A stretch of DNA of 64,000 bases, from the NCBI GenBank assembly GCA_001247695.2, contig LGRX02014764.1, positions 9,647-73,646 of the forward strand, given 5' to 3'. The first letter of the stretch is position 1, and each line of letters begins with the position of its first letter. Source of the stretch: Cymbomonas tetramitiformis. Its lineage: Eukaryota; Chlorophyta; Pyramimonadophyceae; Pyramimonadales; Pyramimonadaceae. The notes below the pieces were generated by a model that was not told the origin of the DNA, did not search any database, and saw nothing but the letters and a program-made list of their open reading frames with translations. The translations under genes and the position numbers were made by a program. This document shows positions 1 through 64,000 of this stretch, piece after piece.

Positions 1-296
1 GAGAGTCAGAATGTTAAGATAAGTTAGGGCAGGAGCTAGGGTGACAAACCTAACTGCTAATTCAACTGTGCAATTCTGATACACAAATTGAAACCCTCTA
101 GCCGGCACAAGAGCAGAAACATACAGGCAATGTAAGTCCTGCTAAACTACTGAAAAGCTCTGCGTCAGCAAGTCAGATTGAAGAGTTCAAAGTTGTCAAA
201 GCAAAAGCATAAACCAAATTGAAGACCATGTTGAGGTCAAAGCACATCTCAGCACACCACCATTAAAGTGGTGTACTGCCAGAACCAGAAACATAA
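1..296. other. 3' flank / presumptive 3' LTR start of the gag element
   Basis: No gene is seen. On the minus strand a TGTGCTGAGATG stretch (about 245-256) preceded by GGTGG resembles the LTR start seen at about 16084 and 15552. It lies only about 40 bases beyond the gag stop at 297, so the 3' LTR of that element probably begins here and runs out of the window. Confidence 0.4.
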
Positions 297-3062
297 CTAC
301 TCGGGGTCAATGGCCAGAGGAGCACCGTCACCACAATGAGCACCGTAGTAGTCTGCAGTAGCACGGCGGAGTAATACAGGGCGGCCAAAGTGTAAGAAGT
401 CGATCACTGAAAAATCATTCGCCAGAGAATTTGACGGAGTTGGTGTTGTTGATTCGTCGATCACGGGAGGCTGCACCGCACCAGGGTGCTGCCAAGTGCT
501 GCCCGAAGGTGGCGCCTCGTCATCCGAAGACGATGCCGGCGACAACGGAGGACCGCCCTCAAATAAGATGCCAGGCGGCGGCGGCCCGGGATGCCACGGC
601 ACCGGAGCCATATAGAGGCCCTGCTGCCGCTGCACCCGCCGGTGGCGACGAGGCGGGATGGCACATGGCACCGTGACAAGCGGTGACCCCTCACTCCTGC
701 ACAGCACAGGCTGCCGCGCAGCCCGACCCGATACCTGCACAGGGTCGATGTCGTTGGCCACCGTGTAGGTGGCTGCTCCCACTCCCATGACAGAGATCAA
801 GAGAATGAAGGAAAGAAGGAAGGGCATCCCCCACAAGCCCGCGTGGGCGGGGAAGCCCCACGGAGGCTTTCCGCAGCCGTGGCCGCGGGGAGCACCGTCA
901 TGCCAATCTTCCAGAGCACCACCAGAGCGAGGTGCTCGGGCTGCGGGCGCCGACGAGTGATTTGCCGAGATGGCCGAGGCCCGCGGCTTCACGACGAAAC
1001 TGCCGTCAGCGAAGTCCTCGTAATCGTCCGTGTTGTAACCCGTGAGATCAACCGGTTCGACGGCGGCGTGGTTCACGGTCTGAACGAACCCAGCGAACTC
1101 ACCGTCCGCGTCCGCTGTGGTGGTCACCCGCGCCGATTGAAGTGGCGCGGGCTTCACACCTTCTCCCTGCGAGACAGGCATAGCAGGGGCCGGCACGGCG
1201 GATGCCGATGCCGCCGCACCACCTGCCGGAACCTGCTCCTCCGGTGCGGCCTCCGCTGCGGCGGGTACGCACACCAGAGCCGAAGCCCCCTGCCCGTTAC
1301 CGGCAGGAGGCGGGAAAGATGCGTGAGTGTAATGCACCTGCGGGTTGGCCGCGGAGTGAACCTCCGCGGCAAGATCGTCGAGCCTGCGGAGAATGTCGTC
1401 TCCCTCGGAATCCGGCTGCCGCTCCACGGTGAAGCCGTAGGCGGACACGTCAATGCCGCCCACCGCTCCCGCACAAAGCACCGCGGGCGGCCCGTACGCG
1501 GCCGCCGCACGCGCGAAGGACTCCGCCCCGTCATCCGCCGCCTGCTGGAACAAGGCACACATGGCGAGCGCGTGCACTCCCTCTGCGTCCTCCTCGTCGA
1601 TGGGAATGCAAAATGCCGCGGCAGAAGTGGGCGGGTGTTGGCGCCCGCCCAACGGGCAGTCGCGGTAAAAGTGATACGCCTCACCTTTTCCCGCCTTCTT
1701 GCACCTACCGCAGAATGGCTTGGCCCGTTGATCGTCGCGGTCGAATCCCACCGGTGGGGCCTTGTGGGTCCCCACACGGAATCCCCGCGGCTGCTGCCCC
1801 CGCTGCTGCTGCTGCCGCTGCTGCACCCGCTCCCGTTGTTGCCGCACAACCGGAGCGGCCTCACCGTGTTGCCGCTGCACAAGCTCCTTGAGCTCCGTGA
1901 TCTTTTGGAGAAGGGCGTCGTACTCACTGCTGGAAAGGTGCGCGGAGACGCCACCCGCGCCCGAAGCCACCTTCCCCCCGCCCGTCTGTGCCCAAGCCTG
2001 GTAAATCTCCACAACCATGGCACGGAGCGAAACCAGTGACACCCGAGTCAAGTCAGCGGCCATGGGATAGCGGACCTTCACCGCAGCGTAGAAGGTCGGG
2101 TCGAGGCGGGTGTAGAGGCTCAATTTTCTGGTAGCCTCCGTCGGTGTCCAGTCAGACGCCCTGTTATCCCGCACCAAACGCTGTTCCTTAGCCAAGATCG
2201 GCTGCGGGTCAACGTTTGCGGGATAACGTAACGCGGCGTGCTCCTCCTGCTGCGACTCCCGTAGTGCCACCGGTACACAGCCCTTGATAACGTCGATGAG
2301 AGCTCGCCGTCCATCTCGGTCAGTCGAAGAATCCGTACCAGTGAGCCAGACGTAGGCGTTGCTGTGCTTCTCCACCACGAGAGCCAGAACGTCGTACAAG
2401 AGGCCATTCACCTTGTTGACCACTGGAGCCAGAGGGTCGTCGAGGTCAAAGGCACACAGTTCCAGTCCGGCCGACTGAAACTCCGTACGCAGCTGCACCA
2501 CCAGGTCGGACAGAAGGCCAGCGTCGTCCGTACCGCGGAAATGATGTTTCTTGTCACCAAGAATATCCTCACGGATACTCTTGGCCCAAGCCCGATGGAG
2601 TCGCGCCTTGTAGATTTCGTCGACGAGCTTGGACTGCTCCTGCAGGTAACGCCTGACGGCCACGTCCTCGTCCACGTTCGATGCAGGGTTGGGGGTAGGA
2701 ACAAAAGGCGTAGCTGCCGTCGGTGTGTTCCGCACCCCGTCGATCAACCTCAAAGAGGCATCGATGTCACTGTCCCTCGTGAGGGACTTCTTGGATCTTG
2801 TCGTCATTCCCATCTCTAGAAAAGCCTGAGGGGAGGTGGTACGCTGCAGCACGTTTGGGTAGGGCCGCGGAGAAAATGCGACGCCACGGACACGGAACGA
2901 GCGGTCGGGCCATGCTAGCGAGGGGCGAAGGAAGATGTCGTCGAAGTCAAAGGTGCCTAGGTCACCAGCCCAAAACACGGCAGCAGGCGGGATCAGAGCG
3001 AGCAGAGAACCGCGAATATCGAACATTGCGACGACGAAACCCAATCCAAGCCGGCACCCCAT
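297..3062 (-). CDS. Gag-like polyprotein of an LTR retroelement, 921 aa
   Basis: Uninterrupted 921-codon frame. The probable Gag core begins near residue 84 (MGMTTRSKKSL), followed by a conserved block (about residues 95-330) containing DSDIDASLRL and HHFRGTDD. The same block recurs in two other places in the window (16.5-17.3 kb and 30.8-34.4 kb), which identifies it as a repeat family. A glutamine/arginine-rich stretch precedes a zinc-knuckle-like C-x2-C-x9-H-x4-C (CGRC...HFYRDC). The long C-terminal half is Ala/Pro/acidic-rich with one hydrophobic segment (PFLLSFILLISVMGV) that could span a membrane. No protease, RT or integrase motif is visible. The frame stops about 40 bases before the presumptive 3' LTR, so this looks like a gag-only, non-autonomous element. 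The residues upstream of position 84 are partly conserved in the other copies, so the longer start may be real. It is the only copy of the three with an open frame. Confidence 0.75.
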   Translation of the reverse strand: MGCRLGLGFVVAMFDIRGSLLALIPPAAVFWAGDLGTFDFDDIFLRPSLAWPDRSFRVRGVAFSPRPYPNVLQRTTSPQAFLEMGMTTRSKKSLTRDSDIDASLRLIDGVRNTPTAATPFVPTPNPASNVDEDVAVRRYLQEQSKLVDEIYKARLHRAWAKSIREDILGDKKHHFRGTDDAGLLSDLVVQLRTEFQSAGLELCAFDLDDPLAPVVNKVNGLLYDVLALVVEKHSNAYVWLTGTDSSTDRDGRRALIDVIKGCVPVALRESQQEEHAALRYPANVDPQPILAKEQRLVRDNRASDWTPTEATRKLSLYTRLDPTFYAAVKVRYPMAADLTRVSLVSLRAMVVEIYQAWAQTGGGKVASGAGGVSAHLSSSEYDALLQKITELKELVQRQHGEAAPVVRQQRERVQQRQQQQRGQQPRGFRVGTHKAPPVGFDRDDQRAKPFCGRCKKAGKGEAYHFYRDCPLGGRQHPPTSAAAFCIPIDEEDAEGVHALAMCALFQQAADDGAESFARAAAAYGPPAVLCAGAVGGIDVSAYGFTVERQPDSEGDDILRRLDDLAAEVHSAANPQVHYTHASFPPPAGNGQGASALVCVPAAAEAAPEEQVPAGGAAASASAVPAPAMPVSQGEGVKPAPLQSARVTTTADADGEFAGFVQTVNHAAVEPVDLTGYNTDDYEDFADGSFVVKPRASAISANHSSAPAARAPRSGGALEDWHDGAPRGHGCGKPPWGFPAHAGLWGMPFLLSFILLISVMGVGAATYTVANDIDPVQVSGRAARQPVLCRSEGSPLVTVPCAIPPRRHRRVQRQQGLYMAPVPWHPGPPPPGILFEGGPPLSPASSSDDEAPPSGSTWQHPGAVQPPVIDESTTPTPSNSLANDFSVIDFLHFGRPVLLRRATADYYGAHCGDGAPLAIDPE

Positions 3063-3445
3063 AGCTGCGGCCCAAGTCGCTCACCGCAAGCCGCTCATCT
3101 CATAATCTCCACTAATGCCCAAACGCGCAGACGCGCACCACCTCTCCGAGCGGCCGTTTAGCCAATCATGGCCAAACTAGCAAGTGGAATAAAGCGTGGA
3201 TGGGGCCACGACCTGCTGGAATATCCAAGTTCACAGATAATAGTGTGTGCTGTGAAACTGATATAGATAAACTCTCATAAGAAATAAACCCTAAGCTAGA
3301 TATATCCGGAACGGTCTCGCAACGGTCTCGGATACTAGCCTACACGACACGACGTGTGTCACACACGAACCTATAGATCGGTCGCCGGTCCGGTGTTGGT
3401 CCTAGGGGGTTCATATAGGGGCTGCACCGGGACTCCAAAGGCCCT
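3063..3445 (-). promoter_or_regulatory. Conserved 5' region (LTR/leader) of the gag element
   Basis: The same block precedes the other two gag copies (16160-16500 plus strand, 34440-34800 minus strand). Shared landmarks are GCCAATCATGGCC (CCAAT-like), CAAGTGGAATAAA and the CCGGGACTCC stretch. Conservation of this block in all three copies upstream of gag suggests the promoter-bearing LTR or leader. The exact LTR ends were not resolved. Confidence 0.55.
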
Positions 3446-3469
3446 TCTGACGGCAATATCTTATCCCAT

Positions 3470-3562
3470 ATAATTATATTCATAGGATATATAGTATATA
3501 GTATATAGTAGTATATAGTAGTATATACTATATATACTATATAGTATATAGTATAAAAGTAT
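3470..3562. repeat. AT-rich palindromic TATA repeat
   Basis: Tandem ATATAGTAT units run into their own complement (TATAGTAGTATA...TATACTATA), forming a self-complementary AT-rich tract. Confidence 0.8.
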
Positions 3563-3669
3563 TGACAACGCGTATGCGAAGTTCGTTACTTTGCTGACAT
3601 GACCTCACCCCCCTAGTCATTTTTGTACAAAATGTCGTGGATGGGCGGCAGGATTCGATGAACCCGAAA

Positions 3670-3720
3670 AGTGACTCCACTATATCGTGAATCGGGATTG
3701 ACGATATCGTGGAGTCACTT
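3670..3720. repeat. Long hairpin with nested inverted repeats
   Basis: AGTGACTCCACTATATCGT is followed, after about 12 bases, by its complement with one mismatch. Copies of TTTTGTACAAAA lie outside on both sides (about 3621 and 3730), and GGCGGCAGGATTCG/CGTCCTGCC flank these. This gives a nested inverted structure of roughly 130 bp, and no coding is seen. Confidence 0.75.
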
Positions 3721-3801
3721 CACTAGGTTTTGTACAAAAACCACTAGGTTTCGTCCTGCCCCCCCACATATATCCTACCACAGGCATAGCACACGCACAA
3801 A

Positions 3802-4874
3802 TGTCCACTACCCTTCGGTACATAGGGATGTACCCAAGGGCCTTAGGTACATAACGATGTACCTAAGCCGTACATATCAAATCAAGGCCCAAATCCAACG
3901 GTTTGTGCCCCTTGTAGTGACAATTAACCAACAGACACCCTCTTCTATCGATATTACGATCCAACATTCGTATCCGATCCGTATGATATACGTTTTGATG
4001 CATTCAAAATCACTCTTTTTGAAGAAAACAAAAAAACCCAGGTCAAAATAAATGGTTTCCCGTCATATTCGGCAAGCTCGTCATTTTTCTCTCTGCGAAC
4101 GTTCTGCTGGATCCTGGTAGTAGACTTCGATAAACTTTAATTCCTATGTATTTGGAGAATCCAAAAAAATATTGCCCCTCCGCGCTATTGACCTCGCTCG
4201 CGGCATCCGTTTCCAACATGGCCGCTCGTCGCGCAATAGGGCAGCTCCTCCAAGGACGCGAAGTGAAGGCACACGCTGCAGCCTTCGACTCCAAGTGGAG
4301 TTCCGCAAGCGAACGGCAGAAATCCGACGTTCCTGAGTTCTCCGACGGTGTCCATACAAGCCTCTATCTAACCCTACCTGATGAACATCGTTCACTCGTA
4401 CGTGCGAACCCCTAAGGCGAAATATCAATTTTCGTGAATGCACATGTTGTGGGATCAGTTATAGGTACTTACAAAGGCGTGTTGAGTGAAGGCGTGCTTG
4501 CGTATTTAAATGCAAACCCCTGAAATCACAACTGCCCTAAGGGGTGTTAAATACCATTGTAACAAATATGTATCGATATTCATCATTTAGCGGTCGCACA
4601 CATGCATCAAACGCGATGTACCTAAGGGATGTACCTAAGATTTTCGGAGTTTTGAAAATGTACATTTTCTGGAAATTGTCAATATTGATGACCTGCCTAG
4701 ACTATCGTATTGAGCTAAATACCATAAACCAAATGCTTCAGGACCAAAAGGAACATGTCAACAATGGCTGAAATGGGCCACACGACCCCGCGTCGAGAAT
4801 TTGGCTCACCGCGGCATTAGACGTACACGTATAGTTAGGTACATCGCGATGTACCTAAGCGTGGGTAGTGGACA
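3802..4874. mobile_element. 1073-bp TIR element with 4-bp target duplication
   Basis: The left end reads TGTCCACTACCC and the right end is its exact complement GGGTAGTGGACA. CAAA flanks both sides (3798-3801 and 4875-4878). The element interrupts a minisatellite, so the empty site can be read from neighbouring units. Both sub-termini carry palindromic TTAGGTACAT motifs (3842-3867; a perfect 24-bp palindrome at 4835-4858; also 4616-4640). No transposase is recognisable, so it is probably non-autonomous. The superfamily is not assigned. Confidence 0.7.
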
Positions 4875-5680
4875 CAAAGAGGTACACACATATCCTAGCA
4901 TAGGCATAACACAACAGGCACACACATACACACACACATTCTAGCACAAGCATAGCACACGCACACAAAGAAACACACATATCCTGGCATAGGCATAAGA
5001 GGCCTACAGATACACACACATCCTAGCATAGGCAAAAGATGCCTATGCTAGAATATGTGTGTGCCTGTTGTGTTATGCCTATGCCAGCATATGTGTCTAT
5101 CTTTGTGTGCGTGTGCTATGCGTATGCCAAAATATGTGTGCGTCTCTCTATGCGTGTGCTATGCATAACACACGCACAGACATATTCTAGCATATCTTGG
5201 CATACGCATAGCACAACACGCATACACAGATATACACATGTATCCCAGCACAGGCATAACACACGAACACAAATACACACATATCATAGCACAACCATAG
5301 CACACGCAAAGAGGTACACACATATCCTAACACAGGCATACCACTAGCGCACAAAGATACACATATATCCTACCACAGGCATACGCACACGCACACAAAG
5401 ATACTCACATATCCAAAGCAAAGGCATAACAAGCGCACACAGAGATACACACCTATCCTAGCACAGGCATAACAGTAGCACAGAGATACACACCTATCCT
5501 AGCACAAGCATAACACTAGCACAAAGATACACACATATCCTATCACAGGCATAACAGTGGTATAGAGATACACATATATCCTACCACAGGCATAGCACAC
5601 GCACAGAGAGGTACACGCATATCCTAGCATAGGAATAACACAACAGGCACACACATATACACACATATTCCAGCCTATGC
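4875..5680. repeat. Degenerate minisatellite of about 30 bp, with an internal orientation flip
   Basis: Units of the form GATACACACATATCCTAGCA + CAGGCATAACAC repeat with variation. Between about 5035 and 5200 the complementary strand of the unit appears, then the orientation reverts. A piece of the same array (3766-3801) lies on the other side of the TIR element. Nothing convincing is encoded. Confidence 0.85.
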
Positions 5681-5695
5681 TATATTAAACGCAGT

Positions 5696-5910
5696 AATGC
5701 AAACTGAGCAAAGCTTAGCTGAGTTGAGGTGATTTGAGTTGAGTTGAGCTGAGTTGAGCTGAGTTGAGCTTAGCTGACACGCTGACGTGAGCAAAACCGA
5801 CACGCTTAGCTGATATGAGCTCAAAAGCTAAGCTCTCAACTCAAACGCGTTGGCGCTGAGTTTGGCGCTAAGTGCTGAGCTAAGATAAACTGAGCTGAGT
5901 TGAGTTGAGT
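5696..5910. repeat. GAGTTGAGCT simple-sequence tract
   Basis: Repeats of GAGTTGAGCT/GAGTTGAGTT/TTAGCTGA with scattered interruptions. Confidence 0.85.
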
Positions 5911-6788
5911 GAATGCGTAATAGAGTGAGTAATGAATTTTTAGTGAGTGGTCCGTAGTGTGGGTTGTGAGGTTATGAGAGTGAATACAATTACCTTAATG
6001 CACGTTCGTTCTTCACATTCCCGCTCGTTTGAAGTTTCCGCCTTACCATACCCAACACCCCATGCAGTGTGAGAATAGCTTGGTTCCAAAACCTCAAAGA
6101 ACATAGTGAAAAATAACATGCTTATCTTGATCTTATGTAAGACCAGAAAGTGCGCGATACCATACCATACTTTCATAGTAATCACACATATCCTAAAAGA
6201 TCTAAAACACGGGAGCACATATGTGGAAAATTATTTTTGCATCAAAACATTACACCTCTTTGTGGCGCAACGGGAGACAAGTGGTCACAAACACAAGAGT
6301 GTCCGACCTACTCAAACCCAAGATGTCATACATTACAACAAGGCCAATACCTTGTTGCTCGCGGATCAAGGGCGCTCCAAACAAACCCACAGACCAAGGG
6401 TGCAGGCGCCTTCTTCTACAAGAGTAGAAAGCGTGACCACAATGGTTCCTTCAATGGCGCAGTCACCAATGTGTGGCCAAGGGAGGTCGTTTTTGCAACG
6501 CCACAAAGGAGGTGTAATATTTTGATACCTATGCTAAATAAAATATTTCTCACGGGGTTGCAGGATTTGCACCGACCAAATAAAATATGCAAACAGCTTA
6601 TATGAAAACCGAGCTTACAGTTGATATTGGTTATAGAATACTAAAAGTCAATAGCTAAAATAAGTCTATAAATTAAAACAAAACAGTTTGATAAAAATAA
6701 AATAAAATAAATAAATAATAAACCACCACTCTAAGTGGGGTAGGATTTTACCTAGAGGGAATCCGGCCCAGTTCGCCTAACTATTACC
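5911..6788. other. No gene recognised
   Basis: AT-rich sequence with short random frames only. An A/T-rich AAATAAAATAAATAAAT stretch lies near 6700. No domain or splice-supported coding is seen. Confidence 0.5.
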
Positions 6789-7240
6789 CAGCAGTTCAAT
6801 CGCAATGGTTCCACAGCGAGCTGGTTCAGGCACAAAGGATTGCACAATAACAGTGTCCTCCCCACTGAATCGCATATTTAGACTGAGGAACTCTAGGTTC
6901 TACCTACAGTGAAGGCAAGGAGCGATGTTGCTGTCCTAGGCACAGCAGTTCAATCGCAATGGTTCCACAGCGAGCTGGTACAAAGGATTGCACAATAACA
7001 GTGTCCTCCCCACTGAATCGCATATTTAGACTGAGGAACTCTAGGTTCTACCTACAGTGAAGGCAAGGAGCGATGTTGCTGTCCTAGGCACAGCAGTTCA
7101 ATCGCAATGGTTCCCGCGAGCTGGTTCAGGCACAAAGGATTGCACGATAACAGTGTCCTCCCCACTGAATCGCATATTTAGACTGAGGAACTCTAGGTTC
7201 TACCTACAGTGAAGGCAAGGAGCGATGTTGTTGTCCTAGG
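6789..7240. repeat. Three tandem copies of a repeat of about 150 bp
   Basis: Units start with CAGCAGTTCAATCGCAATGG at 6789, 6943 and 7091 and end with GATGTTG(C/T)TGTCCTAGGCA. Copies are almost identical. The second copy lacks GGTTCAGGCA and the third lacks a few bases at CAGCGAG. They do not encode a conserved open frame. Confidence 0.9.
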
Positions 7241-9030
7241 CATTCAGGTTTTTTTGTGAAGGACAAATGCAGTTTGATGCCTTACACGATTCTTATTAAA
7301 ATCGTGTGACTGTGCAAGAAATACTAACTAGCAAATTGTGCCGACAGGACAATTGAAAGCAAGTTTATTTGAGTGCAAACTAGTCTAGCAAAATCATAAT
7401 TGCATACTATTCGAGCAACTTGTCACGAGGCATATACCTGTGTTGACTATGCAAGGCCATCCCTCATCGAGTCGTTGAACAAGTGAAAAGCTCCCTGCCG
7501 TCACTATCCCGACACACACCCGACTCTCTTAGTTAAAAGAAAGACTAAACCAAGTGCGATGCAATAAAAAGCTCAAACAAGGACAAGAGCGTACCTTAAA
7601 TTGGCTGGGTTGGGTTTCACCCTAGGGCGTGCCGAAGGCTAACGCACTCCCAGCCTCATTTGAGCGAATTGTCTATCTAAAACAAAGTTCGCATCGTCGG
7701 ACCTTAAAAACTACAAGCACCTATATCACGATACTCGCTATTTATGCAAGTGCAAATCGCGCTACAAGTTGCACTGCTACTAACTGTAGTAGCAATGACT
7801 GCAAAAGACATGCTACGGAAAGCATGGAGACATACCTTAGATTCCCAGTGTTTCCACACCACCAGAGCCCAAAAGCAATTGGGGTGGTAACTGGGATCGG
7901 TGCGTCGGATATTTATATCCCGCCTCCTCGCCAAGAGCCATGGGGCGGTTGTTATGCAATTTTGAGTTGCGACACTTGGAACCTAGACTGGGCCTTTTTA
8001 GAAGCTAAAAAGGCCCAGTTTTTCACAATCCAGTAAAAACATGCAAACAGGCACACACACTTGTAAAATTCTATCGAAGAATTCAATTTGAAAGCACATT
8101 TTTCCAACTAGCTAGCCTAAAGGCAGATAACGCACACAAAACAAGTACTTAAAAATCACTTAATCATCACGTAACGTGGGAGCTCCTAGCCCCACATCAA
8201 ATGTCGAGCGTCCCTATACCAACTCACCTGCCCTTCAGTATATCACAATGATTCAACGTGCACCGGTGGATCCGGCTTTCCGATCTTGCAGGGGGGTTGT
8301 GGGCGCGCCTGGCGGGGATGATGTCCGCTCATTCCGGTGTGGCCGGCTGCCGCGGGCCATTTTCGGGGGCGTGCTCATGGGCTTCATTTGCGGGCGCTGT
8401 GGGTGAATTACGAAAGGAAAATAGGTGCCCCGGCAGGATCTACTCTCAAAATCTCGCACGAAAATTATGGGGTAAATCATAGTTTTGGGCAAGCGACAAA
8501 GTGCGTGGGTGTGTGGGTTACGTAAACACCAAACGCATCTTGCTTGCGGCGACCACGCAATGACCTACCACCTGCGGAAAATATACGGTACGCGAAAATA
8601 TCAGAAACTATTTTATACTAGCAACACAATACAATCAAATTATTTAGGCTGATCTAATCAGAGTTTGCAGTATGGTTTTCGGCTCTCGTGCTTTCAAACT
8701 TCGGAGACGCACGTAAGACTAAATGGGAAGTCAAGAGCTCACGATACTGTGTCCATCAAGGTGAGGTCGCCATGGCGCAGTCCGAGCGTATGCGCCAGTG
8801 ACATTTCTGCTGATGTCATCGATTACTGGAACGCGAAGAAACGGTGCAGTGCGTTCGGGATTTCCGATGACGGTTACGATCCAAAGCGAAACGAGAACGC
8901 GGATCGCGGACCATCACCATCGTTATGAGCACGCTCTCAGGCGATTCAGGAACGGGTATCGCAAAATGTCGTATGCAGAACACGATCGCTCCGCAACGGG
9001 GGGGAACGGGGAACAGTCGATTACGCATTC
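7241..9030. other. No gene recognised; one strong hairpin
   Basis: Intergenic sequence. A perfect 15-bp stem with a 3-base loop lies at 7987-8019 (ACTGGGCCTTTTTAG and its complement). A short GC-rich island (8260-8400) stands out from AT-rich surroundings. No coding is supported. Confidence 0.5.
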
Positions 9031-10203
9031 AGAACTGAACGCCGAATTCCAGATGTATCTCTTGACTGGATTACTGACCTGCCTATCACCACTAATGGGC
9101 ACGACAGTATATTTGTGGTAATGTGCCAATTTTCTCATCGCTGTCATCTCATTCCCTTCAGCATGACCTGGACAGCTCAGCATACTGCTTATATATATAT
9201 GCAGCATATCTTCAAGCTCCATGGTCTTCCGAGGAACATCATCTCAGATCGAGACCCCAGATTCACCTCTACATTCTGGCAAACACTGTGGAAATCTACT
9301 GGTACAAGATTGTCTATGCCGTCCTCACACCATCCACAGTCGAATGCAGCCAATGAGAGGAGCCATGCCTTCATCGAGGATATCCTCAGGTACTTTTCAA
9401 ATTGTTGATTCATGATTCGATTTCACCATCCTCTGGTTTATAAACTGATTAGGTGGTATTTTTTCATCCACAGGTGTTGTTGCAATGATACTTCAGCCAA
9501 TTCGTGGGAGGACAAGTTGCCTCTGGTGGAGTTTGCAATTAACAACACAGTTTCTGCATCAACTGGTTATTCACCGTTTTATCTCGACTCGATGGCGCAA
9601 CCACTTTCGCCTCATGACCTGGTAATCACTATTCCGCCAGAAGCTCCTGTTCCAATACAAAGAGCTATTCGAGATCATTTTGACCAGTACTCGGCTGTTC
9701 ATGCCAACGCGGTAGACAACATTTCCCGAGCAGCAGAAATTAGCCAAGCCAGATTCAATAAGACTCACATGCCTCGGCAGTATGCAGTTGGGCAGAAAGT
9801 TCTTTTACGGACCGAGTTTATTCAATGGACTGGTTTGACAGAGGCAGGCAGACACTTTAAGCAGCCATATATTGGGCCGTTCACCATTTCCAAAGTGCTT
9901 AGCCATGGGCGTGCATACGAGTTAGATTTCGGAGACCTCGATATCCGTATTCATCCGGTACAGCCTGTATCCAGATTAGAGCTGTACAATGACTCGATCC
10001 AAGCACCTTTGCCTCTGCCACAGATGATCACCGAAGAAGGGCAACCACTGTTTGAGATATCACATATACTCTCGGATAAGTTCACTAGAGGTGTCAAGTA
10101 CTATTTAGTGCGATATGCAGGCTACGGCCCTGAGCATGACACCTGGGTCAAAGCCACAGAGCTGACCAATGCAGCAGACATTATAGCTGCCTATGAAGGC
10201 TAA
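9031..10203 (+). pseudogene. Chromovirus (Ty3/gypsy) integrase C-terminal part with chromodomain, 5'-truncated
   Basis: From about 9043 the reading is integrase core: VSLDWITDLP (first catalytic Asp), HGLPRNIISDRDPRF (second Asp), and NAANERSHAFIEDIL (catalytic Glu). The frame breaks at 9390 and resumes at 9474 without loss, with GT...AG ends between (see the intron entry). The second part gives LPLVEFAINNT, a long integrase C-terminal region (GQKVLLRTEF) and a terminal chromodomain (YYLVRYAGYGPEHDTWV), then a stop at 10203. RT, RNase H and the HHCC zinc domain are absent upstream, so the copy is 5'-truncated. Chromodomains on such integrases are known to direct insertion to heterochromatin in characterised chromoviruses. 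An LTR follows at 11229. Confidence 0.8.
9390..9473 (+). other. Apparent 84-bp spliceosomal intron inside the integrase
   Basis: CTCAG|GTACTT ... TTTTCATCCACAG|GTG. Removing it keeps phase (AG|G = Arg) and joins the two halves exactly where integrase homology is continuous (...EDIL-R-...LPLVEFAINN). The intron itself carries stops. Confidence 0.65.
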
Positions 10204-11228
10204 ACATTATATTAAGCCTCATGCCCTTACTTCTTGTAATATATACTAATACATGTCGATCATCTATATACCTTGCTCTTAATGTTTATCATTATGTTGC
10301 ATAGAAGCAGGAAATTGATCCTTCCTTGCTAAAGGTGTAGTGAGCCTTGTACAAATCATACCCTTGCACAGATACGCACATGCGAGATATCATATCTGTG
10401 GATAAATAAAAACTGCTAAATGCTACCTTTGCCAAAACCGTGGTTTGTCATCGGATTCTTGGCCAGTCATCCGAAGCTACCGGAGATATCGACTGAGGTA
10501 GACGGAGTTGTGATCCTAAGTTGTGCTTGACAAACATAACTAAATAAATTTCACATTAGTACGTGGCGAATCCATTCTCACTCATCGCGATAGATGTTCG
10601 TCAAAGCGTGCGTACTGGACCATATTAGAGTGAGCAGACCGGGTAAGGATTATAAGTCCAATCCCGTTAAGCAGGGCCACTCTGTTTGCAATAAAACAAG
10701 CCCCCGGTGAAATAACTCCGGAAACAAACACGGGCTCCCCGTTGCCGCCTATGATCCTCCAAAGTAGCTTAAGGAGGGGAGGAAGGGTTGGGTGCACTAT
10801 ATCAGGCCGAGAATCGTTCGATTATAAATCGTTAAATCGTGGGATCATCGTTCGCAAAGCGACGACGGCTAGCGCAAATAATCCGTAACGTACACTTCGG
10901 ATACTTTGAATCGTCACTCTGACGCACGATACGTGTGGATCAATCGGTAATCCAGCGTCAATCTGTATCACGAAACGCAATTCATTGAACCTTGAAACGT
11001 CACTCTGAAATACGATACGAACTTCAAAGGGGGCTACATCCTAAGAACTGTAAGGTGAGGGACTTAAGTGGACTCAATTCCCCCCAATAACCTAAAAACA
11101 CCATGAGGGACGCCTCAAATCGGTGTAAGAAGACTGGTACCAGCAAGAAGCGACAACAACAAAGACATCATAGACATATACAAAGGTATGCCCGTTGTGA
11201 GGTCACAACTCTTTTAAGAGGGGAGATC
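10204..11228 (+). other. 3' non-coding region of the chromovirus copy
   Basis: No recognisable gene. It ends in a purine-rich AAGAGGGGAGATC directly before the LTR start, which fits a polypurine tract. Confidence 0.5.
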
Positions 11229-11949
11229 TGTCAGGGTCATGACCGATGACATATGTGTCATACATGTCATACGTGTCATACCTGTCAGACATGTCATACC
11301 ATACATGGTCATGACCGATGACATTGTGTCATACATGTCATACGTGTCATACCTGTCAGACATGTCATACCATGTCATGTCATATCATGTCGAGTCATGT
11401 CATATATTATAATGACAGTCGTCAGTACGGTCGACTATGACTGTACATGTCGTCAAATGATAAGTCACATCATCTGTCATTATTCAAGGAAAGACTTGAA
11501 TGACATCTGTCATCGAGAGTTCGTACGTCGAACTCGAAGATGGCAAAGCAAGATACATCTTGAAGTAACAAACAAGAACCATCTTTGCTTTAAGCATGTG
11601 CGGAACACGCATGCGCAGTATTATAGAGCGAACGAATTATTCGTTCTGACGATACTGGTCGTTCAACCAACGTCTCGGGTTCACACGTCCAATGGCGGTA
11701 CCATCTATGCGATGGGAGACGTATGGTATAGATGAGCGAAGCGTTGTGCTTCCGCAGTATCTTCACACAGAACGAGTTCTGCACTCATCCCGCTATTATC
11801 TTACGCCTGTGTTGCCGCTCTACAACGCAGCGTATACTTGTATTTTATATGATATATTGAGGGCTCGCTTATCTAGCCCTAACACTCAAACCATACGGCG
11901 TTCGGCGTTTTCACTGTGTCACTAGGACATTCTAGTACACTTCAATGCA
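11229..11949 (+). repeat. 3' LTR of the chromovirus copy
   Basis: Begins TGTCAGGGTCATGACC after the polypurine tract and ends near CTAGTACACTTCAATGCA. The first 170 bases are made of TGTCATAC(A/G/C)-type short repeats. A diverged copy lies in opposite orientation at about 36202-36848. That two-copy match, together with the polypurine tract, supports the call. The right boundary is approximate. Confidence 0.65.
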
Positions 11950-12146
11950 CTATGACCAATCCCGTTTTGAACACGTGGCCGCCTCACTTCCACATCAACA
12001 TTTCATCACAAATATAGCTCAGCGGGTGGTGGCCGACACGTCTCCCTGGCCGAATGCCTCTTGCTTTAGCAGACAATTATGTATGAGGGGAACATACGAC
12101 TCTTGTAGATCGTTCCGAAGGCCTTGCCTTACTCATCGACGTAAAT

Positions 12147-12171
12147 GTTATTATTATTATTATTATTATTA
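12147..12171. repeat. (TTA)n microsatellite
   Basis: Eight tandem TTA units; a similar tract lies at 56260. Confidence 0.9.
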
Positions 12172-12613
12172 GCTCAGAATTGCTGCCTGCGTGGCACGTG
12201 TTGGTCCAAACCAGATGTGTCATAAATATAAACACATATCATGCGAGAGCTTATGACTTACGACCCCATAAATGTTACCAACCCTAAATGATCCCAGGCC
12301 AACTTTAGTCCATGATTGATGATACAGTAACAAGCCTTGGCGTTTGGCTTTGGGGACAGGAGTCACAGATACCATCCGATCGCATACGATAGGTGACCAT
12401 CCGATCGCATGCGGTCGGGTTGACACGACTGAAGGTTCAAGCGAAGGTATGGGTATCCGCGTATCGCCCCGTTTGCAGTTATCTAATTAATTTAACCTTC
12501 GTCTGCACTCAGCCACAACCAAAATGCCCAAACTGAATGCATGCGGTAGCTTATTGAATTGTTGCTAGCAGTGTGGCGATCGTCACGCGCTTGCGAATTG
12601 CTCAGCAAATCAT

Positions 12614-14914
12614 ATGGAGGAAAGCATAGCTGCCCAGCCGGCGGCCACTGAAGCAAACAACGGAGAAGCAGCCACACCTGAAAGCCATCCGATTGAATGG
12701 GGTGTTTTCCAACAGATCGACAAAAATGGGAACGGGGAGCTCACTCCAAGTGAACTATATGATGCGCTTGAAGCCTTTGGGTATGATCGAAACCTCATGG
12801 ACGTGGTGTGCTTGCTCTAGCGGGCCCTGCTAGACCTTGCACCACTCTAGTATTGCATATGGAGTGAGCCTTTTCAACTTCTTGGACATCTGCCCGTTTC
12901 CGTGTACTCGTACATTATATCGCGGTTGTAGTACAAAGTAGAGATTAAACTATTTTGTTAGTCACGTTTTTGTTTATGTGCTACCTAATATTTGTCAACG
13001 GACCCTGGGATCGATTTGCCGACCTGACACTCCATACGATGGGCGCAGAAACCCAGCTCTTCCGACTAGTCGACCTGTTTCGTATTTTTCAGTAATATTT
13101 ATTGGACTTCATTATTACTGGGTATTTGAGCGCGCGCGCGCACACACACACACGCGCACATACACATACCCACGCAATACGAGAATGTGCATGCTTCATG
13201 AAAGGAATTAGTATTGAAGTTAAGACGTTACCCCTTGGAAATCCTTTCAGGTACTCGTCAATGGCCTCAAAGCTACTGGTTTTGATGGACACCAACAAGG
13301 ATGGCACGGTCGACTTTCAGGAGTTTTGCAAAGGATATGTTCAATTCATGGAAAAAACAAGGTCCCAAGTTCAGCCCAAAATTGTCGCAGCGGCTCCGAA
13401 GGCGGCGCGGGCCACTTTAACAGCCGAAGAATTGTTTCAACAAATGGACACTAACGGGGATGGTGTCATCACCCCAAGCGAGTTTTACAGCACCCTCGAA
13501 AGAATCGGGTGCGACTTTCTTGATTTGCTTGTGAGGAACCAGTTCTGTTCATCTATGCACCTCCATCCCAGTGGAGTGTGCCGTGCACGGCTTCGTTTTC
13601 ATGACTTAGATATAACACCGAACATATCACGCAGAACAAAAGCTTGCACTTCGCGATTCTCCAAGGATATAAGAAAGCAAACACGTTTTTGGGGGTTCAC
13701 TTCACTGAGGCGGCCGTCACGTTTCCCCGTGTTGTTTGCCAGTACAGATATTGTTGTTTAACTTTGCGGGTGTAGAATACGTCGGACAGGTATCACTCCC
13801 TAGCATCGAAGTTCTTAACCGCCATGGATGCGAACTCCGATGGCACTGTGGACATCGAGGAGTTCTGCAAAGGATACGATGACTTCATGGCGAAGACGGG
13901 TGGAAAATTGGATGGCTCCGCTGTTGACACCATTAACTCAACTTCAAAGTCCACCCTGCATCTCGCCACCGGAAATCCAAATGCGGCCACTATGATCACC
14001 GGAGTTACCGGTTGGACAATGGAGAAAATCGAGGAGTGCATTGTGGTCAAAATAAGGGAGCGGTTCAAGACGATGGTACGACTTTCCCCTCGACTCCAAC
14101 ATTTTTTGACACGTGACAATCTGTGCACTTTCTATTCACAGGAAGCGAAGACTACCCGCTTTTCTCTTGCGCTTTTCGTCGCTCCTTCGGAGTGAGCCAG
14201 GCCTTGCTATGTATTGTTGGCTCCCGTTGTTGCTCCTTACTTTGGAGTTGCCTGTTTGTCGTGTTTGTTAGATAGAAAACAACCGTTGTTTATATATTTT
14301 TTCTGCTCGAGCAATCATCTGCATTTGGACTAATGTGAAATTTCGTACGGCGATCCGAGTCTTCGGACTCAAGATCCAACTCGATTTGTGAACATCAACT
14401 CACGAAGAAGATGGTGGCTATCGGACCCTTAAATTTGGGCTCTTGTATTTCCATATGGGTTGGGTTTCTGTCAAGGCTATAGATGTAGATGACACTTTCA
14501 TAAATATTTGTTAAATCTTTCTAAATATTCCCTCATTTTCCTTTGGCAGCGTCAAGCATTCCTGAAGTTCGATGCTGACCAAGGTGGCAGCATCAGTGTT
14601 GATGAGCTCTACGAATTTTCCACCAGGTGAATGTCGCTACCCAACATCTGTCCGTTAACCCAAATTTATTGTTGAATTCATACTTTCACTTTAAAGCCGT
14701 GATTATGTAATGGTCCATAGAGATACTTCATAAGATAAAGAGCATTTTGTAGAAAGTGTATAATCTCATAACTTGTGGTTGCTTTGGCAGGGTGTTGAAT
14801 TTGCCCATTAGTGAGCAACAGGCGATGTCATTAATGCAGAAGTATGACACCAACCAAAATGGCTCATTTGATTTTGTAGAATTTTGTGACCTGAACCAAG
14901 AACTTGCATTTTGA
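12614..14914 (+). CDS. Calmodulin-like protein with six EF-hands, at least five exons
   Basis: Probable Ca2+-binding regulatory protein. Exon 1 (12614 to about 12802-12807) starts MEESIAAQPAA and carries EF-hand 1 (QIDKNGNGELTPSELYDAL). Exon 2 (about 13251-13530) has EF-hands 2 (LMDTNKDGTVDFQEF) and 3 (QMDTNGDGVITPSEF). Exon 3 (about 13780-14075) has EF-hand 4 (AMDANSDGTVDIEEF) and a longer linker. Exon 4 (14550-14626) has EF-hand 5 (KFDADQGGSISVDEL) and exon 5 (14791-14914) has EF-hand 6 (KYDTNQNGSFDFVEF) and the stop. The last two introns show clear GT/AG ends with matching phase. The ends of introns 1 and 2 have alternative acceptors, so those boundaries are approximate. The loops keep Asp at position 1 and Glu at position 12, except loop 5, where Gly-Gly occupies the middle. 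The repeated ASK(L/F)L...DTVD/EFCKGY pattern points to internal duplication. No membrane segment is seen, so it is probably soluble. Confidence 0.8.
13129..13176. repeat. (CG)n(CA)n microsatellite in EF-hand intron 1
   Basis: GCGCGCGCGCGC runs into CACACACACACACACG. Confidence 0.9.
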
Positions 14915-15538
14915 ATTTGTCGTAGACTACGGTTTGCTTGTAGGATCGTATCGTTGAGGCAAGGCGGCCCGGTATCGATACGTCCACTTGATCGAATGGT
15001 AAAGTATCGCTTTTCAATATGTTCTATCAATCGAAAATATTGTACTTTATTGATAGTATGTTGGCACATTGTATATGGATACAATATCTCTACATTGAAT
15101 ATGGATTGATATGGGCACGGGCCTATCAACGATTGTTTATTGATGTATCTATTTGCGGTTCTATAGAATATTCAAGATATATTATTAGGTTTATGTAATT
15201 AATGTAAATGTCAAACTCCTGTCAGAGATTGCATGATTTGGATTGTTCGAGACTTTTGCGTACCGAATGTGCCGCATTGACACTGGGTACATTATCCCCA
15301 CGGTGTATGAGAGCCATTCTAACATTACATCGAGTTATCATTTGCCGCAAGTGGTGCTAATGGCACTTGGTGGAATGGTGCAAGCCACGAGGCCCACACA
15401 TATGTAAAAATGCACCACCGCATGGGCAGGTGACTGCCAACGTGGCTGTCAGAGGCAGTCAACACAATCTTAGCAGACTAATGAAATCAGATGGGGCCTA
15501 CACCGGGAGTCCCGGGTCCCGGCTAGGGATGCCGGTCG
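14915..15538. other. No gene recognised
   Basis: Downstream flank of the EF-hand gene; only short frames. From about 15480 the sequence resembles the complement of the gag-element 5' region (CACCGGGAGTCCCGG...GATTTCAGCACACCACC). Confidence 0.45.
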
Positions 15539-16084
15539 GATTTCAGCACACCACCTCTGCTAAGAGTCTGTGGGGTACTGCCAGCCGTTAGTGAACAAAC
15601 TGTTGCGCAATTCATGGGGAGAGCAACTTTCACCCCCTTATAAGGGTGATTGTTGAGCCTCTTCCTGTCACCCCGCGTTGTGTTGTGACTCATGCGCTTG
15701 TCACGTGTTCCCGCCTGACAGATAATACCGAACCATCTCCGGTATTTGTATCATCCATCTTGGTCTCTACCCGGAAGCCCGAACGTAGGCCAGGTTCCCC
15801 GCAGTGGAAGCGTGGTGGGCCCATAACCTGATGGAAGAAGAGAGATATACATAGGGCATATATATCACTGCAGAGACGGAAACCTCGGCTACGTTTTGTT
15901 GGAAATATCTCAAACAGGCAGTGGGGATCCGCTGCCGACGGAGAACAAACGGATCACTAAACTCACATAATACACAATAAATACCCGAGCTTTATAGGAC
16001 ACTAGTTGTACACCGAAGATGACATTCTGAGTAGCACTAGTGACTGTACGAACTGGTCAATGTGCTATGATCTCAGCACACCAC
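15539..16084 (-). mobile_element. LTR-element remnant with initiator-tRNA-Met half-type primer site
   Basis: Read on the minus strand: an LTR starting TGTGCTGAGATC (16084) contains a TATAAA (15991-15996) and ends CTTCCATCA at 15829. It is followed directly by GGTTATGGGCCCACCACGCT (15828 downwards), which is complementary to the D-arm to anticodon loop of initiator tRNA-Met (28 bases, 15801-15828, about one mismatch). Half-tRNA priming from this site is known for copia-type elements. A second TGTGCTGAAATC start at about 15552 suggests a 3' LTR only about 250 bases further. The internal region has no gene. Confidence 0.55.
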
Positions 16085-16159
16085 CTAATTCTGAGGTGCA
16101 CTGCTTGTGACCTACACCACCCTAGCTACTAGAGCTTACAGAGATGTAAAGATGGTCAA

Positions 16160-16500
16160 AATCTGCTGAAATCTGTATAGGCAGCCCTGACCGGGAGTCC
16201 CGGTGCAGGCCCCTATGACAGATCTCTAGGACCAACACTGGACTGCTGACTGATCTGTAGGTTCGTGCTGTGACACACGCTGTGTCACAGGTAGGCTAGA
16301 CTCCGAAACCGTCCGAGACCGTTCCGGGTATATCTAGCTTAGGGTTTATTTATCTGTTGAGTTTATCCACACACAGTTCGGGACCTCTGATATCTAGTGA
16401 ACTAGGATATTCCGGTAGGTCGTGGCCCCATCCACGCTTTTATTCCACTTGCTATCTTGGCCATGATTGGCTAAGCAGCCGCTTGAAGAGGTGGTGCGCA
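16160..16500 (+). promoter_or_regulatory. Conserved 5' region (LTR/leader) of the second gag copy
   Basis: Starts TGCTGAAATCTGTATAGGC and carries the same landmarks as the 3.1-3.4 kb and 34.4-34.8 kb regions: CGGGAGTCCCGG, TTTATTCCACTTGC and GCCATGATTGGC. Orientation matches the gag remnant that follows. Confidence 0.55.
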
Positions 16501-16501
16501 C

Positions 16502-17335
16502 TTGCGCGTTTGGGTGCGACTAGGATTCGGGACATGGCTTTGCGGTAGACGTCTTTTGCGGCTGCGAGTCATGGGCGCCGCGCGTTGCTATTGCTCGATT
16601 TTGGCAATGTTCGTCTACGTTATTTTACCTGCCCTGATCCCGCTGGTTTACGTATTTTGGGATGGTGCTCCGGACACCTTCGACCACGACGACATCTGCA
16701 AGTGCCCCACGCTCGTTTCGCCTCTCCGCACGTCCTGCCATTACGCCTACCCTCCGTTTCCGCCACAACACCCAAACGTGCAGCCGCGCATCATCTTTTC
16801 TCTGGCTTTCAAGCGTATGGCAGCATCTACACGAGCTCGCAAGCGCCTATTGAGGGATTCCGACTTGGACGCCTCAATACGGCTTCTGGATGCGGTTCGG
16901 GACCCCAACCGCTAGCACCCCGCCTGTGGTACCCCCTGCTACTTCCAGCAACTCCGACGCTGCTGTCGCGTTGCGGAAGAACCTTGTATGTCGACCAGCA
17001 TGCAGCGGTTGACGCGGTCTACAAGGGGCGCTTACATCGGGCTTGGGCCAAGGGTATCCGCGAGGATATCCTTGGTTCCAAGAGACATCATTATCGTGGT
17101 ACTGACGACACCGACCGCCTCTCCGAGTTGGTGGTGCAGCTTCGGACCGAGTTTCAGTCCGCTGGGCTGGACTTGGCCCCCTTTGACCTCGACGACCCCA
17201 CCTCTCTGGTTATCGAGAAAGTTAATGGGCTCCTCTATGACGTCTTGGCCCTCGTCGTGGAGCGGAACTCTGTGGCTGACACCTGGCTTCGGGGTACGGA
17301 TTCTTCTTGTTCGGGGGTGCTCTCTAAGAGCTTCT
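16502..17335 (+). pseudogene. Gag-like remnant, second copy, frameshifted and truncated
   Basis: Homologous to the N-terminal part of the 921-aa Gag: MAASTRARKRLLRDSDLDAS in one frame up to about 16915. After a frameshift comes HRAWAKGIREDILGS, HHYRGTDDTDRLSELVV and LVIEKVNGLLYDVLALVVE up to about 17310. The zinc knuckle and the whole C-terminal half are missing. Homology stops abruptly at 17310-17335, close to the LTR-like end of the neighbouring minus-strand chromovirus, which may have been inserted there. Confidence 0.75.
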
Positions 17336-17390
17336 CAGTCTACTTACACAATGCGCAGGGAACCTAGTTCAGTCCTACAAAGAGATATAT

Positions 17391-17932
17391 ATTGCTGTAA
17401 GCATGATGTATATATGAATCGGATCTTTCTTTAATGTCGAAGTTACAACAGCCAGGTGTGGCTGGCTGTTCACAGTAACAAATTCAAAAACTGACTCATT
17501 CAGCCTGCTCGGCTGCCTTATGCCATGGTTTCAGATCTCGAACTTTCGAACATAACTCGATGTCGACTCCTGTCAGGTCCCATCATACTTCATGAGAACT
17601 CGATCTGTCACATCATAGAATCTGCCGACTAGCCCAGTTATATCATCAATCATTCCAGGCCACTCCATATCACTCTGAATAATTATAACTGTGCTGACTC
17701 GGCAATATTGGAGGTCTACCAGCTTTCCCTCCAATTTCTCTGACTGCTGGTTTTCCCACCAAAACTCACTTTCGGGTCAGGCATTTCTGTCAGTCATTTC
17801 TGTCAGTCATTTCTGTCAGACACTCTCGTCATTTGGTCATATAAATGCCTGTCATTGGTGACTGTCATAGTACCCGTCACTCGTCATTCTGACACGCCGT
17901 CATTCTGTCTCGTGACTTACCCTAGCACAACT
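17391..17932 (-). repeat. Presumptive 3' LTR of the methyltransferase-bearing chromovirus
   Basis: On the minus strand a polypurine tract CTAAAAGGGGGGAGAGT is followed by TGTGCTAGGGTAAGTCACGA, a typical LTR start. The segment includes short GTCATTTCTGTCA repeats. The inner end is estimated. The matching 5' LTR was not found within the window, so the call rests on the polypurine tract, TG start and position after the last coding part. Confidence 0.5.
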
Positions 17933-18029
17933 CTCCCCCCTTTTAGGCGCGCGCTTACGTCCTCGCTAGCGTCTAGTGTTCGCCTGTATTTACATTGTCT
18001 GGGGATCAACAAACATGCACAGTGATGTT

Positions 18030-18148
18030 GGCTTCTAAGCCTCGGGTTCTCGGGTCCCGTGCCCCTCAGTCCTTGGGTCTGAGTCCCCCTGGCTTCTAAG
18101 CCTCGGGTTCTTGGGTCCCGTGCCCCTCAGTCCTTGGGTCTGAGTCCC
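18030..18148. repeat. Two tandem copies of a 61-bp repeat
   Basis: GGCTTCTAAGCCTCGGGTTC units begin at 18030 and 18091, each ending TTGGGTCTGAGTCCCC, within the 3' non-coding part of the element. Confidence 0.9.
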
Positions 18149-18271
18149 CTTCCGCGCCGGAGGTTTCCCGAGGCTCCGTCCCCGAATTACGCTGCCAACG
18201 CTTAAACGGTTCTGTCGCCCTGGTACTCCTCTCGCTCTGCGGGTCTTGCGCTGCTTTGCGCCCTGAGGGTT

Positions 18272-19099
18272 TTAGACCCCAGTATCTTGTTCCTGCATCG
18301 GGATCTCGTCCGTCTGCACTGTCAGAGTGGCGATGAGGTCCATGACTGCTGCTGCGCTTTCCTCGCTCATACGCTTACCCAACTTCAGCCCACAGAACAG
18401 ATGGTGCAACAAGGTGCGGGGGATCGCGTATACTGCTTGCGCTGACCCCATGCCTCGTGTTCTGGACGCTGAAACTCCTTTCTGCGATGTGTTCTCGTGC
18501 TTTCCCAGCACAGCTCTCGCGGGACATGGTGTTGCTTGGGTACACTGCAGCAGGGGTACGGGTAGCACGGCGTTCGTCCAGATATGTGTAGGTTTCATGT
18601 AGGGTGTCCCATACCTACAGTAAGAGACGGGGTGAGGATCGGGCAAACCTTTCATCACAGATCGCGTGTGCAGCCCTCGCAGAGCATCTCCAGCCGGGTT
18701 CTCAAAGCAGTATGCTGGATCGTAGTACTCGATGATCTGCCGGGTACGCTTCACTCGCCGATCAGCCAGCTCCAGGTCCGGTACTCCCCTAGTCTTGGCC
18801 TTGCTGTACTCCTTGCATGGTGGGCTCGCCCAGATCACGTCGAAGTAATGTCGGGGGTACAGCCTGTAGTTCCAGTGGAGAATGTCCTCGGTGCATGTTG
18901 CTTGCCACTTAGGGAGAATATCCGACTGTCACCACTTCGCGCAGCCGTCGAACTGTCGTTGGAACTGCTGTTCTACAGACCCAGTCCCACAGAAGAGGAC
19001 GAGGATCCTCACAGGATGTTCCACCGTCGTGAGATGCGGCTGATAGACCTGACTGGCACCCTTACTGTAAACCTTCGGGGTGGGGGCTCTCATTGCCAT
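18272..19099 (-). pseudogene. Retrotransposon-encoded cytosine-C5 DNA methyltransferase, one in-frame stop
   Basis: 275-codon frame from ATG at 19099. It carries C5-MTase motifs in canonical order: motif I VLFCGTGSVEQQF (about residue 30), EDILHWNY (about 73), catalytic motif IV VIWASPPCKEYSKAKT (Cys of PPC, about 90), motif VI CFENPAGDALRG (ENP), motif VIII-like SYCRYGTPYMKPTHIWTN, and an AVYAIPRTLL-type motif IX/X region near the C-terminus. The family transfers methyl from S-adenosylmethionine to cytosine C5. One TGA (18931-18929) lies between motif I and the EDI block, where an amino acid is expected, so this copy is probably dead. The target-recognition region is short. The start codon overlaps the stop of the upstream integrase-chromodomain frame (ATGGCAATGA). 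Capture of C5-MTases by eukaryotic retrotransposons has been described before. I infer that this is such a case. Confidence 0.75.
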
Positions 19100-20975
19100 G
19101 AGCTGAGCCCTCTGCTCCTGCTGCTGGCCGTGCGTCTCCCTACGCCTCTTTTCTGGGGCCTTCCTATGCTTCTCCTCACCTCATCGGCCTCAAAGGCTCT
19201 CAAAGGTTCCAGCCTGCCTCCCTTGCCCTCCAGGTCCTCTCGGGTCCGCCACTGGCTGTGACCGTGTGGTAATCCCTTCCACTTGGTCAACCACTCCTGT
19301 ACTAACTGCCAGTTTTCCCGCCTAACTTCCTGAAGCGTGTACGGATGATGCGCTCCACCTCGCGCTCCTTTTGCCCTTCTACCATTACTGGTGGCGGTGC
19401 CATCTCTTCTCGTCTGCTGACAAAGTGATTTGCGCCTGACTGTACTGGGCTGAGCCTGTCTGCGGTGAATGTGTCATGTACCTTCCAGTGCACGGGCAAC
19501 TCCAGTCTGTATGCTGACGGGGCTCCTCGGTCCTGCACTGGTAACAACTCCTGCTGCCGGTCACTGTACAAACATTCTACTACTCGCAGAGGTCCGTGCC
19601 GCAATTTGCGCAACTTGGGTTTCAGGCCCCTGTCACCAGGCAACGTCAAGTGTTGTCCATCCACCCACACCTGATCATTCACCTTATACTGCTGGAGCCG
19701 GTGCCGTGCATCAAACTGCTCCATCATGCGCTGCTGAGCCATTTGCAAACCATCTCGTGCCGCCTGCAGCTGCTGCGCGAACTGCTTGGCCAACTGATGT
19801 GCTGTACCTTGCTTGTCCGCTGCCGTGCGACCTCCCTTTCTCCTCTTTGCGCCTCCCTCCAGTGCTGCGTCCATGAAGAGGTCCAGCTGGGTTGCTGGCG
19901 CATGTCCGTACACCAGCTCGAATGGTGAGAACCCTGTTACTGCCGACTTGGAGTCATTGATGGCGTACTCCACTGGAGCCACCCACAGGTCCCAGTCCTC
20001 CTGGTTCTCTGCTACATAACAACGCAGCATGCGCTCCACGGTGTGGTTACTACGCTCAGCCTGGCCATCACTCTGCGGGTGATAAGGGGTGGTGCTGGCT
20101 ACCTTTACGCCCATCAATCGCATGAACTCCTGTGTCAGAGCATCTCGAAAGCGCGGATCCCGGTCGCACACAATCTTCATCGGGGCCCCGTGCAGTCGCC
20201 ACACTGCATCCATGAACATTCTGGTCACCACCTCCGCTGAACTATCGTTATACGCCATTGGGACCACGTGCACCATCTTACTCAGTTTACATGTAAATGT
20301 GGCGAAGGCATTCACACCTCTCTCTGTCGTGGGGAGACCAGTGACAAAGTCTATGCTCACCACTTCCCACAACCGGCTAGGCACAGTGTGGGGCTGCAAC
20401 AAGCCTGTTGGGTATCCTTGGCGCGGCTGGGTTTGCTGACAGGTTACGCAAGTCTTCACCCATTCAGCTACGTCCAGGTCCATTCGCGGCCACCAGAATC
20501 GCCGCCTGACTCTGTCCAAGGTTTTGTCCCTCCCTGTGTGACCTGCTGCAGGTGCTTCGTGAGCTTCCCTCAAGACCAGCTCTCTCAGAGGGGAGTCGGG
20601 AGCTAACACCACCTGATAGCGTCCTTCCGCCACTCTCCAGATGATGTTACTCGCCAGCCGAAAATGCTCGGTGCGGTGGTGCTGTGTGGCCAGTAATTCC
20701 TGCTTCAGGGCTGATAGGTACTCACTGCGCCTGTGTTCTGCCCGTAAGGCACGCAGAAACATTCCCGGTTGCACCACACCTGCCTGGTCCCTGATCTTTG
20801 CTGCTGCACCCTTGAGAGTCACTGCTGGTGATGCTGAGGGTCTTTCTCTCGGAGCTGTGATCTCGTCGAAGTGCTTACGCTGTGGTTTGGCCAATACTAC
20901 CAAGACGGGCCATGGGATGGGCAACTCCTGCAAGGCTGTACGGTGCCCCCTTTCTTCGCCAGGAGAGATGAACAT
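19090..20975 (-). pseudogene. Chromovirus integrase plus chromodomain, one frameshift
   Basis: 20975-19302 encodes the integrase: HHCC zinc domain (HEAPAAGHTGRDKT...CVTCQQTQP), then the catalytic core VVSIDFVTGLP (Asp), IVCDRDPRF (Asp) and HPQSDGQAERSNHTVERML (Glu), then the C-terminal domain (VNDQVWVDGQHL, YRLELPVHWKVHDTF). A chromodomain begins VERIIRTRFRKLGG, shifts frame at about 19305, and continues as LTKWKGLPHGHSQW to a stop at 19090. It inserts retroelement cDNA into the genome; the chromodomain is a histone-reading module in known chromoviruses. The integrase catalytic triad is intact, but the chromodomain is split. Its 5' end overlaps the NPPF-bearing frame. The downstream neighbour is the C5-MTase. 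Confidence 0.85.
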
Positions 20976-21823
20976 TCGGTCGTGGGCTCCCCTTGCTCGT
21001 TCTCGCGGGGTATGGTCTCCACAATCTCCATCCCATATTCTCGCAGCAAGGGCCGCCAGTCAGCCTGCGGGAAGTCAGGCAACAGGAACAGCGCGGCTGT
21101 GCTCTGGGGGGCGTGCCGGGCCTCTGAAGCGTAGTGCCTTAGGATGTCTGCAATGCTCACCTTGGAATCCGAGAAAGGTGGGTTACACCACACCACGCGA
21201 CCCCTCCACTGTTCCTTTAGGCAATCTGTCCAGAACGTGTCCACCTGCCGGTTCTGCCCCATGAGGTCGCAGCATGCATCCACCTGGAACCGGCCACCCA
21301 ACACTTTCGCATACTTGGCTTGTAGTCGACGGAACTCGGACGGAATTAGCTTCCAGTCCTGATTGTCTACCAGGGGTTCCCCAGGTTGCATCCTTGGTGT
21401 GGACTGCTGCTGCACCGCTGCTGGCTGCTGCTTCTCTGCTGGCCGCTGCTCATTCTGGGCTCGTGTCTGGACTCCCGCCATTGTTGGTAGCGCAGCCATC
21501 CTTTCCACTGTGACCATAGCGTCCAGCCATAAGTCCGGTGTTTCCGCCCACCAGAGGCCGTTCAGCTGAGTTAGCTTACCGGTTACTTTGGGCTCACTGA
21601 CCGGTGGGTACTCATCTTCCTCCTCATCCGACGAGCTGAGCTCCAAGTCCAAGGGTGAAGTGGGATCCTCCTCCTCTACAACCTTCTTCAGGCCAGCCAC
21701 CACGTTCTCCTCTTCTTCTAGTTTCCCTTTAGACTCTCCCGCTGCTCTTCTGCCCTCCTCTGCAGATACCGGCTGGTCGGTACTCGGGTCCACATACCCA
21801 GCTTCTCGCGCCGTCGCCTGCAC
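20897..21823 (-). pseudogene. Acidic linker plus Dam-like (NPPF) methyltransferase-type domain in chromovirus pol
   Basis: Lies between RNase H and integrase in the element. The N-terminal 170 residues are acidic and Gln-rich (ELSSSDEEEDEYPP; QNEQRPAEKQQPAA). The following segment has FQVDACCDLMGQN, VDTFWTDCL, RVVWCNPPFSDSKV and TAALFLLPDFPQADW. The order (D-containing start, W-x-NPPF, strand ending in LPD) matches N6-adenine-type (Dam/phage-like) MTases whose catalytic motif is DPPY/NPPF. I cannot see a clear SAM-binding FxGxG motif, so it may be a degenerate or non-catalytic relative. The frame overlaps the RT frame (about 21729-21823) and the integrase frame (20897-20975), which suggests frameshifts within one ancestral pol. 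Family assignment is from motif reading only. Confidence 0.6.
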
Positions 21824-23126
21824 ATAGTCCGGTCGCCGTGCGTGAGGCAGCGTCTGGTACTACTAGTGTGCGTCCTGGCACGTGCTCCATTGCGTGCACT
21901 CCTACTTCCACCAGATCTTCATACCGCCTGGCCTGACGTCGGCTGAGCTCACGTCCAGGTGCAAACAACCACTTCAGTGGAGCATGGTCCCCCATCAGCC
22001 TAAACTCCGTGAAGATCAAGTAGTGTCTCCACGTCTGTGTGGTGCAGTGGTGAATCGCGGCCAGCTCTCGCTCACCGGCGTGGTAGTGCTCGGCTGAAGA
22101 GAATTGCTTACTCTCGAAGGCTATGGGTTGCAGGCCCTTGCCTAGATCCTGCATCAGCACGCCAGCTAATGCCACTGCACTCGCATCGGCCTGCACAACA
22201 AAGGGGCTGATGCCGCGATGAGCTGCTTCCTGATCGGGCAAGATCAAGGTCGGTGCAGTGGTGAGAGCGGTCTTGAGGCGTGCAAAGGCGTGTTCCTGCT
22301 CCGGTCCCCATTCCCATGGCACTAGGTTCTTGGTTAGCTTGGTCAGTGCTAAGTCAGCGAAACCCTGTATGTACCGTCGATAAAACCCAGCCAAACCCAA
22401 GAACTGTCGCACGTGCTTCACCGTTTCCAGTCGCGGCCAGTCCCGTATGGATGTTATCTTGTCTTGCGGTGGTCGGCAGCCAGTGCGGTCAATGACATGT
22501 CCCAGGAAACGTACTGAGCGTTTAAAGCATCGTAGCTTGGACTCCTTCAGCTTGACCTTATTCTGTCGACATACCTCCAAAACCTGCCGCAGGTGGTCCA
22601 GGTGCTCCTCGGGGTTGCGTGAGAAGATCATAATGTCATCCACAAAAACTCTGACGAACGGTAGGTGGCCCAAGTACTTCTGCATCATCCACTGCCAACA
22701 CGAAGGACTATTGGACAGCCCCATTGGCATGCCCAACCACTCATATGCTCCAAACGGCGTGGTCATGGCGGTCTTCTCCACTGCTTCTTCCTCCATAGGG
22801 ACTTGCCAAAACCCCCACAATGCATCAGCGGTAGAAAAGATGGTTGCTCCTTGCATGTCATCAATAAGAGCCTGCACGTCCGGTAAGGGGTAACGGTCCT
22901 TTACAGTGATCTCGTTGATCTGTCTGTAGTCAATCACCAGCCTTAGTTCCTTTGGGTTCGAAGGCTTGGGCACCATCAACACCGGACTGCCCCATGGCGA
23001 GGAAGAAGGGCGGATGTACCCTTTTGCCAGAAGCTCGTTTAACTGTACACGCAGCTGCTTCATTTCCTCCATGGATAGTTTGTAGCATCGTTTATGTCGA
23101 GCTCCCTCCTTGTACTCAGGGTCCAT
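21729..23126 (-). CDS. Ty3/gypsy reverse transcriptase and RNase H
   Basis: 465-residue stretch with RT blocks: ELLAKGYIRPSSSPWGSPV, LRLVIDYRQINEITVKDRYP, FSTADALWGFWQVPM, GMPMGLSNSPSCWQ, and catalytic VRVFVDDIMIFS (the two Asp of the xxDD box). Connection: RFLGHVIDRTG and FLGLAGFYRRYI. Then Ty3-type RNase H: VQADASAVALAGVL (Asp), FTEFRLMGDHAPLKWL, HVPGRTLVVPDAASR (Asp). It copies element RNA into cDNA. The region upstream (23127-23391) contains one stop and one frameshift before this frame, so the start codon shown is nominal. The upstream ELPKGVVDREHKS fits the protease-RT linker of gypsy elements. Confidence 0.9.
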   Translation of the reverse strand: MDPEYKEGARHKRCYKLSMEEMKQLRVQLNELLAKGYIRPSSSPWGSPVLMVPKPSNPKELRLVIDYRQINEITVKDRYPLPDVQALIDDMQGATIFSTADALWGFWQVPMEEEAVEKTAMTTPFGAYEWLGMPMGLSNSPSCWQWMMQKYLGHLPFVRVFVDDIMIFSRNPEEHLDHLRQVLEVCRQNKVKLKESKLRCFKRSVRFLGHVIDRTGCRPPQDKITSIRDWPRLETVKHVRQFLGLAGFYRRYIQGFADLALTKLTKNLVPWEWGPEQEHAFARLKTALTTAPTLILPDQEAAHRGISPFVVQADASAVALAGVLMQDLGKGLQPIAFESKQFSSAEHYHAGERELAAIHHCTTQTWRHYLIFTEFRLMGDHAPLKWLFAPGRELSRRQARRYEDLVEVGVHAMEHVPGRTLVVPDAASRTATGLCAGDGARSWVCGPEYRPAGICRGGQKSSGRV

Positions 23127-24155
23127 CCAGTACCAGCGGCGATTTGTGCTCTCGATCTACCACGCCCTTGGGTAGTTCCATCCCCACCACGTCCTGGTAC
23201 CGCTGCTTCTACAGCTTCACCAGTTCGTCCAGGATCCATTGTGGTACCTCTGCGTCCTCCTCATCCGGCTTGGCCTCCTTGGTCTCGCCTCCGTGCTGCT
23301 TGACCTTGCCGTCCGCGCCGCTGTTCTGCTCATCACCAGGTGCCGCCGCAGCAGCTGGTGCCTCCTTCCTGAAACAGCTATGCCCATCTTTCAGGGAAGA
23401 TATCTTCCTGGGATTGGCCGGCCCGGGGCCGTGTCACGGAGGCCCGGGCCGAAGGCGGGCCGAAGGAAAAGTTGCGGATGGGCCGAGTCGCATTGAGGGG
23501 AAAATCGATAAAATTCCAAAATTTTGTCGATTTTTGACAAATTGTCATACTTAAAATTAAAATTTTGCGCCTGCGGCGGGCAATTTTGGGTTCGGGCCGA
23601 GACGGGCCGAAATGTGGCCGAAGTAAATTCCCAATGCGGGCCGAGTCACCTCCGCGGAAGATATCTACCCTGCCATCTTTGCTTTGCCCTGTCTCAGCTT
23701 CTATAGGTGCTGCCAGTACTGGCTCGCTAACTCTGCGCGATCTCCTGTGGTTCGCCCCTCTGCTCCTCCGCTGCTCCTGCTGCAGGCGCAGTGCCTGCCC
23801 TGTTTTCCACAAACAGTATGCCTCCTCTTCCCACTCAGGTTCCAATTCCTCCGCATGGTGCTGTGCTGCCTGCTCCCTGCGCTGCCTCTCGCGGAAGCAT
23901 CTGGAACGCTTCCCATCTGGCCCTCGTGGGGTAAGGTCCCCAGTCTCGCACAGCGGATTGCGCTGATGTGGGGCACGTCACCGGTCGCAGAGCACACACC
24001 TGCTCCTGTGCCCAGTCCTCCTGGTCCGTTGCATCTTGTTCAGATTCGGACGAACTGCTGTCGGAGATTAGGGTGGCCACGCTCGCTTCTGTACTGTCGC
24101 TGTTGCAGCCTTCCTCGTCAGAGGTAACTTCCCCCCCTTTGCCTAGCGTTGTCAC
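23127..24155 (-). pseudogene. Gag/protease-side remnant of the chromovirus, interrupted by a MITE
   Basis: Pieces of acidic/Arg-Gln-rich coding flank the MITE at 23392-23672: 24155-23681 reads VTSDEEGCNSDSTEAS then EEEAYCLWKTGQALRLQQEQ. 23391-23127 continues with KEAPAAAAAPGDEQNSGADG, QWILDELVKL, a stop, and ELPKGVVDREHKSPLV. No zinc knuckle or protease active site (D-S/T-G) is recognised. The composition fits the region before RT. The frame across the MITE is continuous if the insert and one target duplicate are ignored. Confidence 0.5.
23392..23672. mobile_element. 281-bp hAT-type MITE
   Basis: The terminal inverted repeats are CAGGGAAGATATCTTCC (left) and CAGGGTAGATATCTTCC (right, complement), 16 of 17 matching. 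An 8-bp duplicate CCATCTTT flanks both sides (23384-23391, 23673-23680). CAGGG ends plus 8-bp duplications are hallmarks of the hAT superfamily. It has no coding capacity, so it would depend on a transposase elsewhere. It interrupts the chromovirus upstream coding region. Confidence 0.9.
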
Positions 24156-24735
24156 CCTCTGCCTCCGATGATGATGATGAAGATGAATCTGATAAGGCTG
24201 CAGATGCCTCTAAGGGAGAGTTGGGGTCGTCGGTGGCCCATTTCCAAGGTGGACATAACCGCCGAAGATTTCCCCTTTTCTTTCCCATCGAAAGGGGGGT
24301 TTCCATAAACGATTCTGCCAATGCCTGTTATCGGGTCCACATAGGCATCCCAAGCGAGACCATCAAAGCCAATTTTCCCATGATGGCAGAAAGGCTTGAG
24401 GGCTTTTTTCATTCTTGCGGTGGGTATGCATCTTCTCGAGTAGATTCTAGGGTGGGCATTTAGAGGGTTAGAAAAGAGTTCGCACCCGTTTTTGTCCAGG
24501 TTTCTGTCGTCCACCAAAATATCTAAGAGGCATCTTCTTATTGCGTAGCAGTTTTTCGGATCGCCCGATTCAAACTTGCATGCATTGAGTGCTTCATGAA
24601 TATCATGTGCTCTATTCGAGTACTCCGCAAGTGAGCATGGAACTACTTTGTTGGAAAGACGGTGCCAAGCCAAAAGTTTCCAGAACTCTTTCCTTTGGAC
24701 ATACAGATGCTGGAACTTTTGATAAGATTTTTAAT
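24152..24735 (-). pseudogene. Second NPPF (adenine-MTase-like) fragment, unrecognised family
   Basis: A readable stretch begins around FQHLYVQRKEFWKLLAWHRL (24712 downwards) and runs to about 24180. It contains CELFSNPLNAHPRIYSRR, KIGFDGLAWDAYVDP and GRIVYGNPPFDGKEKG. NPPF preceded by a hydrophobic strand, plus the LFSNPLNAH opening, resembles Dam-like modules found in retroelements. It differs in sequence from the 20.9-21.8 kb module. Its reading ends in an (ATG)n-like low-complexity tract. In another frame this overlaps an acidic serine run (about 24200-24150) that leads into the gag-side remnant, so it may be the 5' part of the same element or an older, separate insertion. Function unproven. 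Confidence 0.4.
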
Positions 24736-25145
24736 CTTCCAAGCAAAATCACAATGATGTAAATCAATATGTGGCAAGCAGCTGTATGAAGAATGAATGA
24801 ATCTATACTCCTTCCTCCCCCTTTTAAAAAGAGTTGTATCAAACCAATCAGATGGTGATGGAGAATGCTATTCAATCATTATGTTATGTGAAAATGGTCT
24901 CAGTAATCAGACTGAGATTACTTATCGAATGCTTTCGAGGTAACAATGTCAATATGAACACCGATTCTCTCCACGTCATACCGGCAATATGCCTGACGTT
25001 TTTGAATGTGGCAAATGCCAGATGATGTCAAATATCCAATGTCAATTCACTATGAATTAATATGCAGTTTTTGGGTTGCAGCCCACATACATTGTCAGTT
25101 CAGGGTCACTATAGTGTGCCCAACTTAGACAATGTTTCTGGATAA
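24736..25145. other. No gene recognised
   Basis: AT-rich sequence between the chromovirus remnant and the LINE; only short frames. Confidence 0.5.
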
Positions 25146-25157
25146 TGATTGTCATAA

Positions 25158-25808
25158 CCGGTATAAAAAATGGGGTCTCCATACCCGAGCAGCTCCAAAA
25201 GGACCTCAAAATGCCGGGGGTGGACGGCAAACTAAGCCACTTCAAAATACTCAAGCCGGAAGACACATACAAATACCTGGGGGTACTGCTGGCATTCACC
25301 GGCAAGTGGGACAGGGAGAAAGAAGCAGCCAAGGAAGAAATGAACCACAGAATACAAGCCCTACTGCGCTCCCCGCTAACGCCGGACCAAAAAGAATACT
25401 CTCTCCACTCTGCGATACTGGGGAAGTTCAGGTATGGACTGCACCTGGGACTCTATACGGCAGGCGAAATAGATGACTTCGACAAAATAATAGGCGGGGC
25501 CATAAAGAACATACAGGGCCTACCCCGCAACGGAACACCAAACATTTTTACCACTCAGGAAAAAGAACAATACGGCCTGGGCATGGTGCCACTCCAGGCG
25601 GTCTACGCCCAGTCGATTTGGAGCGGACTGCTTGAGGCCATGCACAGTGAAGAAGATAGAGGAAATATACGGGGCCCGGCGTGGAGACAAATAAACCTGA
25701 GGTCACGGCTCAGGATGTCCCATGTCAGTAGGTCCACCAGAGGACTGGTGGAGTACCACTGCACAACGCGCAGGAACTGCACAGACCTAGACAAACTCTG
25801 GGGGGGGG
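25158..25808 (+). pseudogene. LINE RT thumb / post-RT region, first frame segment
   Basis: The reading starts inside RT: DTYKYLGVLLAFTGKW (the Y-x-Y-L-G thumb motif), then helical sequence (YSLHSAILGKFRYGLHLG) and GLGMVPLQAVYAQSIWSGLL. The frame continues to a run of nine G at 25800-25808. Beyond that, coding continues in another frame, so one base was gained or lost there. The catalytic palm (F/Y-x-DD) is missing because of the 5' truncation. Confidence 0.75.
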
Positions 25809-28800
25809 CACCAAACAAAACACAACACACTGAGAAAACTCAATGCCCTGCTCAGGTACAATATTACGCCCCAGGGAACGGAGGGGATGCTCGAACAGCT
25901 GCAAACCCCAATACCGAAGATAATGGAACAACTAAAGGGGGCGACCAGAAGAAAGTCTGACAAAGAGATGGAAGGAACCACTAGAAAAACAATAGCAGGC
26001 AAAATAATGGATGGGGACCTGCCAGCACCTCCGGGATGGCAGGCGGTGTGCACGGACCAAACAGCCAGACTCACGGTACCCAAGGACACACCGACCGCAA
26101 TAAATTTCACGACGTGCCTCAAACTGTTCGCGCACTTCCCGGACCTAGTGCTCCTTACCACTCGAGATGGCCAACACGCGATTAGCCAAACGAACGTCAG
26201 AGAGCAATGCACAGATGCAGCCCTCAAAGCCGACCGCTGTGCCATAGCAAAAGGCCTGGCACACCTGTACCCGTACTTGTGCGAGGCCCAGCCTAGGAAC
26301 ATAGCGAAGCCGGGGGACTTCTACGACAGTCACAACAACAGGCGCCTCAAGCAACAGTACAGAAGCATGCCCTCGGAGGGACCACTGGACCCCCACACGA
26401 TGAAAACCAACCTCCCTCGCCTCCGCCCGGAGGAGCTGCAGGCCAAAATGACGGAATGGGAGGCGAGAATGGTCCCCAGAGAGGAGATTCGCAGGCGGCT
26501 CTCCCTGCACCCACTTACAAAGATAAACGAGACGGAGATTACCAGCCCAGAACAGGAGCGGGAAGAGGAGGAACCACAAGACCTCCGCACATGCCCACAA
26601 ACCAAGTGGATAGACGAAATAGACCCCATGGTTGAGAAAATTGAAATAGGCTTCGAAAAGGGCCAAACCATAGACAAGCCGAAAGAGATTGTGGCAATGA
26701 GGACCCTACTCGTTGACCCAACTGACCCCCACTCCCTGGTGACGCAATATAGAACCCAGTGGAGGCACCCGGAGGGGAATGACTCCTACTCATGGAGCAC
26801 GAGAGAAACCATAACTGACTACCTAAAACTCGCCAAGAAAAGAGGCCAAAGCGCGACCACCTTCCCAACCCTGAAAAGAAGGCTACGTGCAAGGGGCTCC
26901 CAGGTGACCCACCCCACAGGCCTCAGAGAAATACTGGCTGGAAGACCACACCTGGGGGAAGCCTGGCCCTCACTACATGCGGGAAACCTTACCCTAGACC
27001 CGACGGAAACCAACCCGGAGCAGGACATTGTGGACGATAGGGAGCACCACTGCCAACTACGGCTGGAAGGGGAGCTAGCCCACAGTTACCACAGAAATGG
27101 AAAATACATAGGCACTCTCACGAAAGAAAAGCTCCTCAGATTACACGAAAGGTACACCCAGGCAGTGGGTACCACAGACCACCAAACCCCACACCAACGC
27201 ACACTACGCACCGAAATGTGGGAAGACCATAATATTCAGGTCTCCACGTTCGAGGAAGAAATAGGGCACCTACTCATCAGATACTCAAGCAAAGAAGAAA
27301 AGGAGGAACGAAAAAAGAACCTGCAAAACCACTGGACATTCCCTGCACAGATGCAACGGGCGCTACAACAGGCATTCGGAATTACCACCGAACTATTTGC
27401 CTCACCCCTCAATGTTCACCACAACACCACGACTTACTACGCCAAGTATGACAGAGACAAAGTGTTCGGAGCTAGAGGCTCAGCCTGGGCAACGAACTGG
27501 ATGAAGCTCGGGGCCTACCAGTTCAACCCGGAATACACACCACAGGACCTCAAAAAGGCACTGGACTTTGCCATTGCGGCCACCACCACCCAAGACCCAG
27601 TGTTCGGGGTCGGGGTGTACCCGACATACGAGAAGACCCCATACAGGAAGCTGTACAACTCGCATGCAGGGCACCTTGTGCACGAACTGTTTGAAATACC
27701 ACAAGGCAAATTCACATTTCTGCCCCCAGACCACTGGATGGGTGCCACCCACCAACAGGCGAAACAGTGCAACTGGAACCTTAGGGTACTAATTGTTGCC
27801 AACAAAGCGGGGTGGCAGGCACACTGCGGAGACCCAGACGCTGCTGCGGATTACATAAGCAGAGCACTCACAACATGCCCGCAAAGCAAGGTCCGCACGA
27901 CCACAACAGTCAGACAACCAATGAGGGAGGCGAACTTGCACGACGCAAACGAACCGCACCAGGAAGTGCGCGGCCCCAGAGTGGACTGTGTAGTGGACAC
28001 GAGACCGTGGCAAAGGTACGAACTCCCGGAAGTCAAGACAAAAGACATGACAAATGCAATGGGAAGAATGTGTAACGCAGGGCCACACCTACGGAACGAC
28101 CTCTGCCCCCAGTGCTACAACGTGCAGGCAACAGTAGAAACCTGGTGGGAGGACAGCCACCTCCACGTGGAAGAAGGACCAGCCAAGTGGGAACACCTCC
28201 CCGGAAGCAGGGGAGGTAAATGGGACATACACCCCCCCACTGTGCAACAGGTCGTGGAAGCCAACACTCTGCACACCAGGCTTACAAGGCAGGCTGACGC
28301 TCAAACGATATGGGATAAGGTAGCAAGATCAAAAATTGTCAGGCACCCCACTGACTTCTGGCCCGAACACGAACCGGGAGCCCAAGGAAGGAGATGGGAA
28401 CTGACGAGGGACCGAACAGAGGACCCCAGGAACCAAGCCCCGAGTAACACCCTAGCCCAACTGACGTACCCCCCCCCTCGAAGGGCACATGAGGCAACCT
28501 CGTACCTATACACAGACGGGAGCAAAAGAGAAATCGAAACTGAGGAAGGGGGCAAAGAGTGGGCTTCGGGAGCCGCGGTATGGGACCCCAGGCCCGGGGA
28601 CGGGGAGGCCCACATGATTCGGTGGGAGGGGGAAGACCAAGAGGTGAATAGAGCTGAGCTTCTTGCCATACAAAAAGCAGTAACGCTCCCGCCTCCGGCA
28701 AGTGGCCAAGGACTCACCATTTGCACAGATAGTGCCAACTCTATTAGACAACTGGAGAGCATGAGAACGAAACCCCACAGCATGGAACACCACCGGCAAA

Positions 28801-30683
28801 GGGACCTCCTATATGCCATATTGGTCAACATTGAGGCATTGGTAGCAGCGGGACACACAGTTTCAATACTAAAAGTCAAGGCTCACACAGGAATAGCGGG
28901 AAACGAAAAAGCCGACGAAGCAGCCAAGCAGGCCTGCACCACAGGGACCCTCACGGAAGCGTGGGATAACTACGAAACAATAAAAGTCAAACCCATGATA
29001 CCGGATGGGGACTCGGACAGCAGGGAGCTGAAAGGGAAGCTCGCGGTGCAAAAATACGTAACCACATTACTCCGTGAAAGGCAAGCCCAAGGCAACAGCA
29101 GGCTCACAGCAAAAACTACCGAGCTCCAAGGAGAACCCACAACCTGGACCCACCAACTGAAAAAGAAGCACATTTTCAGGTGGGAAGCGCACCACGACCA
29201 AGCGCAACAAACTGAAGAGGAACGAGTGACAATACGGGACCCAACACCCAACCAACAGCAACAAGCTGACCGGACCCGAGACGAGGTGGGCAGGCAAATA
29301 AGAGCCATGATGGAACAAAGAGATGAAGAGGAAATGCTCCTTTGGCAAGAAATGCATGAGCAACAAGAACGCCGGGAGGCGGGGAGCGGAACGGACCCAG
29401 CCAGAGGAAGTGACCCTGAACCCGCAGGGACACCACCTCAACCCACTGATGCGGAAGACATATATGAAGAACTCAACGAGCTAGTGGAGAGGCTTGAGGT
29501 AACCCAAGAGGAACACAATGACGAGGAATTGTTTGGGATGCTCAACGAGCTCATTGAACAGCAGGAAGCACCTCAAGGGGAGCCGGCAAACGAGAAGCAA
29601 GCTCACCATGACCGAGTTGCGGAGGAGTCCAGACTCCACGCGATGACAGAGGACCCAATGCCCAGGACAAGATGGAAACAGCAAAAGCACGACAGGATAC
29701 ACAACAGAACGAAAAGGAGGAGCGCCCCCCCGGCCCAGAAAGGCAAGACCACCGAAAGCTGGCTAAACGAAACAATGAAACACCTCAAGGGAGACAGACC
29801 ACTCCACAAGATAGCGAACGGCTTCTGGAAGAGAGCCTCCTTTGCGGCGCGAAAAACAATACTCAAATGCAGACTGAGAATACTGCCAGCACAAGACTAT
29901 GAGACGGCGAAAAACTCGGCCGGAGGAAGCGGAAAGTGCACCCTGGAGGGATGTGGACACAAAGGGGTGGATTACGCAAAGGGCTTCCTCATGAGAGTAG
30001 GGCACGCCCTGGGAGGATGCAACCACCCACAAATGCGAGGAATGTTCTCGGATAGGGCGGACGCCCACGCAGACGAACTAAAACACATACTTGACCACCA
30101 TAGGAAAGGAGGATGCAAAGTCCTTGCCTACACCGGAAAAAAGAGGGACCCAGGGACTAAGCCAAGGGTACTCCCGAATTACATACTCACCAGGGGGCAA
30201 TGCAGACACGACGGGAAGGACAACCCAGGCAGAAACGATGGGCCCGACACCATACCGAGCTTTGTAGACATAGTCATGATAGAGGGCCTGGAAGACCTGG
30301 AGGACGGGTGGGAATGCACACAACAGGAAGCACCAGCAAGAGTCAAGAACCTACACCTCATTGAGGTGGCCCACACCGACGACGAAAAATGGGGACCCAA
30401 ACTCCTGGAAAAATACACAAAATACGGACCACTGCTACAATTGCTACGTAGACACGGATTCCGCGCTAAGCTCCATGTCTTTGCAGTGGGCAGGACGGGC
30501 ACGGTGTACAAACACAACCAAGACATACTCGAGCAACTTGGACTCAATAGAAAAGAGGCCACACAAGCACTACAAAGGATACACGACCTGACAGTAAGCT
30601 ATGCACACAGCACCTACCAACTCTACAGAAGACTCAGACAGGAAAAGCGAGAGGAGGAAAGAGATGAGAACCACCCAGTGTAA
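25809..30683 (+). CDS. LINE polyprotein C-terminal part with RNase H and Cys/His domain
   Basis: About 1,600 codons without a stop. Residue numbers count from Met at 25887. Middle: RNase H type I around residues 870-1020 with SYLYTDGSKREIE (Asp), EVNRAELLAIQKA (Glu), LTICTDSANSI (Asp) and HTGIAGNEKADEAAKQA (His and Asp), so all catalytic positions are present. Next comes a Glu-rich region with a repeated LNEL(V/I)E motif (about 1190-1240), possibly coiled coil. Near the C-terminus is a Cys/His cluster, GKCTLEGCGHKG...VGHALGGCNHPQM, of the kind seen after RT in several LINE clades. A Cys-pair region lies near residues 735-745 (LRNDLCPQCYNVQ). The long open frame implies recent insertion despite the truncation. 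The clade cannot be fixed without the RT palm. Confidence 0.85.
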   Translation, partial: HQTKHNTLRKLNALLRYNITPQGTEGMLEQLQTPIPKIMEQLKGATRRKSDKEMEGTTRKTIAGKIMDGDLPAPPGWQAVCTDQTARLTVPKDTPTAINFTTCLKLFAHFPDLVLLTTRDGQHAISQTNVREQCTDAALKADRCAIAKGLAHLYPYLCEAQPRNIAKPGDFYDSHNNRRLKQQYRSMPSEGPLDPHTMKTNLPRLRPEELQAKMTEWEARMVPREEIRRRLSLHPLTKINETEITSPEQEREEEEPQDLRTCPQTKWIDEIDPMVEKIEIGFEKGQTIDKPKEIVAMRTLLVDPTDPHSLVTQYRTQWRHPEGNDSYSWSTRETITDYLKLAKKRGQSATTFPTLKRRLRARGSQVTHPTGLREILAGRPHLGEAWPSLHAGNLTLDPTETNPEQDIVDDREHHCQLRLEGELAHSYHRNGKYIGTLTKEKLLRLHERYTQAVGTTDHQTPHQRTLRTEMWEDHNIQVSTFEEEIGHLLIRYSSKEEKEERKKNLQNHWTFPAQMQRALQQAFGITTELFASPLNVHHNTTTYYAKYDRDKVFGARGSAWATNWMKLGAYQFNPEYTPQDLKKALDFAIAATTTQDPVFGVGVYPTYEKTPYRKLYNSHAGHLVHELFEIPQGKFTFLPPDHWMGATHQQAKQCNWNLRVLIVANKAGWQAHCGDPDAAADYISRALTTCPQSKVRTTTTVRQPMREANLHDANEPHQEVRGPRVDCVVDTRPWQRYELPEVKTKDMTNAMGRMCNAGPHLRNDLCPQCYNVQATVETWWEDSHLHVEEGPAKWEHLPGSRGGKWDIHPPTVQQVVEANTLHTRLTRQADAQTIWDKVARSKIVRHPTDFWPEHEPGAQGRRWELTRDRTEDPRNQAPSNTLAQLTYPPPRRAHEATSYLYTDGSKREIETEEGGKEWASGAAVWDPRPGDGEAHMIRWEGEDQEVNRAELLAIQKAVTLPPPASGQGLTICTDSANSIRQLESMRTKPHSMEHHRQRDLLYAILVNIEALVAAGHTVSILKVKAHTGIAGNEKADEAAKQACTTGTLTEAWDNYETIKVKPMIPDGDSDSRELKGKLAVQKYVTTLLRERQAQGNSRLTAKTTELQGEPTTWTHQLKKKHIFRWEAHHDQAQQTEEERVTIRDPTPNQQQQADRTRDEVGRQIRAMMEQRDEEEMLLWQEMHEQQERREAGSGTDPARGSDPEPAGTPPQPTDAEDIYEELNELVERLEVTQEEHNDEELFGMLNELIEQQEAPQGEPANEKQAHHDRVAEESRLHAMTEDPMPRTRWKQQKHDRIHNRTKRRSAPPAQKGKTTESWLNETMKHLKGDRPLHKIANGFWKRASFAARKTILKCRLRILPAQDYETAKNSAGGSGKCTLEGCGHKGVDYAKGFLMRVGHALGGCNHPQMRGMFSDRADAHADELKHILDHHRKGGCKVLAYTGKKRDPGTKPRVLPNYILTRGQCRHDGKDNPGRNDGPDTIPSFVDIVMIEGLEDLEDGWECTQQEAPARVKNLHLIEVAHTDDEKWGPKLLEKYTKYGPLLQLLRRHGFRAKLHVFAVGRTGTVYKHNQDILEQLGLNRKEATQALQRIHDLTVSYAHSTYQLYRRLRQEKREEERDENHPV

Positions 30684-30795
30684 ATTGTCCCATTAAGGCC
30701 GCCACTTGTGGCGGTCCGGCCCTGAGTAGGGCCGGGGAAATTAATTTACTCATACGCCCAACGGGCGTGGTTTTTTCTTTTTCTTTTTCTTTTTC
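30684..30795 (+). other. LINE 3' UTR and tail
   Basis: Two inverted repeats (GCCGCCAC/GTGGCGGT; CCGGCCCT/AGGGCCGG), a third small hairpin (CGCCCAACGGGCG), then TTTTTC repeated four times to the duplication. Structured 3' ends with a simple-repeat tail are typical for RT recognition. Confidence 0.75.
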
Positions 30796-30807
30796 TGATT
30801 GTCATAA

Positions 30808-31345
30808 TGAACAACGAAATCAGGGAGCGGAGAGACGCCAAGGAGACATGCGCGAGATCGGCCGCGAGAGGATACCGCACCTTGACCGCGGTGTAAAACA
30901 CCGGTTCTCCTCGGTAGGTGTCCAGTCCGTAGCTTTGTTATCCCGCACCAGACGCTGTTCCCGAGCCAAGATGGGCTGCGGGTCAGTGCCTGCGGGATAA
31001 CGCAACGCGGCGTGCTCCTCCTGGTGCGACTCACGCAGCGCCACCGGTACACAGCCCTTGATGATGTCCACCAGGGCTCGCCGTCCATCACGGTCAGACG
31101 AGGCGTCGGTGCCAGTCAACCAGACGTAGGCGTTGCTGTGCTTCTCGATAACCAGAGCCAGAACGTCGAAGAGCAAGCCGTTGACCTTGGTCACCACACG
31201 AGCCAGAGGGTCGTCGAGGTCAAAGGACGCCAGCTCCAGTCCAGCCGAATAAAACTCCGTACGCAGCTGCACCACCAGCTCGGAGAGGAGGCCAGCGTCG
31301 TCCGTACCGCGGAAGTGGTGCTTCTTGTCCCCAAGGACATCCTCG
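30808..31345 (-). pseudogene. Gag-like remnant, third copy, downstream half
   Basis: Homologous to the 921-aa Gag from DVLGDKKHHFRGTDDAGL through VTKVNGLLFDVLALVIEKHS and DPQPILAREQRLVRDN. A frameshift follows near 30895, with readable sequence to about 30815, where the LINE insertion site lies. The upstream half lies at 33888-34390, the other side of an inserted TIR element. The zinc knuckle is absent. Confidence 0.8.
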
Positions 31346-33887
31346 TGGCTACTGCCCGCCGATACTTGTAACAGTATTGAAATCGTATTCAATATTGTTA
31401 CAAATATTGAATTTCAATAATTTTTTTCAGGCATCCCCGGTGGTCCACTGGTGCTACCCCGCATATCCGGGCACAATTATGACCAAAATTTAGTTACCAT
31501 ATGCGCCATTGGTCGATATTTCACTTGTAGGCTTCTGAATAAATGCATAATGCCATAGGGGTAGTGATTTTCTTGATTGCCCAATTCACAAAGGTCTGTC
31601 AATTGGCATGATATTTTCAATAATTTTTTAGAAACCCGCCACACCGCCGAATCACGCGCGTAAGCATGCAAATTGAAGGTATACACGATACCCAATCATG
31701 TTTAGGTCATACGGCCCGTTGGCATCTGGTAATTGGTTCCATAAAGATGCGACGAATGCATCCATATATGCCATGTGCATAACCTGATATATTCCAAGCG
31801 ATCCAACGTGATACAAGTAGATAGCATGCTCGTAATCGTTCCAATGGGTGCCCAAGCACCGTGCATCGCCCAAATATGATTCAAAATGATATTTTGGACT
31901 GTAACCAGCATTGAACGGGGCCTATACGTTGTCGGGGATGCATGGTTGAGTGTCGAACATGCGCTAAGACCTCACAGTCGGCACAGGTGTACGCGTACGC
32001 AAGTAGCATGCTAGGAATCACCCCAACGGGCGCCCTAGCGCCATATATCGCAAGGGCATGATTTGATATGATAATTCGGACTACGAGACGTATCGAGTTG
32101 GGCATGGTTGATATTGGAGGTGCACGATTGAGTCTCGGGGACGAGATGCTAGGGCCTGGTAGACTGAGTACCAATACGCATACACAAGTAGCATGCTCGT
32201 AATCGTTCCAATGGGTGCCCAAGCACCGTGCATCGCCCAAATATGATTCAAAATGATATTTTTGACTATAACCAGCATTGAACGGGGCCTATACGTTGTC
32301 GGGGATGCATGGTTGAGTGTCGAACATGCGCTAAGACCTCACAGTCGGCACAGGTGTACGCGTACGCAAGTAGCATGCTAGGAATCACCCCAACGGGCGC
32401 CCTAGCGCCATATATCGCAAGGGCATGATTTGATATGATAATTCGGAGTACGAGACGTATCGAGTTGGGCATGATTGATATTGGAGGTGCACGATTGAGT
32501 CTCGGGGACGAGATGCTAGGGCCTGGTAGACTGAGTACCAATACGAATACACAAGTAGCATGCTCGTAATCGTTCCAATGGGTGCCCAAGCACCGTGCAT
32601 CGCCCAAATATGATTCAAAATGATATTTTTGACTATAACCAGCATTGAACGGGGCCTATACGTTGTCGGGGATGCATGGTTGAGTGTCGAACATGCGCTA
32701 AGACCTCACAGTCGGCACAGGTGTACGCGTACGCAAGTAGCATGCTAGGAATCACCCCAACGGGCGCCCTAGCGCCATATATCGCAAGGGCATGATTTGA
32801 TATGATAATTCGGAGTACGAGACGTATCGAGTTGGGCATGGTTGATATTGGAGGTGCACGATTGAGTGTCGGGGACGAGATGCTAGGGCCTGATAGACTG
32901 AATACCAGTACGCATACACAAGTAGCATGCTCGTAATCAATCCAACGGGTGCCCAAGCGCCGTGCATCGCCCAAATATGATTCAAAATAGTATATCCGAC
33001 TACGAGAAACTAATTTTGTAGCATCATGCAGCGGGAAATAATTTTGGGAGAATTTAGCGTGTGAGTGGGTCTAGCCGATGAGCTGTAATTGATCCTGGCT
33101 GGACTTTTGGGTGTTTGCCTCCATTAATATGCCGGATGTTCATATTAGAGTGTCCTGTGAGGCATATGGATGTAATATAACACTTTATAGGTCACATGGT
33201 TCCAAGTATCGAGGAAGTTATGGCTGGTTTGGGTTTGGGTTTGGGTGCGGGTGGAAATGGCATATTTGGGCGCTTACATGCCACCACACCTGACAATATG
33301 AATGACACCATTACTGCATCCTATGCCTATGGATAGGCCATGAGCAATTAAACTGACCAAGTATACATATATACCGAATTTTAGAAGGCTTCGTGGCCAT
33401 CATACCATGACTTAAGTGCTTATGGCACACGTTTGCGCGGAGGCAATTCAATAATTTTCGTCCTTAAAAAAGGCGAATTTCGTATTTTTGGCGGGTGTGG
33501 GTCATGTTCCATCACCGAGCGGACCCTAATTCATATCAATAACGCAAGTGACTTGCTAGATATCTTCAATACTATCCAATATCGAAACATGATGGTTGGT
33601 TTGACCTCCAAGGCCTCGCATGAGGGTCTCTCAAGGGTTCTAATGTTCAATACTTGTAACAGTATTGAGCAAAATAATTTATTTTCTGGCATTTTACCCC
33701 CCGAAAGCGCGCTCAAAGTAGACCACCTTAAACTTGATGATTGCATGTATGCATGTTTTCAGAAATTCAAAAGGGTCATAAATGAATTTTTAAAGATGTG
33801 CTTTGACCTATATGGCCAAGTTTAATGCCGGTTACATCCGTTTTGCTTCGATACTTGTAACAGTATTGAAACACCGGGTAGTAGCCA
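31346..33887. mobile_element. 2542-bp TIR element inserted in the third gag copy
   Basis: The ends are TGGCTACTGCCCG (left) and, read as complement, TGGCTACTACCCG (right). CTCG flanks both sides (31342-31345 and 33888-33891). The gag frame (…AKGVRE / DVLGDKK…) is intact across the site when the insert and one CTCG are ignored, which confirms both boundaries. ACTTGTAACAGTATTGA recurs at 31373, 33652 and 33853. No transposase motif is seen, so it is probably non-autonomous. The interior is largely satellite. Confidence 0.85.
31790..32995. repeat. 367-bp higher-order tandem repeat built from two related half-units
   Basis: GATGCATGGTTGAGTGTCG occurs at 31937, 32304 and 32671 (exact 367-base period), with about 3.3 copies in all. 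Each unit contains two diverged half-units, both with CAAGTAGCATGCT followed by AATC...CCAA(C/T)GGG(C/T)GCCC, so the array is a dimeric repeat of about 183 bases. It reads open for about 113 codons per unit, but the frame follows from the repeat and no domain is seen. Confidence 0.9.
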
Positions 33888-34394
33888 CTCGCGGACACCC
33901 TTGGCCCATTGGCGGTGTAGACGCGCTTTGTAGATGTTGTCAACCAGCTTGCTCTGCTCCTGTAAGTACTTCCTGGTCGCCACGTCCGCATCCTCGTTGG
34001 AAGTCGGAGCGGGGGTCGGAACAGTTGGCGTACGCACCGTCGGACTGTTCCGAACCCCGTCTAATAGCCTCAGTGAGGCGTCAATGTCACTGTCCTTGTC
34101 CAGGGACTTCTTCGCTCGGGTCAACATCACCCATACTCTGAAAAGCCAGAGGGGAGGTGGTACGCAGTCGCGCGGTTGGGTGTGGTAGCGGAAAGATGGT
34201 AATGGTCAGCAGCGGAGAGGAGCCAAGAGAGTGGAGCGGCGAGGGGCACTCGAAGATGTCGTCGAAGTCGAAGGTGTCGCGAACACCAGCCCAGAAAAAA
34301 AAAAAGTAACCAGCAGGGCCAGTGCCGGTGTAAAACTGGATCCGAACATTGCTAAGACTAGTCCGTAACGAGGCGCGGTCCCCATGGCCGCCAC
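33888..34394 (-). pseudogene. Gag-like remnant, third copy, N-terminal half
   Basis: Contains LTRAKKSLDKDSDIDASLRL, VATRKYLQEQSKLVDNIY and ARLHRQWAKGVRE up to the TIR element. The conserved leader peptide region (VLAMFGSSFTPALALLV) is upstream but out of frame; an A11 run near 34295-34306 is a likely slip site. Confidence 0.75.
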
Positions 34395-34800
34395 TCCCAG
34401 TTGCTTACCGCAAACAATTCATACCATAAATCCTAGTCGCACCCAAACGCGCCCGCGCGCACCACCTCTCCAAGCGGCCGTTTAGCCAATCATGGCCAAA
34501 TCAGCAAGTGGAATAAAAGCGTGGATGGGGCCACGACCTACTGGAATATCCTAGTTCACTAGATATCAGAAACTCCCGAATTGTGTGGATAAACTCTTAA
34601 GATAAATAAACCCTAAGCTAGATATACCCGGAACGGTCTCGGACGGTTTCGGAGTCTAGCCTACCTGTGACACAACGTGTGTCACAGCACGAACCTATAG
34701 ACCAGTCAGCAGTCCAGTGTTGGTCCTAGGAGTCTGTCATAGGGGCCTGACCGGGACTCCCAGTCAGGGCTGCCTATACAGATTTCAGCATTGTATACAG
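34395..34800 (-). promoter_or_regulatory. Conserved 5' region (LTR/leader) of the third gag copy
   Basis: Nearly the same as the blocks at 3063-3445 and 16160-16500: GCCAATCATGGCC, CAAGTGGAATAAA, CTAAGCTAGATATA and CAGATTTCAGCA at the outer edge. Confidence 0.6.
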
Positions 34801-36201
34801 GTGATAATGGTATTACAATATACCAAGATGATTTATCATGCAGGATGATCTGTATACCAAGTATTGAATAAATCCAACATGATATATATATATATCAGAT
34901 TAGTGGTTATTGTATTCCTGCATACTCTCATTTACAATAATGAGTTGCTTGGTTTATTTTACATGTAGCTCCGGTGAGCATTCCATTCAGTGATCCACCA
35001 TAGAACGAACATGCTCATCCCAAATCCTTCGTCAGAGCATGTCGAGCTAATTATGGTGTTAAGATCACCTTCAGGCACCTTACACTTACATGGATTCCAA
35101 TATAGCTTGCATGCAATGCAGTATGCTTTGTGCAATGTATAATGTATTGTGATGTGATGCTAATGTCCCAGTTGTTATCATGATCAAACTGGTTAATACA
35201 TTACAGCTGTTATCGTGGTCAAGCTGTATGAATAATGCATGCACAATTCACAGTGATGCAGTCACTCAGTATATAATGTATATGTGGTGTAATGCACATG
35301 TGCTGCATGCACTCAGTATATACTCAATAATGGTGTATACTGCAAGTAATGTGTGTATGTGTGTATGTGTGTGTGCTGCAGTTATTTTAATCTTCGCACA
35401 CTCGAATTTTGCACACATTATGATGTTGCTGCAGAGTATTCAATGATCTGTCATGTTGAGCGTGTATGTGTGTGTAAGCTATTCACACAACATTTATGCA
35501 GTTCACACTCATGATTGCAAGTTAGTATACAAATCTGACAGTGAATAAATTGCAATATCTCAGCAAGTATAGAGTATTGTGTGGCATGCTGCAATATACT
35601 GTCATCATGCGTCCGTTCATGATTATCCCAGTAAGTATACACATATTTTGTAAAGGATATCGTGACGCGCGCAGATGATGCATCAGTGATCATTGCGACT
35701 ATCGATAATGACGGTGTGTTGATGACATTTTGCATACTGACATCGTCATCAAAAAATTGCAAAATAATTGTCGTGCACTGCAAGCGATTTATTTGCGATC
35801 ATGAAAATCGCGATGCGTGCGCGCTGCTGATAAAAAGCACATCTTGTCGCAGTATGCATAGCACATGATACGAGTGCTAATTTTCGCGCGGATCATGATT
35901 CCGCTGTTGATTTTTGTGTCCGCATCTGATATTGCGAATTTCTTACAGCTGCGAATCGTTTCTGCGCGTACATGTGATCGCTGTGCATTTGTATGCCGCA
36001 TGCACACCTTTTCGCGCAGTATAGATGACGATCAGTTGCTGTGTACAATCTGCGAAATGTGAATGTGACGATATATCCTCGCGCACTATATTCGCTTTTG
36101 CAGCGGTCAGTATATGCAGTATATCAGTGTTTATGCGATTGCGTCGCCAGATATTATTCGCGCTCCGCAACCTGCATACACAAAATTTTTGATATCTATG
36201 C
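34801..36201. other. AT-rich region without a recognised gene
   Basis: Short frames only. There is a GTGTGTATGTGTGTAT microsatellite at 35350-35376 and many ATGCAT/TGCATGC words. The 35640-36200 part has an unusual mix of GCGC and AT-rich words. Confidence 0.5.
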
Positions 36202-36848
36202 TGCACTCACACTAGAGTTCTCGTTCTCGCCTTGACGATCGAATACCAACTGATAAGGACGCACAAGCGAATATATTATGATATAATAAGATAGCGCAGG
36301 TGTTATTGAACAGTAACACTCGGGCAGCGTATGAGCGGGTGATGAGTGCAGACTTCGTCCGAAGATACTGTTGTAGCACAACGCTACCTCATCTATACCG
36401 AATGCCTCCCATCTCATAGATGGTACCGCTATTGGGTTGTGAACCCGAGGCATTGGTTGAACGACTAGTATCGGCTGAACGAATAATGCGTTCGCCATAT
36501 GATACTCGCATGCTTGTTCCGCACATGCTAGAAGCGAAGATGATTTCTTCTCCGAACCGTTCGGTACTTCAAGATAGCATCTTGCTTCGCCATTCTCGAG
36601 TCCGACATACGGCCTCTCGATGACATGTGTCATTCAAGTCTTACCTTGAATAAATGACAGATGATGTGACTTATCATCTCGATGACATGTACGAGTCATA
36701 GTCGACCGTACTGACGACTGTCCGTCATTATAATATATGACATGACTCGACATGACATGACATGACATGGTATGACATGTCTGACAAGTATGACACGTAT
36801 GCCACGTATGACATGTATGACACATGTGTCATCGGTCATAACCCTGTC
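36202..36848 (-). repeat. Solo LTR of the chromovirus family
   Basis: Diverged inverted copy of the LTR at 11229-11949, starting (minus strand) TGACAGGGTTATGACCGATG with the same TGTCATAC short repeats, then shared blocks CGGTACCATCTATG and GGCGAAGCAAGAT-type sequence. No internal region of that element is nearby, so it appears to be a solo LTR. Confidence 0.7.
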
Positions 36849-38641
36849 ACGGGGAAGCCGATTTCCCCCCCACTGTATGGGGGCCTGCTTCTCCTTGCGT
36901 CACCCCTCACTGTGTGTGGCATGTGTCACCCGTGACCGTGCCACCGTCACGTTAGCCTTCCCTGTTTAGACAGTCCGTATGTCTGTCTAGCCAGTTTATG
37001 CTATCACATTCCGAGCACCCGTCACTGTGTGTTTTCTGACTGCTTCGTATATATATACACCTTATATATATACACCGATATCACCGTTTCTATAAGGTTA
37101 TCGACCCACTTCACGCTAAGTGGTGTTTCGGTAGGCATCAACTCGCTTTGGTTTTTTTGCCAATTCTAGAGTTCCCTCAAAAGTCCCTTACGGTTACGGC
37201 GCCATTCACCGCAACCAAATTTCCTTGAATCAACACGTGGGCTGCCTACCGTCAGCGAGAAAGGTTTCCTACGTTTTCCCTGGGCCAGAATTCCCTGTTT
37301 CCCTCTTATTCCTTCACCCTGGCCACTTATTTCCTTCCAAGTCCCTTACGGTTACGGCGCCATTCACCGCAACCGAATTTCCTTGAATCAACACGTGGGC
37401 TGCCTACCGTCAACGAGAAAGGTTTCCTACGTTTTCCCTCGGCCGAAATTCCCTCTTTCCCTCTTATTCCTTCACCTTGGCCGGCTACTTCCTTTGGCGT
37501 CCTTCAACGCTCTGGCCAGCAGCGCCTCTGCTGCCGGAAAACTGCCTTACCTTACGGCATTTTTGACGTGACCACCGTGTTCCCCGTCGAAAACTGGCCC
37601 AATTTGACTTCTCCATCGCTTGATTTGGTTAACTTTTCGAAAAGTTACCTTTAGGCCTCGAAACCCTATCAAAGCGCCTTCCAGATTTTACAGCCGCGGG
37701 GATCATGGCCTCGCTGCACCAACGTGCGCGTATGGCCGCGGTTCGGTCTGCCCTGGACTCGCTTCGACGAGAACATCTCCCTTTGGTTGTGGTCTGGTGG
37801 TGCTTGGTGGTGCTTACGCGCCAAGCACCAAACTCGAGTCCATCGCGTTCGCCATCGACAACGAGTGCTTTGACTCCTTCGACTTCGTCCCTCCACTCCC
37901 TTCGCCCTCGCCTTGCACCCCACCTATTCACCATCTAGTGGTGTGTGGTGATGTTGCCACGCCCACTTCGCCCCTCACCATCGTTCCTTTCGAGCCATTC
38001 CCAATGCGCTCGATCGCGCCCCCTTACCGCATTTTTCACCTTCCACCTCCCCAACCCCTTCTCATCGACGCATTCGCTCTGGTGGTGCCAGGCTGCTTTT
38101 GGCTCTGGCACCGCACAGGGGTTGGTTAATTCGTCCCCTGGATGCCCCTCGACATCTTCGAGAACACCGCCGCCACCACTCAGTGAGAGCACGATCACAT
38201 CGCAACCGACTGCAACCAACTAGCTTTAACCTTAGCCACAATTAGCTTCGTGCAGAGTTTACCCGCATCTTGCTAGCTGTAAGCTGGCCGCAATGGGCCC
38301 CTTGTTGAACTCTGACATAAAGTAACATTGGGTTTAGGTTTTAGGGTTTGCTTGCTCTGGGATTGCCACTCACACCTTCGGGGTGAGGTGGTGTCACGGG
38401 GAAGCCGATTTCCCCCCCACTGTATGGGGGCCTGCTTCTCCTTTGCGTCACCCCTCACTGTGTGTGGCATGTGTCACACGTGACCGTGTCTCCGTCACTT
38501 TAGCCTGCTCTAGTTAGACAGTCAGTCCGTATGTCTTCCCAGTTTATGCTATCACATTCCGAGCACCCGTCACTGTGTGTTTTCTGACTGCTTCGTATAT
38601 ATATACACCTTATATATATACCGATATCACCGTTTCTATCA
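36845..38641 (+). mobile_element. Small non-autonomous LTR element (TRIM/LARD-like), about 1.8 kb
   Basis: Two direct repeats of about 250 bp begin TGTCACGGGGAAGCCG (36845-37094 and 38392-38641) and end ACCGATATCACCGTTTCTAT. They are almost identical, which implies a young insertion. GGGGTGAGGTGG just before the second copy fits a polypurine tract. The interior has only a Pro-rich weak frame (37620-38129) and no pol domain. No target duplication is clear. The left LTR directly abuts the solo LTR. Confidence 0.75.
37181..37480. repeat. Two tandem copies of a repeat of about 160 bp inside the small LTR element
   Basis: GTCCCTTACGGTTACGGCGC begins copies near 37180 and 37341; both contain CAACACGTGGGCTGCCTACC and CTTATTCCTTCACC. 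Confidence 0.9.
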
Positions 38642-39428
38642 GGGGGGCGATTTGTAAAATGATGTAACATATGCGATACATGGGTGTATAATTGTTTGGA
38701 GGGTTGGGGTCGTCCAGCGAAACCCATAACATACGACCCCCCCTGACCCCCCCTCGGGTTGGTACGGCACGACGATAACATATGAGATTATAGGGGGGTG
38801 AAATAGCCATATTTTCGGGTATTTTTGGGTGTTGCCAGGTATTTTTAAGGGCACATTTTCAACTGGGAGGGGTCCAACCCCCCGGAATTATATAAACTTC
38901 ATATCTATTATCTTGAATTTTGGAATCGTAGTATTTTTATATTTTCAATTTTATATGCCGACGCTGAAATTATAAATTTAAAAATCATAGATTTGCATCG
39001 CTTGACGAAAATAAAAATAACAATCGGAATACGCTTGCGCCTGCTTGTAGTCCGACGTGTCGATGTCGTCCGATTTGTCAGCACCAGAATTTAGCACAGA
39101 AGGCAAGGGAGACAAGATCCAGAGAAATATCGGGATATGGGGTCGAATATGGGCCATCCAGGTTCTCACACAGTTAACATATGGTGCGGGGGGGGACCAT
39201 AGGCGAAGGGAAAAGCCCATAGCATATGGCTTCCGGGGGACGTATGGGGGGTCCTAAATCCAATAACATATGTCCGGACCCCCCCAGGGTGATCACAGAA
39301 ACCCATAACATACGCCCATTTACCCATGGGTTCGCAATTTTAAATCCATAACATAACCAGGGGGGGTGCATTGCGGGCTGTATTGATACCCTACCCTTAA
39401 CACCGCACCGTGTCATCTTTCCCAAATT
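38642..39428. other. Low-complexity region with G/C homopolymers and ACCCATAACATA words
   Basis: Runs of 6-8 G or C alternate with AACCCATAACATACG/CATATG motifs at 38722, 38770, 39178, 39228, 39262 and 39300. No coding is supported. Confidence 0.5.
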
Positions 39429-39463
39429 TGTCGCCATCGCCATCGCCATCGCCATCGCCATCG
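39429..39463. repeat. (CGCCAT)n microsatellite
   Basis: Five to six CGCCAT units in a row. Confidence 0.9.
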
Positions 39464-39613
39464 AATTCGGTCATTTGAGATTTGTGACACAAGTCACGAT
39501 GTCGACCTACGTGGAGCGTACACATGCGTCGCATATCCAAGGAGCGTCCATTTATTTTATCTCCGATTTGATCTGACGAACAGTTTTCAAATTTTGCCTA
39601 CGTGGAACCAAAA

Positions 39614-39740
39614 AACGCGACGCAAGAGCGTCGCGTCGCGTAGATGCTGGACAAAACATCTCTGCGTACAGTAGCGTGTTACGCAAAAGATGTTTGTCCA
39701 AACATCTCCGCGACGCGACGCGACGCTCTTGCGTAACCTG
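39614..39740. repeat. Inverted repeat / fold-back with CGACGCGACGC core
   Basis: The left arm ACGCAAGAGCGTCGCGTCGC + GTAGATG (from 39619) is matched by its complement ending at about 39738 (GCGACGCTCTTGCGTAAC). The inner arms ACAAAACATCT/AGATGTTTGTCC also pair. A third GTTACGCGACGCGACGA occurs at 39790. Possibly a fold-back MITE. Confidence 0.75.
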
Positions 39741-40683
39741 TGGGTAGCGTTTTACAGTTTTCCAACCAATCAAATCGCTGCGATCAAAAGTTACGCGACG
39801 CGACGAAATTTCATTTTACACAAACCAGAGGAAGAAATAATAACGGTTGCGGTTCAAAACAGTTCAACAGTTCAACAGCTCGAGTTGGTCTTGACTCTTG
39901 CGGTCGCTTTGTTTCGCTTCCTTGCTGTCGTGTGGACACACTTCACAGCTTCACTCGACTGTTAACGTTTTACGTAACGGAAAAACCAACACGAACAGAA
40001 GCGGTAGACGGCAGGAATGCACATCAGTAATTTGAACAGCTGGATATCGACAAATTTCAGGTGTTGAACTGTCTTCAGGTAAACTTTCGTCTTTCTCCAC
40101 AGAATCAACTTGTCGAATTGTCATATATCTCGCGATAACGACAAGTGAAGGGAATTTCGCGCCTCGTCTCCCAGCAGCTGACCGAGGAAGACTTGCTGGC
40201 CAGCTTCCGAAATGTTCTGTTAGTGACTCGCCTGAATGTGAAAGAGAGGCCAGATTCCTTCGAGCCTTCGCTTGTGGCGTTCCTGTATTTCAGCTCTTAT
40301 GGTCAGATCCTAAGAGAAAGCTGTCATCCCGTTGGCTTCTCTTTCATCACTTTCTCATCGTTTGAAAATCTGATATAACTCTATCGAAGATTCGAGGCCT
40401 TGCTCTCATATGCGCCGACTGCGTTTCCCTCATGCGGTTTTACGAGCCTATGCTTAACTAAACATTTTCGCAAGATTCCGCGCACATCTTACACTTGAGT
40501 GCACACTGCTAGCGTCATAGCTTTCGAACTCTGACCCAGGATCCCTTGCAGCTTGGGCGTACAGCTACCATCTACTATTCTTGTTTGAATGCATCTATCT
40601 GCAATGTGTTACCCTAAAGGTATAGGTTGTATGTAAGATATCATTGTAACGTTGCGGTGTTCCGAGTTGATATGCGGTTTTAG

Positions 40684-41028
40684 CTTCTTGGGGTCTTTGT
40701 CCCTCGGCGTAATGCTGCTGCTGGGACATGGGGACTATCAGGGTGGCCAAGCAGAAGACAACAGAACATGGAAGAACTCAGTTGAAAAAACAACAGTGAA
40801 TATGGAGCTCAACAGTGACTCCGAGCAACCATTAGGCGTCGAGAACCTGGGCGATAATCGGTCACCCACACTGATGACCGAAATTGGTGAAATTCCTCGG
40901 CGCGTCTACGTCCGGAAGGAGGCAGTGCGAAAACCTTTTGCAGATTTTGTTGACCTACTCTCAGAGCCGGAGTGGTTTACCAACACGACGAATCCCTCGG
41001 AGCCTGGCTTCGTATGGCGACCCTTTTG
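40684..41028 (+). CDS. Exon: N-terminal hydrophobic segment plus glycosylation-site region, putative membrane protein
   Basis: The acceptor GGTTTTAG precedes it, and a donor TTTTG|GTAAAG follows in frame. It encodes FLGSLSLGVMLLLGHG, which looks like a signal peptide or membrane segment, then a hydrophilic region with possible N-glycosylation sites (NRT, NTT) ending PEWFTNTTNPSEPGFVWRPF. I do not recognise the family. It is the first of several exon-like pieces on the plus strand with membrane segments, which may form one gene up to 56.2 kb (inference). Confidence 0.4.
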
Positions 41029-41242
41029 GTAAAGCCCGTGCAGCGTCCTTACGTTCTAGAATCCATTAGCTGACGGCGCACCTTTGCAAATATTCCCTTC
41101 CGAAAATTCTCAAACCTGGAAAGGTGTCGCACACGGAGGATTTATTTCGAAGCGCGGTAGACCCGCAAGCTGCCTGGCTGGAAGTGGCGGCTAATCTACG
41201 TCTTTGAGTTCTCGGAACGACACTTGGCGCGTGTGGGTACAG

Positions 41243-41575
41243 GTTTAACCTATTTCCGTGGAAGATGCTCGTTGCAGCCGTCTTGAGCGTGGTGGCCAGC
41301 ATCGTGATACTAGTTGGGGTGGCTAATGTGCGGGACTCAGCGAACGACATTCTCTCCATGGAGAAGTTTATCTCTGTCGAGGATGTGTGCGTTCTCACCT
41401 CACCGGCGCACTCCGCAAACCTCCATGCGCCACTGCCTGCACAGTCACTCAGCCTCTCCCCACGCGACAGCTGCGTGCTCTGTCCAGATCCTCTGTCCGG
41501 GCAGACATTAAATCTTTCATGCACCACGCACTTCGGAAGCCAACGAGGAACACGTCGCTTCTGTGCGCCATCCGT
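41243..41575 (+). CDS. Exon: transmembrane segment, putative membrane protein
   Basis: Between GGGTACAG and CCGT|GTAAGC. It encodes FNLFPWKMLVAAVLSVVASI continuing VILVGVANV, one clear membrane helix, followed by DSANDILSMEKFISVEDVC and a Ser/Pro-rich part with several Cys. Unrecognised family. Splice sites are canonical by eye only. Confidence 0.4.
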
Positions 41576-41673
41576 GTAAGCCTGTGTTTGGTTTGAGTTT
41601 CTTCTTCTTCTTGAGAGTGTGACCTCAGCTTTTGAACGGGAAGCTCTCTCTTATCTCTTGCACGTGTTGTCAG

Positions 41674-41903
41674 AGTGTCAACCATCAGGTCCTCGCGCCT
41701 GGGCCTCAGGGTATTCTTGGTGGGGAAAGCTGCAGGGGTAAGGAATATATCAACATGAGAACAAACTACGAAGTCATCCTTATTTTCCTTCCTATGTTTG
41801 CCGTCGTTCCAGCATTGATGACGGGTTTGTATGTACATGCGCTAATGCGTAAGGGCGTCACCACTCAATTGATCAATGAGAGTTCCAAGCGTAGAAAGAA
41901 ATG
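41674..41903 (+). CDS. Exon: transmembrane segment plus basic tail, putative membrane protein
   Basis: After TTGTCAG and before AAATG|GTGCGT. It contains NYEVILIFLPMFAVVPALMT, a strong membrane helix, then YVHALMRKG and a basic SSKRRKKW, which suggests a cytosolic side. An alternative donor GCAGGG|GTAAGG at about 41737 and another phase are possible, so the exact structure is uncertain. Confidence 0.4.
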
Positions 41904-41929
41904 GTGCGTTACCGTGCGCCTGGACATCC

Positions 41930-42420
41930 CCTAGGCCGCGTCCGCACGACATGCAAGCACAAGGGGGGGGCTAGTGGGTCGCCTTACACCTGGGAACCCC
42001 CCAAGCCAAGTCAGCACGACCTTAAAGCACAGGGAGGGCTGGTGCGTATCGTTGCACCTAGTAGCCCCAATTGCCACGTCAGCACGACCTGCAAGCGCTG
42101 TGCATCCCCGTGCACTGGGGCACCTCCAGGCCACGTCAACAGGGCCTACAGGCGCGGGGAGGTTGGTGTGCCGTTGGGCCTGGTCATCCTCCAGGCCACG
42201 TCAGCACGACCTGCAAGCGCAGGGGAGGTCTGGTGCGTCCCCCTTTGAGCCTGGTCATCCTCCAGGCCACGTCAGCACGACCTGCAAGCGCAAGGGAGGT
42301 CTGGTGCGTCCCCCTTTGAGCCTGGTCATCCTCCAGGCCACGTCAGCACGACCTGCAAGCGCAGGGGACGTTTGGTGCGTCCTTTTGCGCTTGGTCACCC
42401 CTCAGGCTACCTTAGGATAT
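41930..42420. repeat. Minisatellite of about 72 bp
   Basis: GCCACGTCAGCACGACCTGC + AAGCGCAGGGGAGG units, at least seven with growing similarity toward the right; the last three are nearly identical. Confidence 0.9.
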
Positions 42421-43197
42421 AACCTACAGATTCATTTTATTTTATGGCTGTTTCCACCTCTATTTTTGCATACGCGACTTTTCTATTTTTTGAGGACTCG
42501 GGACTCAGGATTTCTCGTGATTCAGGTTTTGGGAAAGCTGCCACGTGAAATTCATATGGTCTTCAACACTCTGATACAATAAATATATCTGACGGTCAGA
42601 TGTGAAATTCAATTTGTTATGCCATAACAAATCACAAAAACGTTACAGTAGCGCATCGACGACAATTTTTTGCTATTTCTCACCGTAATAAGTGGTATTT
42701 TGCAGCTGTGACCATTCGATATATTTATTGCATCGGAATGTTGATATGCAACGGTCAAATTCAAACGAAGTTATGCCACGTGGCAAGTACTGCAGTACTT
42801 CTTTATCCCATTTCTTTTGCTCTTCAATTCTCATTGCCAACAGACACACTGCATAGCATTTCATTAAAAATAGCTTTCTTCTTACATGCTTTTAAGTGTG
42901 TGAGAGAAAATCTCTTTTTGGAATGTCTTTACTGATTCACAGCTTCACATGCTTTTTAGGCTGATGCACAGCTTCTAAGGCAAAATGTTTAGAGTCTCCT
43001 AGGTTGGGTGGGTAGGGAAGGCAAAAGAACAGAGCTGCGGATTCCCACGGGCGGAACTCCTAAATACTTTTGGTAATGTACTGTTTGGAGTGCAAGCCCT
43101 CAGATGATTGATCTAACGGCTCAGGAAACACTGATCAATCTACCGGCACAGAAACCTCAAATTCCGCAGGCTCCAATTTAACCATTTCTTTTGCTCT

Positions 43198-44290
43198 TCA
43201 CATCTCATTGCCACAGAGATCATTAGGCACACTGCCCTGTGCCAGGCTGCCGCTGCTGCTGCAGCCGCCATTTCGGAGTGGTCCACCCAAAGTACCTCTC
43301 CATGTGCTCGTCGGGAACAGCTGCCGGGTCAATGTAGGAGTGGATGGCAGAGGACAGCTGAGACCAGCCGCCCAGGAAGCAGCACTTCTCAAGCGCCGCG
43401 CCCACAACCCTGGCACAGGTACAAGCCCCCTTGCGGGTGCTGTGGCCAGAGAAGTGTCCCCCTTCCGGAGGGACACACCCCAGCCTCTCCAATGCCAACT
43501 GCACCCAGCCATTAGCTTGCGCCGACTGGAGCTTCCCTTGCTCCCACGGCAGCCTCCAGTAGCTGCCCTGCACCTCCGAGCCCGTCACCGGGCGCTGCCC
43601 CCAACAGGCATCCCGCACCTGCTGCCAGTGCTGCAGGAGCTGCACAAGCCCCGCCACCCCTGCTGCGGGGATGGTGAGCCTCCTCCTGAGGCGCACGTGC
43701 CCCCTGCCCTTCTCCTTATGGAGAAGAACCACGGAGATGTCATCACCTGATGCTGATGTGCTCCCTGCGCATGGAGACGCCCGTCTCTGGCCGGCCGAAG
43801 GTGACAAAGGCAAACACCACGTAGGTGCACGCCCTGAGCAGCTCCATAGCTGCCCGGCCCGCCGGTTCCAACCCCAGCCCGTGCTCATGCACCGCCGAGA
43901 CATGTCTGGCAGGCAGCCAGGTCCGCACCGTCTGCTCCTCACCCGCGGCTTCAGCCGCCTGCACCTGGAGGCGGGACATGCCCTTCACTGCTCTGGAGAT
44001 CGCCCGGCCCTTGGCAGGCCCGGGGAACCCCATGTCCTCGTGGTAGTTGTTGATGGCGGACAGGTAGGGCTGCATGTTGGACGCTTGCACCGTGCCCTTG
44101 TCCAGCATGTGGGCAATACACAACCTCACCGTGGCCCCTGTCGCCGGAAGCCACTGCCTGCCCTCCGCCTCACAGAACGCCATGAAGGCCCGAGCCTTCG
44201 ACCGGTAGTTGCCCACCTTCTTGTCGCCCAATGCTGCCCCGTGCATCTGCACTGCCAGCTCAGTGGGGGAGCTGTCCCCCAGCTCCCCTC
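43198..44290 (-). pseudogene. Tyrosine recombinase of the DIRS-like element, frameshifted
   Basis: N-terminal helical domain KKVGNYRSKARAFMAFCEAE and YLSAINNYHEDMGFPGPAKG in one frame (to 43743), then a frameshift near 43745. The C-terminal catalytic part has VVLLHKEKGRGHVRL, GGHFSGHSTRKGACTCARVV (His-x-x-Arg box) and GGWSQLSSAIHSYIDP, with the Tyr nucleophile in HSYI. An Arg in FVTFGRPETGVSMRR is a candidate for the first catalytic Arg. The family integrates circular cDNA by site-specific strand exchange, without target duplication. The frameshift implies inactivity. Confidence 0.8.
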
Positions 44291-44291
44291 T

Positions 44292-44545
44292 TCAGCGCTC
44301 CTGAAGCGCCGCATCCCAGCCAGCCACCTCCTGCACCGCTGCCGGGAGCACCTCATACCTCTCGTTGCTCATGTCCAGGTCCTCCTTGTCACCATCCTCG
44401 TAGGCAATGTGGGTTAGGCCGTCCGACCCCGTGTCACCCACGGTGCCGGTGTACCAGGCATCATCCTGGGGCCAGTACACCTTCACCTTGAAGCCACTTG
44501 CCAGCCCCGCCTGCGGAGCCCGCCCGGCCGCCCGCCTCCCATCCT
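44292..44545 (-). pseudogene. Tudor-like chromatin-reader domain of the DIRS-like element
   Basis: GFKVKVYWPQDDAWYTGTVG followed by LTHIAYEDGDKEDLDMSNER reads as a Tudor/PTM-type beta barrel: F-K-V-x-V-x-W-P with W-Y aromatic positions and an acidic DGDxEDLD strand. Such domains bind methylated histone tails or nucleic acid in other proteins. It lies between the MT domain and the recombinase. It may have been part of the recombinase or of the pol product; frames differ on both sides. Confidence 0.6.
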
Positions 44546-44549
44546 GCAG

Positions 44550-44918
44550 GTAATGGCTCACCGGGAGGCGGAGATGCGGAACATGATGCCGTCCCAGCTT
44601 GAGGCCCCGAGCAGCTCGGACCCTCCCAGCCGGCTGGGAGTAAAGAGGTCCCTGCTCCGGGGCAGGATCACCACCTCGTCGGCCATGGCCTCCAGCTGCT
44701 GGAACCACATCTGCCCCGGCCAGTAGGGCGCCACCACCGTAGCGGCGCACCTCTCCTACGTGCGCCACCTCGTCGAGGAGGGACCACGGGGAGTTGACCC
44801 AATTGACCTCTCCTAGCCAGGAAAAGGCCAGAGAGTCCACGCCCTCGCACCCCGGGTCGTGCCACTGTGCGTAGTAGCGCGGCAGCTGGGCGGAGAGCTC
44901 TGAGGCGAAGCGGTCCAC
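44550..44918 (-). pseudogene. Dam-like methyltransferase domain of the DIRS-like element, frameshifted
   Basis: The first frame gives VDRFASELSAQLPRYYAQWH, GVDSLAFSWLGEVNWVNSPW and SLLDEVAHV. After a frameshift near 44735 comes ATVVAPYWPGQMWFQQLEAM and ADEVVILPRSRDLFTPSRLG. This D-x-FAS ... NW-x-N-x-PW ... VAPYWP pattern is the known MT module of DIRS-type elements (compared with Dam adenine methylases). The usual NPPW is NSPW here, so catalysis is doubtful. Confidence 0.65.
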
Positions 44919-44948
44919 GGTGTGCTGGTGCCATTCCCGCTCTGCCCA

Positions 44949-46532
44949 CTAACACCACCTGCGGTTCAGCCGCCAGCCGTCCAGGTCCCGGTCCCGAGAC
45001 AAGCGGTCGGCCAACTCGTTTGCCTCGCTTCTGATGTACCTCGCCTGGAGCTCGATGTCGTTTAAGTCCAACAGGATCCACAGGCGCCGCATCCGCCGCA
45101 TCAGCTCCGGGTTGCGCGACGTGAAGTGCGAGAGCATGGCCACCACCGCCTGGTTGTCGCAGTAGAGGCGCACCACCTTGCCGGTGAGCTCTCTCAAGAA
45201 GGATTGCACCGTTTTGTACACGTCCTCCAACTCTAGGTGCATGATGTGCAGATGCCGTAGCTCGTCAGACCAGAATCCTCTTGCCGCTTGCTTGAGGTTC
45301 AGCACCCCGCCCCATGCGAACAGAGACGTGTCGCTGTGCACCTTCGCTCTCGTGGGGCTGCGCCAGATCTTGCGACCGTTCCACCGGCTCTGAGCCGGCA
45401 GCTTGAGCCACCACTCGATGTCGCTCCACGCCTGCCGTGTGAGCTTCACCTTCGCGCCCCATCCCCGCCTCGTGGAGAGCACAAAGTGGAGCTCCCTGAG
45501 ATACAATCTCGCCGGAGGGACTGCCAGATACACAGACTGGCAGAGCCCCGTGAACGCTGCCAGCTTCCGAGCTGGGAGCCACCTCCGCTGCCGCGACGCC
45601 TCGCAGAGAAGCGCCTTGGACTGCAGGTGAATCTTCTGCAGCCTCGCCGGTGTCACGCGGAAGTGTCCCGACTTGAGGTCCACCTCGAGCCCGAGGTGCT
45701 CCACCAGCTGCGTCGGCTCCCATTGCCCCTTCTTATCGTTGCGCGACAATCCGAGTCTCACCAAGACCCGAGATGTCAACTCGCGCGCCCTGAGCGCCTC
45801 GATCCTGCTGCTTAGCAGCAGCGGGAAGTCGTCCATGTAAGGGAGCACCCGCGCCCCCTGCTGATGCTCCTCGCGGCCGCATCCTCCAGCTCGTCTGCGA
45901 ACTGCCCAACGTCGTCGCACCTTGCTTCCGCTTTGCAGCTTTTGCACTTCTCGCCGATCCTCCGCGGATCTCGGAGAACGCAGGCACTCCACGAGCACCT
46001 TCATGACCTTGACGAAGATACGAGGCGAGTCGTTCCAGCCGAAGGGAAGGGCGCCGCACTGGAATAACTCCCCCGGCACGTCGAACTGCATGTACTCCTG
46101 GAAGGCGGGGTCGATCCCCACGACGTTGTAACCGTCCTGGAGGTCGAAGCTGATGCACCAGTTGTTCGGCTTGGCAAGCTGTCGCAGCTTCTTCAGCGTC
46201 TCCATCTTGCAGCGGGACTTGACGCAGTGTGCGTTCAACCAGCGGAAGTCCATCACTAGACGCTACTTGTTCGTCCCCGGCTTCGGCACCAGGAACACTC
46301 GGGATACGTGTCGTCGCCTCCTCGCTCGTACCCATGCGCCCGTTTTGAGACACCGCTCGGTCTCTGCGGCCATCCACTCCAGCTGCGGAGGGGTGGCGTC
46401 GCCCAACGACACTCCGTGATCGAAAGGCAGAGGCGCCTTGTCGACCCAGCGCATCTTTGCCCCTTTGCTGATCCACTGCATCACCTCTGAGTTCGCGCCA
46501 GCTGCGCGCCATGCCCCCCTTCTGCTCCGCAC
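44949..46532 (-). pseudogene. DIRS-type reverse transcriptase and RNase H, with an in-frame stop
   Basis: Reads from SRVFLVPKPGTNK, a TAG (46263-46261), then RLVMDFRWLNAHCVKS, SFDLQDGYNVVGID, CGALPFGWNDSPRIFVKVMK and catalytic VLPYMDDFPLLL (YMDD). RNase H follows: AKVHSDTSLFAWGGVL (Asp), HLELEDVYK (Glu), VRLYCDNQAVVAM (Asp) and ANELADRLSRDRD (Asp). The single TAG falls where a Trp is usual in the family (inferred TGG to TAG). Directly downstream is the FAS/NSPW module. Confidence 0.85.
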
Positions 46533-46609
46533 CCTTTCCTGCAGGGTGGGCTCTTTCCGTTGAACGCCCCGAGGGGCGGAAGGCGTCCAAGCTTTCCGTG
46601 ATCGGAAAG

Positions 46610-47527
46610 TTAGGTCTGGGCTTGGGCGCCTCGCCCAAGCCCTGACCCTTTACCTCCCTTGCAGCTGCCGCGGCCACCTTCACCTTTTCCAGCGCCACCG
46701 CCCGCTGCGCCTTTGCCTTTGCCTCCTTGACGGTCACGAAAAGTCGAAACTTTGGCGCTGGCCTTGGCGTGCGTGTTCATGGTGTGCTTCGCCTTCGTGG
46801 TGTCGAACTCCTTCAACCACTTCGTGAGCACTGAGTCGCTCACCAGCCTGTTGCTGCCTGCGTACACCTTCTCCTCGATGAAGGCCAACTTCGCCCGCAA
46901 CGCCTCAGCTCCGCCTTGCGATGTTGCGTCAGACTCCATGCACGCTCTGAGCTGCAACATGGTGTATCTGTTGTTCAGGGGCGAAAAAACGCCCTTAAAC
47001 GTGTTGTGAGCTGCGAAAACACGCTCACTGAATTCCTCCACCGTTGGAGGATCTTTTTCATCTTGACACCAGTCCAAGGTCACCTCAGAAAACGCGATCG
47101 CATCGTGCAAGTACGAAAGCGCAGGGGCAAGCACCAACTGCTCGTAACGCATGGACGAGTTGGTGCGTTTGGAGAGGTCGTAGGTCTTGTCGTTGTACAG
47201 GTCGTACATCTGCGGCATATCGGTCTCCAGTGTCGCAGGTCTCGCAGGGAACGGATTCCCTTCAACGTGTGGGACATACGGGAGTTTTTTCAATGCCTCC
47301 AACTCCGCGTCTCCGCTCTGAGCGGAACCACCAGCCTGCGAAACGGCTTTCGCTGCCGTCTCCTCCGCGACTTCAACTCTCGCTGCGAGAGTCTCCATCT
47401 GCTTCATCATGAGCTGCATCATTGCGCTCTGTTGCTCCAACAGAGCTTCCATCCCGGACTTCGCCGCCGGTTGTTCAGCCGCGCCAGAATTGTTCTCCGA
47501 CGCGCTTTGCTCACCGTCTTGACTCAT
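46610..47527 (-). CDS. Gag-like protein of the DIRS-like element, 305 aa
   Basis: Starts MSQDGEQSASENNSGAAEQ, with a probable coiled coil (QQSAMMQLMMKQMETLAARV) followed by the YVPHVEGNPFPARPATLE region, a conserved helical part (RYEQLVLAPALSYLHDAIAF, YTMLQLRACMESDA) and a Gly/Lys/Arg-rich tail (GKGKGAAGGGAGKGEGGRG) suited to RNA binding. No zinc knuckle. It is the first gene after the right-hand terminal repeat, as expected for Gag. The frame is intact. Confidence 0.75.
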   Translation of the reverse strand: MSQDGEQSASENNSGAAEQPAAKSGMEALLEQQSAMMQLMMKQMETLAARVEVAEETAAKAVSQAGGSAQSGDAELEALKKLPYVPHVEGNPFPARPATLETDMPQMYDLYNDKTYDLSKRTNSSMRYEQLVLAPALSYLHDAIAFSEVTLDWCQDEKDPPTVEEFSERVFAAHNTFKGVFSPLNNRYTMLQLRACMESDATSQGGAEALRAKLAFIEEKVYAGSNRLVSDSVLTKWLKEFDTTKAKHTMNTHAKASAKVSTFRDRQGGKGKGAAGGGAGKGEGGRGSCKGGKGSGLGRGAQAQT

Positions 47528-47953
47528 TGTCGTAAGTCGTCAAGGGTTTAGACTTCCACAGTAACGTTAAAATGTGGGTAAAAAATTTGCAGTGTGCCGC
47601 ACTAAGAATTTTTCCGCGAGGAAAATTTCTTGTGAAGTTCTTTTGCGAAGGCAAAAGAACAGAGCTGCGGATTCCCACGGGCGGAACTCCTAAATACTGT
47701 CGTGTGTAAAGCCTTTAGAAAATTAGAAAAGCCTTAAAAAAATCCGCAGGCTCCAATTTAACCAAAACCTGAAGTGCGAGAATCCTGAGTCGTGAGTCCT
47801 TAAAAAAACAAAAGTGCCACATGTCAAAATAGAGATGGAGTCTCCCATAAACTGTTTTAGGCAGGCAGGGTGGGTGAAACCTACTTATCTTTCGATCGAT
47901 CGAATCTTAGTCGGGGGGGGGCAACACATCTTTGCAACAGGTACAATATTCAG

Positions 47954-48075
47954 AACACTTCGCAGGCGCGCTATCTTAACATTGGGAGCACGTCCTGTGC
48001 CGCCTTTGTCATGTTGATCTTCTTCGTCCTTATATATGTGTTTTCAATCCTCTCGGGTGTCGTCATTGGGATCGA
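47954..48075 (+). CDS. Exon: transmembrane segment, putative membrane protein
   Basis: The acceptor ATATTCAG and donor ATCGA|GTAAGT are canonical. It encodes NTSQARYLNIGSTSCAAFVM then LIFFVLIYVFSILSGVVIGI, a strong membrane helix. Phase 2 at the donor matches the acceptor ACTGTAG at 48283, which yields a continuous reading into the next exon. Confidence 0.5.
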
Positions 48076-48283
48076 GTAAGTGGGAGCGGTGCCTGCTCTG
48101 CCCCTTCCTCACTTGCAGCTCTCTGCATGCATGGCGCCGTCCCGCAGTGCAGCAACGATTCAAGCCTAAAGAACACTTTGTAAAGGTGGGTGCAAGAAAA
48201 TACAAGGGGTGGGCATGGGGGTTGCTATTGCAGGTGGCTTGTGGGGGTTAAGGATGGGCTGACTGGGGGGGCTTTTACTGTAG

Positions 48284-49135
48284 GCAGGCTGCAGTTCACT
48301 CGGACAGCATTTTTGAGGTGCAAGCCTCGCTTGACGACATCGAGGAACAGATTCAGGAGCTTTCTTCGCAATTAACGTCACTGAATTCAAGCATAGCTTC
48401 AACCAACCAAGTGCTGGATGCCTCTACCGAATCATGTGCGGAATATCAATCGCTTCTTGAGTACGTTCAGACCAGTAGCGGCAGCGAGAGCGACTCCACC
48501 TCGTCCGATAGCAACTCCACCTCGGCTGACGGAAACTCCACCTCGTCCGATAGCAACTCCACCTCGGCTGACGGAAACTCCACCTCGTCCGACAGCAACT
48601 CCACCTCGGCTCGGCGTCCGACAGCAACTCCACCTCGGAAACTCCACCTCGTGACCTCGGCGCCCGGAAACTCCACCTCGTCCGACAGCAACTCCACCTC
48701 GGCTGGCGGAAACTCCACCTCGTCCGACGGCAACTCCACTTCGGCTAACGGAAAGCTCCACCTCGTCCGATAGCAACTCCACCTCGGCTGACGGAAACTC
48801 CACCTCGTCCGACGCAACTCCACAGGAAACTCCACCTCGGTCCGACAGCAACTCCACTTCGGCTAACGGAAACTCCACCTCATCCGAGAGCAACTCCACC
48901 TCGGCTGACGGAAACTCCACCTCGTCCGATGGAAACTCCAGTTCGGCCGACGGAAACTCCACCTCGTCCGACAGCGACTCCCCGGCCGGCGAAACTCCAC
49001 CTCGGCTGGCGGAAACTCACTTCGGCCGACGGGAAACTCCACTTCGAGCCGACGGAAACTCCACTTCGGCCGACGGAAACTCCACTTCGGCCGATGGAAA
49101 CTCCAGTTCGGCCGACGGAAACTCCACTTCGTCAG
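48284..49135 (+). CDS. Exon: coiled-coil ectodomain plus NST-sequon repeat tract
   Basis: Begins AAVHSDSIFEVQASLDDIEE followed by QIQELSSQLTSLNSSIASTN, a heptad-like coiled coil, with Cys in STESCAEYQ. From 48481 an 18-base unit (AACTCCACCTCGTCCGAT and variants) repeats to 49135, coding NSTSSDS/NSTSADG. Every unit holds an N-x-T glycosylation sequon (Asn-Ser-Thr). Small indels move the frame at about 48615, 48750, 48810 and 48990, so the annotated protein stays open only to about 48773. The tract could be hypermutable, or the indels could be exonic/assembly artefacts. It is consistent with an extracellular loop following the 47954-48075 membrane helix. Confidence 0.5.
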
Positions 49136-49587
49136 CACTAGCAGGTACACCCTGAACTTTGCTGGTACCAGCTGCACCTGTGGGAGTCTGGGCAACCAAG
49201 GCGCATCCGTACCTTGGAAAGGTTTGGTTGCACACACGCCCACCCAGGCAGGGTGATGATCAGAGACGGGCATCTCACAAGTGACACACCTGGGTGGGGG
49301 TGTGACCAAAGCCTCACACCTTGGAAGTTCTAGGCAGGGTAATTGTCAATTTAACCATAAGAACTGGTACGCGAAGTTTGACATGGTGTCGTGAATGACA
49401 AGTACCGCCGTCTTCCGGCTAGATACGTCGGAGCAAGACAAACTGCTCTTTGACAAGGCAAGTGAGTTACAGACAGAATGGCCATCATGGCATGATGTGC
49501 ATTAGAATATCATGTTGAATTTTGTTGCTTTCAAAATAGTATGACAGAAGGAATGTCTGACGAACTGTGAGGTTGGAGCTCCCTAGT

Positions 49588-49765
49588 TTTACAATTCGCA
49601 CTGCTCAACTCCTATCGATGCAATTTTACAATTCGCACTGCTCAACTCCGATCGATGCAGTTTTACAATTCGCACTGCTCAACTCCGATCGATGCAGTTT
49701 TACAATTCGCACTGCTCAACTCCTATCGATGCAGTTTCTCCGCTCTATCGATGCAGTTTCTCCGC
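49588..49765. repeat. 40-bp tandem repeat, four copies, plus two short copies
   Basis: TTTTACAATTCGCACTGCTC + AACTCC(T/G)ATCGATGCAG four times, then TCTCCGCTCTATCGATGCAG-type short units. Confidence 0.9.
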
Positions 49766-50019
49766 TCTAGTGCGACTTTTTATTGTACTCGAAATAGATG
49801 TTATGGCATTAGTGTGCCGCTGGCATTGACAGACTTCAGTATAAGCACCCCTCTGCAGTAGTTGCCAGCGCAGGTGCGCTCATGCTCACTCTAACCCCCC
49901 CCCACCATATGAGCGCGCCATTGGCATATGCCAACTTTTTTTCTTTTTCTTTTCATGAGCTCACCGGTGTCAATTTCACTGGCTGGCGTACCTGTGATCA
50001 CTTGTGAGGCAAACCCCAA

Positions 50020-50235
50020 CATCCCCCGAGTCATCCCCCAATCAAGGCATCCCGAATCATCCCCGAGTCATCCCCGAGTCATCCCCAATCAAGGCATCCC
50101 CGAGTCATCCCCGAGTCATCCCCGAGTCATCCCCCCGAGTCATCCCCCAATCAAGGCATCCCCGAATCATCCCCAATCAATCCCCCAAGGCATCCCCGAG
50201 TCATCCCGAGCATCCCTGGTTCATCCCCCGAGTCA
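50020..50235. repeat. CATCCCCGAGT minisatellite
   Basis: 11- to 12-base units CATCCCCGAGT and CATCCCCAATCAAGG alternate irregularly. Confidence 0.9.
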
Positions 50236-50421
50236 TCGCCTGGCATCCCCCCAACGTGACAAGAGGCCCTGGCTCGCTCAAGACTGGCAGGGTTTTGCGC
50301 ATCTGATTGGTTGGTGTGGTGTGGCTTGTTTGGAATTGCCTGACAGAAACTATGGACATTCTGTGCTCGTCGGATGCGGCTTCGTATGATGTCAGTGGAG
50401 GTAACTACCAAGTGTCACCGG

Positions 50422-51058
50422 TGCAGTGTCTGGGAGCATCGAATCCATTCTGAACTCCTATTGGTGTCTTGCAGTGTCTGGGAGCATCGAATCCATTCTG
50501 AACTCCTATTATTGTCTTGCAGTGTCTGGGAGCATCGAATCCATTCTGAACTCCTATTGGTGTCTTGCAGTGTCTGGGAACATCGATCCATTCTGAACTC
50601 CTATTGGTGTCTTGCAGTGTCTGGGAGCATCGAATCCATTCTGAACTCCTATTGGTGTCTTGCAGTGTCTGGGAGCATCGAATCCATTCTGAACTCCTAT
50701 TGGTGTCTTGCAGTGTCTGAGAACATCGAATCCATTCTGAACTCCTACTGTTGTCTTGCAGTGTCTGGGAGCATCGAATCCATTGAACTCCTATTGGTGT
50801 CTTGCAGTGTCTGGGAACATCGAATCCAATTCTGAACTCCTATTGGTGTCTTGCAGTGTGCCCAGGAGCATCAGATCCATTCTGAACTCCTATGGTGTCT
50901 TGCAGTGTCTGGGAGCATCGAATCCATTCTGAACTCCTATTGGTGTCTTGCAGTGTCTGGGAGCATCGAATCCATTCTGAACTCCTATTGGTGTCTTGCA
51001 GTATCTGAGAACATCGAATCCATTCTGAACTCTGACTTCCTCAACAGCGCCAGGCAGC
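50422..51058 (+). repeat. 48-bp minisatellite containing a splice-acceptor-like TTGCAG in each unit
   Basis: About 13 units of CTTGCAGTGTCTGGGAGCAT + CGAATCCATTCTGAACTCCT. 48 bases is a multiple of three, and one frame reads VSGSIESILNSYWCLA over and over, ending SENIESILNSDFLNSARQRQ. Each unit supplies the motif TCTTGCAG|TG, so each could act as an alternative 3' splice site for the same downstream reading. Two units have lost or gained bases (about 50579 and 50888). Confidence 0.85.
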
Positions 51059-51282
51059 GACAGTAACTCCACCTTCTGAGCCAACTGCAGGAAGTACGTA
51101 CGTTCGCCCAGTCTTTGGAATGTGGCTTCCTTGTCTTCTGGGAGGCTCTTCAATACCCTGTTTCCTGTACACGTCCACGCCACCTTCCCGCCAGCTGTAC
51201 TTGCTAGCCTGTGGCGCATGTCCTTGTGCACTTGAACTAGGCCGCTTCGATTTAGCTGTGCTTCCTTCACCCACTTGAGAAC

Positions 51283-51309
51283 CTCTCTCTCTCTCTCTCT
51301 CTCTCTCCT
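51283..51309. repeat. (CT)n microsatellite
   Basis: About 13 CT units. Confidence 0.9.
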
Positions 51310-51327
51310 GTCGCTGTCTTTGTGTGC

Positions 51328-51705
51328 TCATCTGGTAACCTGCTCCGTGGACAGCCAGTATCCAAGCTGCCACAATGTGCTCATCTGGTAACCTGCTCCG
51401 TGGTTGAAGCCAGTATCAAAAACTTCCACAATGTGCTCATCTGGTAACCTGCTCCGTGGACAGCCAGTATCAAGCTGCCACAATGTGTGCTCATCTGGTA
51501 ACCTGCTCCGTGGACAGCCAGTATCCAAGCTGCCACAATGTGCTCATCTGGTAACCTGCTCCGTGGACAGCCACAGTATCAAGCTACCACAATGTGCTCA
51601 TCTGGTAACCTGCTCCGTGGACAGCCAGTATCCAAGCTGCCACAATGTGCTCATCTGGTAACCTGCTCCGTGGACAGCCAGTATCCAAGCTGCCACAATG
51701 TCACA
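51328..51705. repeat. 54-bp tandem repeat, about seven copies
   Basis: Units TGTGCTCATCTGGTAACCTG + CTCCGTGGACAGCCAGTATC and CAAGCTGCCACAA. Unit 2 differs (GGTTGAAGCCAGTATCAAAA). Confidence 0.9.
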
Positions 51706-52013
51706 GAAAAGAAAGTCAGCTGCACTATGTACCCACGCCGGGATCAAAGGATTGTGCGCACACTTCGGGACATTCATCTGGATTTACCGGCGCTCCGGGA
51801 AACGGATCAGACCTTGCGCGGTTCTTGTGGTGCACGCGATGTGGTGTTTGGGCCTTCGGGCGCAGTCAAGAGTGCTTTTGCAGCGCCGCTCCATCTCCTG
51901 CCCGCCGCGGTAAATCGAATGCTCCAGCCTCTTTTCTGTTGGAGTCGCTGTGCACATGGTGGCATGCGGTCCGAGGGTGGGGCATATTCTGCGGGGCGCT
52001 CCGGGGACGACAG

Positions 52014-52081
52014 GTGCCTCGACATGAGCTACTACAAGTGGATCTGGGACGAGTTCGAGCAGTTATGCATTTGTGATGAAG
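52014..52081 (+). CDS. Short exon candidate
   Basis: GACGACAG|G...GATGAAG|GTACAC; encodes CLDMSYYKWIWDEFEQLCI. Tyr/Trp-rich and not repetitive. Both splice motifs are canonical, but short length limits confidence. Confidence 0.3.
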
Positions 52082-52438
52082 GTACACCAGCCCGTGCTGT
52101 GCCGATGTGAGGTGCTTTGTGTGGCTTTATCACAGAAGAGTATTTTGGCGGGAGGGGGGTGTTTAGGGTTTGCGTTTGGACTAGCTTCCGCCGCCCGTAG
52201 AGCAGAGCACCAGTGAACAGCATGTCTACGTGCTCGCCTGCAAGTGTGGTAAAAATGTGTTCTCTTAGTGTATGGAGAACATCTGAAACGCTATCAGTAG
52301 TGGCCAAAGCATGTACGGCTGCTTGTGAAGAATTGTGCTCATGCTGAGTGGTGAATCGCCGCAGCTGACGAGCGTCATGCATCCTGGGAGCCGCCTGACC
52401 GCTCTGACGGTGAAGGTCGGTTGAGCTGGTTGGCACAG

Positions 52439-52562
52439 AGTTGAACGAGCTGATTGGGTATCTGCAAGATATGTTTGGCGCTCTGCTTCACATTGACGTG
52501 GCCTTATTTCTGCAAGTGGTGGCTTTGATCGTGGTAGTGGCATGCAATTCCGCCAACTACAG
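52439..52562 (+). CDS. Exon: transmembrane segment, putative membrane protein
   Basis: TTGGCACAG|AG ... TACAG|GTGAAT. It encodes LNELIGYLQDMFGALLHIDV followed by ALFLQVVALIVVVACNSANY, an amphipathic part then a membrane helix. The downstream candidate for the same gene is the terminal exon at 55869. Confidence 0.45.
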
Positions 52563-53269
52563 GTGAATATTTACACCACAGTTGTAGGCCACGCTGTGGG
52601 GCGTTTTCCTGGGCGTGCATTGCGTCATTATGCTCGTGGCGCCCGGCTGCTTGTCCGCCAAGTAATTATTTGTGAGAGAATGCGGGTTCCTCAAATGGGA
52701 AATCGGGATAAATTTGTGCGGCGGACATGATCATGCCAAATTTGGCGGCTTTATATCATCAAGATTGCAGCTGCATCGGTGGTCAATTTTGCCGGTTTCT
52801 GCTGTCGCTGGATCGCCCGTTGCCAGGAGGCGCGCCACAGCGCAGCCATTGGACAAACAGCGTTTCATCCCACGGGCAGCGCGAGTGAAAGCCCATTCGC
52901 GAATGCGTATCTCTGAGTCCAAAGTCCATCACTCTTTGTCAAACACCCTTTGCAACCGAATGGAGAGGCGATGGGGTGAGGCGGGAAGTGCGAAAGAACA
53001 GGGTTGTGTCCGTGTCCGTGTCCGTGTCTGGTTGGACTCCTACTTGCACATTTGTCAAACTATCAGCTTTCTCGGATGAATCAAACCGGCACTCATCACA
53101 GTCTGTGTCTCGGGCCTCAACTCGATGGGCGTCCTTTTGTGACACCAGCAAAATTCCGCGGAGTCCAATGTAAGCGCCTTTGTTTGCGTGTGACACAGCT
53201 CTGATTCTGCATACTACTGCGGCAAGTCTCCTACACTCATACACACATGCGCAAGCATACACACACTAA

Positions 53270-54460
53270 CACACAAGCTCTCTTGAGACCAGGCTCTAGG
53301 GCGGGTACGGGGCAGCGGCTTCAGGCACAAGGCAGCAGTGCGTCGGCGGTGCGGATGCAGAGGGGCTCGGGTGGCTCAGTAAGGCTTAGGGGGTCGTATT
53401 CTTCACTAGTGAGCTCCGAGAATCCGGCTACGTGTCCCGAAGTGCGTGCTGAATGCTTTGAACCGGTCTTCTGCGGCTACGGGGTGCCAAAGGAGTCGGT
53501 CCGAGGATAAGCACCCACAAGTTGAATCTTGTCATCCCGGGTGTGGGTGCATAGTGCAGCCAATTCTTGCTACAATGTGTCAAAGGTGTCGGTCCAAGGA
53601 TAACCCACACACACACACACACACTTGGCGAGCATGGAAGGTGTGCGGCAGGGAGCATCTACGGATAGCGGGGGTCGAGGAGAGGGCGCCACCGAGGTTC
53701 GGTCTGGAGGGGCACCCGCGGGCGCAGCAGGCGGGCCCAGCCAAGCGGCATCGAGCGCCCGGGATATCTTGGCAGAGTGGGATGACCTGTCATCCCCGGG
53801 CCCAGGGATTGGGGTCTGGATTCAGGAGCTTTACAGCTGCACTCAAGAAGAGGGGACCCCCAGTAGGAAAAGTGCAGCACGACAGGATCAATGCGAGTGT
53901 GGAGCGCATTGCTCAAGTTTGCAGGGCATTCAGTGCAAGGGCTTCCGTCCCATAAAGTTGGTGTTGGGGGTAGAGGGTAGCAAGCACAGATCGATGGCGG
54001 GAGCGCAAGATCAGATGGGAGCAACCCAGTTTATCATTGTCAGCCCCATGGGGCAGCCCTTTAGAATACTGGCCGTGTCGTGGGTGGGCAAGCTCTCTTG
54101 AGACCAGGCTCTAGGGCAGGTAGAGGGCAGAGGGGTGGTGTTGAGCTTGGTGATGGAGAGATGGCTCGAGCGGATCGGGGGGCAGAGGTGTACTGGCTTC
54201 AGAGGCACAGCAGCAGTGTGCCGGCGATGCAGTTGCAGAGGGGCTCAGGTGGCTCAGTAAGGCTCAGGGGATCCCCTTCTTCAGTAGTGAGCTCCGGAGA
54301 ATCCAGATAAGATTGGTATCCCGAAGTGTGCGCTGAATCCTTTGATCCCCGGTCTGGGTACATAGTGCAGCCGGCCTTCTGTGGCTACATGGTGCCAAAG
54401 GAGTCGGTCCCAAGGATAAACCACACACACCCGGCCCCGCCTTGAAGGAGGTTCTCATTG
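53270..54460. repeat. Duplicated segment of about 200 bp, two diverged copies
   Basis: AAGCTCTCTTGAGACCAGGC begins copies near 53275 and 54088. Both continue with CAGAGGGGCTC(A/G)GGTGGCTC, AGTAAGGCT and AGTGAGCTCCG, then CCAAAGGAGTCGGTCC(C/G)AAGGATAA. A CA microsatellite (53603-53622) lies in between. No gene is supported. Confidence 0.75.
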
Positions 54461-54720
54461 CTCAGCCCCGCACGGCTGTTTGGCCGATGTAGGCCTGATC
54501 CACCGAGAAGATCTGTGCCTGCGGAGCTGGCACACCCCTCTCTCTCTCCAACATCATCCTAACTGGCTGAGCATATATCGCTGCGCCCTTTCCCGGTGCC
54601 GATCATGGAAAAGTGCCCACCCTCCTTAGGGGGGCAGCCGCAGCTAGTCCTTGGCCAGATCCGTGCCAGATCTGTGCCAGATCCTGATAACCTGGCCTTG
54701 TCCCCGGCAGCCTCCAGTAC
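54453..54720 (-). pseudogene. Relic of a DIRS-type tyrosine recombinase
   Basis: The minus-strand reading has CGCPPKEGGHFSMIGTGKG, which aligns with the catalytic box CVPPEGGHFSGHSTRKGAC of the recombinase at 43.2-44.3 kb, followed in another frame by FSVDQAYIGQTAVRG at the place of the Tyr box (SSAIHSYIDP). The key His/Arg are changed. A strongly decayed second DIRS insertion is inferred. Confidence 0.45.
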
Positions 54721-54723
54721 CTC

Positions 54724-54942
54724 TGGGCATTCTGATTGGCGGAGCCATCCTGGCGCACTCCTCTTGCTTGCATGTCTGCAGGGGGGCAGCCTCCTCTGGG
54801 CATTCTGATTGGCGGAGCCATCCTGGCGCACTCCTCTTGCTTGCATGTCTGCAGGGGGTCAGCCTTCTCTGGGCATTCTGATTGGCGGAGCCATCCTGGC
54901 GCACTCCTCTTGCTTGCATGTCTGCAGGGGGTCAGCCTTCTC
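54724..54942. repeat. 73-bp tandem repeat, three copies
   Basis: GGGCATTCTGATTGGCGGAG starts units at 54724, 54797 and 54870; near-identical, each ending CTGCAGGGGG(G/T)CAGCCT. Confidence 0.9.
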
Positions 54943-55868
54943 TGGGGAAGATGCCGGCTGGCCTCGGCTTCTTTCTACTGGAGGTAGCCATCGAGTCTTC
55001 CCTCAAACACGATTATGTCCACCAGGGAATTTGAGCTTGCACTGAGCTGCATGCGTGGTTCCATTTTGCCGGTGAAGTTCCTTTCCGTGAAGTTCCTTTG
55101 CAAAAGTGCAATAGAACGGAGCTGAGTGCGCGTATGTTCGGAATCCCGCTGGTAAACCTGGCAGGGTGTCGGCTCTCCCTCTCTCTCGGAGGTATCGAAG
55201 CGCCACCTGTCAAAAAAATTGTCTGAAGGCTCGCGGCGTAGCTCAGTTGGCAAAAATTGGCGCCATTTTTTTGGCAACCACTGACATCCCTAAAACGATC
55301 CCGTGGGCTCCCACTTCAGACAGAATGGCATCATGGCATTCCATCTCAGGATTCCGTCTAAATATTCAGTCAATCGGACGGTCACGTGGATTGATGAAGG
55401 CAAGAGAAGGGATGGAAGGTAGAAGGAGGGCAGAAGGGGATATCGTGAAGAGTGGGGACCCTCAGCACGGGTGATGCTCGGGGCAATTGGGTTAAGGATG
55501 GCTATGGGAGTAACAGAGAAGGGAAAGGGGGCTGATGAGGGGAAACAGGGGGTAAGGCTTCCGGCTGTGCAGTTTCATGCCGTGCCACGCCTCCCCTACC
55601 TGCGCTGACCCCCAGGGTGTCACAGTGATGCGATTTGGAGTGATTGTACCGGTGCCCAATTCTGTGCCATCATGATTTCTGACCATTCCTGACACAGCAG
55701 TGGGTTGAACAGAGACACATTGCGGCGTGGTATGCTTTCCAGAATGCGTGCTAAACTCACAGAAAGGTGTCACACGCATTTCGCATGTACATCGCCTGCT
55801 TTTAGCCTGATTAGACACGAGCCGCGACTGAGGTAGCATGTACACGATGCCTTGACTCTCGGTTGCAG

Positions 55869-56236
55869 CTTTCTAAGTGGTTGGCCACTGGGGTGGCACG
55901 GATTTGGAATTGTAGGTTTCTGCTGTGGCGAATTTTGTTGGAGAACGGCAGGTTGGACAAAGTACCTGAGGGCTTGGTGTTAGTAGATGCATATGGACTC
56001 CCGTCAAAGCCTAAGCAATTATTATTATTGCAATCTCCTATCAAGCTCGAATCCGAGGAGGCATTGTTCAAGGAAGAGCTGCCTGCAGCATGTTCCAAGG
56101 AGACGTCGATCAAGGAAGAGCCTTCCTTCGTGATAGAGGAAAGCGTTCAACCAATGAACGAAAATCCGATGTTTCCTTTCGAAGAGGTTCCCCTTTCAGC
56201 GCGTGAGAGCTCACTGTCGGTTACAGATCGGCTGTA
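55869..56236 (+). CDS. Terminal exon, acidic C-terminal region, putative membrane protein
   Basis: After the acceptor TCGGTTGCAG there are 121 codons to TAG at 56236: LSKWLATGVARIWNCRFLLW, RLDKVPEGLVLVDAYGLPSK, then Glu/Ser/Pro-rich sequence (SPIKLESEEALFKEELPAAC) ending ESSLSVTDRL. Non-repetitive, with coding-like composition and a clear acceptor. It probably is the cytosolic C-terminus of the upstream membrane exons (inference). Family unknown. Confidence 0.45.
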
Positions 56237-56257
56237 GGTAGGTAGCATTCGTGGCCT

Positions 56258-56287
56258 ATGTTATTATTATTATTATTATTATTATTG
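56258..56287. repeat. (TTA)n microsatellite
   Basis: About ten TTA units just after the terminal exon. Confidence 0.9.
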
Positions 56288-56299
56288 CAAATTTGATAT

Positions 56300-57540
56300 A
56301 TATATGAGAATATGATTTCCCTAAGGGCCCCAGCCAATGAGCACAGCTCTCCCAAGGAATTCGCCAAAAGCTGACGGTGGGCTTCACTGGCACGCGATGC
56401 CGCGCCCACACCTCTTAGAGCTCTGGCAGCCCTCGCACTGCCTGCAACGGGATCATGCCGCTTCGTCTGCATCTGGTGCTTCCTGTTCTCCTTCCGTCCG
56501 GAGCACAAAGGTCTTGTTAGAGCGCCACATCCTGCTGCTGAAGCCCTGCCCCCATCGCTGGCCGGCAAAACGTGCCAAAAGCAAGCATTGTGTAAGTGCA
56601 AGCTCTCCCAGTTCCCGCCCCAAGAGCGTCTGAGCACGTCCTTATGCACCCGTGCCACCGCCTCCGCAGGCAGCCTCTTCAACTCAATGTGGGCAATGTG
56701 ATTGCGAGTGGTGATTGTGACGGATTATGGCAATATGACATGATGGTATGAAATAATATGATAGCATGGTATACCATGGCAGTAGTGACATATCATGATA
56801 GAGTGACAGTCCTGGACAACTCTTTGTGGGGGTGGGCATATTGCAAGTGTGGGACGAGTCCAGAGTATAGTGTACACAGTACAGTAAGTGAATATTCACG
56901 CACAATTGGGAAGTGAAGAGTAGAGGGAACTGTGCTTGACATCGGTAGCCAATTATACTGAGGACTGCAATTGTTTCAACGGCAGTTAAAGAGTCCAAGA
57001 AATGTCGGTGGCGGCAGATCATCACAGGCCCCAGGCACCACCGACGGCGAGTTATCCGTCGTCCCGTCGCATATCCTCATCGGGAATGCCACAGCGGAGC
57101 ACCCGACACAGAATACAAATAGCAGAGCCACGGTTGGTGGTCAATGCCATGTGAGCAAACCCCTGTGTAGAATGGCTGCCGAAGAATAGTCTGGCTCTGG
57201 CACGCTGACAGCCGCCTCTGGCACCAAAGGCGCAGACACCGTGGGCGGAATAAACTGTGGTGGTGCAATCCCCATGGGGTTGTCGCCCGTGGGTGCAAAT
57301 GCCCAGAGGTGAATGCCGCCATCGCCGAAAGGTACGGCAGGAGAGGTGTGCTCCCGCCTGGCATCCTGGTGCACAGCTGCGCAGCGGGCGGGATAGTCCG
57401 CCCGGAGCAGCGATAGCACTGTGGATGGCTGTACCATCGATTGTGCTCCACGCGACAGGTGATGCAGAAACAGTGACAAAGGGCTCAGGCTTACCCCCAC
57501 GCAGACATAGATGCGTGAAGGTCGTTTCATCGTTGGTATC
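56300..57540. other. No gene recognised
   Basis: Several overlapping GC-rich frames on both strands, none with a recognised domain. The minus strand at 56690-56600 reads LPAEAVARVHKDVLRRSWG, weakly like KEAQLNRSGLVQVHKDMRHR at about 51268-51200; a shared old repeat is possible. Confidence 0.35.
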
Positions 57541-57544
57541 GTAG

Positions 57545-57985
57545 TTACATGGCCTGAAACCGAACGGCCATAGTGTCGTTCTCGAAGTCCTCGGCCAGCG
57601 GGCAGTAGTCGGCGGGGACGGTGATCTTATCGCTTGGCATGTGCTGGCAGTCACAGCGGCCAGTGCCGCACTCTGCTGTTTCGCTTGCAAATAGGATGCT
57701 TGCAAGCGGGGATATAGTAACTCGCCGGTGGACGTGGAGAACAAACCCACCTTAGCACTATACGTGTGCTGGGGGTAAACGCCCGGCCGATGCATGGGCG
57801 CGTACATAGATATATTGCCCACCCTCAGAGTCCATGGTCGGGTTCCTTGTCGCTCACGGTGTTGTATCAGCTGCTAACTTCTTCATGGTAGCATTCAGCT
57901 GCTTCGTCGATTTCTCCATCTTGTCGGCGTGAGATTCAAATGATGTGGCTCGGAGTCGTCGTAAATCTTGAAGGATGTGTGTGGG
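57545..57985 (-). pseudogene. Broken unrecognised coding remnant
   Basis: Two readable minus-strand stretches in different frames: ATSFESHADKMEKSTKQLNA then TMKKLAADTTP and a stop (57854), and further down QHMPSDKITVPADYCPLAED then FENDTMAVRFQAM and a stop (57545). The first looks like a coiled coil. Family unknown; it may be a retroelement Gag piece. Confidence 0.3.
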
Positions 57986-58469
57986 GGCTGATCTAGCCAT
58001 GAGTGGCTAAGCGCGACGCCTGAGATGGGCTGAGCGCCCCAACGGCGCGTTCGCAGCACTTTGCGTCTGCGGTATGACATAATTCGACTGTTGGGAAGGT
58101 TGCGGACACGTCACGCGTTCCCTGTGTTGAATTTATCGTTGCCTTGATCCTGGTCCTCCTAGAATTTCGTTGGTTCTTAGCTACCGACTACCGTATGGGT
58201 GTTCGGAGAGCTCACAAAAATTCGCACACGCTCCACACAGCCACATTCTGTCTTATATGATGACCCCGTTTTTCGGCACCCTTCGCCGCCGCCCCATTTT
58301 GCGAACGTTAAAACTAGCTCGGGCTGTCTCTATAGGCATCCGTTGGTCATAAACCTAGGATCATGAGTGAGTATTTCGGCGGGTCGCCGGAATTTACCGA
58401 GTGTCTTCGACGCCTCTAGTGCGCACCAATCAGCGACGCCCATGACATCAAGATACATACAACGATCTT

Positions 58470-60735
58470 TCTCTGCGTTTTTTTGCGAGCTTGTGATTTA
58501 GAAATTGTGTGGAAGCCGTGGCGCGATGTTTCCTTGTTCAGAGAGGTAGCAGCATGGCATCTTGCCCTCGCGGGATCAACCCCGGTCTTAGTTGGCCATG
58601 CTACCTCACCCGATGTGCTACTATCCCTAGCTAACATGAAACATCTTGCGCTGGTTAAGTTGACTATTATTCACCGACTGACAATCGTTCATCCTCTAGG
58701 TGCGGTAGGTGGATACGTCAGGCCTTTTGGGATCTTGGCGCGAAGCCGGCTGTGGTGCATTTTATCGTATCCTGGCGAATGTTATGTGCTTGCTCTGTAT
58801 GTTATCTTCTTTATGATCATCGTAGTTGACATTTTGTTTTAGGTTTACAGATAGTAACAGCGAATGAATAGTGACCAGAAAAGAAATGGCAACATTCACC
58901 TGCCATACTTGCATATGTTTATCTGCCCTGTCATCTTTGTAATTTTTTACCGTATTTACTTTACATTTTACTTTCCGCACACAAGGATTAGAGCCTATCC
59001 GTAGAAAGTGTTAGTTAGGAAAGTATTGATCACATATACCATCCACACATACAACTGACTTTGTTCTCAAAGCCCTCTGCATATAGATGGAAACCGCAAG
59101 AGTATCAAAATCTGACCATGTTATTTTTATGTACATTTGTGAGGAGTGATTATGTGACGTAGACCACAGGGATATCAAGTGAGTTTTTCATGTTTCCCAC
59201 AACATCAGTGTTCCCTCACTGAGATGGCAGGCTATGGTAGGTACTCCAAGAATATCTACACAACTAAATGTTTACACAAACTATAATATTATTTACGAGA
59301 TGTAACAACTACTATATACAAAGAACTATGGCACTTAGTTCTACAACTTTGGCGTTATGAATCCAGGGACCTCAACACTCCCCGTACTTCGTAGGCACTT
59401 GTCAACAGGGTCAGGTATCTATCTGAGCGACAGATGCCCCAGACTGCTGCCAACATATTTCCCCAGCACATCAAAACACTGCTTGTTTAAAACTCCGAGT
59501 GTCCCAAGAACATCTCCGTGATGAACAACGCAAGGATCCCCATCATAGCTGCACGCCCGTTCAGCATCTCGATGTCCGGTGTAAAACGTGCGATGTGACC
59601 ATCTGTCACCTTGGCGGAAGGCGGCTTGTCCAGGCCATTATCCTCCACACCCTTGAACTGTGGAACAACGCGTCTATTAGTCTTTGCAGCAACAACAGAA
59701 AACAAGGACCTTTCCGATAAGGCGGAGCTCTAGTCGAAGTGCAGGCTTACCTTGGGAACGTAGGACGCCACTACGATAACCACGGCAGACAACACAGCCA
59801 GGTAGAAACCAGTGTTTGGGTAGCTGACAGTCCTCGTGGTCTCATCCAACAGAGCGAAAGTGCGGGTGTTAACAACTTGCTTGCTAAGCGAGACATGAGA
59901 GTCCAGCTCCACAAGCAAAGCGCTGACGAATCCGACCATTCCGACGCGGCCGTTCAGAATTTCCTGAGCCACAAAGCAGGCATCATCAGCGCACGGGATC
60001 TCCAATGTGTTATTTGAACAGCACAGGGGAAGGCGAGGTCCTCGGGAGATCGACTTGCAGGTGGAGAAAACACGAGCTACACAAGAGCTATTTGGGCATA
60101 CCGCAGAGCGCCAGTTAAAGAACGTCTCGCCAAAGGCGTTCAAGTTTTCGGTGCCGTCCTCGCCCATGGGACCTCCGTATGCGACAGTGCCGTCGGCGGG
60201 GTCGAGGACATCCTTCTTCTCCTCAGCTTCGGCCTTTGCCTATCAAAGAATACCCAGACCGCATGAGGATGCCGTATACGCACCGGAGAAAGTGCGTGTA
60301 GCTGAAGTGCGAACTAGCGCACGCTAAATAGGCGTTGAGAATCGGAGCGCAGGCACAGTCATTACATAACCTCAGGGTTTGAGACGGCAAACGCTCGATC
60401 AACGTTCAGTTACAAGCTGACGGTGTTCCGTATCACGCTCACCTCATCAGAGATTACCACAGGTTCGGGGACATCACACCGAACGGCCATGTTCCTGCGG
60501 GCCTGCACACGAGCAGCACGTGCTCCAGCCAACCGAGGGCTCACACGGACACGCGAGGTGTGGACGCCTGAGGTACGGGCCACGAACTTGGTTGCCATCA
60601 TGCTGGTCGTCATAGATTGAGCCATATTTTTCAGTGTGTGAAAAGAATAGGTGTAGAGGCAGGAAATTTGAGGTGAGAATTATGGTGGTGTTCGCAACAA
60701 ATGAATATCTATACGCAGATTTCTCAATTGGATTG
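58470..60735. repeat. Left arm of a large inverted duplication
   Basis: Matches 61283-63560 as complement, including the whole ELIP-like gene, its 5' UTR, its 3' flank and the GTGATTTAGAAATTGTGTGG flank. Coding parts are almost identical. The distal 3' flank (58850-59200 against 62800-63230) is more diverged. Confidence 0.85.
59487..60625 (-). CDS. ELIP-like chlorophyll-binding protein, minus-strand copy
   Basis: Four exons: 60625-60443, 60239-60102, 59963-59751, 59657-59487 (183, 138, 213 and 171 bases), all with GT...AG introns and phase 0; about 234 residues. The N-terminal about 50 residues (MAQSMTTSMMATKFVARTSG... rich in Ser/Thr/Arg/Ala) fit a chloroplast transit peptide. Three membrane helices: EILNGRVGMVGFVSALLVEL, TGFYLAVLSAVVIVVASYVP and EMLNGRAAMMGILALFITEM. 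Helices 1 and 3 carry the E-x-x-N-G-R/M motif of the LHC superfamily, whose Glu, Asn and Arg bind chlorophyll and pair helices. Length and helix order fit the three-helix early-light-induced proteins, which protect thylakoids under light stress. Head-to-head with the plus-strand copy. Confidence 0.88.
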
Positions 60736-61385
60736 TTCATGACATGGCAGATATCGACGTGGTCATTCTCTACATTCACAAGTGGACCAACAATAGAATT
60801 GTAATAGGTCCAACTAAGATCGAAGCACCCGCGTTAGAAGAGTATCTTTTATTCTTTATACTAGGATATATACATCGGGGCAGCGAACTATAGCGTGGAC
60901 GTGCAGGTCAATGACACATGGCATTACATGGTACAACTTGTCAGGAACTGAGAAACACCTGGAGACCAATCTGGCGGATGGTGGAGCTCAATGCAGAAGG
61001 GCGACGCGAAAGTATCTCTGTCGTTTCCAATTGGGAGTTCCTGCGCAATTTTGAATTGATTGATGCCAGTGCCGGTGAACATGAACGATGAAGTTATTTA
61101 TTTTTTCCTCCAGCTGGAGGAAAAATCAAAACACTCGTCACTTCAAAATTGAAAATGACTACACACGACAGGCGAGGGGAGCCGAGCAGCCGACTGCGAG
61201 TCTCAGTCCGCGACTTCAGTCAAGAGACGGGGGGAATAGTAGTAAGTAGATACGTAGATGCGTATCTACTAGTCTTTAGTTTATGGAATCTGCGTATTAT
61301 AGATATTCCTTTGTTGCGATTGAACACCATAATTCTTCACTTCACTTTCTGCCTCTACACCTATTCTTTTCACCCACTGAAAAAT
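60626..61385. promoter_or_regulatory. Divergent intergenic region between the two ELIP-like genes
   Basis: The 5' UTRs are inverted copies up to about 60735 and 61283 (AATCTGCGTA...TAGATATTC; CTGCCTCTACACCTATTCTT). The central part (about 60740-61280) is unique and holds no gene; it must contain regulatory sequence for both genes or one promoter lies within the arms. CCTCCAGCTGGAGG (about 61109-61122) is a perfect 14-bp palindrome, extending to TTTTTCCTCC/GGAGGAAAAA. Confidence 0.6.
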
Positions 61386-63560
61386 ATGGCTCAATCTATG
61401 ACGACCAGCATGATGGCAACCAAGTTCGTGGCCCGTACCTCAGGCGTCCACACCTCGCGTGTACGTGTGAGCCCTCGGTTGGCTGGAGCACGTGCTGCCC
61501 GTGTACAGGCCCGCAGGAACATGGCCGTTCGCTGTGATGTCCCCGAACCTGTGGTAATCTCTGATGAGGTGAGCGTGATACGGAACACCGTCAGCTTGTA
61601 ACTGAACGTTGATAGAGCGTTTGCCTTCTCAAACCCTGAGGTCATGTAATGACTGTGCCTGCTCTCCACTTCTCAACGCCTATTTAGCGTGCGCTAGTTC
61701 GCACTTCACCTACACGCATTTTCTCCGGTGCGTATACGGCATCCTCATGCGGTCTGGGTACTCTTTGATAGGCAAAGGCCGAAGCCGAGGAGAAGAAGGA
61801 TGTCCTCGACCCTGCCGACGGCACTGTTGCATACGGAGGTCCCATGGGCGAGGACGGCACCGAAAACTTGAACGCCTTTGGCGAGACGTTCTTTAACTGG
61901 CGCTCTGCGGTATGCCCAAATAGCTCTTGTGTAGCTCGTGTTTTCTCCACGTGCAAGTCGATCTCCCGAGGAACTCGCCTTCCCCTGTGCTGTTCAAATA
62001 ACACATTGGAGATCCCGTGCGCTGATGATGCCTGCTTTGTGGCTCAGGAAATTCTGAACGGCCGCGTCGGAATGGTCGGATTCGTCAGCGCTTTGCTTGT
62101 GGAGCTGGACTCTCATGTCTCGCTTAGCAAGCAAGTTGTTAACACCCGCACTTTCGCTCTGTTGGATGAGACCACGAGGACTGTCAGCTACCCAAACACT
62201 GGTTTCTACCTGGCTGTGTTGTCTGCCGTGGTTATCGTAGTGGCATCCTACGTGCCCAAGGTAAGCCTGCACTTCGACTAGAGCTCCCCCTAACCGGAAA
62301 GGTCCTTGTTTTCTGTTGTTGCTGCAAAGACTAATAGACGCGTTGTTCCACAGTTCAAGGGTGTGGAGGATAATGGCCTGGACAAGCCGCCTTCCGCCAA
62401 GGTGACAGATGGTCACATCGCACGTTTCACACCGGACATCGAGATGCTGAACGGGCGTGCAGCTATGATGGGGATCCTTGCGTTGTTCATCACGGAGATG
62501 TTCTTGGGACACTCGGAGTTTTAAACAAGTAGTGTTTTGGTGTGCTGGGGAAATATGTTGGCAGCAGTCTGGGGCATCTGTCGCTCAGATAGATACCTGA
62601 CCCTGTTGACAAGTGCCTACGAAGTACGGGGAGTGTTGAGGTCCCTGGATTCATAGCGCCAAAGTTGTAGAACTAAGTGCCATAGTTCTTTGTATATAGT
62701 AGTTGTTACATCTCGTAAATAATATTATAGTTTGTGTAAACATTTAGTTGTGTAGGCATTCCTGGAGTACCTACCATAGCGTGCATTCTCAGTGAGGGAA
62801 CAGTGTAGTTCTGAGAACAACTTACATGAAAAACTCACTTGATAACCCTGTGGTATACGTCACAGAATCACTTCTTGTAAATGAACATAAAATTCGCATG
62901 ATCAGTTTTTCCATAAACTTTGACAGTTTCCTCTAGATTCAGTGTGGTTTGTCAGTAAAATTAGTCATATATGCTGTTGATTTATGTAAACAATATTTTC
63001 TGAACTGACACTCTCCACAGATGGGTTCGAAACCTTATCGGAAGAGGGTAAAATATTACCACACATATCACATGTAAAGCACATATACCATAAACAATTA
63101 CAACGAAGACAGAGCAAATAATCGTGTAAGTGAGGGAGGCGAACATTGCCACTTTTAGTTATCACTTATCATTTACTGACACTATCGGTAAACGTAGAAC
63201 AAAATGTTAACTACGCTGATCATTAAGAAGATACGGCACAGAGCAAGCATATGATATTCGCCAAGAACCGAGAAAATGCACTAGAGCCGGCTTCGCGCTA
63301 AGATCCCAGAAGGCTTGGCGCATCCTCCTGCCGCACCTGGAGGATGAACGATTGTCAGTCGGTGAATAGTAAACGCAACCAGCGCAAGATGTTTCATGTT
63401 AGCTAGGGATAGTAGCACAGCAGGTGAGGTAGCATGGCCAACTAAGACCGGGGTTGATCCCGCGAGGGCAAGACGCGATGCTACCTCTCTGAACAAGGAA
63501 ACATCGCGCCACTGCTTCCACACAATTTCTAGATCACAAGCTCGCAATTCTAAACACAAG
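61283..63560. repeat. Right arm of the large inverted duplication
   Basis: Complement of 58470-60735; see that entry. The outer edge is near 63560 (GATCACAAGCTCGCA). Confidence 0.85.
61386..62524 (+). CDS. ELIP-like chlorophyll-binding protein, plus-strand copy
   Basis: Exons 61386-61568, 61772-61909, 62048-62260 and 62354-62524, the same lengths and phases as the minus-strand copy; predicted 234 residues. Start ATG is preceded by CTGAAAAAT, shared by both copies. Intron 1 differs slightly between copies (for example ACCTACACGCA against AGCTACACGCA), while the read exon sequence is the same apart from synonymous changes in exon 1. The second exon (EKKDVLDPADGTVAYGGPMG, NLNAFGETFFNWRSA) is the stromal part before helix 1. 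Thylakoid location and photoprotective role are inferred from the family. Confidence 0.88.
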
Positions 63561-63977
63561 ATCGCAAAAAAACGCAGAGAAGGCAAGCACATAAAACTGT
63601 CAGACATCATCACACGGCGAGGCGGCCATACGGAGGAATTTGTGCGTGTGAACTAGCAAAAAGAAATTGGACAAAGACGCGCAGAAAAGCCGAGCCAACC
63701 GATTCTGAGCCAGCAGCGCAGAGAAAACATCAGACCGGATATACAAACGCGGTTATAACGTGACAACACACAAAACCATAGCGAGCGAAACACTGCTGAC
63801 ATCCGCATGTACAATTCCCACACACAGAGCAGCGCATTCTGGCCGCCAAGATCCGCACACTGAGAAATCTTTTCCGCTTTTGAAACTGGCGGCCAAACCG
63901 CTGCCTGATGTGCGAGAATGCGGCATGATGGCGTAAGCATTCTTATGTTGTCCATGCGTTACCAATCATTGTGTATT
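63561..63977. other. No gene recognised
   Basis: Flank outside the inverted duplication; short frames only. Confidence 0.5.
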
Positions 63978-64000
63978 CCTGCTATGGCTCAGCTGGCTAA
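63978..64000 (+). tRNA. Possible tRNA 5' end, cut by the window edge
   Basis: TGGCTCAGCTGG matches the RNA polymerase III A-box consensus (TRGCNNARYNGG), and the preceding CCTGCTA could be the 5' acceptor strand. The rest lies outside the window, so the anticodon cannot be read. Confidence 0.2.

What the first reader, a model, noticed from the sequence alone, without database searches (positions are those of the whole stretch)
18272..19099. A chromovirus carries a cytosine-C5 DNA methyltransferase downstream of its chromodomain
Seen: C5-MTase motifs I (FCGTGSV), IV (SPPC), VI (FENP) and VIII-like (YCRYGTPYMKPTHIWTN) in correct order in one minus-strand frame, directly after integrase-chromodomain and before a polypurine tract and LTR. 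Known: capture of C5-MTases by eukaryotic retrotransposons has been reported. Inferred: the element may methylate its own or host DNA to help it hide or to target methylated chromatin. The copy has one TGA, so an intact master element should exist elsewhere.
Basis: partly seen in the sequence, partly recalled or inferred. Interest (0 to 1): 0.85.

Follow-up and report, generated by a model that had tools for sequence, protein, structure and literature searches.

The report
Alga retrotransposon with two DNA methyltransferases
A very abundant jumping gene in a marine green alga carries, inside its own replication protein, two virus-like enzymes that look able to put chemical marks on DNA (one on adenine, one on cytosine), and both have been preserved by selection, which suggests the element marks its own DNA as part of its life cycle.

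Summary
Confirmed and extended. The minus-strand frame at 19036-18275 encodes a cytosine-C5 methyltransferase (C5) domain, the last domain of a Ty3/gypsy chromovirus Pol. The window copy is decayed and 5'-truncated. The genome (851.7 Mb, almost certainly Cymbomonas tetramitiformis) holds many more: 150 matches scored of 7,730 candidates, 147 without a stop in the matched stretch. Nine of nine fetched copies, chosen for long frames, have one Pol frame of 2,552-2,577 aa; five of eight with flanks have paired ~601-bp LTRs 99.2-99.8% identical.

Twelve of 25 polyproteins mapped carry the whole series PR-RT-RNaseH-Dam-integrase-chromodomain-C5 (32-97% identical to the fetched copy, by domain). Pol and C5 trees agree and the Dam tree gives the same groups, so both domains were inherited with Pol. 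Both are under strong purifying selection. C5 is nearest to small viral enzymes (PHROG 757), by similarity not to Dnmt3.

Function is inferred: most likely methylation of the element's own cDNA. C5 capture by retrotransposons is published, so this is a new variant: viral-type C5 plus Dam in one chromovirus. Catalysis is untested.

The parts
18275..19036 (-). C5 cytosine methyltransferase domain (window copy broken by an in-frame TGA at 18931-18929)
   Evidence: tblastn with the C5 domain of intact copy C10056, 93% identity; PHROG 757 E 4.3e-11; motifs I, IV, VI, VIII; stop
19183..19385 (-). chromodomain, split by a frameshift near 19302/19305
   Evidence: 96-97% identity to the C10056 chromodomain, which scores PF00385 E 1.5e-7, 31.6 bits, cut-off 25.1
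19398..20618 (-). integrase: zinc-binding, core and C-terminal part
   Evidence: PF17921 E 2.1e-23 and PF00665 E 2.4e-8; 97-99% identity to C10056
20820..21391 (-). Dam-type (adenine-N6) methyltransferase domain with CNPPF motif, between RNase H and integrase; frameshifted near 21041-20981
   Evidence: PF05869 E 1.7e-6, 28.2 bits, cut-off 28.1; PHROG 111 E 1.4e-9; 97% identity to C10056 over the first 137 of 190 aa
21900..22319 (-). RNase H
   Evidence: PF17919 E 1.6e-22 and PF17917 E 2.9e-21; 96% identity
22476..23093 (-). reverse transcriptase
   Evidence: PF00078 E 3.8e-33; 95% identity
23125..24237 (-). remains of the stretch between protease and RT, in several frames; the window copy is truncated here, with no protease, gag or 5' LTR found
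17931..17944 (-). polypurine tract (AAAAGGGGGGAGAG)
17308..17929 (-). 3' LTR, starts TGTGCTAGGG
   Evidence: 89% identity over 626 columns to the LTR of copy C2507
18029..18149 (-). two 60-bp direct repeats (61-bp spacing) in the 3' untranslated region

Best explanation
This is a decayed copy of a large (~13.9-14.4 kb), abundant and recently amplified chromovirus of Cymbomonas tetramitiformis. Its Pol carries two DNA methyltransferase domains: a Dam-type (adenine) one between RNase H and integrase, and a C5 (cytosine) one at the C-terminus behind the chromodomain. Shown: the architecture, single open Pol frames, co-inheritance of both domains with Pol, purifying selection on both, and similarity to viral/phage methyltransferase families. 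Inferred: both are active enzymes, are packaged with Pol, and methylate the element's double-stranded cDNA before or at integration, so that the new copy arrives carrying 6mA and 5mC. That could pass it off as host DNA, shield it from nucleases, or set its chromatin state. The chromodomain before C5 would hold the enzyme at the integration site.
For: Nine of nine fetched copies (of the ten hits among 150 with frames over 2,500 aa) have one Pol frame ending in C5. Domain map PR-RT-RH-Dam-IN-CHR-C5 in 12 of 25 polyproteins (Pfam on seven of those 12). Same groups in the Pol, Dam and C5 trees. dN/dS (NG86, pairs not independent): C5 0.047 between two subfamilies (63 pairs, dS 0.25), Dam 0.022 within the nine intact copies (36 pairs, dS 0.046), similar to RT 0.025 and IN core 0.021; C5 third codon positions differ 11-19% against 0.4-2.4% at first and second (six loci against two copies). 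Catalytic signatures: PPC in 12 of 13 C5 domains by pattern, ENP in 13 of 13; NPP[FY] in 11 of 12 Dam domains. LTR pairs 99.2-99.8% identical in five of eight copies with flanks. Published analogue: retrotransposon DNMTs methylate CG de novo, and cDNA self-methylation was proposed (PMC5890265, abstract and discussion read).
Against: No activity, expression or methylation data were available here. The C5 target-recognition part is very small (inference from length). Dam matches Pfam over only about 30-43% of its profile. Copies were chosen for intact frames or high protein similarity, which lowers dN. de Mendoza et al. note that elements without a DNMT transpose in the same genomes. Burns et al. 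2015 report that transcripts related to over-represented repeats are not over-expressed as a whole (PMC5741210).
Confidence: 0.5

Rival explanations
1. The C5 domain acts on host chromatin at the integration site rather than on cDNA. Integrase-chromodomain-C5 works like a plant chromomethylase: it binds methylated histone and methylates the target or flanking DNA, confining new copies to silent regions and limiting harm.
For: C5 lies behind the chromodomain in all 12 full polyproteins. A paper on chromodomain-directed integration into heterochromatin is cited by Burns et al. (title seen). The chromomethylase analogy is recalled, from no call.
Against: It does not explain the Dam domain, which sits before integrase. 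P0062 has C5 between RNase H and integrase with no chromodomain found.
Confidence: 0.22
2. The two enzymes protect cDNA from sequence-specific nucleases: those of large DNA viruses of algae, or nucleases of ingested bacteria in this bacterivorous host. The element would carry a modification-only half of a restriction-modification system.
For: Both domains match viral/phage families (PHROG 757 and 111). The host genome carries giant-virus and polinton-like elements (PMC10675990, abstract). That chloroviruses encode both adenine and cytosine methyltransferases with nucleases is recalled, from no call. An antiviral role for retrotransposon methylases was proposed in PMC6338049 (passages).
Against: No nuclease or target specificity is known here. 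It also demands a constant threat during reverse transcription.
Confidence: 0.1
3. The C5 domain methylates RNA (like DNMT2) or only binds nucleic acid, helping packaging or priming; DNA methylation is not its role.
For: The best solved-structure matches of the family profile are DNMT2 and a tRNA (cytosine-38) methyltransferase (E 2.3e-4 each). The family has a conserved C-x5-C-x(6-9)-H (13 of 13) that could bind zinc.
Against: M.HaeIII, a DNA enzyme, matches nearly as well (E 4.2e-4). Relatives sit in phage and viral genomes annotated as DNA methyltransferases, and a Dam domain, a DNA enzyme type, sits in the same protein.
Confidence: 0.12
4. Chance or artefact: motif-like noise, or a neighbouring pseudogene unrelated to the element.
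For: PF00145 is below its cut-off wherever it was scored here: the window fragment and four polyproteins.
Against: 147 of 150 scored matches open, single Pol frames in nine of nine fetched copies, conserved linkage in 12 polyproteins, codon-position signal. P0070 carries a listed PF00145.
Confidence: 0.01

Closest known systems
KnitGypsy-Dnmt3 of Klebsormidium nitens (de Mendoza et al. 2018, PMC5890265)
   Same: LTR Gypsy element with a C5 methyltransferase inside the Pol frame; purifying selection (Ka/Ks < 0.2 there)
   Different: There the enzyme is Dnmt3-type and the repeat structure is DIRS-like; no Dam is mentioned in the section read. Here the enzyme resembles small viral ones, the element has ordinary LTRs, and it also has Dam and a chromodomain
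SymbioDIRS-Dnmt3 and SymbioLINE-Dnmt of Symbiodinium (PMC5890265)
   Same: Retrotransposons with a C5 domain; the DIRS one methylates CG de novo
   Different: DIRS and LINE, not Ty3 chromoviruses; Dnmt3-type in the DIRS case; one methyltransferase type each in the passages read
DIRS elements with Dam-like adenine methyltransferases (mentioned in PMC5890265 and PMC6338049, passages)
   Same: A bacterial/phage-type Dam domain in a retrotransposon polyprotein
   Different: DIRS uses a tyrosine recombinase (recalled). Here Dam lies between RNase H and a DDE integrase and is paired with C5
High-copy Cymbomonas repeats noted by Burns et al. 2015 (PMC5741210) and Chlamyvir-like chromoviruses noted by Gyaltshen et al. 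2023 (PMC10675990)
   Same: Very probably the same elements: chromodomain, RNase H and cytosine methyltransferase homology on scaffolds above 10,000x coverage; chromoviral pol genes
   Different: Neither text, in the parts read, joins the pieces into one element, and neither mentions Dam there
PHROG 757 small DNA methyltransferases of phages, and related IMG/VR viral contigs
   Same: Same ~200-aa C5 family: E 5.8e-15 to PHROG 757; IMG/VR loci L041-L058 hold relatives
   Different: Free-standing viral genes, not fused to Pol; best phage identity 35%

Membership tests
Chromovirus (Ty3/gypsy) | Order PR-RT-RNaseH-IN with DDE integrase | tested here: met
   Pfam map of copy C10056 and of 12 polyproteins
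Chromovirus (Ty3/gypsy) | Chromodomain at the integrase C-terminus | tested here: met
   PF00385 31.6 bits, cut-off 25.1, at 2203-2249 of C10056 Pol
Chromovirus (Ty3/gypsy) | Paired LTRs, primer-binding site, polypurine tract, 5-bp target duplication | tested here: met
   LTR pairs in 5 of 8 copies with flanks; TG...CA ends, PPT, tRNA-iMet-like site (tRNA identity recalled); target duplication seen in 3 of those 5 (GTATG, AAAAT, CACGT) and not in C17227 and C13906
Chromovirus (Ty3/gypsy) | RT groups with named chromoviruses in a reference tree | not tested
   No reference set was held; Gyaltshen et al. call such pol genes Chlamyvir-related
C5 cytosine methyltransferase | Motifs I, IV (catalytic PPC), VI (EN), VIII, X | tested here: met
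   By simple patterns in 13 domains: I 11, IV 12, VI 13, VIII 10, X 12 of 13 (motif numbering recalled); PDB profile hits to DNMT2, M.HaeIII, DNMT1
C5 cytosine methyltransferase | PF00145 above curated cut-off | tested here: not met
   12.8-20.5 bits against 22 where scored; a precomputed PF00145 is listed for P0070 alone of the 12 full polyproteins, and for P0005 and many free-standing relatives
C5 cytosine methyltransferase | Methyl transfer to cytosine in DNA | not testable with these tools
   needs an assay
Dam, phage-type adenine-N6 methyltransferase (PF05869) | Profile match and NPP[FYW] motif | tested here: met
   PF05869 20.7-36.5 bits, cut-off 28.1: over it in the window frame, P0054, P0055 and P0057, under it in C10056, P0051, P0059 and P0060; PHROG 111 E 7.6e-10; CNPP[FY] in 11 of 12. 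TIGR01712 far below its cut-off
Dam, phage-type adenine-N6 methyltransferase (PF05869) | 6mA activity | not testable with these tools
   needs an assay
Host-derived Dnmt3-type retrotransposon DNMT | C5 domain closest to Dnmt3 | tested here: not met
   By similarity only: relatives outside the retroelements are small free-standing/viral enzymes, and the seven PDB hits at E<=0.01 include no DNMT3. No tree with Dnmt3 was built, and the protein search reaches only relatives that share short exact words

The most novel reading that the evidence does not exclude
An old clade of algal chromoviruses is a self-marking retroelement: its Pol writes two chemically different marks, 6mA and 5mC, on its own cDNA with enzymes taken from viruses. 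In prasinophyte-like hosts, where 6mA marks transcriptionally permissive chromatin and 5mC is widespread, this would let new copies arrive already wearing host marks. The second layout (C5 between RNase H and integrase, P0062, apparently from another host) would be a separate capture of the same enzyme.
Probability: 0.35. Interest if true: 0.85.

Novelty: new variant of a known kind. Interest (0 to 1): 0.66.

Why it matters
Retrotransposons carrying a C5 methyltransferase or a Dam are known separately. One polyprotein holding both, kept together across lineages whose RT, RNase H and integrase have diverged to about 47-55% identity, and abundant in a genome of ~0.85 Gb, makes it directly testable why retroelements keep DNA methyltransferases. 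A viral rather than host source of the enzyme would add a second route of capture to the one published. In 11 of the 12 full polyproteins no PF00145 hit is listed or reaches its cut-off (P0070 is the exception), so such elements are easily missed in annotation.

Tried and rejected
Chance motif: rejected. Captured Dnmt3: not supported by similarity. Recent one-off capture: rejected by matching trees and divergent polyproteins. Bacterial-genome origin: 8 loci among the held prokaryote genomes, one full-length match (L069, 40%), the rest partial; a viral origin is favoured, but no donor was found. Two independent captures in the retro set: neither shown nor excluded; a single clade is not rejected (AU p 0.36 with P0062, 0.31 without), and P0062 is a long branch.

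A further family with frames of 2,469-2,490 aa was seen by coordinates only; its domains were not read. Cymbomonas gene models with Dam but without a C5 match (P0064-P0068, P0072, P0074) are at least partly truncated, so loss of C5 cannot be judged.

Against my reading or unresolved: 3' UTR (2-5%) and LTR (6-8%; one 75-nt match 11-13%) divergence between the two subfamilies is well below C5 dS 0.25, so elements may be mosaics or the 3' end constrained. In the older P0004 lineage C5 dN/dS is 0.30 (45 pairs) and chromodomain 0.72 (28 pairs). Between it and the main family dS is saturated (66 of 160 C5 pairs infinite), so that ratio is not used.

Full report
What is in the window. The minus strand from 24237 to 17308 is a 5'-truncated Ty3/gypsy element. 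In element order it has remains of the protease-RT stretch, RT (23093-22476), RNase H (22319-21900), a Dam-like domain (21391-20820), integrase (20618-19398), chromodomain (19385-19183), C5 methyltransferase (19036-18275), polypurine tract (17944-17931) and 3' LTR (17929-17308). The copy is decayed: an in-frame TGA in C5 (18931-18929), frameshifts in the PR-RT stretch, in Dam and between integrase and chromodomain, and a residue missing next to C5 motif VI. It is 96.5-98.7% identical to seven close copies (L002-L008) over about 2.4-2.5 kb.

Host. The window lies in an assembly of 851.7 Mb in 25,745 contigs. The closest named proteins are Cymbomonas tetramitiformis gene models: P0001 is 94% identical, and P0009 holds chromodomain tail and part of C5 in one protein. 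I therefore take the host to be this marine prasinophyte. Its published long-read assembly is 914.3 Mb (PMC10675990, passages).

Other copies. The query, the part of the window's C5 after the stop, gave 7,730 first-look candidates; 150 were scored and all matched (the window's own copy included), 147 with no stop in the matched stretch, and ten had open frames over 2,500 aa. I fetched nine of those ten: all nine have one Pol frame of 2,552-2,577 aa ending in C5. Of the six copies read upstream, all have a -1 overlap of 586 nt between a Gag frame with a CCHC knuckle and the Pol frame; the Gag frame is open over about 1,650 aa in two of the six (C2507, C701) and shorter in the others (754-1,450 aa), and C701 has a broken Pol frame. 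Five of eight copies with flanks have paired ~601-bp LTRs 99.17-99.83% identical, spanning 13.9-14.4 kb (C701 among them), and three of those five have 5-bp target duplications. Amplification is thus recent. A second query (P0004) showed an older lineage with integrase-chromodomain-C5 order in 8 of 10 loci, and a further family in which 23 of the 150 scored matches have frames of 2,469-2,490 aa, whose domains were not read.

The second methyltransferase. Between RNase H and integrase lies a domain matching PF05869 (window frame 28.2 bits, cut-off 28.1) and PHROG 111 (E 7.6e-10 on copy C10056), with a conserved CNPP[FY]. In the genome 150 Dam matches were scored of 7,037 candidates; 147 have no stop, and 67 (the query copy included) are listed as 100% identical over 196 aa. 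Pfam coverage is only about 30-43% of the profile, so full activity is not assured.

Spread and age. Searches restricted to the C5 and Dam regions gave 12 and 18 polyproteins, 24 different ones. With the fetched copy C10056 that makes 25 mapped, of which 12 carry the whole series PR-RT-RNaseH-Dam-IN-chromodomain-C5 at full length; P0071 has all seven with a shortened C5, and most of the rest are partial or odd gene models. Of the 12, two are from Cymbomonas by name or genome, nine bear only ENA or JGI source labels and one an NCBI label without a name; their hosts are unknown, and some may be Cymbomonas itself. To C10056, RT identity runs from 95% to 47%, C5 from 92% to 45%, Dam from 77% to 38%, the chromodomain from 91% to 32%. 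Pol and C5 trees agree in their groups, and the Dam tree gives the same groups with weaker inner support. The simplest reading is that both domains were present in the ancestor and passed on with Pol. P0062 is different: C5 lies between RNase H and integrase, with no Dam or chromodomain found. Its best matches in the own genome are 41% identical or less (25 scored of 23,122 candidates), so it seems to come from another host; its place in the C5 tree is unsure.

Selection. C5 between subfamilies: dN 0.012, dS 0.25, ratio 0.047 (63 pairs); Dam within the nine intact copies 0.022 (36 pairs); RT 0.025; integrase core 0.021. C5 codon positions 1, 2, 3 differ by 0.8-2.4, 0.4-1.2 and 11-19% (six of seven loci against two copies). 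The copies were chosen for intact frames or protein similarity, which lowers dN, but I do not see such a choice leaving third positions alone so divergent. The older lineage shows C5 0.30 and chromodomain 0.72, as expected of post-insertion decay. The 3' UTR and LTR are less divergent than C5 synonymous sites, which I cannot explain without recombination or constraint.

What the C5 enzyme is. It belongs to a ~200-aa family: 50 proteins (Cymbomonas retroelement proteins included), PHROG 757 E 5.8e-15, 13 phage records at 28-35% identity, two of them covering at least 80% of the query, and IMG/VR contigs, of which L041 and L042 carry terminase-like and D5/primase-like genes respectively. A profile of the family finds DNMT2, M.HaeIII and DNMT1 in the PDB. 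Besides the C5 motifs it has a C-x5-C-x(6-9)-H in 13 of 13 domains, perhaps a zinc site (inference). In the tree of 56 rows, 14 retroelement C5 domains group with three other proteins (97/94 support), apart from the 11 IMG/VR sequences that could be placed; the donor is not identified.

How it most likely works. Shown: two methyltransferase-like domains in one Pol, kept by selection. Inferred: they travel with Pol in the particle and methylate the cDNA, as proposed for Symbiodinium DIRS elements, whose DNMT methylates CG de novo (PMC5890265; abstract, sections 9 and 11 and passages read). A chromatin-targeting role, a shield against nucleases, or an RNA role remain open. 6mA has been linked to permissive chromatin across eukaryotes, prasinophytes included, and 5mC is spread over prasinophyte gene bodies (PMC12695648 and PMC12344493, start of abstract and passages); this makes mark mimicry a testable thought, no more.

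What was known. Burns et al. 2015 saw chromodomain, RNase H and cytosine methyltransferase homology on scaffolds above 10,000x coverage (PMC5741210, section read). Gyaltshen et al. 2023 saw Chlamyvir-like chromoviral pol genes (PMC10675990, passages). The words Cymbomonas and chromodomain do not occur in the main text of de Mendoza et al. 2018, nor Cymbomonas in PMC12344493. My ten paper searches (listings seen, seven papers opened in part) showed no description of a retrotransposon with both a Dam and a C5 domain. Subscription papers were not searchable, and the review of adenine methylation by Iyer et al. (PMC4738411) was not held.

Noticed in passing
window 25791-30683 (+), with an RT-like frame (by eye) at 25115-25960 (+): 1,630-aa open frame with a PCIF1_WW domain (PF12237, E 7e-17) and RNase H (PF00075, E 1e-15), perhaps a LINE-like element carrying a PCIF1-like methyltransferase. 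PF12237 also appears in the Cymbomonas gene model P0064 beside RT and Dam.
   Followed up: partly
window 24155-24730 (-): 192-aa frame with YGNPPFDGK, touching the broken 5' end of the chromovirus copy; no Pfam or PHROG match. It may be a piece of another Dam-bearing element.
   Followed up: partly
P0062, residues 1023-1235: A Ty3 polyprotein from an ENA contig with the C5 domain between RNase H and integrase and no Dam or chromodomain found; not found above 41% identity in the own genome: a second layout of the same enzyme family, apparently in another host.
   Followed up: partly
L002-L008 against C2507 and C13906: 3' UTR and LTR are far less divergent (2-8%, one short match 11-13%) than C5 synonymous sites (dS 0.25) between subfamilies, hinting at recombinant elements.
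   Followed up: no
window 8944-10203 (+): A second, distantly related integrase-chromodomain fragment (PF00385 E 1.2e-8; 25-29% identity).
   Followed up: no
window 44949-46262 (-): RT frame (PF00078 E 2.6e-12), 25% identical to the chromovirus RT in one stretch: another retroelement.
   Followed up: no
window 297-3080 (-), 16549-17367 (+), 30820-31413 (-): Frames related to each other in DNA (families D8, I2, I6), gag-like by eye; the Gag region of chromovirus copy C2507 has no DNA match in the window.
   Followed up: no
window 59194-60665 and 61346-62817: Inverted repeat with arms of 1,472 nt, 97% complementary, 680 nt apart.
   Followed up: no
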